The notes under the pieces are model-generated. The model ran no database searches. It was given only the letters and a program-made list of their open reading frames with translations, and was not told where the DNA came from. A DNA stretch of 64,000 nt from Nilaparvata lugens (taxonomy: Eukaryota; Arthropoda; Insecta; Hemiptera; Delphacidae), in contig NC_052518.1 of NCBI RefSeq assembly GCF_014356525.2, forward strand, positions 6,367,162-6,431,161, written 5' to 3'. Positions 1-64,000 of this stretch are shown piece by piece (position 1 is the first letter of the stretch; every line of letters begins with the position of its first letter). A program made the translations under genes and the position numbers.

Positions 1-1819
1 ATAAAGATAACCCTTCCAGATCATCTTCAAATGTTATTTGACCCTTGAACCTTGTGGATGAGCAGAGTTTTGGTTCCTGGAGCCTTCGAATAACGTCATC
101 CGGAGCTTTGAAAAGGGCTTCCTCATCCGTTTCAGAAAATTTCAATCCATGAGTGGATTTCTTATAAAATTTTCCAATATACCCCTCTTCATCGAATTCA
201 ATTACCCTAACCACATACAAACGAAATGAGTTTATAGTCTTCCCCATCACTTTTATAACAGCATAATCCCCAAGAGAAAATTTTGAGAGATCTTTTTCAT
301 TGGATGATTTTTCTTGCAAATCTCCCTCGGAGGATTCTGACTCAGTTTCATCTGTAGATGTCTCTTCTGTAGATGATTCTGATTGCTTGTCATGCTTTCT
401 TCCTTTTCTCTTTCCTTTTCTACTGTTTTCACGTCCTGCTGAAGAATTATCATCGCCAGCAGGTATCTCAGGTTGAAAATCAGCGACATCAATGCTCTTT
501 CCGGGTTGAACTGCCACTTTGACTCTTTTCTTCTTTGTTGTAGGTGCGTCCAATGTTCTTAGTTTTTCCATGTAGTTCTTGAAGGTCGCATCCATGGTCT
601 CTGCAGCAGCTTCATTACCTGTACCTTCCACATCCATAGAGCCCCTAGATGAGGGCAGCATCTCGAGTACTTTCTCCCTTTTCAGAGGAACAATGCCACA
701 TTTCTTGAAGCCTGCAATAACATTATCTTCTTTGAGTGACCCATACAGCTCTTTCAGAAGGGGTGGAAATCGATCCTTCTGCAACGAAGACTCTGCTCTC
801 CCTGGGCCTTGTTTCCACTTCAAGAGAATGGATCGCCAAGTTTGTTTTAGGGGATGGAAAAAAGCCACATCCAGTGGTTGGGTGAGGTGGGTAGAGTTGG
901 CTGGAAGGAAAATGAATTTTATATTGTGTTCCTGGCATAGTCTGATGGCATCTATGGAAAGGTGTGAGGCCAGGTTATCACCTAACAATATTTTTACTCC
1001 TCCAAGTTTTGACAAATAGGGGATAGCAATTGTTTCAACCCAATCTTGAAAACAATGTGAATCAAACCACCCTGACTTTGTTTGATTATATCTAGAGTTC
1101 AGTGGGCCCCCTACTCTCCAGCTGTCATAGATGTGCTGTGCTTTATACACAACGTATGGTGGTAGAATGGTCCCATCATCAGCAGCTGCAAACATGACAG
1201 ATATTGAAGATTTTGTTGAATTCATTACCCTTTCCGGATACTTTGTCCCTCTTCGAGCTATGACCACCTTCCAGCCTGGATCGTCAGTGAGATTGGTTTT
1301 ATCGTAGTTTATTATATTACATGGTGGAACATCTTTTAATTCAGCTTCAAGATGATCAAAATAATCGTTAATGATTTCAGGATTTACAGCTGCCCTGGAC
1401 CTTTAAATATTTTGACACATATGAGCTGACAGATTTGTTTTGTGTCGATTTAGAAAGCTATCTACAAAATCAGGCCCAGGCAGATTATCTTTGAATTTGG
1501 AAACTGTTCTGCCTTGCCTATCAAGAAAATCTTTTATCAAGAGTCGCAGAGTCAGTGAATCAACTGGGTATCCCCAGTCACTGCAGATTTGGAGGCGACT
1601 GACCAATAGATTCTCATCAGCTTCTGACAAGGCTGTTTGGCCACCTTTCTTTTTTGTTACACCCCTCTTCATATGTCTATATAAAACTGTATGATCCATT
1701 CCATATTTTTTTGCCACTTTTCGAAAACTTTCACCTTTTTTCACTTCACTAAGAGCTTTTTCAATTGATACAGCATCATAGGTCTTTCATTTTTTCACAC
1801 TTATGTTCTTAAGGGGCAT
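1..1819 (-). pseudogene. Tigger/pogo-like DDE transposase, most complete copy, two in-frame stops
   Basis: Tc1/mariner-superfamily (pogo/Tigger, DDE_1) transposase, which cuts and pastes its own element at TA sites. Seen on the minus strand from an ATG at 1819: an N-terminal helix-turn-helix with FRKVAKKYGMDHTVLYRHMK, then a CENP-B-like stretch, then the catalytic core. The three acidic positions are visible: D in NYDKTNL (codon 1301-1303), D in LLGDNLASH (977-979) and D in HLTQPLDVAFF (869-871). The last two are 36 codons apart, i.e. DD35D. A basic/acidic C-terminal tail ends within the window's first bases, with the final Tyr codon cut by the edge. TGA at 1787-1789 and TAA at 1403-1405 interrupt one otherwise continuous frame, so this copy is dead as written. 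A polypyrimidine-AG just upstream of the ATG suggests a 5'-UTR intron. Family call is confident; whether the N-terminal stop is avoided by splicing is unknown. Confidence 0.88.
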
Positions 1820-1973
1820 TTTTGTTGTCACTCTATCCAGATCATTCCTGAAACACAGAAAAAATCTTAAAATACTTGCTTAAGTATATTGTTATAATAT
1901 ATGATCAATTTACTACAGCATACCGTGATTCATATTTTAAAAAGAAGAGAACCTGATCAGCTGTTTCTTCCAA

Positions 1974-2014
1974 GGGGTGAATCGCAACACTATTATTCTG
2001 TTGCTATTCACCCC
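1974..2014. repeat. Subterminal inverted repeat of the Tigger element
   Basis: GGGGTGAATCGCAAC (1974-1988) faces GTTGCTATTCACCCC (2000-2014), an inverted pair with one mismatch around an 11-bp loop. The motif is the same as in the element's terminal repeat, so it is likely an extra transposase binding site (inference). Confidence 0.6.
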
Positions 2015-2395
2015 AGGTTTTTAAAAATCACGACTTAACCTAAAACATATTGCTCTGATGAAACAACTATTACTTTTAACTGCAATATGATTTGATAATT
2101 CTTTGTAGGATGGTTAAGGTAATCTATAAAGCAATATCTTAAGTTCATAGCAATAATATTAGAGTACTTACAGGAGAAGTTTTGGAGGGAAGAAATTTTT
2201 CAATTATTTTCTTCAGCAACGTGATTGGCAGCTCCGATCTCGAACAGTGATGCAACATAACAAAACATAACTTCCCTGCTAAAGCACAATGAGAACTACA
2301 TTTTAGAACAAAAATACTCTCTGTTTGTCATACACATCAAAAGTTACAGAGCTACAAAGTATTTTTGAAGTTTTGTTGTCATTCACCCCCCCCCC

Positions 2396-2418
2396 CTGTT
2401 GCTATACACCCCATTTTA
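2396..2418. repeat. Right terminal inverted repeat of Tigger element
   Basis: CTGTTGCTATACACCCCATT followed by TTA is the inverted counterpart of TAAAATGGGGTGAATAGCAA seen at 20712, 22782 and 24850, with one A/T difference. The outermost TA fits the pogo/Tigger TA target-site duplication. It lies about 580 bp upstream of the transposase ATG; the left end of this copy is outside the window. Confidence 0.7.
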
Positions 2419-2420
2419 CT

Positions 2421-3270
2421 AACTATTACTATATGAAGTGGGCTACTTACTTCTAAATCCATTGCAGTTGAGATAATATAATCATTTCATTTTTAATTTT
2501 AAATACTGAAGGGCATTAATATTCCAGGCTATAGATTCATCATAAATTAATAAGTAGACTTAAATTATGCTATTAGAACTCTCTTTAAAAATATTAAAAA
2601 TTAATTGGATTTACAGGTTATGTTAGTCAGACTTGGTTCTTGATTTATATGCAACTATTACTATATGAAGTGGGCTACTTACTTCTAAATCCATTGCAGT
2701 TGAAATAATATAATCATTCCATTTTCAATTTTAAATACTGAAGGGCAAAATAGTATTCAAAATGTATCTAAATAGACAAATACTAAGCACCAGCCAAATA
2801 CTTTTCTCTATGGCTATGGATATGGCTATGCAGAAACAACCTCTGCACCTAGCAGAACTCTTCTCTTGGTAGCCTTTTTTGTAATTGGAGTTTTTTATCA
2901 TTTCCAAAAGCATTTCCTCAAACGAAACACCTTTTTCGAAATTATTTCTCACTGGTATTGGATCTGTTCTGCTTAGTGCATAACCAAACGGTGAGGCATA
3001 GCCCAAATTATGTCCAACCATTTATTCAAAATATCACCGCAATATCTTTCTGTGGATAAGATGAGGCACCGAGAAGACAACTATCCCCATATGGGTTTCA
3101 CCCATAACTAGGTAGATGAAGGGTCATCAAAACCACCTTCAATAAGATAGGCTCAAACAAGTGGGCTACAGGGTCCCTGCTTAGTGCATAACCCAACGGT
3201 CAGGCATAGCCCAAATTATGTCTAACCATTTATTCAAAATATCACAAATATCTTTCCATGGATTAGATGG
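2421..3270. repeat. Two pairs of short direct repeats, otherwise non-coding
   Basis: A segment of about 94 bp occurs at 2421-2515 and again at 2653-2746. A second segment of about 90 bp (containing CATAGCCCAAATTATGT) occurs at about 2969-3056 and 3178-3268. The same pairs are present in block B (26.29-27.14 kb). No transposon ends recognised. Confidence 0.6.
2731..3021 (-). CDS. Small hypothetical ORF, weak
   Basis: A 96-codon reading frame with no recognised domain. It includes a stretch FEKGVSFEEMLLEMIKNSNY and then a hydrophobic, low-complexity end that overlaps one of the direct repeats. Its block B equivalent (26603-26824) keeps most of it but loses the upstream start. Probably not a functional gene; listed because it is maintained in both duplicates. 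Confidence 0.15.
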   Translation of the reverse strand: MVGHNLGYASPFGYALSRTDPIPVRNNFEKGVSFEEMLLEMIKNSNYKKGYQEKSSARCRGCFCIAISIAIEKSIWLVLSICLFRYILNTILPFSI

Positions 3271-3359
3271 ATGGCTTCCTCCTGCCGCGCACCTGTTGCC
3301 CATAGATTGTGGGCCACCCCAATCAACTTCCTTTGGCCTTTTGGGCTTTTACTGCAAAG

Positions 3360-3474
3360 TCAGTCAGTTAGATCGTTGAACTTCACAACACAGTCGCCAC
3401 CATAGAAATTGTAGTCCTTCACCATGTACACTGCACACTCATGTGGTGTATTTATCACATATCAGCATTTTCAG
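3360..3474 (-). other. Short coding-like segment, unrecognised
   Basis: The minus strand reads PHECAVYMVKDYNFYGGDC and runs to a stop at 3360-3362. The composition looks protein-like and the segment is conserved in block B near 27.23-27.34 kb, but there is no identified family, start or splice site. Possibly an exon remnant of one of the transposons in this block. Confidence 0.25.
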
Positions 3475-3493
3475 CAGAGGACGATTAGCAGCA

Positions 3494-4150
3494 GGAGAAT
3501 CAGCAGACGAGGCCATCTCCTCCTCATCACATTCCACTAGAATCTGACGCTTCTTGAACAAACCCTTAAAAAGTGGCATATTTGATGAAGATGATTTTCT
3601 AGTGAATCAGCTGATTCAGCATTATCAGCAGAGGACGATTAGCAGCAGGAGAATTGAGGTGGAGATAATTCAACAAATATCTGAATCGCTTCACTGGCAT
3701 GAGGTTTGATATGAAGTTATATGTCCTCCCTCTCTTCTCCAGTAGGCTTAATACTTTTGCTAGCTGAATCTACTTCTTCACCAATATTTTCCTCAGGAGC
3801 TGGTATTTCCCCTTCCTTCTGAGAGACAAACGTTTGTGATAAACACTTCCATCAAATTTGTCATCTTCATCCTCTACTTCAATTATTTCATGATCTGACC
3901 ATTTTTTGATACCAACTAAGATTGTGAACGCATGCCTCCTGACCATGTCAAATATTTGAGAACTAGTAGACCAATAGTCTCTAGAACTGGGCAATTTCTT
4001 GATCCCCATGAACAAGTTGATTCCAAGAAACATTTTCATTCCATCAACAGTGGTGGGAGTAAAATTCTTGCCTTTTTGAGTTGCATACAAATTAGTTTGA
4101 AATACTATATAGTCCATTAACTCATCTGTGAATTATTTTGAAAACAGTTT
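3494..4150 (-). pseudogene. PiggyBac-like transposase N-terminal fragment (block A, copy 1)
   Basis: PiggyBac (DDE_Tnp_1_7) transposases move elements between TTAA sites. The minus strand at 3770-4117 reads FQTNLYATQKGKNFTPTTVD and then a GINLFMGIKKLPSSRDYWST stretch, hallmarks of the piggyBac N-terminal region that precedes the catalytic core. Pieces from further along (MPVKRFRYLL-type) and the protein's start (KKRQILVECDEEEMASSADS) lie nearby, out of order and partly duplicated (3470-3770). No catalytic aspartates are present. This is a rearranged, dead fragment; three other copies are at 7.7-8.4, 27.36-27.99 and 31.27-31.96 kb. Confidence 0.7.
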
Positions 4151-4556
4151 CAATGGTGTGGGGACCAACATGTCTTTTATACATTGAGCAACACCACTCT
4201 TTGAATTCCTCTATATTGTCTATAAACCTGGAGTTAGTCTTTTACCAATTACTATTATCTATTATTACTAATAATTGTACTCCCTCTTCCATTTTTAACA
4301 CAAGCAAGTTTATCAAAACAAATTCTCAAGTGAGTTTTGTTTTGTAGAATTTGAAAATTAATAATTCCTTTTCCTTTTTTTCTCAGTTGTTGGTTTCAGC
4401 ATACAGAAACTGAATACTATTCGAACATTACTATTAATTACGGATATTATAAATTGTCTCTGGTTCTAGTTTGGCCTTGGTTTCCAGACTTAGCTCTGTA
4501 ATTTTTTTTTCACATTCTAAGCACACAAGAAAACTTCTCATTTGTCCTCAGATTTT

Positions 4557-4997
4557 CTAGACCATCAGAAATGTGTTGGACAGAATCACAGAGTCCACAG
4601 TTCTTTTGGCACCTTGAAAACTCTTGTTTAATATTTCAACGAGTTCTATTATTTCTCTTCCCATCAGCAAACCTAGATATGTACTTCCGTTCTCAAACAC
4701 GTTCAACAAGCCACTGGCCCCTTCATATTGCACCTTGGCAAGAACACCATGACATCTCAAAAAAGTACATTTTTGGTGAATTGTAATCAAAGTTTCATGA
4801 GTCCATAAATTAATTAATATACAACAATCATTCCATATTTCTAGCTCATTCTCTTGAACATCTTTTCTACAATACTTTACATGATTGCTTTTCTTTTTGA
4901 AAAATACTTTTATTGATAGTAATTGAGATTTTATGCAAATGGTTATTGATGTCACGTTTTTCCTGCCTGAATACTTGTGACCAGTCTTAGTTGTCAC
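4557..4997 (-). CDS. Repeat-borne ORF of unknown function (block A, copy 1)
   Basis: A reading frame of about 146 codons lying upstream (in the coding direction) of the piggyBac fragment. It contains a Lys-rich patch (FFKKKSNHVKYCRK), several cysteines (NDCCILINLW, CTFLRCHGVL) and an acidic helical C-terminal part. I do not recognise the family. Four copies in the window keep the frame over about 130 codons; the ends differ by small indels. It may be an accessory ORF or exon of the neighbouring piggyBac-like element, which is only inference from constant adjacency. Confidence 0.4.
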   Translation of the reverse strand: MTTKTGHKYSGRKNVTSITICIKSQLLSIKVFFKKKSNHVKYCRKDVQENELEIWNDCCILINLWTHETLITIHQKCTFLRCHGVLAKVQYEGASGLLNVFENGSTYLGLLMGREIIELVEILNKSFQGAKRTVDSVILSNTFLMV

Positions 4998-5290
4998 GTC
5001 AATTTTCTCAATCCACTACTCATTTGAAGGTGTATCACCATGTTAAAGCTCAACCAAAATTGAAAGAAAACTTCATAAAAACTGCTGCAAACAATAAATA
5101 GCAAGTATAATGTATTGTAACACTTTGGATATAGCTGTGTAACAATCTAGCAATAGACGAACAATATGTTGAAAAACTCATAAATTGTTGATGGTTTATG
5201 AGGGGTATTAAGAACTCAAGTTATCAATCAAAATGTATTGTTTAATAAGTAAATTGCAAAAACAATAATATTGAATCCCTGAACATCACA

Positions 5291-5728
5291 TTAATACATC
5301 AAGAATCGAACAATACAAAAAATATAGATTACTGAAGTATGGATCACAATCAATTTCCATAAATTAATTAGAAACAGGCTTTCCTGATTCTGTGGTATCG
5401 GAAGCTTCCTGAGATCACCATTGGCTAACAGCTCCACCAGAGACTCATCATAAGGATAGGGATAGTCTTTAGTCTCAGTCTTTTGTCTTAGTCTTAATAA
5501 GGCACAGATGTTATGAGCATTCAACTTATCTACTTTATAGATAATAAGTTCAAGTGAAACAAGAACTATCAGTAAAATTTCTTTAAAAAAATGTCCAAAG
5601 CTTTTAAGAAAAATTATCATGTTAAAAATAATATATTGGAAAGTACAAAACCTAAAATTATAAAAATGAAAACCTAATAAGTGATATCTTAATACAAAAA
5701 ATCTCTATAATGTCCAGTTGAATTAGGA
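5291..5728. repeat. Diverged direct duplicate of the adjacent foldback's left half
   Basis: The 5370-5630 segment (aggctttcctgattctg, tcctgagatcaccattggc, caagaactatcagt, aatgtccaaa) matches, in the same orientation, the 5750-6080 segment with many substitutions. The minus-strand reading frame 5291-5620 inside it has no recognisable domain and is probably incidental. Confidence 0.5.
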
Positions 5729-6287
5729 CTATCAGTTATTTCCTCTCTAAGTGAATTGGAAATAGGCTTTTCTGATTGTCCACATGCTTGCTGAGATCAT
5801 CATTAGCCAGCTTCTACAGAAATTGAAAAGGATACTCCTACCTGCATTCTCTGTTCATACCCTTGCCAACCCTTTCCTTATACATGGCTAACCATGGTCT
5901 GGAGGGATTTTTTACATGCCAAATGTTCATTCCTACATAATAGTTTAAATCAGTCTTCAGTAACTATCAATCAGGAACAAACATTATGAGCTTTCAACTT
6001 GAGCTACTTTACTAATATGAGTCAAGTAAATCAAGAACTATCAGTCAAATTTCTTTGGAAAAATGTCCTAAACCTATAACAAACATAATTATTTAAAAAA
6101 TCCCTCCAGACCATGGTTAGTCATGTATAAGGAAAGGGTTGGCAAGGGTATGAACCGAGAATGCAGGTAGGAGTATCCTTTTCAGTTTCTGTAGAAGCTG
6201 GCTAATGATGATCTCAGCAAGCATGTGGACAATCAGAAAAGCCTATTTCTAATTAACTTAGAGAGAAAATAACTGATAGATAGATAG
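5729..6287. mobile_element. Foldback (long inverted-repeat) element, block A
   Basis: The left arm (about 5729-5918) begins CTATCAGTTATTTCCTCTCT. The right arm (about 6095-6287) is its reverse complement with scattered mismatches. The arms are about 190 bp around a spacer of about 175 bp. No transposase inside. The block B copy (29594-30180) has an assembly gap in the right arm. Confidence 0.7.
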
Positions 6288-6330
6288 TGACGTTCATAGA
6301 TATGAAACCAGAAAATGGGAATAATGTCAG

Positions 6331-6514
6331 AGTTGTTGAACTCTTCCAGAAGGTGCAGAAGTGTATTACTGCCCAAAATCTCTATCTCACTTTGAAATAC
6401 TGGTCGTCTGCCAGATTTGTGAATGTTTCGTTTGTAATGGAATGGCTGGAATACTTGACATTTTACAGCGAATTCTTCTCCACTCACCAAATCAGATTTT
6501 TCTGGATCATATGC
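6331..6514 (-). pseudogene. SNAPC3-like exon fragment
   Basis: The minus strand from a splice acceptor (TTGATCTTTCAG at about 6515) reads YDPEKSDLVSGEEFAVKCQ, then VFQPFHYKRNI, then SEIEILGSNTLLHLLEEF. This resembles SNAPC3/SNAP50, the snRNA-activating complex subunit that binds proximal sequence elements, around its ExEVLGSQTLxELRD motif. The expected Asp-rich continuation and zinc-binding region are missing, and the frame runs into unrelated sequence. No neighbouring exons found. Likely a captured or leftover exon of a host gene; it is absent from the matching place in block B. Confidence 0.5.
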
Positions 6515-6847
6515 CTGAAAGATCAATCAAGAAAAGTGTTGAGAGATCAATATATCATTATTTATAACAAGTTTATGGCTGGTATTGAACTATTACGCTA
6601 TTTTAAAAAAATAATCCTCAAATAGGTGTTAAGTACCTCTCTCCAATAGCTGTTGAGCTCAGGTTTGCTAGTTCTCAGAAAATTCTTTCGTACTGTACAT
6701 TCCTTATTAAATACCCTTTGTATTTTGCCTATCAGGCATTAGCAAATTGGGCATCGTCCTGGGAGAGGATGCTGCTGGAACACCCCTATACTGCCATCTC
6801 CCATTGTCATACCCAAGTATTGTTCGCATATGAGAAGTTTTTTATGC

Positions 6848-7171
6848 ACTATGTACAGCCCAGAGAGTGGCCACAAGGCAAACAAACTCTAGTTGCCTCG
6901 AAATTTGTAAATAGGCAGAAAACCACTTTCACCGAAGTGCTTGTTCCCCCGGCATTCTCCAAATCCTTCATTAATCTATCTTTCTGCTCCTCAACAAATC
7001 TTCGACAACACATCTCGAAGGGAGTTTCAGGATATTTGCTTTTGTTCTGTACTCATTCAAAGATTCGTCCACCTCTTGGGCATAATCCTCTCGTGGGGCA
7101 ACAACCTCGGCGGCAGCAGCTTCCTCCATTTGTTGTGGGGCTTCTAAATGAAACAGAAATTTTTGTATCAA
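6848..7171 (-). other. Coding-like segment, unrecognised, probably a decayed exon
   Basis: After a consensus acceptor (TTTCATTTAG) the minus strand reads EAPQQMEEAAAAEVVAPRED and a further Glu-rich stretch, ending at a stop at 6971. A second frame starting near 7045 is open for about 60 codons and ends with a cysteine motif VCLPCGHSLGC. The switch of frame suggests one indel in a former exon. The block B copy (30424-30747) matches. Function unknown; a RING-like end is only a hint. Confidence 0.35.
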
Positions 7172-7356
7172 ACGGCTTCTAAAAAACTATATTGAATATC
7201 TATAAGTAATCCCAGATATATACGGTAATGGAAAGCTGAAGAGCTGTATAAATGTTAGAGATTAAGCACAAAATTGTTGGTGTGTGATTTGAAATCACCA
7301 ATTAATTGTACCCAAGGTCAAATAATTCAAATTTACCTTCCAAGTTGCCAAGGACA

Positions 7357-7615
7357 CTAGGTCATGCTCATGGCTGCCTCTTCTTCTTCATCATAATCGT
7401 TGGCAATGTTGACCACTCTCACACGATGGCTCATGGAGCTTAAGAAATTGGAGAGGCTCATTTCGCCTCTCTCCAATTTCTCCTCAGCATTTTTAATGTT
7501 CTTGTCTTGCAGAAGCCACTTTGTTGCAGAAGTCAACATGAGGGTCCCTTCTCTTCCTAGAGGGACATATTTCCGAAGTAGTTTATCTCTTTGATAAAGA
7601 TAGTTTGTATCCCCG
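7357..7615 (-). other. Coding-like exon, unrecognised (block A)
   Basis: After the acceptor TTTCTTCAG (7616-7624) the minus strand is open for about 85 codons, reading GDTNYLYQRDKLLRKYVPLG, SATKWLLQDKNIKNAEEKLE and NIANDYDEEEEAAMSM before TAG at 7357-7359. Just past the stop is a GGAAGGTAAAT splice-donor-like site. The reading is highly protein-like and maintained in block B (30933-31191). Family not recognised. It could be an exon of the large DDE-like transposon of this block or of a captured host gene. Confidence 0.4.
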
Positions 7616-7693
7616 CTGAAGAAAGTAATGAAATGTTGTAAGTTAAATATATCAATCATGCCAATGCAACCTAGCAGTGCAAGAAAAGGTTTC

Positions 7694-8400
7694 TCAATCA
7701 ATTATTTTATTCACAACTGTGGCAAACTTCCTTCTGTTATCAGAACAAATTAATATTTTTAATATCAGCTGATTCAGCATTATCAGCAGAGGACGATTAG
7801 CAGCAGGAGAATCAGCAGACGAGGCCATCTCCTCCTCATCACATTCCACTAGAATATGACGCTTCTTGAACAAACCCTTAAAAAGTGGCATATTTTATGA
7901 AGATGATTTTCTAGTGAATCAGCTGATTCAGCATTATCAGCAGAGGACGATTAGCAGCTGAAGAATTCAGGTGGAGATAATTCAACAAATAACGGAATCG
8001 CTTCACTGGCATGAGGTTTGATATGAAGTTATATGTCCTCTCTTTCTTCTCCAGTAGGCGTAATACTTTTGCTATCTGAATCTACGTTTTCACCAATATT
8101 TTCCTCAGGAACTGGAATTTCCCCTTCCTTCTGAGAGTCAAACGTTTGTGATAAACACTTCCATCAAGGTGGAGATAATTCAACAAATAACTGAATCGCT
8201 TCACTGGCATGAGGTTTCATATGAAGTTATATGTCCTCTCTTTCTTCTCCAGTAGGCTTGATACTTTTGCTATCTGAATCTCCCCATGAACAAGTTGATT
8301 CCAAGAAATATTTTCATTCCATCAACAGTGGTGGGAGTAAAATTCTTGCCTTTCTGAGTTGCATACAAATTAGTTTGAAATACTATATAGTCCATTAACT
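7694..8400 (-). pseudogene. PiggyBac-like transposase fragments, tandemly scrambled (block A, copy 2)
   Basis: Same family as 3494-4150. The minus strand starts with MPLFKGLFKKRHILVECDEE; another part at 8290-8400 reads FQTNLYATQKGKNFTPTTVD. Between them the pieces are repeated in tandem: a segment of about 42 bp with atcagctgattcagcattat at 7766 and 7917, and one of about 90 bp with ggtggagataattcaacaaa at 7970 and 8165. No catalytic core. Confidence 0.65.
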
Positions 8401-8886
8401 CATCTGTGAATTATTTTGAAAACAGTTTCAATGGTATGGGGTCCAACATGTCTTTTATACATTGAGCAACACCACTCTTTGAATTCCTCTATATTGTCTA
8501 TAAACCTGGAGTTAGTCTTTTACCAATTATTATTATCTATTATTACTAATAATTGTACTCCCTCTTCCATTTTTAACACAAGGAAGTTTATCAAAACAAA
8601 TTCTCAAGTGTGTTTTGTTTTGTAGAATTTGAAAATTAATAATTCCTTTTCCTTTTTTCTCAGTTGTTGGTTTTAGCATACAGAAACTGAATACTATTTG
8701 GACATTACTATTAATTACGGATATTATAAATTGTCTCTGGTTCTAGTTTGGCCTTGGTTTACATAGCCCACTGAAATTGTACACCTTTTCTTCCTTGGCA
8801 GTTTCAACTCTTCCAGACCTAGCTCTGTTATTTTTTTTTTCACATTCTAAGCACACAAGAAAACTTCTCGTTTGTCCTCAGATTTT

Positions 8887-9333
8887 CTAGACCATCAGAA
8901 ATGTGTTGGACAGAATCACAGAGTCCACAGTTCTTTTGGCACCTTGAAAACTCTTGTTTAATATTTCAACGAGTTCTATTATTTCTCTTCCCATCAGCAA
9001 ACCTAGATATGTACTTCCGTTCTCAAACACGTTCAACAAGCCACTGGCCCCTTCATATTGCACCTTGGCAAGAACACTGTGACATCTCAAAAAAGTACAT
9101 TTTTGGTGAATTGTAATCAAAGTTTCATGAGTCCATAAATTAATTAATATACAACAATCATTCCATATTTCTAGCTCATTCTCTTGAACATCTTTTCTAC
9201 AATACTTTACATAATTGCTTTTCTTTTTGAAAAATACTTTTATTGATAGTAATTGAGATTTTATGCAAATAGTTATTGATGTCATGTTTTTCCTGCCTGA
9301 ATACTTGTGACCAGTCTTAGTTGTCATTTCCAT
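8887..9333 (-). CDS. Repeat-borne ORF of unknown function (block A, copy 2)
   Basis: Second copy of the frame described at 4557-4997, differing by a handful of substitutions (for example NYVKYCRK instead of NHVKYCRK). Here it lies directly downstream of the DDE-like gene, after a possible acceptor (ACATTATTATAG, about 9345). It may therefore be a terminal exon of that gene, although the phase does not join cleanly. Confidence 0.4.
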   Translation of the reverse strand: MEMTTKTGHKYSGRKNMTSITICIKSQLLSIKVFFKKKSNYVKYCRKDVQENELEIWNDCCILINLWTHETLITIHQKCTFLRCHSVLAKVQYEGASGLLNVFENGSTYLGLLMGREIIELVEILNKSFQGAKRTVDSVILSNTFLMV

Positions 9334-9509
9334 TTTCTCTATAATAATGTTGTAAATGAGAAAAAAATAACATATAAAAAATCAACTATTGGCTATCTGA
9401 AACCTAAAATTATATCATTAGAAATATACCTGTCAAGTCATGAATCTCTATTCTCCAATAATAAGCAAATATAATAAAAATATAAACTCAATTATAATCA
9501 AATATAAAC

Positions 9510-12139
9510 TCAATATTGTAGCAGAAACATTGAGATTAATGCGAATAAACAGCTGTAATATGTACTCACCACTTTACCAGCTGGTAGGAGCTGTGAAACT
9601 GCTGCGATCTGTTGGCCATTCCGAAAATGATTCATTTGTTTCCGTGCCTCCTTCTGAGGTGCCTCCTCTTCTTCCTCCTTCTGAGGTGCCTCCTCTCCTT
9701 CCTCCTTCTGAGGTTTCTTCTTGTGTAATGTGTCCTCCTTCTGAGGTGTGACCCGTGCCTCCTTCTGAGGTGCCTCCTCTTCTTCCTCCTTCTTATGTTT
9801 CTTCTTGTTTAATGTGTCCTCCTTCTGAGGTGTGACCCATGCCTCCTTCTGAGGTGCCTCCTCTTTCTCCTCCTTCTGAGCTGCATAATCCTCCTCCTCC
9901 TCCTTCTGAGCTACATAATCCTCCTCCTCCTTCTCCTTCTGAGATGAGGTTTTCTTACTCACAGTGTACTCCTTACTCCCTCTAGTAACTTTTAAACTAC
10001 CATCAACTACTTTCAGGTAGTCAATCACGAAATCATCAACTCGTAGGTTCTTCTTAATTAAATTGTTTTTCAACTGGCCAAATTCTGTTTCAACAAATGC
10101 TCCAGTAGCTGTCTGGTACGGGCTACCCATTTTTGAAGCCAAGCAGTTGCTCCACAATGGTAGTATTGTGTGGAGTCGGATCAATTTGTTCAAAACTCCT
10201 GGAGAGTACATTATATTGTCTCGATCTCCATCATCAATAATATCTACCTCTATTTCTGCTATTATTTTTGAATACCATGAATGCATCCCTGTCTGACCAT
10301 CCAATTCATCCAGGGTACTGCCATATACAGAATCCTCTTCTACTCCCTCTCCATCACCTTCCTCTTCTTCTCTGTTGTCTTCCACAATCTCCTCTCCTGC
10401 AATTTTCTTAAGCAATATCATCTTGAATTTTTCACAAAAAGTTGCTTCACCTGTACTCATTGATAAACCTTCTGTTTCACTTAGAGCCACTACAACAATG
10501 CATATCAAAAGTTTTTCCACATCCTCAAGAGATGTCGATTTTGCAATTAGAATTATACATCTCATGTAAAACTCTCTGCTTCTTTTTCGGAGACATTTTA
10601 TCTCAGACCACTTCCTGATTAAATTTGTTAAATGGGCCACATCAATTCTTATCAACACTGATGGCTTCATGCTCTCATCTCCCTTCAGAAAGTAGAGGCA
10701 TTTGTCCACGTAATTCATTGTTGAAGACTCTCCTCCAAATGTTCTGCATATGGCTGAGATGAGAGCTGCCGAATCATCTACAACGACCTCCTTTGGAATC
10801 GGTGCACCAGCTCGTGCCCATTCTGAAAGCCAATACGCTATGGCATTCGCATTATGCCTTTCCGAGAGCATTTGCATCACTGGTATCAACCATTCTCTTG
10901 TACCAGGGATTTTGATTACACCAATATACAGGAAGATGTGTCCACTATGGGCTCCAGCAGGCCTCCATAACTTCTTTACCAGAGATCCTGTTGCATCAAT
11001 TACTACTCTAGCGTAATTGTTCTTGCAATAAATTTTATACATTTTAAGTTGATCTGGGGTAATCAAATGTAAAAAAATGGGTCCAACCCTATCTCTCTTA
11101 CACTGTATTTATATCTAGTGTCTTCACTGTACTTCAATAATGCAAGTGCTTCAAGAGGATCGTCATCCACTCTCCTTTTCTTTAATACCTCTTCCCTGAT
11201 CTTTCTTCCTACCTCGTTGGAGGGTAGATGGGCTGGAATTGGATCGCCAAAATCCATAATGTCACTAGCAATATCCTTCCTCATCCTTGTGGCTTTTATG
11301 TCTCTATCTACCATCTCATCTCCAAGCCTTCTTCTACTCTCTCCCCTCAAGGGTCTATTCCGCACAACTTACTTTTTCCATGCTGCTGCTTGCTGCTGCT
11401 TGCTGCCGCTCACCTCTGCGTTCAGAAGCAGCCCAAAATCATCTGGATTTTGTGGAGGAGGATTGGGGCAAGTTATTCGTAGAACATTCCCACATGCACA
11501 TTTTGCCCTTATCAATATCCAGAGGGAGGCATCTTCTCTCACACTAATATAATTTCCCTTGAATGACCAAGCACATGGCCACTTTATAGACTCCCATATT
11601 AGCTTATTAATCACATCAGTCCAAATTCCTGGTCGCAGAGCCATGTATTTTCTTGCGCGGCTCTGTTCAGCTTTTGATCTATAAACATGCTCCTCAGGCT
11701 TTATAATACACCACTTTTCTTTAGGAATGAAAATTGTGAATGAAGATGATGATTCTTCTCGAGTCACTTCTTCGCTCTTTACACTTTCAGAATCTGTGTT
11801 ATCAATAAGTTCTTCATAATAATTTGAATCTTCGTCTTCTTCCTTCTTGACGTGTTCTTCAAGTCTCTCCTCTTCCAGCCCCAACAGAGTTTTCAGATTC
11901 CGTCTATTACAAACGATGGAGGTGTAAAGAGCTTTTGGATTTTTCTCAATTTTGTGTTCTTCTTTCAATTTCTTCCATACGTTGTCAGTAGGCCCCCGTA
12001 ATTTGCCATCGGATATAATTCTATCTCTATTGGATATAAGAATATGCTCGATAAACTTATAATCATCCGTTGGCGGTCTACCTGTTTTGTTCTTCGAAGA
12101 GTAGTAGAAGATAGAAGAGTAATAATTATTGCAAGTCAA
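9510..12139 (-). pseudogene. Uncharacterised DDE-like transposase gene, frameshifted (block A)
   Basis: Three abutting minus-strand frames (11369-12139, 11063-11365, 9510-11066) together correspond to the single long frame of block B. In order: a basic N-terminal region with GRPPTDDYKFIEHILISN, an acidic linker, a Cys-bearing domain (WPCAWSFKG, KCACGN, ITCPNPPP) likely to bind zinc and DNA, a putative catalytic core (VIDATGSLVKK, VVDDSAALISAIC, IRIDVAHL), then a TGAFVETEFGQLKNNLIKK stretch and a Gln-Lys-Glu repeat tail. Family members of this type are, to my knowledge, widespread in hemipteran genomes and look MULE-like in layout, but I cannot name the superfamily. Frame breaks relative to block B are an indel with a CTGCTG-type expansion near 11366-11395 and a missing base near 11072. 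Confidence 0.6.
9640..9960. repeat. Coding minisatellite (Pro-Gln-Lys-Glu repeat)
   Basis: The plus strand repeats cctccttctgaggtg and variants, giving APQKEA / VTPQKED / EEEEEAPQKE on the minus strand at the C-terminus of the DDE-like gene. Nested periods of about 12-15 bp sit within a larger unit of about 75-80 bp. The block B copy (33173-33480) has lost single bases in the same tract, a likely slippage hotspot. Confidence 0.8.
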
Positions 12140-12540
12140 TTCCTCTGAAGTATAATGGAATCATGAACAGGAAGAATAATTATTATAATAAGTATGTAAG
12201 TAATATTCAAATCAGTTGATTATAGCAATAAAATGTATTTATTATGTAACATAATAGTGGGAATCTTTAATAACATTATTACTTTAAAAACATCAATATT
12301 ACTACTATTGAATACTATTATTATGAATTTATATAAGTATTATACGGAAATGTATTATTTCAGTGAATGACTAGGTGGAACATAGATGAATTGAAAAGGT
12401 TTAAGGCCAAAAAAGGCAAAAAATTGGAGAAAAACACTATCCTTTCAGAAATGTCACACCTTGAGGCTTGGATACCGGTATCTCGAAAACTATTACATAT
12501 ATAAAAAGAGTAGTTGAATAAATTCTGTTGGAAATTTTGG
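12140..12540. other. AT-rich intergenic stretch
   Basis: AT-rich sequence upstream of the DDE-like gene, nearly identical at 35663-36060 in block B. Possible promoter region of that gene, but no clear core motif is visible. No coding sequence recognised. Confidence 0.4.
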
Positions 12541-13545
12541 AACTGCCGTGAAGCTGGCCCCACCATATCGAGCCCAAAATTTGAAATATATGCCAATATT
12601 TAGGGCTTTTTTTGGGCTTCCAGAATAACCAAGTTTCAATTTTCGGGCTCAACCAGAGATGGGTTTCAATTCACAGCTATTCACAGCCAAGTTCTGTAAC
12701 ACTAAAATATCATTGAATAATCATTTTTTACAAAAATAAAATGAAAACTCGAAAATCAGTTGAATGTTCAAGTCAGAAGGTTGGATATTATTCAATTCTG
12801 ATTATTTTCTAACATCAAATTCGTGAAATTCTTATAACTTTGTTAGTTTTGAACAGATTGACTTGAAACTTCATGGTTGTGTTAATATTGTATGAAGGGA
12901 AACGTTCATGATTTTTTGTAGAACTTTCCCACGTCCCCTTCTCCCTCCCAAACCAAAAAAACATAATATGGTAGTTCTGATGCTATATGCGAGAAAATTA
13001 AAAAGTTGCGCTATTCTGAGCTTCCTCTGTGCTTCGCGGCAAGGAAGAGGATTGGATTAAATCGCCCGCTGAACAACGCTATTGGTCTACTCATTAGCGC
13101 TACTTTTGAATCCTCTCTCATATACCATCAGAAATACCATATGTTTTCGGTTTAGGAGGGAGAAGGGGACATAGGAAAATTCTACAAAAAATCATGAACG
13201 ATTCCCTTCATACAATTAACACACCCATGAAGTTTCAAATCAATCTGTTCAAAAATAACGAAGTTATAAGAATTTCTCCAATTTGTTGTTAGTTTATTAT
13301 CAAAATTGAATAATATCCAAGCTTCCGACCTGGACATTCAAATGACACCTTCATCTTCAAGATCGGTGATGGTGGCGGGCTAACCGTGAAGCTGGCCCGC
13401 CAATGTATAAACCCTTATAAAACCCATTTCCGGTTGAGCCCAAAAATTGAAACTTGGTTATTCTGAAGCCCAAAAAAAGCCCTAAATATTGGCATATGTT
13501 TCAAATTTTGGGCTCGATATGATGGGGCCAGCTTCACGGCGGTAT
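12541..13545. mobile_element. 1-kb foldback element with long imperfect inverted arms (block A)
   Basis: The left end GCCGTGAAGCTGGCCCCACC is mirrored by the right end ending CCAGCTTCACGGC at about 13543. Outer arms (12541-12660 against 13390-13545) and inner arms (12757-12965 against 13144-13350) are reverse complements, and the core also pairs in part. No ORF. It looks like a non-autonomous foldback transposon; the target-site duplication is not evident because the right end abuts the tail repeat. Confidence 0.75.
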
Positions 13546-14420
13546 AAGTTACAAGTTTTATGCTATACAAGAAAAATCTGATGAAACTTGAAATTTATAA
13601 CAGGTCATCAAAAAATGATGTGAAATAGCAAGTTTTAATTGCAGAGCGTAGCCTATAGCATTCTTGCATGTTAATGTTTACATTTGCCAGTTGTTCTGAA
13701 TATTGACTTCAAGTGCTACTTATGTAAGCGCTACATACATGCATTTGTGAACCCAGCACAATTGTATACTGAATACAATTTCATCAAATAACCTACTCTT
13801 CCCATCATATCCATCAAGTTCTATTAACTAAATTCAATTACTTTTTTCAGTATTTGACAGTAGGCTATTGTTGAGTAGGTTATGGTAATCTTTTACAGAT
13901 CAAAATGTTAGACAACAGATTAGGATAATTTAATGTAGAAAAAGTCAAGAGTGATAATTAATAAATTCGAATTTTAACTCCACATTCAATATACTTAAAT
14001 AAAAACTTTCTCATTCTCATTAAATTTGTCAAGTAATTAGTTTAGGCTACCGTGAAAAGAATCACAATGGTTCAGTTCAAAGCCACTAATCGGTGAGTGA
14101 ACGATGAGATCGGTGAGTGAACGTGGCTCTGAACAATGTACTGTTTGGTCATTGAACGATGCATAGACTCACATGCAGCACTAGATTATTTGGAATTGAA
14201 ATCGGCCATTAAGGGGACTTTGGTCTAACTGATAAGAAAAAAAATATGTCATATCCGGTTCGTTCACTGATCAGTTAATCGTACTTTTCCACCGATGGAA
14301 AAGAACGTAAATAGAGTAGCTGAATGTAAACATACATGGCTGAATATGAGGTTGTTTACAAATGATGGACTCCATTATAATGTATTTGGGAGCAGAGAAA
14401 TGCATGATTACATAATTCAA
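13546..14420. repeat. 'Tail' repeat, copy 1
   Basis: Begins ataagttacaagttttatg and ends near gtatttgggagcagagaaat. It matches 17627-18640, 19545-20700, 21758-22780, 23896-24848 and 61490-62275. This copy lacks a segment of about 174 bp (equivalent to 18315-18487) carried by the others. It contains repeated GTTCACTCACCGAT-type motifs (reverse strand). No coding potential recognised. Confidence 0.75.
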
Positions 14421-14719
14421 TAACATTTAAAATATTTTACAAAGCATTTAAAACTACTCCAATCACCTGATGGTTTTCCTTTTTAATTGATTACAATGAA
14501 ATAGGTTAAGTTCTAGTTTTGTTTACAAAATATGATCAACAAGGGAAACATCTGTCAGTCATGACTCATGAGCAACCGTTCAGGCACAGAATACACACAA
14601 AATGGAAGGTATCAATCTAACCAAGATTTGAGTGCACCAAGACCAGGACACATGACTGCATCATCTTGTTAGAAATTAAAACTACTGCTGTATTACAATG
14701 CTACACTTTCTTTCAACGT
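14421..14719. other. Unassigned AT-rich sequence
   Basis: No gene, repeat end or RNA recognised in this stretch. Confidence 0.4.
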
Positions 14720-14956
14720 GGGATGTTATTGTTCTAACTTCAAAGAATGACACAATAGAACTTTTGAACCTGGCGTGCTCAAAAGAATTCGTGACAGGTA
14801 GTGATGGAAAAGAGGAAGAGGGAAGGTATGAGAAGGAAAGAGCGATGTTCAGGGTGTAGAAATATAGTCAATGTATATAGACTGGTCGAGTGAGGGGTGG
14901 CCACCAGTGGCAACATTGCAGTGGCCTTGAGAGACCCATTTTCGCTTGGTCAACTA
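14720..14956. mobile_element. MITE fragment, same family as 44274-45031
   Basis: From ggatgttattgttctaactt to the terminal CGCTTGGTCAACTA it is nearly identical to the right part of the complete element at 44274-45031 and is followed by TA. The left terminal repeat is missing, so it is a 5'-truncated copy. Confidence 0.7.
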
Positions 14957-15604
14957 TAGCTATCAGCTGTTATTGTTGCTCCCCATCAGCCAAGACACCT
15001 CATTGATAGGTACAAAACAAGCAACCCTAACACTTTCACTGACTCCTATTCTATAGCACACTACTGACTCAATGACTCTGGAATGTTGTTTGGCTATCTC
15101 ACATGAATGGTAGGCTAAGGATTGTAGGCACCTATTGAGAATACCCATAATGGCCGGGACACACATATCCGCACCGAGCCCGCGTCGCGGTACAGCCGAA
15201 TTCATTTCAACAATGGCATACCCCACAACTGATATGTATTATGTGAATCAATGGATGCGTCCACATAGGTATAAAAGCATACATCGAATTACATGATGCA
15301 TAACAGCTGTGCAAGTGGCGGTGCACCCTTATGGACATCCACCTACTATTATTATGTACATTCATTCATTCCACATAACTAGATGTGTTAAAGTCATTTG
15401 CTATGTTACCCTGGAGACTATGATTCTGAAGATACATTTTCTTCAGATATATTTTCTCCACATCTTTAGAACACCTCGACTTCTTTTATTAACAGGTATT
15501 GAAAGTTAGTTAACGCCCCACATACTTGCCACACCTTGCTACTATAACACATCATGTTATGTGGAATGAATTCCAAGATAGAATAACCTTTTATTCGAAA
15601 AACC
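14957..15604. other. Intergenic; CpG-rich patch at about 15140-15210
   Basis: Contains an unusual CpG-rich stretch (cgcaccgagcccgcgtcgcg) in otherwise AT-rich DNA, of the kind often found at ends of insect MITEs, but no paired end was found. A reading frame at 14963-15226 (minus) has no recognisable domain and overlaps this patch. No gene called. Confidence 0.3.
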
Positions 15605-17525
15605 TTCAAAAACCTTTTAAATGGCACGTTCCACATGGATACGAGCTCATGCTATGCTCCTCGTTCTGAGAGCTTGTTCTCTTGTGGACTGGGGAGTTTC
15701 TAGAAAGGGAGGAATGTTTATACTCACACCTTCTGGGACAATGTCATTTATTAAAAATCCTTTGTCGGCCAATATGAGGTCCCCATATTGTAATTGTGAC
15801 AACAACCCACAGTCTTGGGTTATTTTTTTGTCAGATGTGGAGCCACCATATAGGTCGCTCAAGAAGGTTACTACATCATTAGGAGCAACCCCGACAAGCC
15901 CCTTAAGAGTGTAACAATGTTTGTAGTTACTATACATTGATTGTTTTTCAATCATTGACGCTGGTACTGCAGCATACACTTCCGTGCAGTCGTCAATGAT
16001 TATCCTACAGGATGTAAAATCTGTAAAACAATTTGGAAGGTATGACTTATTCTTTAATAAGGAAGGTACTTTATTTATCATCAACCCCTCAAAAATGGTT
16101 TCATGCAGTACGTGGAGCCACGTATTTATAATATTTGCTACCGTTGTTTCACCTAACTGAAATCAAAAAGCCAACTCCTTATGAGTTGGGTTTCTTTTCA
16201 GCTTCATCAGTGTCGTCAGAAGCTGGTCACAATGCGAGATAATTGTGACTTTCCACCCTAGAAAATACGTAATCTTGCCAGCTGTGCACAACTGCAGAAT
16301 GTAATTAATTCAAAACTGACTTGTTCGGTAAACCTGTGTGGGTTAATACCAGTTTATCACTGTCACAAATCATAGCATAAGTAAATCGTTGTTGGACAGT
16401 TTTTGTTCTTTTGAGCTCTTCCAATTCTTTTTTTAATAGATATACCTCCGCTTCCACTGCAACAACACTGTTGCTTGTAGATGGTAGTGGTAGGCCTACA
16501 CTGACATCTTCTTCAGTTACCACGATTGGATGTTGCTCCTGCACAACTTCTGCCACTGCAGTTTCTGTGTGTAACCTTAACAAACAAAATATAATTCTCT
16601 AATTATAACATGCTAAACAAATTAACTCCAGTGGTCTACGAGTAAGATTATTACTGTGAATTATCATGAAACACCTAAAAAACTATCGAGTTCAATGCTG
16701 GTGTTCAGTTGACCCATTCCTTCAAGTTATATTTTTCCATTATGGTTACAAAATGAGAATACAGGAAAAAATTTGTCAATAATGCTGTTCTCTAGAATTT
16801 TTGCTTGAATCTTAATAGAAATAGAAATATATACTCCCACAATTCATTTCAAATTTTTTTGAAGCAACGACATGGTCACTTGTGAGGGCATTTATGACCA
16901 TTTTCAATTATAACGCCACCGTGCCGTTGCCATGTCATTGTCAGCATTGCAGATGACAACACTTCTTGTGTCCTTGCAAGTTTTGAATATATTTAGGTTA
17001 TTTTACAACAGTTTGTAGTTGGGCAGTCAACTATTACTAAAATAATACAGTGTTACCACAGTAATTAGCCATCATTCTGTGCTGGCCACTTCAAAATAAA
17101 TATTTACGGGTTAGTTTTCCACCAACAGCCAGATGCCATGCCGGTGAGTGTGAAATACCTCAACCGGTTTGGTACCGCCGGCGTTTAGTACCACTCCAGT
17201 CTAGGGTTCGAATCCCATGATAGTTTTCACCATCATCCAGCTCATTCTCATCACCCACGCACAAGTCTCACACTCAAATAAGGATCACTATCATTATTAG
17301 AAATACAAAAATGTATTCTTTTTGTCACCAGTCAAATAGGTTCTAGACCCTGGTGTTATAATATTTGAAGGTTACTTACCTTTTTTTCTCTTTTTTTCCA
17401 CCTCGGGAAAATTCAACATTTTTTGTTCATTCCGTTGGAAAATAGTTGTACCATTATTTCTATCAGCATCCACAAAATGGCAACTACATACTAACGAATG
17501 CTCACTTGGTTCTCTATCTGCTCTT
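15605..17525 (-). pseudogene. THAP + DDE_Tnp_4 (Harbinger/ISL2EU-type) transposase, decayed
   Basis: Minus-strand exons in order. 17384-17525 carries the end of a THAP zinc finger (CSCHFVDADRNNGTT) between an acceptor TTTGTTTCAG and a donor GGTAAGT. 16305-16580 (acceptor TTACACACAG) has a coiled coil (LLKKELEELKR) and the start of a helix-turn-helix (MICDSDKLVLTHTG). 15647-16150 is the catalytic domain: D in IIDDCTEV, D in LILADKGF, E in HVERAI, plus YGGSTSDKKI. A frameshift after 16305, TGA in KELAF/FQLGE near 16170 and TGA just before ARIHVERAI (15644) kill it. The first part of the THAP domain is absent: sequence upstream passes into the tail repeat. The exact superfamily (Harbinger or ISL2EU) is uncertain. 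Confidence 0.75.
17125..17310. mobile_element. tRNA-type SINE-like insertion
   Basis: A pol III B-box consensus GGTTCGAATCC is at 17205-17215 in a GC-richer segment lying within an intron of the THAP transposase. Clover-leaf pairing of a true tRNA is not evident, so a SINE is favoured over a tRNA gene. Ends are approximate; the A box is not clearly seen. Confidence 0.45.
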
Positions 17526-18809
17526 CTGAAACAAATAAACAGTAATAGTTGTTATTTAAAAACATCCATAGCTTATTTAAATATAGGCCTAATATTACTG
17601 TATCATGAAAAACATAGCAGTGTAGGCTATAAGTTACAAGTTTTATGCTATACAAGAAAAATCTGATGAAACTTGAAATTTATGACAGGTCATCAAAAAA
17701 TGATGTGAAATAGCAAGTTTTAATTGCAGAGCGTAGCCTATAGCATTCTTGCATGTTAATGTTCACATTTGCCAGTTGTTCTGAATATTGACTTCAAGTG
17801 CTACTTGTGTAAGCACTATGTAAGCGCTACATACATGCATTTGTGAACCCAGCACAATTGTATACTGAATACAATTTCATCAAATAACCTACTCTTCCCA
17901 TCATATTCATCAAGTTCTATTAACTAAATTCAATTACTTTTTTCAGTATTTGACAGTAGGCTATTGTTGAGTAGGTTATGGTAATCTTTTACAGATCAAA
18001 ATGTTAGGCAACAGATTAGGATAATTTAATGTAGAAAAAGTCAAGAGTGATAATTAATAAATGTGAATTTTAACTCCACATTCAATATAATTAAATAAAA
18101 ACTTTCTCATTCTCATTAAATTTGTCAAGTAATTAGTTTAGGCTACCGTGAAAAGAATCACAATGGTTCAGTTCAAAGCCACTAATCGGTGAGTGAACGA
18201 TGAGATCAGTGAGTGAACGTGGCTCTGAACGATGTACTGTTTTGTCGTTGAACGATGCATAGACTCACATGCAGCGCTAGATTATTTGGAATTGAAATCG
18301 GCCATTAAGGGGACAGCCTGGAAGATTATTACATACTAGAGATCTTGAAGATTTTTGTGATCTATTCTATTACAAAAAATATATATTATATAATATCTTG
18401 CGCTAAAATACCTCAATGGAACCTTTAATTTCAAGTAAGAGCTAGCATTGGGAAGGCATAGGTATTGTGTGTTTATACCTCTTCAAGGTCTTTGGTCTAA
18501 CTGATAAGAAAAAAAATGGCATATCCAGTTCGTTCACTGATCAGTTAATCGTACTTTTCCACCGATGGAAAAGAACGTAAATAGAGTAGCTGAACGTAAA
18601 CATAAATGGCTGAATATGAGGTTGTGAATAGCAATACTCATAAGAATTCACAGTTTTTCATGTTTGAAACGACACAGGGTGAATAAAAGCACACAGTATT
18701 CGTTCAATATTGAATTTAAGAGAAAATAAAAAATCTATATGAAGTTTAATTACATTTTTTTTGGAATTGTAAGTCATAGAAAATCTTGTAATCGTCGAAA
18801 TCACATGGA

Positions 18810-19543
18810 TTAATATAAAGATAACCCTTCCAGATCATCTTCAAATGTTATTTGACCCTTGAACCTTGTGGATGAGCAAAGTTTTGGTTCCTGGAGCCTT
18901 CGAATAACGTCATCCAGAGCTTTGAAAAGGGCTTCCTCATCCGTTTCAGAAAATTTCAATCCATGAGTGGATTTCTTATAAATTTTTCCAATATACCCCT
19001 CTTCATCGAATTCAATTACCCTAACCACATACAAACGAAATGAGTTTATAGTCTTCCCCATCACTTTTATAACAGCATAATCCCCAAGAGAAAATTTTGA
19101 GAGATCTTTTTCATTTGATGATTTTTCTTGCAAATCTCCCTCGGAGGATTCTGACTCAGTTTCTTCTGTAGATGACTCTGATTGCTCGTCATGATTCCTT
19201 CCTTTTTTCTGTCCTTTTCTACTGTTTTCACATCCTGCTGAAGAATTATCATCGCCAGCAGGTATCTCAGGTTGAAAATCAGCGACATCAATGCTCTTTC
19301 CAGGTTGAACTGCCACTTTGACTCTTTTCTTCTTTGTTGTAGGTGCGTCTGATGTTCTTAGTTTTTCCATGTAGTTCTTGAAGGTCGCATCCATGGTCTC
19401 TGCAGCAGCAGCTTCATTACCTGTACCTTCCACTTCCATAGAGCCCCTAGATGAGGGCAGCATCTCGAGTACTTTCTCCCTTTTCAGAGGAGCAATACCA
19501 CATTTCTTGAAGCCTGCAATAACATTACCTTCTTTGAGTGACC
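18810..19543 (-). pseudogene. Tigger transposase 3' fragment, array copy 1
   Basis: Minus-strand frame equivalent to the last 217 codons of Tigger (from MLPSSRGSMEVEGTGNEAAA to GLSLY) plus about 25 codons upstream. It carries only the charged C-terminal tail, with no catalytic residues. The left terminal repeat is deleted: the sequence enters the element at the second subterminal motif (about 18630). Confidence 0.8.
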
Positions 19544-20325
19544 CACAAGTTTTATGCTATACAAGAAAAATCTGATGAAACTTGAAATTTATAACAGGTC
19601 ATCAAAAAATGATGTGAAATAGCAAGTTTTAATTGCAGAGCATAGCCTATAGCATTCTTGCATGTTAATGTTTACATTTGCCAGTTGTTCTGAATATTGA
19701 CTTCAAGTGCTACTTATGTAAGCGCTACATACATGCATTTGTGAACCCAGCACAATTGTATATTGAATACAATTTCATCAAATAACCTACTCTTCCCATC
19801 ATATCCATCAAGTTCTATTAACTAAATTCAATTACTTTTTTCAGTATTTGACAGTAGGCTATTGTTGAGTAGGTTATGGTAATCTTTTACAGATCAAAAT
19901 GTTAGGCAACAGATTAAGATAATTTAATGTAGAAAAAGTCAAGAGTGATAATTAATAAATGTGAATTTTAACTCCACATTCAATATACTCAAATAAAAAC
20001 TTTCTCATTAAATTCGTCAAGTAATTAGTTTAGGCTACCGTGAAAAGAATCACAATGGTTCAGTTCAAAGCCACTAATCGGTGAGTGAACGATGAGATCA
20101 GTGAGTGAACGTGGCTCTGAACGATGCATAGACTCACATGCAGCGCTAGATTATTTGGAATTGAAATCGGCCATTAAGGGGACAGCCTGGAAGATTATTA
20201 CATACTAGAGATCTTGAAGATTTTTGTGATCTATTCTATTACAAAAAATATATATTATATAATATCTTGCGCTAAAATACCTCAATGGAACCTTTAATTT
20301 CAAGTAAGAGCTAGCATTGGGAAGG

Positions 20326-20661
20326 CATAGGTATTGTGTGTTTATACCTCTTCAAGGTCTTTGGTCTAACTGATAAGAAAAAAAATGTCATATCCAGTTC
20401 GTTCACTGATCAGTTAATCGTACTTTTCCACCGATGGAAAAGAACGTAAATAGAGTAGCTGAACGTAAACATAAATGGCTGAATATGAGGTTGTTAGGTA
20501 TTGTGCGTTTATACCTCTTCAAGGTCTTTGGTCTAACTGATAAGAAAAAAAATGTCATATCCAGTTCATTCACTGATCAGTCAATCGTACTTTTCCACCG
20601 ATGGAAAAGAACGTAAATAGAATAGCTGAACGTAAACATAAATGGCTGAATATGAGGTTGT
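20326..20661. repeat. Internal tandem duplication of about 168 bp within one array unit
   Basis: The stretch from aggtattgtg to gaatatgaggttgtt occurs twice in succession (20326-20494 and 20495-20661) with few differences; other units hold it once. It explains most of the larger spacing of this unit. Confidence 0.8.
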
Positions 20662-20711
20662 TTACAAATGATGGACTCCATTATAATGTATTTGGGAGCA
20701 TAGAAATGCCG

Positions 20712-20975
20712 TAAAATGGGGTGAATAGCAACAGTTTTCACATTTCTCACCAATACAGCCACTTTGTTTGATGTTAGAAAAATGATTTTAATATCTTAAA
20801 AGTTTGGTCTTATACTCTTTTATAAGTTGGATTTCCCAAAAAAAGACCTGTATCATAAATTAAAAAAGTAAAAATAAAAATATGTCTGTTGCGATTCACC
20901 TCTCAAATTGGGGTGAATAGTAATACTCATAAGAATTCACTGTTTTTCATGTTTGAAACAACATGGGGTGAATAA
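20712..20975. repeat. Left terminal repeat plus subterminal motif cluster of Tigger (array copy 2)
   Basis: The TIR TAAAATGGGGTGAATAGCAA (20712) is followed by GTTGCGATTCACC (20888), GGGGTGAATAGTA (20910) and GGGGTGAATAAA (20965). All are versions of one motif in both orientations. The same cluster is at 22782-23044 and 24850-25112. Confidence 0.65.
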
Positions 20976-21095
20976 AAACACAGTATTCGTTCAATATTGA
21001 ATTTAAGAGAAAATAAAAAATCAATATGAAGTTAAATTACATTTTTTTGGAATTGTAAGTCGTTGAAAATCTTGTAATCGTCGAAATCACATGGA

Positions 21096-21757
21096 TTAAT
21101 ATAAAGATAACCCTTCCAGATCATCTTCAAATGTTATTTGACCCTTGAACCTTGTGGATGAGCAGAGTTTTGGTTCCTGGAGCCTTCGAATAACGTCATC
21201 CAGAGCTTTGAAAAGGGCTTCATCGAATTCAATTACCCTAACCACATACAAACGAAATGAGTTTATAGTCTTCCCCATCAATCTTATAACAGCATAATCC
21301 CCAAGAGAAAATTTTGAGAGATCTTTTTCATTGGATGATTTTTCTTGCAAATCTCCCTTGGAGGATTCTGACTCAGTTTCTTCTGTAGATGACTCTGATT
21401 GCTCGTCATGCTTCCTTCCTTTTTTCTGTCCTTTTCTACTGTTTTCACGTCCTGCTGAAGAATTATCATCGCCAGCAGGTATCTCAGGTTGAAAATCAGC
21501 GACATCAATGCTCTTTCCGGGTTGAACTGCCACTTTGACTCTTTTCTTCTTTGTTGTAGGTGCGTCCGATGTTCTTAGTTTTTCCATGTAGTTCTTGAAG
21601 GTCGCATCCATGGTCTCTGCAGCAGCTTCATTACCTGTACCTTCCACATCCATAGAGCCCCTAGATGAGGGCAGCATCTCGAGTACTTTCTCCCTTTTCA
21701 GAGGAGCAATGCCACATTTCTTGAAGCCTGCAATAACATTATCTTCTTTGAGTGACC
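21096..21757 (-). pseudogene. Tigger transposase 3' fragment, array copy 2
   Basis: C-terminal 193-codon tail frame with a 66-bp in-frame deletion (EFDE joined to ALFKALDD) shared with the copy at 25236. No catalytic domain; truncated at the common junction with the tail repeat. Confidence 0.8.
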
Positions 21758-23164
21758 CACAAGTTTTATGCTATACAAGAAAAATCTGATGAAACTTGAA
21801 ATTTATAACAGGTCATCAAAAAATGATGTGAAATAGCAAGTTTTAATTGCAGAGCATAGCCTATAGCATTCTTGCATGTTAATGTTTACATTTGCCAGTT
21901 GTTCTGAATATTGACTTCAAGTGCTACTTATGTAAGTGCTACATACATGCATTTGTGAACCCAGCACAATTGTATACTGAATACAATTTCATCAAATAAC
22001 CTACTCTTCCCATCATATCCATCAAGTTCTATTAACTAAATTTAATTACTTTTTTCAGTATTTGACAGTAGGCTATTGTTGAGTAGGTTATGGTAATCTT
22101 TTACAGATCAAAATGTTAGGCAACAGATTAGGATAATTCAATGTAGAAAAAGTCAAGAGTGATAATTAATAAATGTGAATTTTAACTCCACATTCAATAT
22201 ACTTAAATAAAAACTTTCTGATTAAATTTGTCAAGTAATTAGTTTAGGCTACCGTGAAAAGAATCACAATGGTTCAGTTCAAAGCCACTAATCGGTGAGT
22301 GAACGATGAGATCGGTGAGTGAACGTGGCTCTGAACGATGTACTGTTTTGTCGTTGAACGATGCATAGACTCACATGCAGCGCTTGATTATTTGGAATTG
22401 AAATCGGCCATTAAGGGGACAGCCTGGAAGATTATTACATACTAGAGATCTTGAAGATTTTTGTGATCTATACTATTACAAAAAATATATATTATATAAT
22501 ATCTTGCGCTAACATACCTCAATGGAACCTTTTATTTCAAGTAAGAGCTAGCATTGGGAAGGCATAGGTATTGTGCGTTTATACCTCTTCAAGGTCTTTG
22601 GTCTAACTGATAAGAAAAAAAATGTCATATCCAGTTCATTCACTGATCAGTCAATCGTACTTTTCCACCGATGGAAAAGAACGTAAATAGAATAGCTGAA
22701 CATAAACATAAATGGCTGAATATGAGGTTGTTTACAAATGATGGACTCCATTATAATGTATTTGGGAGCATAGAAATGCCGTAAAATGGGGTGAATAGCA
22801 ACAGTTTTCACATTCTCACCAATACAGCCACTTTGTTTGATGTTAGAAAAATGATTTTAATATCTTAAAAGTTCGGTCTTATACTCTTTTATAAGTTGGA
22901 TTTCCCAAAAAAAGACCTGTATCATAAATTAAAAAAGTAAAAATAAAAATATGTCTGTTGCGATTCACCTCTCAAATTGGGGTGAATAGTAATACTCATA
23001 AGAATTCACTGTTTTTCATGTTTGAAACGACACGGGGTGAATAAAAACACAGTATTCGTTCAATATTGAATTTAAGAGAAAATAAAAAATCAATATGAAG
23101 TTAAATTACATTTTTTTGGAATTGTAAGTCGTTGAAAATCTTGTAATCGTCGAAATCACATGGA

Positions 23165-23896
23165 TTAATATAAAGATAACCCTTCCAGATCATCTTCAAA
23201 TGTTATTTGACCCTTGAACCTTGAGGATGAGCAGAGTTTTGGTTCCTGGAGCCTTCGAATAACGTCATCCAGAGCTTTGAAAAGGGCTTCCTCATCTGTT
23301 TCAGAAAATTTTAATCCATGAGTGGATTTCTTATAAAATTTTCCAATATACCCCTTTTCATCGAATTCAATTACCCTAACCACATACAAACGAAATGAGT
23401 TTATAGTCTTCCCCATCACTTTTATAACAGCATAATCCCCAAGAGAAAATTTTGAGAGATCTTTTTCATTTGATGATTTTTCTTGCAAATCTCCCTCGGA
23501 GGATTCTGACTCAGTTTCTTCTGTAGATGACTCTGATTGCTTGTCATGCTTCCTTCCTTTTTTCTGTCCTTTTCTACTGTTTTCACGTCCTGCTGAAGAA
23601 TTATCATCGCCAGCAGGTATCTCAGGTTGAAAATCAGCGACATCAATGCTCTTTCCGGGTTGAACTGCCACTTTGACTCTTTTCTTCTTTGTTGTAGGTG
23701 CGTCCGATGTTCTTAGTTTATCCATGTAGTTCTTGAAGGTCGCATCCATGGTCTCTGCAGCAGCTTCATTACCTGTACCTTCCACATCCATAGAGCCCCT
23801 AGATGAGGGCAGCATCTCGAGTACTTTCTCCCTTATCAGAGGAGCTATGCCACATTTCTTGAAGCCTGCAATAACATTATCTTCTTTGAGTGACCC
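23165..23896 (-). pseudogene. Tigger transposase 3' fragment, array copy 3
   Basis: C-terminal 216-codon frame without the 66-bp deletion, truncated at the same junction. Its left flank has an intact terminal repeat (TA at 22782). Confidence 0.8.
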
Positions 23897-24849
23897 ACAA
23901 GTTTTATGCTATACAAGAAAAATCTGATGAAACTTGAAATTTATAACAGGTCATCAAAAAATTATGTGAAATAGCAAGTTTTAATTGCAGAGCGTAGCCT
24001 ATAGCATTCTTGCATGTTAATGTTTACATTTGCCAGTTGTTCTGAATATTGACTTCAAGTGCTACTTATGTAAGCACTACATACATGCATTTGTGAACCC
24101 AGCACAATTGTATACTGAATACAATTTCATCAAATAACCTACTCTTCCCATCATATCCATCAAGTTCTATTAACTAAATTCAATTACTTTTTTCAGTATT
24201 TGACAGTAGGCTATTGTTGAGTAGGTTATGGTAATCTTTTACAGATCAAAATGTTAGGCAACAGATTAGGATAATTCAAATGTAGGAAAAGTCAAGAGTG
24301 ATAATTAATAAATGTGAATTTTAACTCCACATTCAATATACTTAAATAAAAACTTTCTCATTAAATTTGTCAAGAAATTAGTTTAGGCTACCGTGAAAAG
24401 AATCACAATGGTTCAGTTCAAAGCCACTAATCGGTGAGTGAACGATGAGATCGGTGAGTGAACGTGGCTCTGAACGATGTACTGTTTTGTCATTGAACAA
24501 TGCATAGACTCACATGCAGCGCTAGATTATTTGGAATTGAAATCGGCCATTAAGGGGACAGCCTGGAAGATCTATACTATTACAAAAAATATATATTATA
24601 TAATATCTTGCGCTAAAATACCTCAATGGAACCTTTTATTTCAAGTAAGAGCTAGCATTGGGAAGGCATAGGTATTGTGCGTTTATACCTCTTCAAGGTC
24701 TTTGGTCTAACTGATCAGTTAATCATACTTTTCCACCGATGGAAAAGAACGTAAATAGAGTAGCTGAACGTAAACATAAATGGCTGAATATGAGGTTGTT
24801 TACAAATGATGGACTCCATTATAATGTATTTGGGAGCAGAGAAATGCCG

Positions 24850-26290
24850 TAAAATGGGGTGAATAGCAACAGTTTTCACATTTCTCACCAATACAGCCAC
24901 TTTGTTTGATGTTAGAAAAATGATTTTAATATCTTAAAAGTTCGGTCTTATACTCTTTTATAAGTTGGATTTCCCAAAAAAAGACCTGTATCATAAATTA
25001 AAAAAGTAAAAATAAAAATATGTCTGTTGCGATTCACCTCTCAAATTGGGGTGAATAGCAATACTCATAAGAATTCACTGTTTTCCATGTTTGAAACGAC
25101 ACGGGGTGAATAAAAACACACAGTATTCGTTCAATATTGAATTTAAGAGAAAATAAAAAATCAATATGAAGTTAAATTACATTTTTTTGGAATTGTAAGT
25201 TGTAGAAAATCTTGTAATCGTCGAAATCACATGGATTAATATAAAGATAACCCTTCCAGATCATCTTCAAATGTTATTTGACCCTTGAACCTTGTGGATG
25301 AGCAGAGTTTTGGTTCCTGGAGCCTTCGAATAACGTCATCCAGAGCTTTGAAAAGTGCTTCATCGAATTCAATTACCCTAACCACATACAAACGAAATGA
25401 GTTTATAGTCTTCCCCATCACTCTTATAACAGCATAATCCCCAAGAGAAAATTTTGAGAGATCTTTTTCATTGGATGATTTTTCTTGCAAATCTCCCTCG
25501 GAGGATTCTGACTCAGTTTCTTCTGTAGATGACTGATTGCTTGTCATGCTTCCTTCCTTTTTTCTGTCCTTTTCTACTGTTTTCACGTCCTGCTGAAGAA
25601 TTATCATCGCCAGCAGGTATCTCAGGTTGAAAATCAGCGACATCAATGCTCTTTCCGGGTTGAACTGCCACTTTGACTCTTTTCTTCTTTGTTGTAGGTG
25701 CGTCCGATGTTCTTAGTTTTTCCATGTAGTTCTTGAAGGTCGCATCCATGGTCTCTGCAGCAGCTTCATTACCTGTACCTTCCACATCCATAGAGCCCCT
25801 AGATGAGGGCAGCATCTCGAGTACTTTCTCCCTTTTCAGAGGAGCAATGCCACATTTCTTGAAGCCTGCAATAACATTATCTTCTTTGAGTGACCCATAC
25901 AGCTCTTTCAGAAGGGGTGGAAATCGATCCTTCTGCAACGAAGACTCTGCTCTCCCTGGGCCTTGTTTCCACTTCAAGAAAATGGATCGCCAAGTTTGTT
26001 TTTGGGGATGGAAAAAAGCCACATCCAGTGGTTGGGTGAGGTGGGTAGAGTTGGCTGGAGGGAAGAAATTTTTCAATTATTTTCTTCAGCAACGTGATTG
26101 GCAGCTCCGATCTCGAACAGTGATGCAACATAACAAAACATAACTTCCCTGCTAAAGCACAATGAGAACTACATTTTAGAACAAAAATACTCTCTGTTTG
26201 TCATACACATCAAAAGTTACAGAGCTACAAAGTATTTTTGAAGTTTTGTTGTCATTCACCCCCCCCCCTGTTGCTATACACCCCATTTTA
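24850..26290 (-). mobile_element. Internally deleted Tigger element with both terminal repeats
   Basis: Left TIR at 24850 and right TIR ending TA at 26289-26290 bound a 1.44-kb element. It holds the transposase from HLTQPLDVAFF onward (DDE third Asp only). Compared with the block A copy, about 1.28 kb (A positions 905-2184) is missing, joined at a short TGGAGGGA-like microhomology near 26060. A frameshift near 25535 separates the last part of the tail (25236-25646). This is the classic structure of a non-autonomous pogo derivative. Confidence 0.75.
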
Positions 26291-26602
26291 CTAACTATTA
26301 CTATATGAAGTGGGCTACTTACTTCTAAATCCATTGCAGTTGAGATAATATAATCATTTCATTTTTAATTTTAAATACTGAAGGGCATTAATATTCCAGG
26401 CTATAGATTCATCATAAATTAATAAGTAGACTTAAATTATGCTATTAGAACTCTCTTTAAAAATATTAAAAATTAATTGGATTTACAGGTTATGTTAGTC
26501 AGACTTGGTTCTTGATTTATATGCAACTATTACTATATGAAGTGGGCTACTTACTTCTAAATCCATTGCAGTTGAAATAATATAATCATTCCATTTTCAA
26601 TT

Positions 26603-26824
26603 TTAAATACTGAAGGGCAAAATAGTATTCAAAATGTATCTAAATAGACAAATACTAAGCACCAGCCAAATACTTTTCTCTATGGCTATGGATATGGCTA
26701 TGCAGAAACAACCTCTGCACCTAGCAGAACTCTTCTCTTGGTAGCCTTTTTTGTAATTGGAGTTTTTTATCATTTCCAAAAGCATTTCCTCAAACGAAAC
26801 ACCTTTTTCGAAATTATTTCTCAC
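26603..26824 (-). CDS. Small hypothetical ORF, block B copy
   Basis: Copy of the weak reading frame at 2731-3021, shortened at its start by a substitution. No domain recognised. Confidence 0.12.
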   Translation of the reverse strand: MRNNFEKGVSFEEMLLEMIKNSNYKKGYQEKSSARCRGCFCIAISIAIEKSIWLVLSICLFRYILNTILPFSI

Positions 26825-27359
26825 TGGTATTGAATCTGTTCTGCTTAGTGCATAACCAAACGGTCAGGCATAGCCCAAATTATGTCCAACCATTTATTCA
26901 AAATATCACCGCAATATCTTTCTATGGATAAGATGAGGCACCGAGAAGACAACTATCCCCATATGGGTTTCACCCATAACTAGGTAGATGAAGGGTCATC
27001 AAAACCACCTTCAATAAGATAGGCTCAAACAAGTGGGCTACAGGGTCCCTGCTTAGTGCATAACCCAACGGTCAGGCATAGCCCAAATTATGTCTAACCA
27101 TTTATTCAAAATATCACAAATATCTTTCCATGGATTAGATGGATGGCTTCCTCCTGCCGCGCACCTGTTGCCCATAGATTGTGGGCCACCCCAATCAACT
27201 TCCTTTGGCCTTTTGGGCTTTTACTGCAAAGTCAGTCAGTTAGATCATTGAACTTCACAACACAGTCGCCACCATAGAAATTGTAGTCCTTCACCATGTA
27301 CACTGCACACTCATGTGGTGTATTTATCACATATCAGCATTTTCAGCAGAGGACGATTG

Positions 27360-27992
27360 GCAGCTGGAGAATCAGCAGACGAGGCCATCTCCTCCTCATC
27401 ACATTCCACTAGAATCTGACGCTTCTTGAACAAACCCTTAAAAAGTGGCATATTAGATGAAGATGATTTTCTAGTGAATCAGCTGATTCAGCATTATCAG
27501 CAGAGGACGATTAGCAGCAGGAGAATTGAGGTGGAGATAATTCAACAAATATCTGAATCGCTTCACTGGCATGAGGTTTGATATGAAGTTATATGTCCTC
27601 CCTCTCTTCTCCAGTAGTATTAAGCCTATTGCTAGCTGAATCTACTTCTTCACCAATATTTTCCTCAGGAGCTGGTATTTCCCCTTCCTTCTGAGAGACA
27701 AACGTTTGTGATAAACACTTCCATCAAATTTGTCATCTTCATCCTCTATTTCAATTATTTCATGATCTGACCATTTTTTGATACCAACTAAGATTGTGAA
27801 CGCATGCCTCCTGACCATGTCAAATATTTGAGAACTAGTAGACCAATAGTCTCTAGATCTGGGCAATTTCTTGATCCCCATGAACAAGTTGATTCCATGA
27901 AACATTTTCATTCCATCAACAGTGGTGGGAGTAAAATTCTTGCCTTTTTGAGTTGCATACAAATTAGTTTGAAATACTATATAGTCCATTAA
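27360..27992 (-). pseudogene. PiggyBac-like transposase fragment (block B, copy 1)
   Basis: Counterpart of 3494-4150, again with FQTNLYATQKGKNFTPTTVD and RDYWST motifs and no catalytic core. Differs at a few positions (for example MKMFHGINL in place of MKMFLGINL). Confidence 0.7.
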
Positions 27993-28381
27993 CTCATCTG
28001 TTAATTATTTTGAAAACAGTTTCAATGGTGTGGGGACCAACATGTCTTTTATACATTCAGCAACACCACTCTTTGAATTCCTCTATATTGTCTATAAACC
28101 TGGAGTTAGTCTTTTACCAATTACTATTATCTATTATTACTAATAATTGTACTCCCTCTTCCATTTTTAACACAAGCAAGTTTATCAAAACAAATTCTCA
28201 AGTGAGTTTTGTTTTGTAGAATTTGAAAATTAATAATTCCTTTTCCTTTTTTTCTCAGTTGTTGGTTTCAGCATACAGAAACTGAATACTATTCGAACAT
28301 TACTATTAATTACGGATATTATAAATTGTCTCTGGTTCTAGTTTGGCCTTGGTTTCCAGACTTAGCTCTGTAATTTTTTTT

Positions 28382-28873
28382 TCACATTCTAAGCACACAA
28401 GAAAACTTCTCATTTGTCCTCAGATTTTCTAGACCATCAGAAATGTTTTGGACAGAATCACAGAGTCCTGCCACAGTTCTTTTGGCACCTTGAAAACTCT
28501 TGTTTAATATTTCAACGAGTTCTATTATTTCTCTTCCCATCAGCAAACCTAGATATGTACTTCCGCTCTCAAACACGTTCAACAAGCCACTGGCCCCTTC
28601 ATATTGCACCTTGGCAAGAACACCGTGACATCTCAAAAAAGTACATTTTTGGTGAATTGTAATCAAAGTTTCATGAGTCCATAAATTAATTAATATACAA
28701 CAATCATTCCATATTTCTAGCTCATTCTCTTGAACATCTTTTCTACAATACTTTACATGATTGCTTTTCTTTTTGAAAAATACTTTTATTGATAGTAATT
28801 GAGATTTTATGCAAATGGTTATTGATGTCACGTTTTTCCTGCCTGAATACTTGTGACCAGTCTTAGTTGTCAC
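28382..28873 (-). CDS. Repeat-borne ORF of unknown function (block B, copy 1; longest form)
   Basis: Same frame as 4557-4997 but open for 163 codons, because a small indel keeps the frame through AGLCDSVQNISDGLENL to FSCVLRM. Cysteines and charged helices continue past the stop in another frame, so even this copy is probably truncated. Not recognised. Confidence 0.4.
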   Translation of the reverse strand: MTTKTGHKYSGRKNVTSITICIKSQLLSIKVFFKKKSNHVKYCRKDVQENELEIWNDCCILINLWTHETLITIHQKCTFLRCHGVLAKVQYEGASGLLNVFESGSTYLGLLMGREIIELVEILNKSFQGAKRTVAGLCDSVQNISDGLENLRTNEKFSCVLRM

Positions 28874-29593
28874 GTCAATTTTCTCAATTCACTACTCATT
28901 TGAAGGTGTATCACCATGTTAAAGCTCAACCAAAATTGAAAGAAAACTTCATAAATCTGCTGCAAACAATAAATAGCAAGTATAATGTATTGTAACACTT
29001 TGGATATAGCTGTGTAACAATCTAGCAATAGACGAACAATATGTTGAAAAACTCATAAATTGTTGATGGTTTATGAGGGGTATTAAGAACTCAAGTTATC
29101 AATCAAAATGTATTGTTTAATAAGTAAATTGCAAAAACAATAATATTGAATCCCTGAACATCACATTAATACATCAAGAATCGAACAATACAAAAAATAT
29201 AGATTACTGAAGTATGGATCACAATCAATTTCCATAAATTAATTAGAAACAGGCTTTCCTGATTCTGTGCTTCCTGAGATCATCATTGGCTAACAGCTCC
29301 ACCAGAGACTCATCATAAGGATAGGGATAGTCTTTAGTCTCAGTCTTTTGTCTTAGTCTTAATAAGGCACAGATGTTATGAGCATTCAACTTATCTACTT
29401 TATAGATAATAAGTTCAAGTGAAACAAGAACTATCAGTAAAATTTCTTTTAAAAAATGTCCAAAGCTTTTAAGAAAAATTATCATGTTAAAAATAATATA
29501 TTGGAAAGTACAAAACCTAAAATTATAAAAATGAAAACCTAATAAGTGATATCTTAATACAAAAAATCTCTATAATGTCCAGTTGAATTAGGA

Positions 29594-30180
29594 CTATCAG
29601 TTATTTTCTCTCTAAGTGAATTGGAAATAGGCTTTTCTGATTGTCCACATGCTTGCTGAGATCATCATTAGCCAGCTTCTACAGAAACTGAAAAGGATAC
29701 TCCTACCCGCATTCTCTGTTCATACCCTTGCCAACCCTTTCCTTATACATGGCTAACCATGGTCTGGAGGGATTTTTTACATGCCAAATGTTCATTCCTA
29801 CATAATAGTTTAAATCAGTCTTCAGTAACTATCAATCAGGAACAAACATTATGAGCTTTCAACTTGAGCTACTTTACTAATATGAGTCAAGTCAATCAAG
29901 AACTATCAGTCAAATTTCTTTGGAAAAATGTCCTAAACCTATAACAAACATAATTATTTAAAAAATCCCTCCAGACCATGGTTAGTCATGTATAAGGAAA
30001 GGGTTGGCAAGGGTATGAACCGAGAATGCAGGTAGGAGTATCNNNNNNNNNNNNNNNNNNNNNNNNNNNNNNNNNNNNNNNNNNNNNNNNNNNNNNNNNN
30101 NNNNNNNNNNNNNNNNNNNNNNNNNNNNNNNNNNNNNNNNNNTAATTAACTTAGAGAGAAAATAACTGATAGATAGATAG
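29594..30180. mobile_element. Foldback element, block B copy, interrupted by assembly gap
   Basis: Same element as 5729-6287. The left arm is intact and the right arm is only partly present on either side of the run of N. Confidence 0.65.
30043..30142. other. Assembly gap (100 N)
   Basis: Exactly 100 N, the conventional length for a gap of unknown size. It falls inside the right arm of a foldback whose other copy would place about 60-70 bp here, so a hairpin-related assembly or sequencing break is likely. Confidence 0.98.
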
Positions 30181-30423
30181 TGACGTTCATAGATATGAAA
30201 CCAGAAAATGGGAATAATGTCAGAGTTCAACAGCTCAGGTTTGCTAGTTCTCAGAAAATTCTTTCGTACTGTACATTCCTTATTAAATACCCTTTGTATT
30301 TTGCCTATCAGGCATTAGCAAATTGGGCATCGTCCTGGGAGAGGATGCTGCTGGAAAACCCCTATACTGCCATCTCCCATTGTCATACCCAATTATTGTT
30401 CGCATATGAGAAGTTTTTTATGC

Positions 30424-30747
30424 ACTATGTACAGCCCAGAGAGTGGCCACAAGGCAAACAAACTCTAGTTGCCTCGAAATTTGTACATAGGCAGAAAACC
30501 ACTTTCACCGAAGTGCTTGTACCCCCGGCATTCTCCAAATCCTTCATTAATCTATCTTTCTGCTCCTCAACAAATCTTCGACAACACATCTCGAAGGGAG
30601 TTTCAGGATATTTGCTTTTGTTCTGTACTCATTCAAAGATTCGTCCACCTCTTGGGCATAATCCTCTCGTGGGGCAACAACCTCGGCGGCAGCAGCTTCC
30701 TCCATTTGTTGTGGGGCTTCTAAATGAAACAGAAATATTTGTATCAA
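30424..30747 (-). other. Coding-like segment, block B copy of 6848-7171
   Basis: Same Glu/Ala-rich frame and the same second frame as in block A. The upstream SNAPC3-like piece is absent: the sequence jumps from aataatgtcagagtt to caacagctcaggttt. Confidence 0.35.
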
Positions 30748-30932
30748 ACGGCTTCTAAAAAACTATATTGAATATCTATAAGTAATCCCAGATATATACG
30801 GTAATGGAAAGCTGAAGAGCTGTATAAATGTTAGAGATTAAGCACAAAATTGTTGGTGTGTGATTTGAAATCACCAATTAATTGTACCCAAGGTCAAATA
30901 ATTCAAATTTACCTTCCAAGTTGCCAAGGACA

Positions 30933-31191
30933 CTAGGTCATGCTCATGGCTGCCTCTTCTTCTTCATCATAATCGTTGGCAATGTTGACCACTCTCACAC
31001 GATGGCTCATGGAGCTTAAGAAATTGGAGAGGCTCATTTCGCCTCTCTCCAATTCCTCCTCAGCATTTTTAATGTTCTTGTCTTGCAGAAGCCACTTTGT
31101 TGCAGAAGTCAACATGAGGGTCCCTTCTCTTCCTAGAGGGACATATTTCCGAAGTAGTTTATCTCTTTGATAAAGATAGTTTGTATCCCCA
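30933..31191 (-). other. Coding-like exon, block B copy of 7357-7615
   Basis: Same acceptor, reading and TAG. One change gives NAEEELERGE in place of NAEEKLERGE. Not recognised. Confidence 0.4.
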
Positions 31192-31272
31192 CTGAAGAAA
31201 GTAATGAAATGTTGTAAGTTTATAAATATATCAATCATGCCAATGCAACCTAGCAGTGCAAGAAAAGGTTAC

Positions 31273-31960
31273 TCAATCAATTATTTTATTCACAACTGTG
31301 GCAAACTTCCTTCTGTTATCAGAACAAATTAATATTTTCAATATCAGCTGATTCAGAATTATCAGCAGAGGACGATTGGCAGCAGGAGAATCAGCAGACG
31401 AAGCCATCTCCTCCTCATCACATTCCACTAGAATCTGACGCTTCTTGAACAAACCCTTAAAAAGTGGCATATTTTATGAAGATGATTTTCTAGTGAATCA
31501 GCTGATTCAGCATTATCAGCAGAGGACGATTAGCAGCTGAAGAATTCAGGTGGAGATAATTCAACAAATAACGGAATCGCTTCACTGGCATGAGGTTTGA
31601 TATGAAGTTATATGTCCTCTCTTTCTTCACCAATATTTTCCTCAGGAACTGGTATTTCCCCTTCCTTCTGAGAGTCAAACGTTTGTGATAAACACTTCCA
31701 TCAAGGTGGAGATAATTCAACAAATAACTGAATCGCTTCACTGGCATGAGGTTTCATATGAAGTTATATGTCCTCTCTTTCTTCTCCAGTAGGCTTGATA
31801 CTTTTGCTATCTGAATCTCCCCATGAACAAGTTGATTCCAAGAAATATTTTCATTCCATCAACAGTGGTGGGAGTAAAATTCTTGCCTTTCTGAGTTGCA
31901 TACAAATTAGTTTGAAATACTATATAGTCCATTAACTCATCTGTGAATTATTTTGAAAAC
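31273..31960 (-). pseudogene. PiggyBac-like transposase fragments (block B, copy 2)
   Basis: Counterpart of 7694-8400. A chimeric frame at 31490-31747 has two tandem versions of MPVKRFxYLLNYLHL, the piggyBac motif preceding the catalytic domain, confirming duplication of the fragment. No catalytic residues. Confidence 0.65.
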
Positions 31961-32419
31961 AGTTTCAATGGTATGGGGTCCAACATGTCTTTTATACATT
32001 GAGTAACACCACTCTTTGAATTCCTCTATATTGTCTATAAACCTGGAGTTAGTCTTTTACCAATTATTATTATCTATTATTACTAATAATTGTACTCCCT
32101 CTTCCATTTTTAACACAAGGAAGTTTATCAAAACAAATTCTCAAGTGTGTTCTGTTTTGTAGAATTTGAAAATAAATAATTCCTTTTCCTTTTTTCTCAG
32201 TTGTTGGTTTTAGCATACAGAAACTGAATACTATTTGGACATTACTATTAATTACGGATATTATAAACTGTCTCTGGTTCTAGTTTGGCCTTGGTTTACA
32301 TAGCCCACTGAAATTGTACACCTTTTCTTCCTTGGCAGTTTCAACTCTTCCAGACCTAGCTCTGTAATTTTTTCACATTCTAAGCACATAAGAAAACTTC
32401 TCATTTGTCCTCAGATTTT

Positions 32420-32866
32420 CTAGACCATCAGAAATGTGTTGGACAGAATCACAGAGTCCACAGTTCTTTTGGCACCTTGAAAACTCTTGTTTAATATTTC
32501 AACGAGTTCTATTATTTCTCTTCCCATCAGCAAACCTAGATATGTACTTCCGTTCTCAAACACGTTCAACAAGCCACTGGCCCCTTCATATTGCACCTTG
32601 GCAAGAACACTGTGACATCTCAAAAAAGTACATTTTTGGTGAATTGTAATCAAAGTTTCATGAGTCCATAAATTAATTAATATACAACAATCATTCCATA
32701 TTTCTAGCTCATTCTCTTGAACATCTTTTCTACAATACTTTACATAATTGCTTTTCTTTTTGAAAAATACTTTTATTGATAGTAATTGAGATTTTATGCA
32801 AATAGTTATTGATGTCATGTTTTTCCTGCCTGAATACTTGTGACCAGTCTTAGTTGTCATTTCCAT
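32420..32866 (-). CDS. Repeat-borne ORF of unknown function (block B, copy 2)
   Basis: Protein-level copy of 8887-9333 with no visible amino-acid differences. As in block A it lies just downstream of the DDE-like gene. Confidence 0.4.
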   Translation of the reverse strand: MEMTTKTGHKYSGRKNMTSITICIKSQLLSIKVFFKKKSNYVKYCRKDVQENELEIWNDCCILINLWTHETLITIHQKCTFLRCHSVLAKVQYEGASGLLNVFENGSTYLGLLMGREIIELVEILNKSFQGAKRTVDSVILSNTFLMV

Positions 32867-33164
32867 TTTCTCTATAATAATGTTGTAAATGAGAAAAAAA
32901 TAACATATAAAAAATCAACTATTGGCTATCTGAAACCTAAAATTATATCATTAGAAATATACCTGTCAAGTCATGAATCTCTATTCTCCAATAATAAGCA
33001 AATATAATAAAAATATAAACTCAATTATAATCAAATATAAACTCAATATTGTAGCAGAAACATTGAGATTAATGCGAATAAACAGCTGTAATATGTACTC
33101 ACCACTTTACCAGCTGGTAGGAGCTGTGAAACTGCTGCGATCTGTTGGCCATTCCGAAAATGAT

Positions 33165-35662
33165 TCATTTGTTTCCGTGCCTCCTTCTGAGGTGCCTCCT
33201 CTTCTTCTCCTTCTGAGGTGCCTCCTCTCCTTCCTCCTTCTGAGGTTTCTTCTTGTGTAATGTGTCCTCCTTCTGAGGTGTGACCCGTGCCTCCTTCTGA
33301 GGTGCCTCCTCTTCTTCCTCCTTCTTATGTTTCTTCTTGTTTAATGTGTCCTCCTTCTGAGGTGTGACCCATGCCTCCTTCTGAGGTGCCTCCTCTTTCT
33401 CCTCCTTCTGAGCTGCATAATCCTCCTCCTCCTCCTTCTGAGCTACATAATCCTCCTCCTCCTTCTCCTTCTGAGATGAGGTTTTCTTACTCACAGTGTA
33501 CTCCTTACTCCCTCTAGTAACTTTTAAACTACCATCAACTACTTTCAGGTAGTCAATCACGAAATCATCAACTCGTAGGTTCTTCTTAATTAAATTGTTT
33601 TTCAACTGGCCAAATTCTGTTTCAACAAATGCTCCAGTAGCTGTCTGGTACGGGCTACCCATTTTTGAAGCCAAGCAGTTGCTCCACAATGGTAGTATTG
33701 TGTGGAGTCGGATCAATTTGTTCAAAACTCCTGGAGAGTACATTATATTGTCTCGATCTCCATCATCAATAATATCTACCTCTATTTCTGCTATTATTTT
33801 TGAATACCATGAATGCATCCCTGTCTGACCATCCAATTCATCCAGGGTACTGCCATATACAGAATCCTCTTCTACTCCTCTCCATCACCTTCCTCTTCTT
33901 CTCTGTTGTCTTCCACAATCTCCTCTCCTGCAATTTTCTTAAGCAATATCATCTTGAATTTTTCACAAAAAGTTGCTTCACCTGTACTCATTGATAAACC
34001 TTCTGTTTCACTTAGAGCCACTACAACAATGCATATCAAAAGTTTTTCCACATCCTCAAGAGATGTCGATTTTGCAATTAGAATTATACATCTCATGTAA
34101 AACTCTCTGCTTCTTTTTCGGAGACATTTTATCTCAGACCACTTCCTGATTAAATTTGTTAAATGGGCCACATCAATTCTTATCAACACTGATGGCTTCA
34201 TGCTCTCATCTCCCTTCAGAAAGTAGAGGCATTTGTCCATGTAATTCATTGTTGAAGACTCTCCTCCAAATGTTCTGCATATGGCTGAGATGAGAGCTGC
34301 CGAATCATCTACAACGACCTCCTTTGGAATCGGTGCACCAGCTCGTGCCCATTCTGAAAGCCTATACGCTATGGCATTCGCATTATGCCTTTCCGAGAGC
34401 ATTTGCATCACTGGTATCAACCATTCTCTTGTACCAGGGATTTTGATTACACCAATATACAGGAAGATGTGTCCACTATGGGCTCCAGCAGGCCTCCATA
34501 ACTTCTTTACCAGAGATCCTGTTGCATCAATTACTACTCTAGCGTAATTGTTCTTGCAATAAATTTTATACATTTTAAGTTGATCTGGGGTAATCAAATG
34601 TAAAATAAATGGGTCCAACCCTATCTCTCTTACACTGTATTTATATCTAGTGTCTTCACTGTACTTCAATAATGCAAGTGCTTCAAGAGGATCGTCATCC
34701 ACTCTCCTTTTCTTTAATACCTCTTCCCTGATCTTTCTTCCTACCTCGTTGGAGGGTAGATGGGCTGGAATTGGATCGCCAAAATCCATAATGTCACTAG
34801 CAATATCCTTCCTCATCCTTGTGGCTTTTATGCCTCTATCTACCATCTCATCTCCAAGCCTTCTTCTACTCTCTCCCCTCAAGGGTCTATTCCGCACAAC
34901 TTTACTTTTTCCATGCTGCTGCTTGCTGCCGCTCACCTCTGCGTTCAGAAGCAGCCCAAAATCATCTGGATTTTGTGGAGGAGGATTGGGGCAAGTTATT
35001 CGTAGAACATTCCCACATGCACATTTTGCCCTTATCAATATCCAGAGGGAGGCATCTTCTCTCACACTAATATAATTTCCCTTGAATGACCAAGCACATG
35101 GCCACTTTATAGACTCCCATATTAGCTTATTAATCACATCAGTCCAAATTTCTGGTCGCAGAGCCATGTATTTTCTTGCGCGGCTCTGTTCAGCTTTTGA
35201 TCTATAAACATGCTCCTCAGGCTTTATAATACACCACTTTTCTTTAGGAATGAAAATTGTGAATGAAGATGATGATTCTTCTCGAGTCACTTCTTCGCTC
35301 TTTACACTTTCAGAATCTGTGTTATCAATAAGTTCTTCATAATAATTTGAATCTTCGTCTTCTTCCTTCTTGACGTGTTCTTCAAGTCTCTCCTCTTCCA
35401 GCCCCAACAGAGTTTTCAGATTCCGTCTATTACAAACGATGGAGGTGTAAAGAGCTTTTGGATTTTTCTCAATTTTGTGTTCTTCTTTCAATTTCTTCCA
35501 TACGTTGTCAGTAGGCCCCCGTAATTTGCCATCGGATATAATTCTATCTCTATTGGATATAAGAATATGCTCGATAAACTTATAATCATCCGTTGGCGGT
35601 CTACCTGTTTTGTTCTTCGAAGAGTAGTAGAAGATAGAAGAGTAATAATTATTGCAAGTCAA
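33165..35662 (-). pseudogene. Uncharacterised DDE-like transposase gene, best copy (block B)
   Basis: A single frame of 596 codons (33872-35662) runs from the N-terminus through the putative catalytic core: VIDATG (D379), VVDDSAAL (D452/453) and IRIDVAHL (D497, H500). Upstream are Cys189, Cys214, Cys216 and Cys224 in WPCAWSFKG / KCACGN / ITCPN, a probable zinc finger. One missing C near 33877 shifts the frame in an acidic stretch; the rest continues at 33165-33836 and a second missing base truncates the PQKE repeat tail. The lesions differ from those of block A, so the parental gene was probably intact when the segment was duplicated. A possible splice donor (GTGAGT) follows PAGKV near the C-terminus. 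Superfamily not recognised with certainty; MULE-like is my best guess. Confidence 0.6.
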
Positions 35663-36197
35663 TTCCTCTGAAGTATAATGGAATCATGAACAGGAAGAAT
35701 AATTATTATAATAAGTATGTAAGTAATATTCAAATCAGTTGATTATAGCAATAAAATGTATTTATTATGTAACATAATAGTGGGAATCTTTAATAACATT
35801 ATTACTTTAAAAACATCAATATTACTACTATTGAATACTATTATTATGAATTTATATAAGTATTATACGGAAATGTATTATTTCAGTGAATGACTAGGTG
35901 GAACATAGATGAATTGAAAAGGTTTAAGGCCAAAAAAGGCAAAAAATTGGAGAAAAACACTATCCTTTCAGAAATGTCACACCTTGAGGCTTGGATACCG
36001 GTATCTCGAAAACTATTACATATATAAAAAGAGTAGTTGAATAAATTCTGTTGGAAATTTTGAAACCATCATGAAGCTGGCCCCACCATATCGAGCCCAA
36101 AATTTGAAACATATGCCAATATTTAGGGCTTTTTTTGGGCCTCCAGAATAACCAAGTTTCAATTTTTGGGCTCAACTGGAGATGGGTTTCAATTCAC

Positions 36198-36345
36198 AGC
36201 TATTATATTATACCACTTTCAATTTTTGGGCTCGATAATCACGCCGTCAGCGGAGGGGAAGGGTTGTAGGTAACCAGGTCCCTTGCCGCCCCCAGGAAAG
36301 GTTGCCCCCAGGCACCTTGTTGCCCCCAAAAATATGATACAGTAA
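36198..36345. repeat. Dispersed copy of the viral-array spacer repeat
   Basis: The first 98 bp (about 36198-36295) are the reverse complement of the GC-rich repeat in each viral array unit, with shared gggttgtaggtaaccaggtc and ccttgccgcccccagg. The rest (gttgcccccaggcaccttgt) is related G/C-rich sequence. Block A lacks it at the equivalent place, so it was inserted, or lost from A, after duplication. Confidence 0.75.
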
Positions 36346-36354
36346 CAAGTTCTG

Positions 36355-37070
36355 TAAAGCTAAAATATTATTGAATAATCATTTTTTACAAAAATAAAAT
36401 GAAAACTCGAATATCAGTTGAATGTTCAAGTCAGAAGGTTGGATATTATTCAATTCTGATTATGTTCTAACATCGAATTCGTGAAATTCTTATAACTTTG
36501 TTAGTTTTGAACAGATTGATTTGAAACTTCATGGGTGTGTTAATATTGTATGAAGGGAAACGTTCATGATTTTTTGTAGAACTTTCCCACGTCCCCTTCT
36601 CCCTCCCAAACCAAAAAAACATAATATGGTAGTTCTGATGCTATATGCGAGAAAATTCAAAAGTCGCGCTATTCTGAGCTTCCTCTGTGCTTCGCGGCAA
36701 GGAAGAGGATTGGATTAAATCGCCCGCGGAACAACGCTATTGGTCTACTCATTAGCGCTACTTTTGAATCCTCTCTCATATACCATCAGAAATACGTCGA
36801 AAATGTTTTCGGTTTAGGAGGGAGAAGGGGACATAGGAAAATTCTACAAAAAATCATGAACGATTCCCTTCTTACAATTAACACACCCATTAAGTTTCAA
36901 ATCAATCTGTTCAAAAATAACGAAGTTATAAGATTATTTCTCCAATTTGTTGTTAGTTTATTATCAAAATTGAATAATATCCAACCTTCCGACCTGGACA
37001 TTCAACTGATTTTTGCGTTCTCATTTTATTTTTGTTAAAAAATTATTAATCAATGATATTTTAGCTTTTC
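36355..37070. mobile_element. Foldback element, block B copy (long inverted arms)
   Basis: Arms of about 290-300 bp (36355-36640 against 36775-37070) are reverse complements: agctaaaatattattgaata on the left, mirrored at 37035-37070. The right outer arm with the CCAGCTTCACGGC end seen in block A is missing. No ORF. Confidence 0.7.
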
Positions 37071-38440
37071 TGAGCTTGTGATCATATTTTTGACGAGTTT
37101 CTTCATACCTATATCCAATCAGGTATATCTTATATGATACAATTCTTGAGTAATTAACATTTATTTTGTATATTCTTGTCATTGAGTATATACCCAACTG
37201 GATGAATAGTTCTTGTACAAATCAATGATTCATATTCCATATAATTCAGTAATATTCTAGTAATTTGAATTAGAATAAAATATTATATGAGGAACTGTCT
37301 TAAGGCTGTTGGAGAATGTTTATTATAGAATGTAGTAACTGTTTGTAGCATTCAACGTTTTAATTCAAGTTCAGTATACTTTCTTGTGCATATCATTTCT
37401 CATTGCCATATTCTGTACGATAGTTATGGATCGAAACTTGGAATAAATTTAAATGATAGGCGGTGTATTTAAAAATAATAATAGGCGGTGTTTGGCAAAG
37501 ATGAATTATTCCAAACAATATTGTGATTGTGATGTCGAAATGCAATAAACATTAGCTGCAATAAACTTGTAGATCTGAGAATTTTTTTATTCTTCGACTT
37601 GTCTATCCACCTCCTGCACACGTTATTCAGCTGTAGGTCGGTCAGGCCAGTTTTTCTCTTTATTATTATTGTAGATTAATTTCTACATTATAGAGTGAGA
37701 TGATGTTTTATTCGTCTATACTTCTCACGTCTATAATATCAAATTGAAAGAATCATGAGAAATGTCATATTCACCAGAATCTCGAGATACGTTAATCATA
37801 CATATTATCATATAAATTAATAGATTCCAATTATCTATAGATGTACATGTAATTCATCGTTCGGAACAGTATTCAAATTATTCTTATTTAATGTCCTTTT
37901 GATAAGAACGTGATTTTTCGATTTTTGATTATCAAATAGCAAAATAGATGTATTTATTGAATTTAACAATATTACTGAAACTCTGTTTCATGATCAGAGT
38001 GATCACAACTTTTCAAATTTTCAAATCAAGTGTACTTCTCATGAAATCACAAATTACCTATAATTTGGAAAATTCTAGAATTTTAGAATTTAGATTTTAA
38101 TTATTTAGATTGTAATTTATTATTTAGTACATATTTATATGGATTGATATTTTCTTTGAAATACGGGGAACATTGTTATCTGATGTATCTGGTAATCTAT
38201 ATGAGATAGAGCTGTGTATCTGGTCTTAGGTTGTAGAGCACAGAATTTCGACCAGAGAGATTTCTAATTATACATTTGAATGATGACAATCGAAAGATAT
38301 TGAAGATTAAAAACTGAAAGTACGGTAATCAAGATATTTTTTTCCTAGTGTTGAAATAATGTGACCCAGTAAGATTGCCAAAGGCTCTTAAGATCATCAA
38401 GACTATTACAACAATGAAAGTTCAACAACATACAAAACAT
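37071..38440. other. AT-rich intergenic sequence
   Basis: No coding potential recognised. The segment at 38160-38340 resembles 41340-41510 inside the hAT element (same orientation), indicating a shared repeat. Confidence 0.4.
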
Positions 38441-38441
38441 T

Positions 38442-39073
38442 AAAAGGCTATGCAAAGGCTAAAAATAAACTTTCTACTGGTGATATTTTTTCAATTTTTT
38501 TCAATTTGTATATCATCAAGCTATCACAATGAAAAAGTTTTCTCGGGAAAACATTTTTTTCGATCATTACTTTCTGAGATATGAGCGCCTAAGTTTAAAT
38601 TTATTCGACAGAACAGTTCAAATTCGGTGAGAAATAAATTCATGAGATTTAGAGGATAGATTCTTTATGGTATTGTTGATCTAGTGAAAAAAAAATTTTC
38701 TGAAAATATCAATTTATGAGAAAGTTATTGAATTTAATAAAAACGTAACAAAAATACCTTTTAGTTGAGTTATTTTTGGTAAATTGAATAACTTTATCAA
38801 AAATTCATATCTTTAGAAAATTTTACTTTCACTAGATCAATAATAGCATGAAGAATCAATCCTCCAAATCTAATGGATTTTTCTCTTACCGAATATGAAA
38901 TGTTTTGTATCAAAAATTTAAACTTGAGGCGCTCATATCTCAAGAAGTAGTTATCGGAAAAAATGTTTTCCTGAGAAAACTTTCTCATTTTGATTGCTTG
39001 ATGATATACAAATCGAGAAACTTTTAAAAATATCACCAGAAAAATGTTTAGTTTTAGCTTTTGCACAGCCTTA
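38442..39073. mobile_element. Foldback MITE with arms of about 300 bp
   Basis: The left end TTAAAAGGCTATGCAAAGGC is mirrored by the right end GCTTTTGCACAGCCTTAATT. The arms 38442-38740 and 38775-39073 pair with mismatches around a loop of about 35 bp. No ORF; possible TTAA-like ends, but the target duplication is uncertain. Confidence 0.7.
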
Positions 39074-39100
39074 ATTGGTTGGAAATTCTTCTTTTTTTGC

Positions 39101-39102
<2 letters not shown>

Positions 39103-39141
<39 letters not shown>
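39103..39141. repeat. (TA)n microsatellite
   Basis: About 19 uninterrupted TA steps, the insertion site of the hAT element that follows. Confidence 0.95.
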
Positions 39142-41950
39142 TAGGGATGGGTATCGATACATCGATGTTTAAAAACATCGATGTTTTTAACATCGATGTT
39201 TACTGTTCGATGTTTTTCACTTATCGATGGTTTTACCTAGACATCGGTCATCCGATGTTTTTCCCAACTAAAAAGTAAAAACAATTCTAATTTTTTAATT
39301 TGATACAAGTTTTTTTTTTTTTTTTTTGTTTGAAGAGGATTATCTTGAGAGCAATAAGCAATAGTAACAGAATTACAATCATTATCTCTATCATATTTAG
39401 TGTAGTATTCTGTTTAGTGTTTTTTGTGAATATAGATCACTCTTGTGAAAGATCTCACATAAGTTTTGATTTCCTGCAGATTGCTATTTTTGTTTTTCAA
39501 TCAGGCTCTCTGTATTTTTATGTGAGACTGTTGGATACTCTTGAAGGTTTACATTACTTCTGTGGCCCGTGTCAAGGTTAGATAGTTAGTTATTTAGAAT
39601 TGAATAAGAGGTCGGATTCTTCGTTTCTTAGGAAGAAAGAGTTTTTTCTTACTACAATTATTTCCTCAACATGTGTTTAACACTAATTAATCTAGCTCTG
39701 GAAAAGAGGTCCTCGTATTGTAAGGAGTGCAGAGATCCATATAAAAAAACTTAATCCATTTTCATTTCCTAAAAAATCTATCAGGTATTGAATGAATACG
39801 ACATGAGTATCAATGATTGCTAAAATTAGCTTAGGGTGAAATTTCAAGACCGAATCCTCAAGGATATCCCGATAGGTTTCAGACTAAACCATGAAGATGA
39901 CAAATCTTGTGAACTAGAGTTGATGTATCTATCTAGTCACTACCTGACTTCAATTATTCGAAAGACTGTTACTTGAATACCACAAGTCCAAAATTGCTGT
40001 GATTCCAGTTAGTAACTGTTGAAATATTGGAACAATAGCTCCAGATAAAATTGTAGTCACTTTAGAAGCTCTTTTTGTGCTCTACAATCTGAGATCAGGT
40101 ATAGCGATCTATCTCATATTCCAGGTACACCTGACAACAATGCTCCTTGTATTGTGAAAAACACCTAATTTTCAGCTTCAAGCATCATCACCAACTACAT
40201 TGTCCTCACATTGATATTTCGCACAACGACATAAGTTCTTGAGATTATGTTCTATGAGAATCACCCGTAAGATACAAGGATCAAAATTTCAAACACATAA
40301 CTTTTGACACAATGCTCAGATTCAATCGTACTACACTTCATCCTTCTCGGTTCGTCACGGCGGTTCAAAATCATGCATAATAAGTCAAATTCGGTCGAAA
40401 AATGGAAAATGGAAAATTTATTGTTGAGTGTACTTAAGCCCATAATCCAATACACAGAAACTGACCAATTTCTATATTCAAAGTTGCATGTCTTGTGAAA
40501 TACTTCTGATAAAATTTCCAAATCTAGTGAGAATGTGAAAATTGTCCCCCTCTACCCACTCCAATAACTAACCAACTTTCGATTCCAAAACAATTTGGAA
40601 GTTAAGATTTTAAAAATGGCGATTTCAGTTTTTACATTTTTTTCGTAATTTTACTGTTGATCAAGAGTTTCTAAAACGAGTCTGATACATCATAGAAACT
40701 TACGATTGATTACAAATTGTAGATAAATTCATCCTGTACGAGCTCAGTTGCCTAAAATCCATCTTGAATCACTTTTAGCTATCATAGAACTGCCAAAACC
40801 GTTAATATGAGAAAAATATCTACAATTTCCGGATTTTTTTCAACAATCAAATCTCACTTTACGAACATATTTTTTCATGAATTGTTTACAGCAGATGAAA
40901 TAGAAAATTCTATTGTACATTTCAAGATCATGTAATAATTTTTATAATAAGGGGTTACCGAGATACATAGCTTTGAATATAGAAATTGGCCATTTCTTAT
41001 GTATTGAATATGAATAAGTACCTACAATCAACAATAATTTTTCTATTTTTTGACCGAATTTGACTGTTGATGCATGATTTTGAACCGCCTTGGCGAGCCG
41101 AGAAGAATGAAGTGTAGTACGATGAAATCTGAGCATTGTGTCAAAAGTAAATTATAAGTGTTTGAAATTTTGATCCTTGAGGTGTCCTTAAGCGTGCCTC
41201 TACTAGGAAATACTGAAATTGAGTGCATCTAACGGGTGATTCTTACCCATGAACTTATGTCATTGTGCGAAATATCAATGTGAGGACAAAGTAGATGGTG
41301 ATGATGGTTGAAGCTGAAAATTAGGTGTTTTCCACAATACAAGGAGCATTGTTGTCAGGTGTACCTGGAAATCTATATGACATAGAGCGCTCTACCTGAT
41401 CTCAGATTGTATAGCACAAAAATACGCCTAGAGGGATTTTGAAATATACATCTAAATTGTAACAATCAGAAGATATTGTTGATTAAAAACTAAAATTCAT
41501 CAAAATTGATTTTTTCTTCAAATTTTACTCATTTTTTGAAAAATTATTACAAAGTACTCATTGGAGATAGAGAGTTCTGAGTGATCTCATTTTTTTTTCA
41601 GAATTATATCTGGGAGAGATTTGGCAGAAATAGCTGAAAACTGGAAAATGAACCAAAAATACGAGGTTTTTGGGCTATCTTGTATCATAAGGAAATCTTG
41701 CATGAAGAAATTGGTTCTGGACTTCTCTTATGTACCCAAATAATATATTAAAAAATCAGAACTACAATATAAATTGCAAGCACACCCCCTTTTTTATGTC
41801 TATATTGACTGGACTAATAGTATCATCCATAAAAAGTTAAAAACGTAGGGCGATAAACGATGTTTAAATGTTTTTTACTTATCGATGTTAGGATGAAAAA
41901 AACATCGATGTTCAAAACATCGATGTTTTGTCTTTCGATACCCATCCCTA
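39142..41950. mobile_element. Non-autonomous hAT-type element with perfect 8-bp target duplication
   Basis: The ends TAGGGATGGGTATCGATAC and GTATCGATACCCATCCCTA-like (right end TTTCGATACCCATCCCTA at 41933-41950) are inverted repeats. They are followed by ACATCGATGTTT-type subterminal repeats at both ends (39158-39260, 41857-41930). The flanks 39134-39141 and 41951-41958 are both ATATATAC. An 8-bp duplication and TAGGG-type ends fit the hAT superfamily. Reading frames inside (39300-39581 and others) show no transposase domain, so it depends on a transposase elsewhere. Confidence 0.85.
40077..41417. mobile_element. Large inverted repeat nested in the hAT element
   Basis: The left arm (about 40077-40500) and right arm (about 40955-41417) are reverse complements with moderate divergence, for example GACAACAATGCTCCTTGTAT against ATACAAGGAGCATTGTTGTC. 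The spacer is about 450 bp. It could be a separate foldback element or part of the hAT internal sequence; no own target duplication identified. Confidence 0.65.
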
Positions 41951-41958
41951 ATATATAC

Positions 41959-42553
41959 CGAATATATTTTGATTGCATAAAGGAAAAATTCAAATATTTT
42001 TTCACTTTTCAAGAAATGTTTCAGGTAGAAATATAACGATAAATCACTCTCGTTAAATCATGATAACTTGTTTGATGATTAGTATTTGTTGAGAATGATA
42101 TTGTAGCCTATGTATCAATGTACATTAATAAATAATACAGACTAATATTTTCACAAAGAGAAGATTTCCCATGAACACTTGATATTGAAACCATGACACA
42201 AACTATTTTTAAAATAACAATAAATTAAATAGCTTCACATGAACATTACAATATTTAATTTCTGTTTCTCAATTACATGGAATGAAACCTCAAATAATTG
42301 ATATAACTCGAATATCTGCTTAAGAATTTTCTATGAATCTATTTCTTGAAAAGTTGAAAATTATCTGAATTTTTCTGGTATTCAAATCAGGCCAGGTTAT
42401 TAAATTTCTTCAAATTTATTTGAATATGTGTGTGTTTTATTAAAACATAAGGTAAAAATTTTGTTGAGTTTCAATACCAAGATAAATATTTATATTGAAA
42501 ATAATAATATTATGATGTGTGATAATTAAGCTGTGTTCAAAATAAATTCCTAC
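41959..42553. other. AT-rich sequence, no gene seen
   Basis: No coding potential, repeat end or RNA recognised. Confidence 0.4.
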
Positions 42554-42678
42554 CTTGTCCATGGTGTTGACAGCTGATGGTAGCTGTTGACAGCTCACTC
42601 TGGAAGAATGAATGGCAGCATCAGCGACAAACTGAAGAGAACCAGACTCACCACAGATTTCAGGTTGATGGTATAAAT
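42554..42678 (-). CDS. Candidate internal host exon 2
   Basis: 125 bp bounded on the minus strand by an acceptor (TTATTTTCAG) and a donor (AAG then GTAGGA). It is open in the phase delivered by the exon at 43705, reading LYHQPEICGESGSLQFVADA and then SAVNTMDK. The join gives an Asp codon across the intron and ends in phase 0. The protein is not recognised. Confidence comes from matching splice phases; no further exon was found downstream. Confidence 0.4.
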
Positions 42679-42937
42679 CTGAAAATAATAAGATATAAAT
42701 TTCAGTTTCGGCAGTCAGCAAGCGAGGATTTTATCCTATAGTATAAAATAATGTAACAGATAATGCATCAATTGTTTAGCCACTTGGCAATTTCAAAAAT
42801 ATACTTTTTTAAAGTCCATACGAGGGGTGTACCGTATATCAATATATATTTTTCAATATAATATTATAATCTCAATAGAAATATTGGAATAGTAATAAAT
42901 TATGAGAACTTTAAATCGCAAGAAATAATTTTTTTTC

Positions 42938-43040
42938 AATGAAAAAGACTGAGAAATTGTCAAAAAACCACTAATTTATTGATAATTAGAAAGACCGGTT
43001 CCGGTTATTACACCATTGTAATTTCTCAGTCTTTTTCATT
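42938..43040. repeat. Hairpin with 21-bp perfect arms and ACCGGTTCCGGT core
   Basis: AATGAAAAAGACTGAGAAAT plus T (42938-42958) is the exact reverse complement of 43020-43040. The 61-bp loop contains gaccggttccggttattaca, resembling a short interspersed repeat common in insects. A plus-strand reading frame that starts in it (42979-43269) has no recognisable domain. Confidence 0.7.
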
Positions 43041-43704
43041 CAATATGAATAATTACCACAATATCAACTTCTCAACTACACAAAAAATAATTTATGAGAA
43101 CTTGAGAGAGTGGTTTTGTTTATATAGAGGTGGTTCTAGTCACTTTTATGATCATTACATGAACAATTTAAGAACCTTTCATAATGCCCCAGTTTTACAA
43201 CAAATAGGTAATCTCTTCATTAAAAGGATAGATTCTTTTGAAACTATTTCAAATGAACCTAGCTTATAATCTAAAAACCAAATATTTCAAGATTTCGATG
43301 TATTTGCAATAATACAAGTAATATATATTGGAGTTATACTGTTATAACAATATTATAATGTTTACAATTATATATTAAAATAATATATGTGAAAATATTA
43401 TTATGTAATAAATTTTGATTGAATTTCGGTCAAGAACTAACAGGATAATTCGTAGTGCACAAAGGATAGAAAGTAGATTGTCATTTATTATTAACTAAGA
43501 ATTAGTTTAAAATTGATTGATATTAAAGTTTTACATAGCACATGAATGAATGTGAAATAAACAATTACGGTTATTCTTATTATCCAAGAGTGAGATTGAA
43601 AAAAGTTTAAATTGAAATTTCTTTGATATGGGGCTACTGCGATACAAAGAAATTAATATTCTACAATGAAATCAATAGTGGAATCTCTGTAAATATTATC
43701 TTAC

Positions 43705-43834
43705 CGTATTGTAAGGCAATTTCTGTCTTGTGATGCGTTTTGATGTATCCGAGGATGCTGTTCTGATCTGCGCCGAAGACACTGCCGTTGTAAGAACACA
43801 AACGTTTGAATTCAACTGGTGCCCTTAGTATTTC
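43705..43834 (-). CDS. Candidate host exon 1
   Basis: Minus strand open from about 43834 (a TAA lies at 43835-43837) to a consensus donor (ACG then GTAAGAT) at 43705, reading FKRLCSYNGSVFGADQNSIL and then KTHHKTEIALQY. It ends in phase 1, matching the exon at 42554-42678. The acceptor is one of several AG sites at 43820-43832. Not recognised; it could be a diverged exon of a resident host gene whose other exons lie outside or have been lost. Confidence 0.38.
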
Positions 43835-44273
43835 TTAACTTCTGAAGAAAGCTCTCTTCAGTATCCCACTCTAAAATGGCAATGGCCAATGGGGTGGAGA
43901 TAAAATGACATAGACGGCAATGACCAATAGGGTGATGAGAAAATGGAAAATTGTTAACATGGACATGTGAGGGTTGGCTCTCCATCCAAAATCATTCCTT
44001 CAAAGAAAAACATACTGGGGCCGCACTTGTAAAACAAGCTAGCAAAACAAAAGTCTATTCATGAATTCTGAAACTGAAAACGAGCAAACTAGGAGAATAT
44101 GCATGCTCAACTTTTGTTATTGACTATAGAAATGTATCTGCAGAGACTAGGGTCGATTCTATTGTAATGATTTTCAACATCTCCTTTGTTCTCTAAGAAC
44201 GCTTTAGAAACAAATGTGTCGGAGACAATTCTGATATATTGATTTTGTCACTTAGGCTGAATATCTTTAACTA

Positions 44274-45031
44274 TAGTTGGCCAAACGAAAATGGGTCCCT
44301 CAAGGTCAAAGCTTGCTCTTGACACCACCACCCGTCTCTACCAACACTGTTGCCACTTTGTACTAAGGGTGGCTAGTAAGAGAGAAAGTGAATGTGTGTG
44401 TGAGAGAGGGTGTGATAGTAAAGTATTGTTATTGTGGGGAGTATTGTTTGTCTTCTCTGTCCAAAGCCTGGTTGAAGTGTGATGGGAATCAAATGAGAAT
44501 TCATGCGAATTGAAAAATGCAGAGTGAAGTGGGCATTACAAGAATATCGACTAAAATAAATAAAATTACATCACTCCACTTCCAATTGATTTTTATAAGT
44601 CTTCAAGTAACCTTTATGAAGTAATAGCTCAGTTTATAAATAGTTGCATTTACAAAGAAAAATCTAATCATCATTATAAAATTGGATTTCTTGATGTCAT
44701 GACTCAAGAAAGAGTTATACATTATATATAACAATATTCTTTCCTTCATTTCATGATGTTGAAGAATATATCGGATGATGGGAGGAGGTAACGGAGGATG
44801 TTATTGTTCTAACTTCAAAGAATGACACAATAGAACTTTTGAACCTGACGTGCTCAAAAGAATTTGTGACAGGTAGTGTCAGAAAAGAGGAAGAGGGATG
44901 GTATGAGAAGGAAAGAGCGATGTTCAGGGTGTAGAAATATAGTCAATGTATATAGATTGGTCGAGTGAGGGGTGGCCACAAGTGGCAACATTGCAGTGGC
45001 CTTGAGAGACCCATTTTCGCTTGGTCAACTA
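44274..45031. mobile_element. MITE with TA target duplication
   Basis: The left end TAGTTGGCCAAACGAAAATG is mirrored by the right end CATTTTCGCTTGGTCAACTA, and the imperfect inverted pairing extends through the GTTGCCACTT motifs. TA flanks both ends (44272-44273 and 45032-45033). 758 bp, no ORF. TA duplication suggests Tc1/mariner-type mobilisation. It ends about 97 bp before the viral array begins. Confidence 0.75.
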
Positions 45032-45127
45032 TAACACATTTCTAGAAGAAGCCTTTTTATTTATTATTACTATTCTGAGCTTTCATGCCCAAAGATACCA
45101 CCTTGTGTCAAATTATCTTTAGATTCA

Positions 45128-46917
45128 GCCGTTCTGATACTTCCTTTAAGCTCGATTTCGTAGCGGGCAAGTCTACTGCTCCATTTTCCGAGGCGAATGT
45201 TAGTCTTGTTGGGTTCAGCTATCCAAGATGGGCGCCAATACCTGCCGTCCCATTCGGTCCGTAGTCGATTTCCCAGCTGGCACTGGTGGGGGACGCCGGC
45301 ACCACCGTACGCCGCTGGGAGGAGCATGAAGCCTAACGCCTTGTCTTTCTCTACACCAGCCTGCCTCGCATCTTCAATCATTAAAGAGCCCACCTTGTCT
45401 GCATCGGCTCCTCTCTGAATTAAAAGACTCCAAACAGAAATGCGACCGTATAGTCTCATAGGCTTGATTAACTCGGGTACTTTTATGGGATTCCGATAGA
45501 GGATCGAAAGCATGCCTCTTGCTCAGTAGCCAGTGATGGTATTTGGCTCGTAAGACTTACGCAGGAACTCGGCACATACGCGAGATATATACGTTTTTTC
45601 GGGATGGACGTCGTATCCTATATAAGCATACCAGTCGATAATCCTCACAGCGTCGCTATAGTTTGTGGTCGTGAATAGAATGTCGTCTCCCTGTGCAATA
45701 AGGTTGTCGTATTGCACCCTGCTTCCTTTTTCCTCTTGCGCAAGATCGACTATGACCAGGAAACTACACAGATTTAACATTGTGTCCAGGAGAGCGGTCC
45801 ACCGCCAGCCACTTGGCACTCCGTTCTCCCAGGTGGTTTCACGTGCTCCTACTTTTACAAGGGGAGGATGGTTAAAAATACTGTCGAATAGTACCTCAAA
45901 GTAGTGCTTGAACTCCGCGTCTGATGTATGAGCATGAATTCCGTCCTTTAAAGCGCAGAAGATGGCCTTGATGGTACCTTTGCTCTGCATATTATCAAAG
46001 GAACCCTGATCTAGAGGCACTTTATATACTGATGTAGACTCCATGAGATTGACCATGTGAATGTCATATTCTTCTTTTTGCTGCGCAGTCATAAACAATG
46101 AGGAGATAGGACAGCTCTTGAATCCTCTTTCAACCCACTGGGATAGGAAATTCATCATTCTGTTGGAGTGATCGCCACACTTCACAACTGGCCGCGATTT
46201 ACCCTGTTCACTTTTTTCCATGACGATCATGGTTTCACGCCTCACTTTGTTCATGTCGAGCAGGATGTCTTCATCATCGTAATAAACCCCCGCCACGGCC
46301 TTCATGCCCTTGCTTCTCTTTGTCTTATGGGCGATTTCCACGGTGGTTTTTCCCCCGGTTCCTGCTTTCCCCTGCAACCATTGGCCGGTGCTTATCCACT
46401 CGCTTGCTGTCAATGTTTGCTCAGGCGCATGCCACCAGGTATCGATGATGTACCTCATTTTGTCGTATATAAGGTTGCAGTAGTATTCCTCACCTATTCG
46501 CTGTCCTATAGGCTGCTTGTTGTGTAACCAGTCTAGCGTGTCTTCCCACATATTGTCCAAGCCGACATAAGGGTGGTAGCCTAACATGCTTTCCCAGTAG
46601 CAGAACAACCGCCAATGCGGCATCAGATAGGTTCCTCCTTTTTTATAGAGTCCGGTGACCTTCTTAAAATAAGACCGCAGCTTGCATAGACAGAACTCTG
46701 AACTGAGGTTTTTCCCTCGGTACCACTCCTCCACCAACGGCTTCACTTCTGCAGGGTTGGCTGTAAATAAGTAGAGATTGAAGTTATCTTCTAAAAAGCC
46801 TCTTTCAGGTAGTGTTCTTTGGATGTTTTTCGTGTTGAATCGTCGTAAGTATTGGATAAATTTAGGATGTTCACTGTTATAGGCCTTAGGGTGCTTGCAT
46901 ATGCAACATAACACCAC
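45128..46917 (-). pseudogene. Endogenous toti-like viral RdRp, array copy 1 (3'-truncated)
   Basis: RNA-dependent RNA polymerase of a non-retroviral RNA virus. The 464-codon upper segment (45523-46917) shows polymerase motifs in order: EQGKSRP (residues 236-242, motif F-like), DQGSFDN (A, Asp303 and Asp308), PSGWRWTALLDTMLN (B, 368-382) and QGDDI (C, GDD 410-412). TGA at 45523-45525 interrupts the frame and the same frame continues at 45513. Coding similarity stops at 45128, where unrelated sequence begins. Arrangement and motifs best fit toti-like dsRNA viruses (Ghabrivirales, perhaps the hemipteran Spissistilus festinus virus 1 group); the exact family is inference. Upstream, a TGA lies about 15 codons before the first GTG and the spacer follows; no capsid gene is seen. 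Confidence 0.88.
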
Positions 46918-46947
46918 TACAAAAGCATGTGTTTGAGCTCTATTTCA

Positions 46948-47221
46948 CCCTGGGGGCGGCAAGGGACCTGGTTACCTACAACCCTTCCCCCCTGCTGACG
47001 GCGTGATCATCGAGCCCAAAAATTGAAAGTGGTATAATATGATAGCTGTAGACTTGTTACATCAATTTCCATTAAATTATTATGAAATACAACTTCCCTG
47101 GGGGCGGCAAGGGACCTGGTTACCTACAACACTTCCCCACCGCTGACGGCGTGAATATCGAGCCCAAAAATTGAAAGTGGTATAATATGATAGCTGTAGA
47201 CTTGTTACATCGATTTCCATC
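46948..47221. repeat. Doubled GC-rich spacer repeat (unit spacer 1)
   Basis: Two direct copies, 46948-47082 and 47096-47221, each beginning ccctgggggcggcaagggac and containing cgagcccaaaaattgaaagt. They differ at several positions. The pair recurs in every unit (49896, 52844, 55792, 58740). The cgagcccaaaa core also resembles the ends of the foldback at 12541, so the spacer may derive from a transposon. Confidence 0.85.
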
Positions 47222-47408
47222 GGATTTTTCTTGATTACTCATACCCTGTGATATGATAAATCATATGTTTGACCAAAAACAAAACAAGTTCTTGGTTTTA
47301 TTTCAGAGCAAATTGCACAATTGGAGCAAATTTTCCTTACATCATCTACAGTATAGGGGAGATTTTTCATTCTGAGCCAGTGGTAGAAACGTAAATTTGA
47401 TCAAACTG

Positions 47409-49862
47409 TCAAATCTTGAAGTCGATGTCCGTTAAGACGGCATGTAAAAACATGTGGTTGAAGGTGTCAGGAAATCGTATTAAGTGACTCATCAAGCCAA
47501 AGAGGTCATATCCGGTAGTCAAATCCTGTGTTTTACGTCCGAAGGACGGCATGATGAAGCATCATGGGGCAAGGATTAAATCCTTAAAGATAATATCGCA
47601 CTGTTTCAGGTAGTACAGTTCCAGAGCGTATAGCCCGGACTCCAGGCTTGACAAAGTCAAGTTCTTTGTGTTCAGTAGTCTATGGCACCAATGCTGGCAT
47701 ACCTTCTTTATCTTAGCGCCGAATCTCGCCGAACGCAGGTCCGTGGCTGGAGCGGGTATGTTGATTTGCCCCAAGAGGTAGCGCCTATATACTGCTTTGC
47801 TCACCCTCTTCTTGTAGCTACGCAACCAATCGACAAACTGGGGATGAATGTATTTTGATTCGAGTTGATCCTCGATAATCTGCTGCTTTACGAACGGGAG
47901 CGCTTGAACAGCCACACCGTCGATGTTCCATAGCGTGTCAGGGTCGGGAACTGGTTCACATTCATGAAATACTTGTAGCTGTGCTCGTACATCGACTTCT
48001 TCCCAATCAAGCTGCACTTCCTTAGTCAACAGCTGTGGTGTATAGCCCCACGTTTGGAGGAGGTTCTGTTCAAAAGCCATTCTGATACTTCCTTTAAGCT
48101 CGATTTCGTAGCGGGCAAGTCTACTGCTCCATTTTCCGAGGCGAATGTTAGTCTTGTTGGGTTCAGCTATCCAAGATGGGCGCCAATACCTGCCGTCCCA
48201 TTCGGTCCGTAGTCGATTTCCCAGCTGGCACTGGTGGGGGACGCCGGCACCACCGTACGCCGCTGGGAGGAGCATGAAGCCTAACGCCTTGTCTTTCTCT
48301 ACACCAGCCTGCCTCGCATCTTCAATCATTAAAGAGCCCACCTTGTCTGCATCGGCTCCTCTCTGAATTAAAAGACTCCAAACAGAAATGCGACCGTATA
48401 GTCTCATAGGCTTGATTAACTCGGGTACTTTTATGGGATTCCGATAGAGGATCGAAAGCATGCCTCTTGCTCAGTAGCCAGTGATGGTATTTGGCTCGTA
48501 AGACTTACGCAGGAACTCGGCACATACGCGAGATATATACGTTTTTTCGGGATGGACGTCGTATCCTATATAAGCATACCAGTCGATAATCCTCACAGCG
48601 TCGCTATAGTTTGTGGTCGTGAATAGAATGTCGTCTCCCTGTGCAATAAGGTTGTCGTATTGCACCCTGCTTCCTTTTTCCTCTTGCGCAAGATCGACTA
48701 TGACCAGGAAACTACACAGATTTAACATTGTGTCCAGGAGAGCGGTCCACCGCCAGCCACTTGGCACTCCGTTCTCCCAGGTGGTTTCACGTGCTCCTAC
48801 TTTTACAAGGGGAGGATGGTTAAAAATACTGTCGAATAGTACCTCGAAGTAGTGCTTGAACTCTGCATCTGATGTATGAGCATGAATTCCGTCCTTTAAA
48901 GCGCAGAAGATGGCCTTGATGGTACCTTTGCTCTAAATATTATCAAAGGAACCCTGATCTAGAGGCACTTTATATACTGATGTAGACTCCATGAGATTGA
49001 CCATGTGAATGTCATATTCTTCTTTTTGCTGCGCAGTCATAAACAATGAGGAGATAGGACAGCTCTTGAATCCTCTTTCAACCCACTGGGATAGGAAATT
49101 CATCATTCTGTTGGAGTGATCGCCACACTTCACAACTGGCCGCGATTTACCCTGTTCACTTTTTTCCATGACGATCATGGTTTCACGCCTCACTTTGTTC
49201 ATGTCGAGCAGGATGTCTTCATCATCGTAATAAACCCCCGCCACGGCCTTCATGCCCTTGCTTCTCTTTGTCTTATGGGCGATTTCCACGGTGGTTTTTC
49301 CCCCGGTTCCTGCTTTCCCCTGCAACCATTGGCCGGTGCTTATCCACTCGCTTGCTGTCAATGTTTGCTCAGGCGCATGCCACCAGGTATCGATGATGTA
49401 CCTCATTTTGTCGTATATAAGGTCGCAGTAGTATTCCTCACCTATTCGCTGTCCTATAGGCTGCTTGTTGTGTAACCAGTCTAGCGTGTCTTCCCACATA
49501 TTGTCCAAGCCGACATAAGGGTGGTAGCCTAACATGCTTTCCCAGTAGCAGAACAACCGCCAATGCGGCATCAGATAGGTTCCTCCTTTTTTATAGAGTC
49601 CGGTGACCTTCTTAAAATAAGACCGCCGCTTGCATAGACAGAACTCTGAACTGAGGTTTTTCCCTCGGTACCACTCCTCCACCAACGGCTTCACTTCTGC
49701 AGGGTTGGCTGTAAATAAGTAGAGATTGAAGTTATCTTCTAAAAAGCCTCTTTCAGGTAGTGTTCTTTGGATGTTTTTCGTGTTGAATCGTCGTAAGTAT
49801 TGGATAAATTTAGGATGTTCACTGTTATAGGCCTTAGGGTGCTTGCATATGCAACATAACAC
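47409..49862 (-). pseudogene. Endogenous toti-like viral RdRp, array copy 2 (extra stop in motif A)
   Basis: Complete unit. Besides the shared TGA (48471-48473) and a second shared TGA (47562-47564), it has a private TAG at 48933-48935 immediately after the motif A SFDN residues. The frame resumes through motifs B and C (48471-48767). Below 47562 the same frame is open another 50 codons to a stop at 47409-47411, with protein-like content (FGLMSHLIRFPDTFNHMF), so the viral-derived region extends to there. Confidence 0.85.
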
Positions 49863-50356
49863 CGCTACAAAAGCATGTGTTTAAGCTCTATTTCACCCTG
49901 GGGGCGGCAAGGGACCTGGTTACCTACAACCCTTCCCCCCTGCTGACGGCGTGATCATCGAGCCCAAAAATTGAAAGTGGTATAATATGATAGCTGTAGA
50001 CTTGTTACATCAATTTCCATTAAATTATTATGAAATACAACTTCCCTGGGGGCGGCAAGGGACCTGGTTACCTACAACACTTCCCCACCGCTGACGGCGT
50101 GAATATCGAGCCCAAAAATTGAAAGTGGTATAATATGATAGCTGTAGACTTGTTACATCGATTTCCATCGGATTTTTCTTGATTACTCATACCCTGTGAT
50201 ATGATAAATCATATGTTTGACCAAAAACAAAACAAGTTCTTGGTTTTATTTCAGAGCAAATTGCACAATTGGAGCAAATTTTCCTTACATCATCTACAGT
50301 GTAGGGGAGATGTTTCATTCTGAGCCAGTGGTAGAAACGTAAATTTGATCAAACTG

Positions 50357-52810
50357 TCAAATCTTGAAGTCGATGTCCGTTAAGACGGCATGTAAAAACA
50401 TGTGGTTGAAGGTGTCAGGAAATCGTATTAAGTGACTCATCAAGCCAAAGAGGTCATATCCGGTAGTCAAATCCTGTGTTTTACGTCCGAAGGACGGCAT
50501 GATGAAGCATCATGGGGCAAGGATTAAATCCTTAAAGATAATATCGCACTGTTTCAGGTAGTACAGTTCCAGAGCGTATAGCCCGGACTCCAGGCTTGAC
50601 AAAGTCAAGTTCTTTGTGTTCAGTAGTCTATGGCACCAATGCTGGCATACCTTCTTTATCTTAGCGCCGAATCTCGCCGAACGCAGGTCCGTGGCTGGAG
50701 CGGGTATGTTGATTTGCCCCAAGAGGTAGCGCCTATATACTGCTTTGCTCACCCTCTTCTTGTAGCTACGCAACCAATCGACAAACTGGGGATGAATGTA
50801 TTTTGATTCGAGTTGATCCTCGATAATCTGCTGCTTTACGAACGGGAGCGCTTGAACAGCCACACCGTCGATGTTCCATAGCGTGTCAGGGTCGGGAACT
50901 GGTTCACATTCATGAAATACTTGTAGCTGTGCTCGTACATCGACTTCTTCCCAATCAAGCTGCACTTCCTTAGTCAACAGCTGTGGTGTATAGCCCCACG
51001 TTTGGAGGAGGTTCTGTTCAAAAGCCGTTCTGATACTTCCTTTAAGCTCGATTTCGTAGCGGGCAAGTCTACTGCTCCATTTTCCGAGGCGAATGTTAGT
51101 CTTGTTGGGTTCAGCTATCCAAGATGGGCGCCAATACCTGCCGTCCCATTCGGTCCGTAGTCGATTTCCCAGCTGGCACTGGTGGGGGACGCCGGCACCA
51201 CCGTACGCCGCTGGGAGGAGCATGAAGCCTAACGCCTTGTCTTTCTCTACACCAGCCTGCCTCGCATCTTCAATCATTAAAGAGCCCACCTTGTCTGCAT
51301 CGGCTCCTCTCTGAATTAAAAGACTCCAAACAGAAATGCGACCGTATAGTCTCATAGGCTTGATTAACTCGGGTACTTTTATGGGATTCCGATAGAGGAT
51401 CGAAAGCATGCCTCTTGCTCAGTAGCCAGTGATGGTATTTGGCTCGTAAGACTTACGCAGGAACTCGGCACATACGCGAGATATATACGTTTTTTCCGGA
51501 TGGACGTCGTATCCTATATAAGCATACCAGTCGATAATCCTCACAGCGTCGCTATAGTTTGTGGTCGTGAATAGAATGTCGTCTCCCTGTGCAATAAGGT
51601 TGTCGTATTGCACCCTGCTTCCTTTTTCCTCTTGCGCAAGATCGACTATGACCAGGAAACTACACAGATTTAACATTGTGTCCAGGAGAGCGGTCCACCG
51701 CCAGCCACTTGGCACTCCGTTCTCCCAGGTGGTTTCACGTGCTCCTACTTTTACAAGGGGAGGATGGTTAAAAATACTGTCGAATAGTACCTCGAAGTAG
51801 TGCTTGAACTCCGCGTCTGATGTATGAGCATGAATTCCGTCCTTTAAAGCGCAGAAGATGGCCTTGATGGTACCTTTGCTCTGCATATTATCGAAGGAAC
51901 CCTGATCTAGAGGCACTTTATATACTGATGTAGACTCCATGAGATTGACCATGTGAATGTCATATTCTTCTTTTTGCTGCGCAGTCATAAACAATGAGGA
52001 GATAGGACAGCTCTTGAATCCTCTTTCAACCCACTGGGATAGGAAATTCATCATTCTGTTGGAGTGATCGCCACACTTCACAACTGGCCACGATTTACCC
52101 TGTTCAATTTTTTCCATGACGATCATGGTTTCACGCCTCACTTTGTTCATGTCGAGCAGGATGTCTTCATCATCGTAATAAACCCCCGCCACGGCCTTCA
52201 TGCCCTTGCTTCTCTTTGTCTTATGGGCGATTTCCACGGTGGTTTTTCCCCCGGTTCCTGCTTTCCCCTGCAACCATTGGCCGGTGCTTATCCACTCGCT
52301 TGCTGTCAATGTTTGCTCAGGCGCATGCCACCAGGTATCGATGATGTACCTCATTTTGTCGTATATAAGGTTGCAGTAGTATTCCTCACCTATTCGCTGT
52401 CCTATAGGCTGCTTGTTGTGTAACCAGTCTAGCGTGTCTTCCCACATATTGTCCAAGCCGACATAAGGGTGGTAGCCTAACATGCTTTCCCAGTAGCAGA
52501 ACAACCGCCAATGCGGCATCAGATAGGTTCCTCCTTTTTTATAGAGTCCGGTGACCTTCTTAAAATAAGACCGCAGCTTGCATAGACAGAACTCTGAACT
52601 GAGGTTTTTCCCTCGGTACCACTCCTCCACCAACGGCTTCACTTCTGCAGGGTTGGCTGTAAATAAGTAGAGATTGAAGTTATCTTCTAAAAAGCCTCTT
52701 TCAGGTAGTGTTCTTTGGATGTTTTTCGTGTTGAATCGTCGTAAGTATTGGATAAATTTAGGATGTTCACTGTTATAGGCCTTAGGGTGCTTGCATATGC
52801 AACATAACAC
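50357..52810 (-). pseudogene. Endogenous toti-like viral RdRp, array copy 3
   Basis: 463-codon upper segment (51419-52810) with motifs A-C intact, a 299-codon lower segment (50510-51409) and the short third segment, split only by the two shared TGA stops. A substitution in the motif F-like region (GKSWP instead of GKSRP) is shared with copy 5. Confidence 0.88.
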
Positions 52811-53304
52811 CGCTACAAAAGCATGTGTTTAAGCTCTATTTCACCCTGGGGGCGGCAAGGGACCTGGTTACCTACAACCCTTCCCCCCTGCTGACGGCGT
52901 GATCATCGAGCCCAAAAATTGAAAGTGGTATAATATGATAGCTGTAGACTTGTTACATCAATTTCCATTAAATTATTATGAAATACAACTTCCCTGGGGG
53001 CGGCAAGGGACCTGGTTACCTACAACACTTCCCCACCGCTGACGGCGTGAATATCGAGCCCAAAAATTGAAAGTGGTATAATATGATAGCTGTAGACTTG
53101 TTACATCGATTTCCATCGGATTTTTCTTGATTACTCATACCCTGTGATATGATAAATCATATGTTTGACCAAAAACAAAACAAGTTCTTGGTTTTATTTC
53201 AGAGCAAATTGCACAATTGGAGCAAATTTTCCTTACATCATCTACAGTGTAGGGGAGATGTTTCATTCTGAGCCAGTGGTAGAAACGTAAATTTGATCAA
53301 ACTG

Positions 53305-55758
53305 TCAAATCTTGAAGTTGATGTCCGCTAAGACGGCATGTAAAAACATGTGGTTGAAGGTGTCAGGAAATCGTATTAAGTGACTCATCAAGCCAAAGAG
53401 GTCATATCCGGTAGTCAAATCCTGTGTTTTACGTCCGAAGGACGGCATGATGAAGCATCATGGGGCAAGGATTAAATCCTTAAAGATAATATCGCACTGT
53501 TTCAGGTAGTACAGTTCCAGAGCGTATAGCCCGGACTCCAGGCTTGACAAAGTCAAGTTCTTTGTGTTCAGTAGTCTATGGCACCAATGCTGGCATACCT
53601 TCTTTATCTTAGCACCGAATCTCGTCGAACGCAGGTCCGTGGCTGGAGCGGGTATGTTGATTTGCCCCAAGAGGTAGCGCCTATATACTGCTTTGCTCAC
53701 CCTCTTCTTGTAGCTACGCAACCAATCGACAAACTGGGGATGAATGTATTTTGATTCGAGTTGATCCTCGATAATCTGCTGCTTTACGAACGGGAGCGCT
53801 TGAACAGCCACACCGTCGATGTTCCATAGCGTGTCAGGGTCGGGAACTGGTTCACATTCATGAAATACTTGTAGCTGTGCTCGTACATCGACTTCTTCCC
53901 AATCAAGCTGCACTTCCTTAGTCAACAGCTGTGGTGTATAGCCCCACGTTTGGAGGAGGTTCTGTTCAAAAGCCATTCTGATACTTCCTTTAAGCTCGAT
54001 TTCGTAGCGGGCAAGTCTACTGCTCCATTTTCCGAGGCGAATGTTAGTCTTGTTGGGTTCAGCTATCCAAGATGGGCGCCAATACCTGCCGTCCCATTCG
54101 GTCCGTAGTCGATTTCCCAGCTGGCACTGGTGGGGGACGCCGGCACCACCGTACGCCGCTGGGAGGAGCATGAAGCCTAACGCCTTGTCTTTCTCTACAC
54201 CAGCCTGTCTCGCATCTTCAATCATTAAAGAGCCCACCTTGTCTGCATCGGCTCCTCTCTGAATTAAAAGACTCCAAACAGAAATGCGACCGTATAGTCT
54301 CATAGGCTTGATTAACTCGGGTACTTTTATGGGATTCCAATAGAGGATCGAAAGCATGCCTCTTGCTCAGTAGCCAGTGATGGTATTTGGCTCGTAAGAC
54401 TTATGCAGGAACTCGGCACATACGCGAGATATATATGTTTTTTCCGGATGGACGTCGTATCCTATATAAGCATACCAGTCGATAATCCTCACAGCGTCGC
54501 TATAGTTTGTGGTCGTGAATAGAATGTCGTCTCCCTGTGCAATAAGGTTGTCGTATTGCACCCTGCTTCCTTTTTCCTCTTGCGCAAGATCGACTATGAC
54601 CAGGAAACTACACAGATTTAACATTGTGTCCAGGAGAGCGGTCCACCGCCAGCCACTTGGCACTCCGTTCTCCCAGGTGGTTTCACGTGCTCCTACTTTT
54701 ACAAGGGGAGGATGGTTAAAAATACTGTCGAATAGTACCTCGAAGTAGTGCTTGAACTCCGCGTCTGATGTATGAGCATGAATTCCGTCCTTTAAAGCGC
54801 AGAAGATGGCCTTGATGGTACCTTTGCTCTGCATATTATCGAAGGAACCCTGATCTAGAGGCACTTTATATACTGATGTAGACTCCATGAGATTGACCAT
54901 GTGAATGTCATATTCTTCTTTTTGCTGCGCAGTCATAAACAATGAGGAGATAGGACAGCTCTTGAATCCTCTTTCAACCCACTGGGATAGGAAATTCATC
55001 ATTCTGTTGGAGTGATCGCCACACTTCACAACTGGCCGCGATTTACCCTGTTCAATTTTTTCCATGATGATCATGGTTTCACGCCTCACTTTGTTCATGT
55101 CGAGCAGGATGTCTTCATCATCGTAATAAACCCCCGCCACGGCCTTCATGCCCTTGCTTCTCTTTGTCTTATGGGCGATTTCCACGGTGGTTTTTCCCCC
55201 GGTTCCTGCTTTCCCCTGCAACCATTGGCCGGTGCTTATCCACTCGCTTGCTGTCAATGTTTGCTCAGGCGCATGCCACCAGGTATCGATGATGTACCTC
55301 ATTTTGTCGTATATAAGGTTGCAGTAGTATTCCTCACCTATTCGCTGTCCTATAGGCTGCTTGTTGTGTAACCAGTCTAGCGTGTCTTCCCACATATTGT
55401 CCAAGCCGACATAAGGGTGGTAGCCTAACATGCTTTCCCAGTAGCAGAACAACCGCCAATGCGGCATCAGATAGGTTCCTCCTTTTTTATAGAGTCCGGT
55501 GACCTTCTTAAAATAAGACCGCAGCTTGCATAGACAGAACTCTGAACTGAGGTTTTTCCTTCGGTACCACTCCTCCACCAACGGCTCCACTTCTGCAGGG
55601 TTGGCTGTAAATAAGTAGAGATTGAAGTTATCTTCTAAAAAGCCTCTTTCAGGTAGTGTTCTTTGGATGTTTTTCGTGTTGAATCGTCGTAAGTATTGGA
55701 TAAATTTAGGATGTTCACTGTTATAGGCCTTAGGGTGCTTGCATATGCAACATAACAC
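53305..55758 (-). pseudogene. Endogenous toti-like viral RdRp, array copy 4
   Basis: Upper segment 54367-55758 and lower segment 53458-54357. It shares with copy 6 the variants METMIIMEK-type (II instead of IV) and LRSTRFG, and with copies 5 and 6 YWNPIK and EFLHKS. Motifs A-C are intact and the two shared stops are present. Confidence 0.88.
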
Positions 55759-56252
55759 CGCTACAAAAGCATGTGTTTAAGCTCTATTTCACCCTGGGGG
55801 CGGCAAGGGACCTGGTTACCTACAACCCTTCCCCCCTGCTGACGGCGTGATCATCGAGCCCAAAAATTGAAAGTGGTATAATATGATAGCTGTAGACTTG
55901 TTACATCAATTTCCATTAAATTATTATGAAATACAACTTCCCTGGGGGCGGCAAGGGACCTGGTTACCTACAACACTTCCCCACCGCTGACGGCGTGAAT
56001 ATCGAGCCCAAAAATTGAAAGTGGTATAATATGATAGCTGTAGACTTGTTACATCGATTTCCATCGGATTTTTCTTGATTACTCATACCCTGTGATATGA
56101 TAAATCATATGTTTGACCAAAAACAAAACAAGTTCTTGGTTTTATTTCAGAGCAAATTGCACAATTGGAGCAAATTTTCCTTACATCATCTACAGTGTAG
56201 GGGAGATTTTTCATTCTGAGCCAGTGGTAGAAACGTAAATTTGATCAAACTG

Positions 56253-58706
56253 TCAAATCTTGAAGTTGATGTCCGCTAAGACGGCATGTAAAAACATGTG
56301 GTTGAAGGTGTCAGGAAATCGTATTAAGTGACTCATCAAGCCAAAGAGGTCATATCCGGTAGTCAAATCCTGTGTTTTACGTCCGAAGGACGGCATGATG
56401 AAGCATCATGGGGCAAGGATTAAATCCTTAAAGATAATATCGCACTGTTTCAGGTAGTACAGTTCCAGAGCGTATAGCCCGGACTCCAGGCTTGACAAAG
56501 TCAAGTTCTTTGTGTTCAGTAGTCTATGGCACCAATGCTGGCATACCTTCTTTATCTTAGCGCCGAATCTCGCCGAACGCAGGTCCGTGGCTGGAGCGGG
56601 TATGTTGATTTGCCCCAAGAGGTAGCGCCTATATACTGCTTTGCTCACCCTCTTCTTGTAGCTACGCAACCAATCGACAAACTGGGGATGAATGTATTTT
56701 GATTCGAGTTGATCCTCGATAATCTGCTGCTTTACGAACGGGAGCGCTTGAACAGCCACACCGTCGATGTTCCATAGCGTGTCAGGGTCGGGAACTGGTT
56801 CACATTCATGAAATACTTGTAGCTGTGCTCGTACATCGACTTCTTCCCAATCAAGCTGCACTTCCTTAGTCAACAGCTGTGGTATATAGCCCCGCGTTTG
56901 GAGGAGGTTCTGTTCAAAAGCCGTTCTGATACTTCCTTTAAGCTCTATTTCGTAGCGGGCAAGTCTACTGCTCCATTTTCCGAGGCGAATGTTAGTCTTG
57001 TTGGGTTCAGCTATCCAAGATGGGCGCCAATACCTGCCGTCCCATTCGGTCCGTAGTCGATTTCCCAGCTGGCACTGGTGGGGGACGCCGGCACCACTGT
57101 ACGCTGCTGGGAGGAGCATGAAGCCTAACGCCTTGTCTTTCTCTACACCAGCCTGCCTCGCATCTTCAATCATTAAAGAGCCCACCTTGTCTGCATCGGC
57201 TCCTCTCTGAATTAAAAGACTCCAAACAGAAATGCGACCGTATAGTCTCATAGGCTTGATTAACTCGGGTACTTTTATGGGATTCCAATAGAGGATCGAA
57301 AGCATGCCTCTTGCTCAGTAGCCAGTGATGGTATTTGGCTCGTAAGACTTATGCAGGAACTCGGCACATACGCGAGATATATATGTTTTTTCCGGATGGA
57401 CGTCGTATCCTATATAAGCATACCAGTCGATAATCCTCACAGCGTCGCTATAGTTTGTGGTCGTGAATAGAATGTCGTCTCCCTGTGCAATAAGGTTGTC
57501 GTATTGCACCCTGCTTCCTTTTTCCTCTTGCGCAAGATCGACTATGACCAGGAAACTACACAGATTTAACATTGTGTCCAGGAGAGCGGTCCACCGCCAG
57601 CCACTTGGCACTCCGTTCTCCCAGGTGGTTTCACGTGCTCCTACTTTTACAAGGGGAGGATGGTTAAAAATACTGTCGAATAGTACCTCGAAGTAGTGCT
57701 TGAACTCCGCGTCTGATGTATGAGCATGAATTCCGTCCTTTAAAGCGCAGAAGATGGCCTTGATGGTACCTTTGCTCTGCATATTATCGAAGGAACCCTG
57801 ATCTAGAGGCACTTTATATACTGATGTAGACTCCATGAGATTGACCATGTGAATGTCATATTCTTCTTTTTGCTGCGCAGTCATAAACAATGAGGAGATA
57901 GGACAGCTCTTGAATCCTCTTTCAACCCACTGGGATAGGAAATTCATCATTCTGTTGGAGTGATCGCCACACTTCACAACTGGCCACGATTTACCCTGTT
58001 CAATTTTTTCCATGACGATCATGGTTTCACGCCCTACTTTGTTCATGTCGAGCAGGATGTCTTCATCATCGTAATAAACCCCCGCCACGGCCTTCATGCC
58101 CTTGCTTCTCTTTGTCTTATGGGCGATTTCCACGGTGGTTTTTCCCCCGGTTCCTGCTTTCCCCTGCAACCATTGGCCGGTGCTTATCCACTCGCTTGCT
58201 GTCAATGTTTGCTCAGGCGCATGCCACCAGGTATCGATGATGTACCTCATTTTGTCGTATATAAGGTTGCAGTAGTATTCCTCACCTATTCGCTGTCCTA
58301 TAGGCTGCTTGTTGTGTAACCAGTCTAGCGTGTCTTCCCACATATTGTCCAAGCCGACATAAGGGTGGTAGCCTAACATGCTTTCCCAGTAGCAGAACAA
58401 CCGCCAATGCGGCATCAGATAGGTTCCTCCTTTTTTATAGAGTCCGGTGACCTTCTTAAAATAAGACCGCAGCTTGCATAGACAGAACTCTGAACTGAGG
58501 TTTTTCCTTCGGTACCACTCCTCCACCAACGGCTCCACTTCTGCAGGGTTGGCTGTAAATAAGTAGAGATTGAAGTTATCTTCTAAAAAGCCTCTTTCAG
58601 GTAGTGTTCTTTGGATGTTTTTCGTGTTGAATCGTCGTAAGTATTGGATAAATTTAGGATGTTCACTGTTATAGGCCTTAGGGTGCTTGCATATGCAACA
58701 TAACAC
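56253..58706 (-). pseudogene. Endogenous toti-like viral RdRp, array copy 5
   Basis: Upper segment 57315-58706 and lower segment 56406-57305. GKSWP and LRSARFG are shared with copy 3; NKVGRET and QTRGYI are private. Shared stops as in the other copies. Confidence 0.88.
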
Positions 58707-59200
58707 CGCTACAAAAGCATGTGTTTAAGCTCTATTTCACCCTGGGGGCGGCAAGGGACCTGGTTACCTACAACCCTTCCCCCCTGCTGACGGCGTGATC
58801 ATCGAGCCCAAAAATTGAAAGTGGTATAATATGATAGCTGTAGACTTGTTACATCAATTTCCATTAAATTATTATGAAATACAACTTCCCTGGGGGCGGC
58901 AAGGGACCTGGTTACCTACAACACTTCCCCACCGCTGACGGCGTGAATATCGAGCCCAAAAATTGAAAGTGGTATAATATGATAGCTGTAGACTTGTTAC
59001 ATCGATTTCCATCGGATTTTTCTTGATTACTCATACCCTGTGATATGATAAATCATATGTTTGACCAAAAACAAAACAAGTTCTTGGTTTTATTTCAGAG
59101 CAAATTGCACAATTGGAGCAAATTTTCCTTACATCATCTACAGTGTAGGGGAGATGTTTCATTCTGAGCCAGTGGTAGAAACGTAAATTTGATCAAACTG

Positions 59201-61371
59201 TCAAATCTTGAAGTTGATGTCCGCTAAGACGGCATGTAAAAACATGTGGTTGAAGGTGTCAGGAAATCGTATTAAGTGACTCATCAAGCCAAAGAGGTCA
59301 TATCCGGTAGTCAAATCCTGTGTTTTACGTCCGAAGGACGGCATGATGAAGCATCATGGGGCAAGGATTAAATCCTTAAAGATAATATCGCACTGTTTCA
59401 GGTAGTACAGTTCCAGAGCGTATAGCCCGGACTCCAGGCTTGACAAAGTCAAGTTCTTTGTGTTCAGTAGTCTATGGCACCAATGCTGGCATACCTTCTT
59501 TATCTTAGCACCGAATCTCGTCGAACGCAGGTCCGTGGCTGGAGCGGGTATGTTGATTTGCCCCAAGAGGTAGCGCCTATATACTGCTTTGCTCACCCTC
59601 TTCTTGTAGCTACGCAACCAATCGACAAACTGGGGATGAATGTATTTTGATTCGAGTTGATCCTCGATAATCTGCTGCTTTACGAACGGGAGCGCTTGAA
59701 CAGCCACACCGTCGATGTTCCATAGCGTGTCAGGGTCGGGAACTGGTTCACATTCATGAAATACTTGTAGCTGTGCTCGTACATCGACTTCTTCCCAATC
59801 AAGCTGCACTTCCTTAGTCAACAGCTGTGGTATATAGCCCCACGTTTGGAGGAGGTTCTGTTCAAAAGCCGTTCTGATACTTCCTTTAAGCTCTATTTCG
59901 TAGCGGGCAAGTCTACTGCTCCATTTTCCGAGGCGAATGTTAGTCTTGTTGGGTTCAGCTATCCAAGATGGGCGCCAATACCTGCCGTCCCATTCGGTCC
60001 GTAGTCGATTTCCCAGCTGGCACTGGTGGGGGACGCCGGCACCACTGTACGCCGCTGGGAGGAGCATGAAGCCTAACGCCTTGTCTTTCTCTACACCAGC
60101 CTGCCTCGCATCTTCAATCATTAAAGAGCCCACCTTGTCTGCATCGGCTCCTCTCTGAATTAAAAGACTCCAAACAGAAATGCGACCGTATAGTCTCATA
60201 GGCTTGATTAACTCGGGTACTTTTATGGGATTCCAATAGAGGATCGAAAGCATGCCTCTTGCTCAGTAGCCAGTGATGGTATTTGGCTCGTAAGACTTAT
60301 GCAGGAACTCGGCACATACGCGAGATATATATGTTTTTTCCGGATGGACGTCGTATCCTATATAAGCATACCAGTCGATAATCCTCACAGCGTCGCTATA
60401 GTTTGTGGTCGTGAATAGAATGTCGTCTCCCTGTGCAATAAGGTTGTCGTATTGCACCCTGCTTCCTTTTTCCTCTTGCGCAAGATCGACTATGACCAGG
60501 AAACTACACAGATTTAACATTGTGTCCAGGAGAGCGGTCCACCGCCAGCCACTTGGCACTCCGTTCTCCCAGGTGGTTTCACGTGCTCCTACTTTTACAA
60601 GGGGAGGATGGTTAAAAATACTGTCGAATAGTACCTCGAAGTAGTGCTTGAACTCCGCGTCTGATGTATGAGCATGAATTCCGTCCTTTAAAGCGCAGAA
60701 GATGGCCTTGATGGTACCATTGCTCTGCATATTATCGAAGGAACCCTGATCTAGAGGCACTTTATATACTGATGTAGACTCCATGAGATTGACCATGTGA
60801 ATGTCATATTCTTCTTTTTGCTGCGCAGTCATAAACAATGAGGAGATAGGACAGCTCTTGAATCCTCTTTCAACCCACTGGGATAGGAAATTCATCATTC
60901 TGTTGGAGTGATCGCCACACTTCACAACTGGCCGCGATTTACCCTGTTCAATTTTTTCCATGATGATCATGGTTTCACGCCTCACTTTGTTCATGTTGAG
61001 CAGGATGTCTTCATCATCGTAATAAACCCCCGCCACGGCCTTCATGCCCTTGCTTCTCTTTGTCTTATGGGCGATTTCCACGGTGGTTTTTCCCCCGGTT
61101 CCTGCTTTCCCCTGCAACCATTGGCCGGTGCTTATCCACTCGCTTGCTGTCAATGTTTGCTCAGGCGCATGCCACCAGGTATTGATGATGTACCTCATTT
61201 TGTCATATATAAGGTCGCAGTAGTATTCCTCACCTATTTGCTGTCCTATAGGCTGCTTGTTGTGTAACCAGTCTAGCGTGTCTTCCCACATATTGTCCAA
61301 GCCGACATAAGGGTGGTAGCCTAACATGCTTTCCCAGTAGCAGAACAACCGCCAATGCGGCATCAGATAGG
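59201..61371 (-). pseudogene. Endogenous toti-like viral RdRp, array copy 6 (5'-truncated)
   Basis: The upper segment begins at residue 99 of the full segment (60263-61363, PHWRLFCYWES onward) because the array ends at 61371. The lower segment 59354-60253 is complete. It carries several private changes in its upper part (for example LLNMNKV, GQQIGEEYYCD), consistent with an edge unit escaping homogenisation. Confidence 0.87.
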
Positions 61372-62275
61372 TTCTCTATCTGCTCTCCTGAAACAAATAA
61401 ACAGTAATAGTTGTTATTTAAAAACATCCATAGCTAATTTAAATATAGGCCTAATATTACTGTATCATGAAAAACATAGCAGTGTAGGCTATAAGTTACA
61501 AGTTTTATGCTATACAAGAAAAATCTGATGAAACTTGAAATTTATAACAGGTCATCAAAAAATGATGTGAAATAGCAAGTTTTAATTGCAGAGCGTAGCC
61601 TATAGCTTTCTTGCATGTTAATGTTTACATTTGCCAGTTGTTCTGAATATTGACTTCAAGTGCTACTTATGTAAGCGCTACATACATGCATTTGTGAACC
61701 CAGCACAATTGTATACTGAATACAATTTCATCAAATAACCTACTCTTCCCATCATATTCATCAAGTTCTATTAACTAAATTCAATTACTTTTTTCAGTAT
61801 TTGACAGTAGGCTATTGTTGAGTAGTTTATGGTAATCTTTTACAGATCAAAATGTTAGGCAACAGATTAGGATAATTTAATGTAGAAAAAGTCAAGAGTG
61901 ATAATTAATAAATGTGAATTTTAACTCCACATTCAATATACTTGAATAAAAACTTTCTCATTAAATTTGTCAAGTAATTAGTTTAGGCTACCGTGAAAAG
62001 AATCACAATGGTTCAGTTCAAAGCCACTAATCGGTGAGTGAACGATGAGATCGGTGAGTGAACGTGGCTCTGAACGATGTACTGTTTTGTCATTGAACGA
62101 TGCACAGACTCACATGCAGCGCTAGATTATTTGGAATTGAAATCGGCCATTAAGGGGACAGCCTGGAAGATTATTACATACTAGAGATCTTGAAGATTTT
62201 TGTGATCTATACTATTACAAAAAATATATATTATATAATATCTTGCGCTAAAATACCTCAATGGAACCTTGATTG
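61371..62275. repeat. Tail repeat with THAP exon remnant, joined to the viral array
   Basis: From ggttctctatctgctc onward it is a near copy of 17505-18430: the end of the THAP exon, its acceptor, then the tail repeat. The junction to viral sequence lies in a shared GGTTC (5-bp microhomology). At about 62275 (atggaacctt then gattggaacg) it stops matching; no Tigger sequence follows. Confidence 0.85.
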
Positions 62276-62427
62276 GAACGTTGACTGCCAAGCAATATTT
62301 CATGACATTTCTGTTGACGCCACATAATTTTTTTTATCAATTTTTCAATTTATTCTTTTATATTCTGCTTCTTTTGAATTCAAATTAAGTTAAAAAAATT
62401 AAATTTACCAATTTCAGCAAAAAAAAG

Positions 62428-62506
62428 TGTGGTACAATTTTGGTACACATGGCCTAGTTGATAGATTGACACACTCTGAAGCCATGTGTACCAAAATTGT
62501 ACCACA
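62428..62506. repeat. Perfect 26-bp inverted repeat (hairpin)
   Basis: TGTGGTACAATTTTGGTACA plus CATGGC (62428-62453) is the exact reverse complement of 62481-62506, around a 27-nt loop. It contains an internal GGTACA direct repeat. It lies about 490 bp beyond the piggyBac stop; not a recognised piggyBac end. Could be a MITE remnant or a structured transcript end. Confidence 0.8.
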
Positions 62507-62991
62507 GTACTTATAGTAAAATAAAATTGGAATGTAACCTATTAGTTAGACAGAATGTATTCAAATAACATTAGTGATTGATTTAACTAAAATTAGTGAG
62601 GAATATCGAAAAATAAGATTTGACTTAGCACATATTTGTTTATTATAAAACAAGATACTAACTAGTCTTGTAATAAACATCACTGTGATCAAGTCAAGTC
62701 TTATGATTCATTATGCATATCTACCACAAAAACCACAAAAATAAAGTTGGAAAGAAGATTGAAACTAGTAAAAAAATTTATTGTGAAATTTCATCATGCT
62801 ATGAAAATATTTAGAAAAGTAAATAGTAATAATAATAATAGTAAGTACTGAGTGAATAAAATAATTATATGAAAACATCTATGTACATTTAAATTTGAAA
62901 ATATATAGAAAAGTAAATAGTAATAGGCTAATAATAATAACAGTAAGTAGTGAATGAATGAAATATATGAAAACATCTATGTAGGCTACAT
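62507..62991. other. AT-rich sequence with TAA microsatellites
   Basis: Contains short (TAA)n runs near 62826 and 62930 and an imperfect direct repeat of about 110 bp (62805-62890 and 62897-62985). No gene seen. Confidence 0.45.
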
Positions 62992-64000
62992 TCAAATTTT
63001 TTTTGATTTGTGAATTTGGAAAAAGCAGTCTTTGCACATAGTTTCATTGCACATGTTGCATTTCAATGAAATTCTTTTTGTTTTATTCACAGCAGCATTT
63101 CTTCCATAATCACTCATCATTTTCTTGTAACAGCTTTTGCAGCGTCCTCTTGTTGTTGCTATTAATTGTGGGGTGAAATACTTGTAGGTTGAGATGGGCC
63201 AGCTATTGCTGGTAAATGGGTTTCTGCTTCTCTTCTGTATTGCAGCCACTCATCAAGCCAGCTGTCGACAATCGCCTCCTTGAAATCTGTCAACTTCATG
63301 TGAGTGTTTGTCACTGTCTTTTGGATTGATAAAGCATTGACTACACATGTGTTGATAAGCAGGTCAAATGCAATTTTCTTGTACCATTTCACACTTTTTC
63401 TTAAACAACCAGAATGGTAAGCACTCATTTGGTCAGATAAGTCGATAAATGACTTTCCCTTGTTGTAATCAATCACCATCTGTGGCTTGGTAGTCTCCTT
63501 GCCATTTTTCACAGTTGTAACCAGGTCATCCACATGCTTTGTGCTGAGCATCAGAACATCTCTTCTATCTTTCCACTTCAATACAACGATGTTCTTCTCG
63601 TTTTTTTGAGCTACAACTCCTCCTCTCCTCAATCTCTTTTCAATCACATTTTTTGGGTTAAACTTCCGGTTTTTTCTCAATGTTCCCACAACATGTGTCT
63701 TATTTTGTAAAAGTGTATCAGCGAGTTTGACACTGGTGTACCAGTTATCAATATAAATTGTTCTTCCAAAGTTCAGATATGGTTCACTTAATTCTAACAC
63801 CACTTTCGATGAGACTTCTATACCAGCAGTTGCTTCTTTGCCAGCATATACTTTATAAGCTATTGTGTAAAAATCTTTCACACACAATTTAAAAATTTTT
63901 ATCCCATATGCGTGAGCTTTTGACTTATTGTACTGACGAAATATGATACGCCCTCTGAAAGGGACCATGCTTTCATCAATACACATCGAATTTTCAGGGG
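62992..64000 (-). pseudogene. PiggyBac transposase (PGBD-like), C-terminal part, frameshifted
   Basis: DDE_Tnp_1_7 transposase, continuing beyond the right edge. The frame 63162-63986 shows the catalytic Asp motifs: CIDESMVPFRGR (Asp4 of the visible part), TIYIDNWYTS (Asp80) and SFIDLSDQM (Asp182/Asp185). The C-terminal Cys-rich domain (RCKSCYKK, LKCNMCNETMCKDCF) is in another frame (62992-63249), so one indel lies around 63165-63200. It is a different, less degraded element than the piggyBac fragments of blocks A and B. Confidence 0.85.

Follow-up and report, generated by a model that had tools for sequence, protein, structure and literature searches.

The window analysed here, a 64-kb stretch of a 105.7 Mb contig from a probable planthopper genome, contains a tandem array in which a 2,948-bp unit is repeated head to tail. 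Self-comparison gave gap-free matches across 45127-61374 at offsets of 2948, 5896, 8844, 11792 and 14740 with identities of 98.9-99.5%, and cutting the array at 2,948 bp yields five complete copies plus a partial one of 1,508 bp. The copies differ at 39 variable columns, show no indels and have 15 pairwise identities between 98.74% and 99.63%. The initial annotation, which had proposed about 5.5 copies of this unit at 45128-61371, was confirmed in copy number and is correct within 3 bp in its coordinates, and its term "macrosatellite-like" fits in form, as the tandem unit is of kilobase scale. Both array edges lie within the RdRp at different phases, and the array therefore does not comprise a whole number of units. 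The only Ns in the window form a single run at 30043-30142, outside the array. The features are as follows, the parts of the unit being given for one copy.

45127..61374, no strand: tandem array of 5.51 head-to-tail copies of the 2,948-bp unit, from self-comparison and unit alignment
45523..45525, minus strand: in-frame TGA within the RdRp, at the same place in six of six copies
46895..46944, plus strand: Gypsy aspartyl-protease piece at the 5' edge of the RdRp, in opposite sense to it
46948..47248, no strand: satellite segment of two 148-bp monomers plus 5 bp (301 bp), recurring at 49896, 52844, 55792 and 58740
47249..49895, no strand: 2,647-bp insertion splitting the satellite, beginning with TG and ending with CA, with the direct repeat CCCTG at 47244-47248 and 49896-49900
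47249..47270, plus strand: Gypsy piece of 22 bp, 95% identical to sequence of the Gypsy element L044 at and directly following the point where its pol frame ends; possible LTR start
47293..47391, minus strand: Gypsy piece of 99 bp that matches the integrase zinc-finger region of the Gypsy element L044 at 100%
47392..47561, minus strand: sequence following the RdRp stop, matched in the array alone; perhaps a viral 3' UTR
47562..47564, minus strand: RdRp stop, in place of P0001's own end
47562..49853, minus strand: RdRp of one full copy, matching P0001 residues 18-780 at 82.6%; further copies follow at steps of 2948, one of them cut at 45127
61370..61374, no strand: right edge of the array, where array and right flank share a 5-bp microhomology (GGTTC); the flank has a paralogue at 17508

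Elsewhere in the window, a duplication with copies approximately 23.5-23.9 kb apart and a second array with units of roughly 2.1 kb were observed, and no Rfam match at gathering thresholds was obtained within the 64 kb. The region at 14.7-18.4 kb was considered as a possible empty site corresponding to the two flanks of the array. This reading was rejected, because the match to the left flank is one copy of a repeat and stops at an inverted repeat, and that to the right flank belongs to a repeat family.

By its sequence, the 2,948-bp unit is a three-part chimera of satellite, RdRp and Ty3/Gypsy pieces. The first part is satellite DNA in the sense of short head-to-tail monomers present in many arrays: at least 433 genomic matches to the 148-bp sequence were found on many contigs (array copies counted in), and in seven loci that were read their spacing is mostly 148 bp or multiples thereof. 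The array flanks carry no satellite, and the rest of the window holds a single satellite fragment (36196-36300). The CCCTG repeat and the TG...CA ends of the insertion are identical in all five junctions present in the array, and the undisturbed insertion site is readable in satellite loci elsewhere. Target site duplications (TSD) of Ty3/Gypsy elements are 4-6 bp in length, a range into which CCCTG falls, although a lone 5-bp direct repeat can be due to chance.

The insertion consists of the RdRp and three short pieces from a Ty3/Gypsy family present in high copy number, which flank the RdRp on both sides in mixed orientation, the integrase piece running with it and the protease and end pieces against it. 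The protease piece comprises 31 bp at 97% identity within matches of 42-53 bp at 87-93%, and the integrase piece is 100% identical in at least 34 genomic copies. As a protein profile, the integrase zinc finger gave a weak signal (Pfam E 0.13; 96 and 39 of 2,000 shuffles reached the score), and its identity was settled by DNA through the 99 bp in full agreement with Gypsy integrase. About 23 bp adjoining the RdRp stop align with L014. Complete LTRs are absent from the insertion, one end of which carries only 22 bp resembling the Gypsy region after pol, and it is thus classed as a chimera and not as an LTR element. The non-viral spacer announced by the initial annotation does exist, but the satellite monomers, the Ty3/Gypsy pieces, the TG...CA ends and the 5-bp TSD inside the satellite had been missed.

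The window RdRp is 79-83% identical to P0001, a relative of 780 aa encoded on a 6,276-nt contig; P0001 nests among endogenous rows (99/99). Both N-terminal RdRp pieces match Pfam RdRP_4 (E 2.4e-12 and 8.2e-11) and RdRP_1 (E 5.4e-7 and 3.1e-6) above the cut-offs, and neither of the two C-terminal pieces has a Pfam hit. In an alignment of 12 sequences, DQGSFD, SGWRWT and GDD, which we take to be RdRp motifs A, B and C, occupy columns that are mostly nearly invariant. A homologue search returned 30 proteins at E<=1e-3 with a best identity of 79%, of which 28 have a precomputed PF02123 entry and none a reverse-transcriptase Pfam entry. Five are named, three of them as viruses (Corcyphos virus 2, Solenopsis midden virus and Linepithema humile toti-like virus 1) and the remaining two as hypothetical proteins from Scirpophaga incertulas. 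The proposed toti-like RdRp with motifs A, B and C is supported by these results, and the 30 homologues include no retroelement or cellular polymerase as a closer match. Five pattern matches to the RdRp in a viral collection included no relative, and a sequence search of solved structures gave at best E 0.11, to entries named 3D polymerase. Judged by its RdRp type (PF02123 above cut-off), the window element is a toti-like non-retroviral endogenous viral element (EVE), and the satellite and Gypsy sequence within the unit as well as the length of the contig place the RdRp in host chromosomal DNA.

All four chromosomal loci found of the same viral lineage are chimeras with Gypsy sequence, and C7, C2 and C15:9.94 Mb represent independent virus-Gypsy chimeras with virus and retroelement in the same sense. 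C7 shows the order LTR, PBS-like region, RdRp, env, PPT and LTR, with LTRs of 1,286 bp (TG...CA, four differences) and a 4-bp TSD (ATAA). Its paired LTRs, TSD, PBS and PPT are those of a Ty3/Gypsy LTR element, the PBS and PPT being assigned by position and by sharing with a relative and not by primer tRNA; this relative, which has gag, pol and env frames, shares with C7 the polypurine tract and the bases that follow the 5' LTR. Between the LTRs, the viral sequence lies in a single open frame of 1,441 codons together with env. The frames of C15:40.64 Mb gave matches to zinc-knuckle, RVT_1, RNase H and integrase models; relative to this locus, C7 lacks gag and pol and has the viral sequence in their place, so that C7 is non-autonomous. 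No RdRp-env fusion protein was found elsewhere at E<=1e-3 among 7,997 length-filtered candidates sharing most words, and the 538-aa frame of L014, searched as a capsid, had no homologue at E<=1e-3 among 7,676 candidates. A Gypsy junction was not demonstrated at the two older chromosomal loci or in the unplaced fragments. Comparisons between loci gave a dN of 0.04-0.13 and a dS that has reached or passed saturation (1.08 in one of 12, not computable in 11), and the loci therefore derive from different virus lineages. Tandem arrays occur at three of the six chromosomal toti-like loci, the two further ones with other viral lineages and different units. The initial premise that EVEs are normally single or dispersed insertions is weakened here by this proportion and by the tandem Cp genes of yeasts, as reported in the available text of PMC2805616.

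The array probably originated by retrotransposon-mediated capture of the viral sequence, insertion into satellite, amplification and subsequent neutral decay. RNA of a toti-like virus would have been joined to Ty3/Gypsy sequence, most likely through template switching by the Gypsy reverse transcriptase, and the chimeric DNA would have entered a 148-bp satellite monomer, most likely via the Gypsy integrase, leaving the 5-bp TSD. The insertion and two adjoining monomers may then have been multiplied by unequal exchange between monomers or, after excision as a circle, by rolling-circle copying. The 5.5-unit block, now outside satellite and with its ends cut in the RdRp, would have been re-inserted or trimmed, and its copies would have drifted neutrally thereafter. 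The dispersed satellite, CCCTG and TG...CA at the junctions, Gypsy sequence on both sides and the independent chimeras C7, C2 and C15:9.94 Mb argue for this course of events; against it stand the small size of the Gypsy pieces (22, 99 and about 31-53 bp), their mixed orientation and the absence of full LTRs. Since the flanks are not satellite and the fragment at 36196-36300 stands alone, re-insertion or trimming is an ad hoc assumption. The initial annotation was right that amplification took place in host DNA after integration. Rather tentatively, Gypsy elements of this insect lineage may repeatedly capture toti-like RdRps, comparable to retroviruses and cellular genes, and the path from retroelement to array could be a regular route of germline banking, possibly as a small-RNA memory. 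For such a route, the C7 copy would be the mobilised one, and other captures would have landed in satellite or pol before tandem expansion.

The strongest competitor, although less probable than capture into satellite, is that a host segment containing an EVE was simply duplicated locally in tandem and that the satellite had no role in the amplification. The window also holds the duplication spaced by 23.5-23.9 kb and the array of ~2.1-kb units, and of 14 stretches adjoining toti-like loci, some of which hold an array end or array fragments, five contain direct repeats >=500 bp long at >=85% identity. With other tandem duplications so abundant in this genome, amplification could have proceeded without the satellite. 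However, local duplication in situ should leave whole units and native flanks, and not 5.51 units with both edges in the RdRp.

Variants in the RdRp frame comprise 12 synonymous, 21 nonsynonymous and 2 stop changes (34%, 60% and 6%), compared with 27%, 68% and 5% expected without selection, and neutral drift of the copies since amplification is the best reading of this pattern. It is doubtful that selection keeps the array as a source of antiviral small RNAs (piRNA). The majority of toti-like EVEs in planthoppers give rise to 24-29-nt small RNAs in ovaries according to the text available from PMC10636211, but these belong to numbered EVEs to which the window array was not matched, and its variation looks neutral, even though a small-RNA source needs no open frame.

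An assembly artefact, in which the assembler multiplied one or few units, is very improbable in view of the 39 variable columns with their mosaic pattern, the lack of N in the array and the existence of two more arrays with other viral lineages and different units; moreover, no near-identical copies on unplaced contigs were present among the matches listed (40 of 210 candidates scored), the longest others reaching at most 81%. Least credible of all is a selected host protein, since the open stretches of 469 and 302 codons that persist side by side in three copies are outweighed by the TGA common to all copies, one additional in-frame stop in copy 2 and synonymous changes without clear excess. 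If the array has a present effect, small RNAs would be a likelier means than protein.

The route by which RNA-virus sequence reaches animal germlines is usually deduced from nearby retrotransposons. Here, a single genome offers junctions, TSDs, an insert-free copy of the retroelement and full LTRs, so that the course of the capture can be followed almost one step at a time. The findings suggest a way for viral genes to get into animal genomes and multiply there, with satellite DNA as landing site and possible amplifier, and they make it possible to ask directly whether arrays of this kind supply antiviral small RNAs.

Our literature search found no report of a tandem architecture of RdRp, Gypsy and satellite. 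According to the text available for each report, single traits are shared with known systems. The totivirus-like Cp genes of yeasts (PMC2805616) became tandem after integration, but they comprise 2-4 copies, largely divergent (two D. hansenii copies are close) and under purifying selection, and no junctions with satellite or LTR elements are described. Aedes NIRVS (PMC5497376) are associated with Ty3/gypsy, template switching having been proposed, and one bunya-like integration lies within a full-length Pao-Bel element; neither a satellite-borne array nor an RdRp-env LTR element is described. In Anakin (PMC7642597), an RNA-virus gene was likewise mobilised inside LTR boundaries, but the gene is a chuvirus glycoprotein, the element is a BEL-Pao, and complete copies exist; C7 is instead a Gypsy element that has retained env and carries an RdRp where gag-pol would be. 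The IHHNV EVE of shrimp (PMC8982415) is also a viral repeat block in an arthropod genome, but stems from a DNA virus and is jumbled, with 661-bp units of inward-facing parts. Toti-like EVEs of planthoppers have already been published as NlToEVEs (PMC10636211), with RdRp and CP pieces in Nilaparvata, several of them on Chr2 and ChrX, and a piggyBac between two elements on Chr2. The words "tandem" and "array" are absent from the main text of that report, and no Gypsy or satellite chimera is described there; one NlToEVE of 10,814 nt may be an array.

Comparison of the window with itself resolved positions 45127-61374 into 5.51 gap-free copies of a 2,948-bp unit, which show 39 variable columns and a pairwise identity of 98.7-99.6%; the only N run of the window (30043-30142) is located outside this array. 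The RdRp of the unit is encoded on the minus strand, and each full copy matches residues 18-780 of P0001, a relative of 780 aa encoded on a 6,276-nt contig, with the end of the frame coinciding with the end of P0001. In one copy tested over its full length by tblastn, the identity to P0001 was 82.6%, and the Pfam models RdRP_4 and RdRP_1 scored above their cut-offs in both N-terminal RdRp pieces tested. An in-frame TGA is common to all six array copies, and copy 2 carries one additional in-frame stop. The RdRp frame holds 35 of the 39 variable columns, of which 12 are synonymous, 21 are nonsynonymous and 2 are stop changes (34%, 60% and 6%) versus 27%, 68% and 5% expected without selection when transitions are weighted fourfold, and thus no selection on the RdRp protein is visible. 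Two of these 35 variants (one nonsynonymous, one stop) fall in a Gypsy piece just upstream of the RdRp match. Outside the array, no match to the RdRp DNA (query 48075-49892) longer than 85 bp exceeded 81% identity among the best 40 of 210 candidates.

The spacer, i.e. the non-RdRp part of the unit, contains a 148-bp repeat in every copy (TRF) and gave at least 433 matches in its own genome (1.085 Gb, 6,870 contigs), including those of the array itself (best 40 of 504 candidates). Outside the array, the satellite matches listed fall between spacer bases 3 and 307, show 91-97% identity and are distributed over C1, C2, C4, C5, C6, C9, C10, C15 and unplaced contigs. At seven loci read from these matches, an 11-base satellite word is spaced mostly by 148 bases or multiples thereof. 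At satellite loci elsewhere, CCCTG runs unbroken into GGGGCGG in the contexts printed, the searched word itself spanning this site. In the unit, the satellite reaches CCCTG and is followed by an insertion of 2,647 bp, which starts with TG and ends with CA, and then by CCCTG and satellite again, an arrangement identical at all five junctions read. The satellite part amounts to 301 bp (2 x 148 + 5), the length predicted if the insertion duplicated 5 bp of its target site.

The remainder of the spacer (47249-47561) gave at least 42 matches in the genome (best 40 of 209 candidates). Five of these are in the array, 34 cover bases 45-143 (99 bp) with 100% identity, one covers bases 41-143 with 99%, and two of 51 bp adjoin two of these. 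In L044, a stretch read at C1:70.05 Mb, the 99-bp piece belongs to a pol frame that matches RNase H and integrase-core models and lies in the zinc-finger region of its integrase; the zinc-finger model itself scored 24.9 bits, below its cut-off of 25.5 bits. Over its initial 22 bp, the insertion is 95% identical to L044 at the end of this pol frame. The 5' edge of the RdRp carries a piece of 31-53 bp from the aspartyl-protease region of L044, for which the matches listed include dispersed ones on C1, C2 and C15. Relative to the RdRp, the integrase piece has the same sense and the 22-bp and protease pieces have the opposite sense, and this mixture indicates that the chimera has been rearranged. 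The Gypsy element of L044 is itself tandem, with a period of 3,620 bp; an overlap of 1,180 bp read twice was 99.9% identical.

A profile search of the genome with PF02123 gave 19 matches at seven loci:

The window, with the array described
C2:96.09-96.11 Mb, RdRp residues 286-720 within a Gypsy reverse transcriptase, which is readable again past the insert
C7:51.75 Mb (L013), LTRs at 2939-4224 and 8635-9920 and an open frame at 4259-8581
C15:9.94 Mb (L014), RdRp associated with Gypsy
C3:26.57 Mb, in a third tandem array (C3:26.57-26.58 Mb; L016, L023) of an older toti-like RdRp lineage
C1:28.37 Mb
C2029, unplaced

A DNA search (best 40 of 210 candidates) added the unplaced C6454 and an 85-bp match at C1:57.11 Mb. 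Gypsy chimeras were found at all four chromosomal loci nearest to the window lineage, namely the window, C7, C15:9.94 Mb and C2 (72-100% DNA identity). On C2 the unit is tandem, with nine copies beginning at residue 286, some of them interrupted, and one more with residues 479-720 only; the main period is 2,349 bp and the pieces are 98.6-100% identical. The array on C3 comprises three copies of 1.7-2.1 kb (96.6-98.0% identical) plus fragments, and its RdRp shows 38-54% amino acid identity to P0001.

At C15:9.94 Mb, approximately 4.9 kb lie between Gypsy RNase H and integrase. A 538-aa frame upstream of the RdRp of this locus gave no homologue at E<=1e-3 among 7,676 candidates. A nearby inverted copy of the same Gypsy, interrupted elsewhere by about 1 kb of its own, is without the 4.9 kb and shows that they took the place of 91 bp. 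Direct repeats with 91% identity surround the whole structure. The RdRp of this locus (L014, 4160-5749) has GND where the other rows covering the site have GDD.

The C7 locus is a non-autonomous LTR-flanked element in which a toti-like RdRp is joined to a Baculo_F-type env in one frame. Its paired LTRs of 1,286 bp (TG...CA) have 4 differences (1,293 bp with 6 differences when a few outer bases are included) and are bounded by a 4-bp target-site duplication, ATAA; the single open frame between them has 1,441 codons and matches RdRP_4 and Baculo_F. The LTR gave at least 80 matches in the genome, with at least seven same-strand pairs 6.9-9.4 kb apart (best 40 of 99 candidates). A relative at C15:40.64 Mb has in common with C7 a 1.6-kb stretch with env and polypurine tract (92.4% identity) as well as the first 14 bases past the 5' LTR. 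The remaining frames of this relative hit models for zinc knuckle, RVT_1, RNase H and integrase, and its env frame scored 19.3 bits with Baculo_F, below the cut-off of 24.1. The positions of its gag and pol are occupied by viral sequence in C7.

Between the window, C7, C15:9.94 Mb and C2, dS was 1.08 in one of 12 comparisons and beyond correction in the other 11, with dN of 0.04-0.13 (NG86, pieces only). From the combination of saturated dS and low dN it follows that the four loci diverged as viruses, under strong constraint, and are separate captures. In a tree leaving out P0029 and P0030 of the 30 proteins, and with C2 occupying just 26% of the columns, P0001 was placed inside the endogenous set (99/99) and 17 of 29 inner branches were starred; if P0001 is exogenous, the starred branches force at least two captures.

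Toti-like endogenous viral elements of planthoppers have been published, most of them giving rise to small RNAs in ovaries, and the words “tandem” and “array” are absent from the main text of that paper (PMC10636211). The nearest precedents found are totivirus genes in tandem in yeasts (PMC2805616), repeated IHHNV sequence in shrimp (PMC8982415), Aedes viral integrations associated with Gypsy, one of them embedded in Pao-Bel (PMC5497376), and Anakin elements (PMC7642597); insect LINEs are also reported to have captured viral helicase domains (PMC4686597). An earlier report of the three-part architecture of virus RdRp, Gypsy and satellite was not found in the open-paper literature, as far as accessible.

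Numerous further tandem duplications occur in this genome, so the tandem state by itself is unremarkable. Both ends of the window array lie inside the RdRp, at unlike phases. The right flank (61375-62270) is a copy of part of a tandem repeat region with units of roughly 2.1 kb at 17500-25900, and GGTTC (5 bases) is common to the right edge and this flank, as judged from the paralogous flank copy at 17508. On the left, a MITE-like element bounded by inverted repeats (44268-45036) ends shortly before the array. A large duplication (2183-12681 and 26056-36204) has copies about 23.5-23.9 kb apart, its three longest pieces being 98.8-99.1% identical, with the 100-N gap between pieces. Frames of DDE_Tnp_1_7, a piggyBac-type transposase, are located near the window array (63162-63998) and near the C2 array (L009, 8435-8938), and a DDE_Tnp_4 transposase frame is present at window positions 15647-16162.
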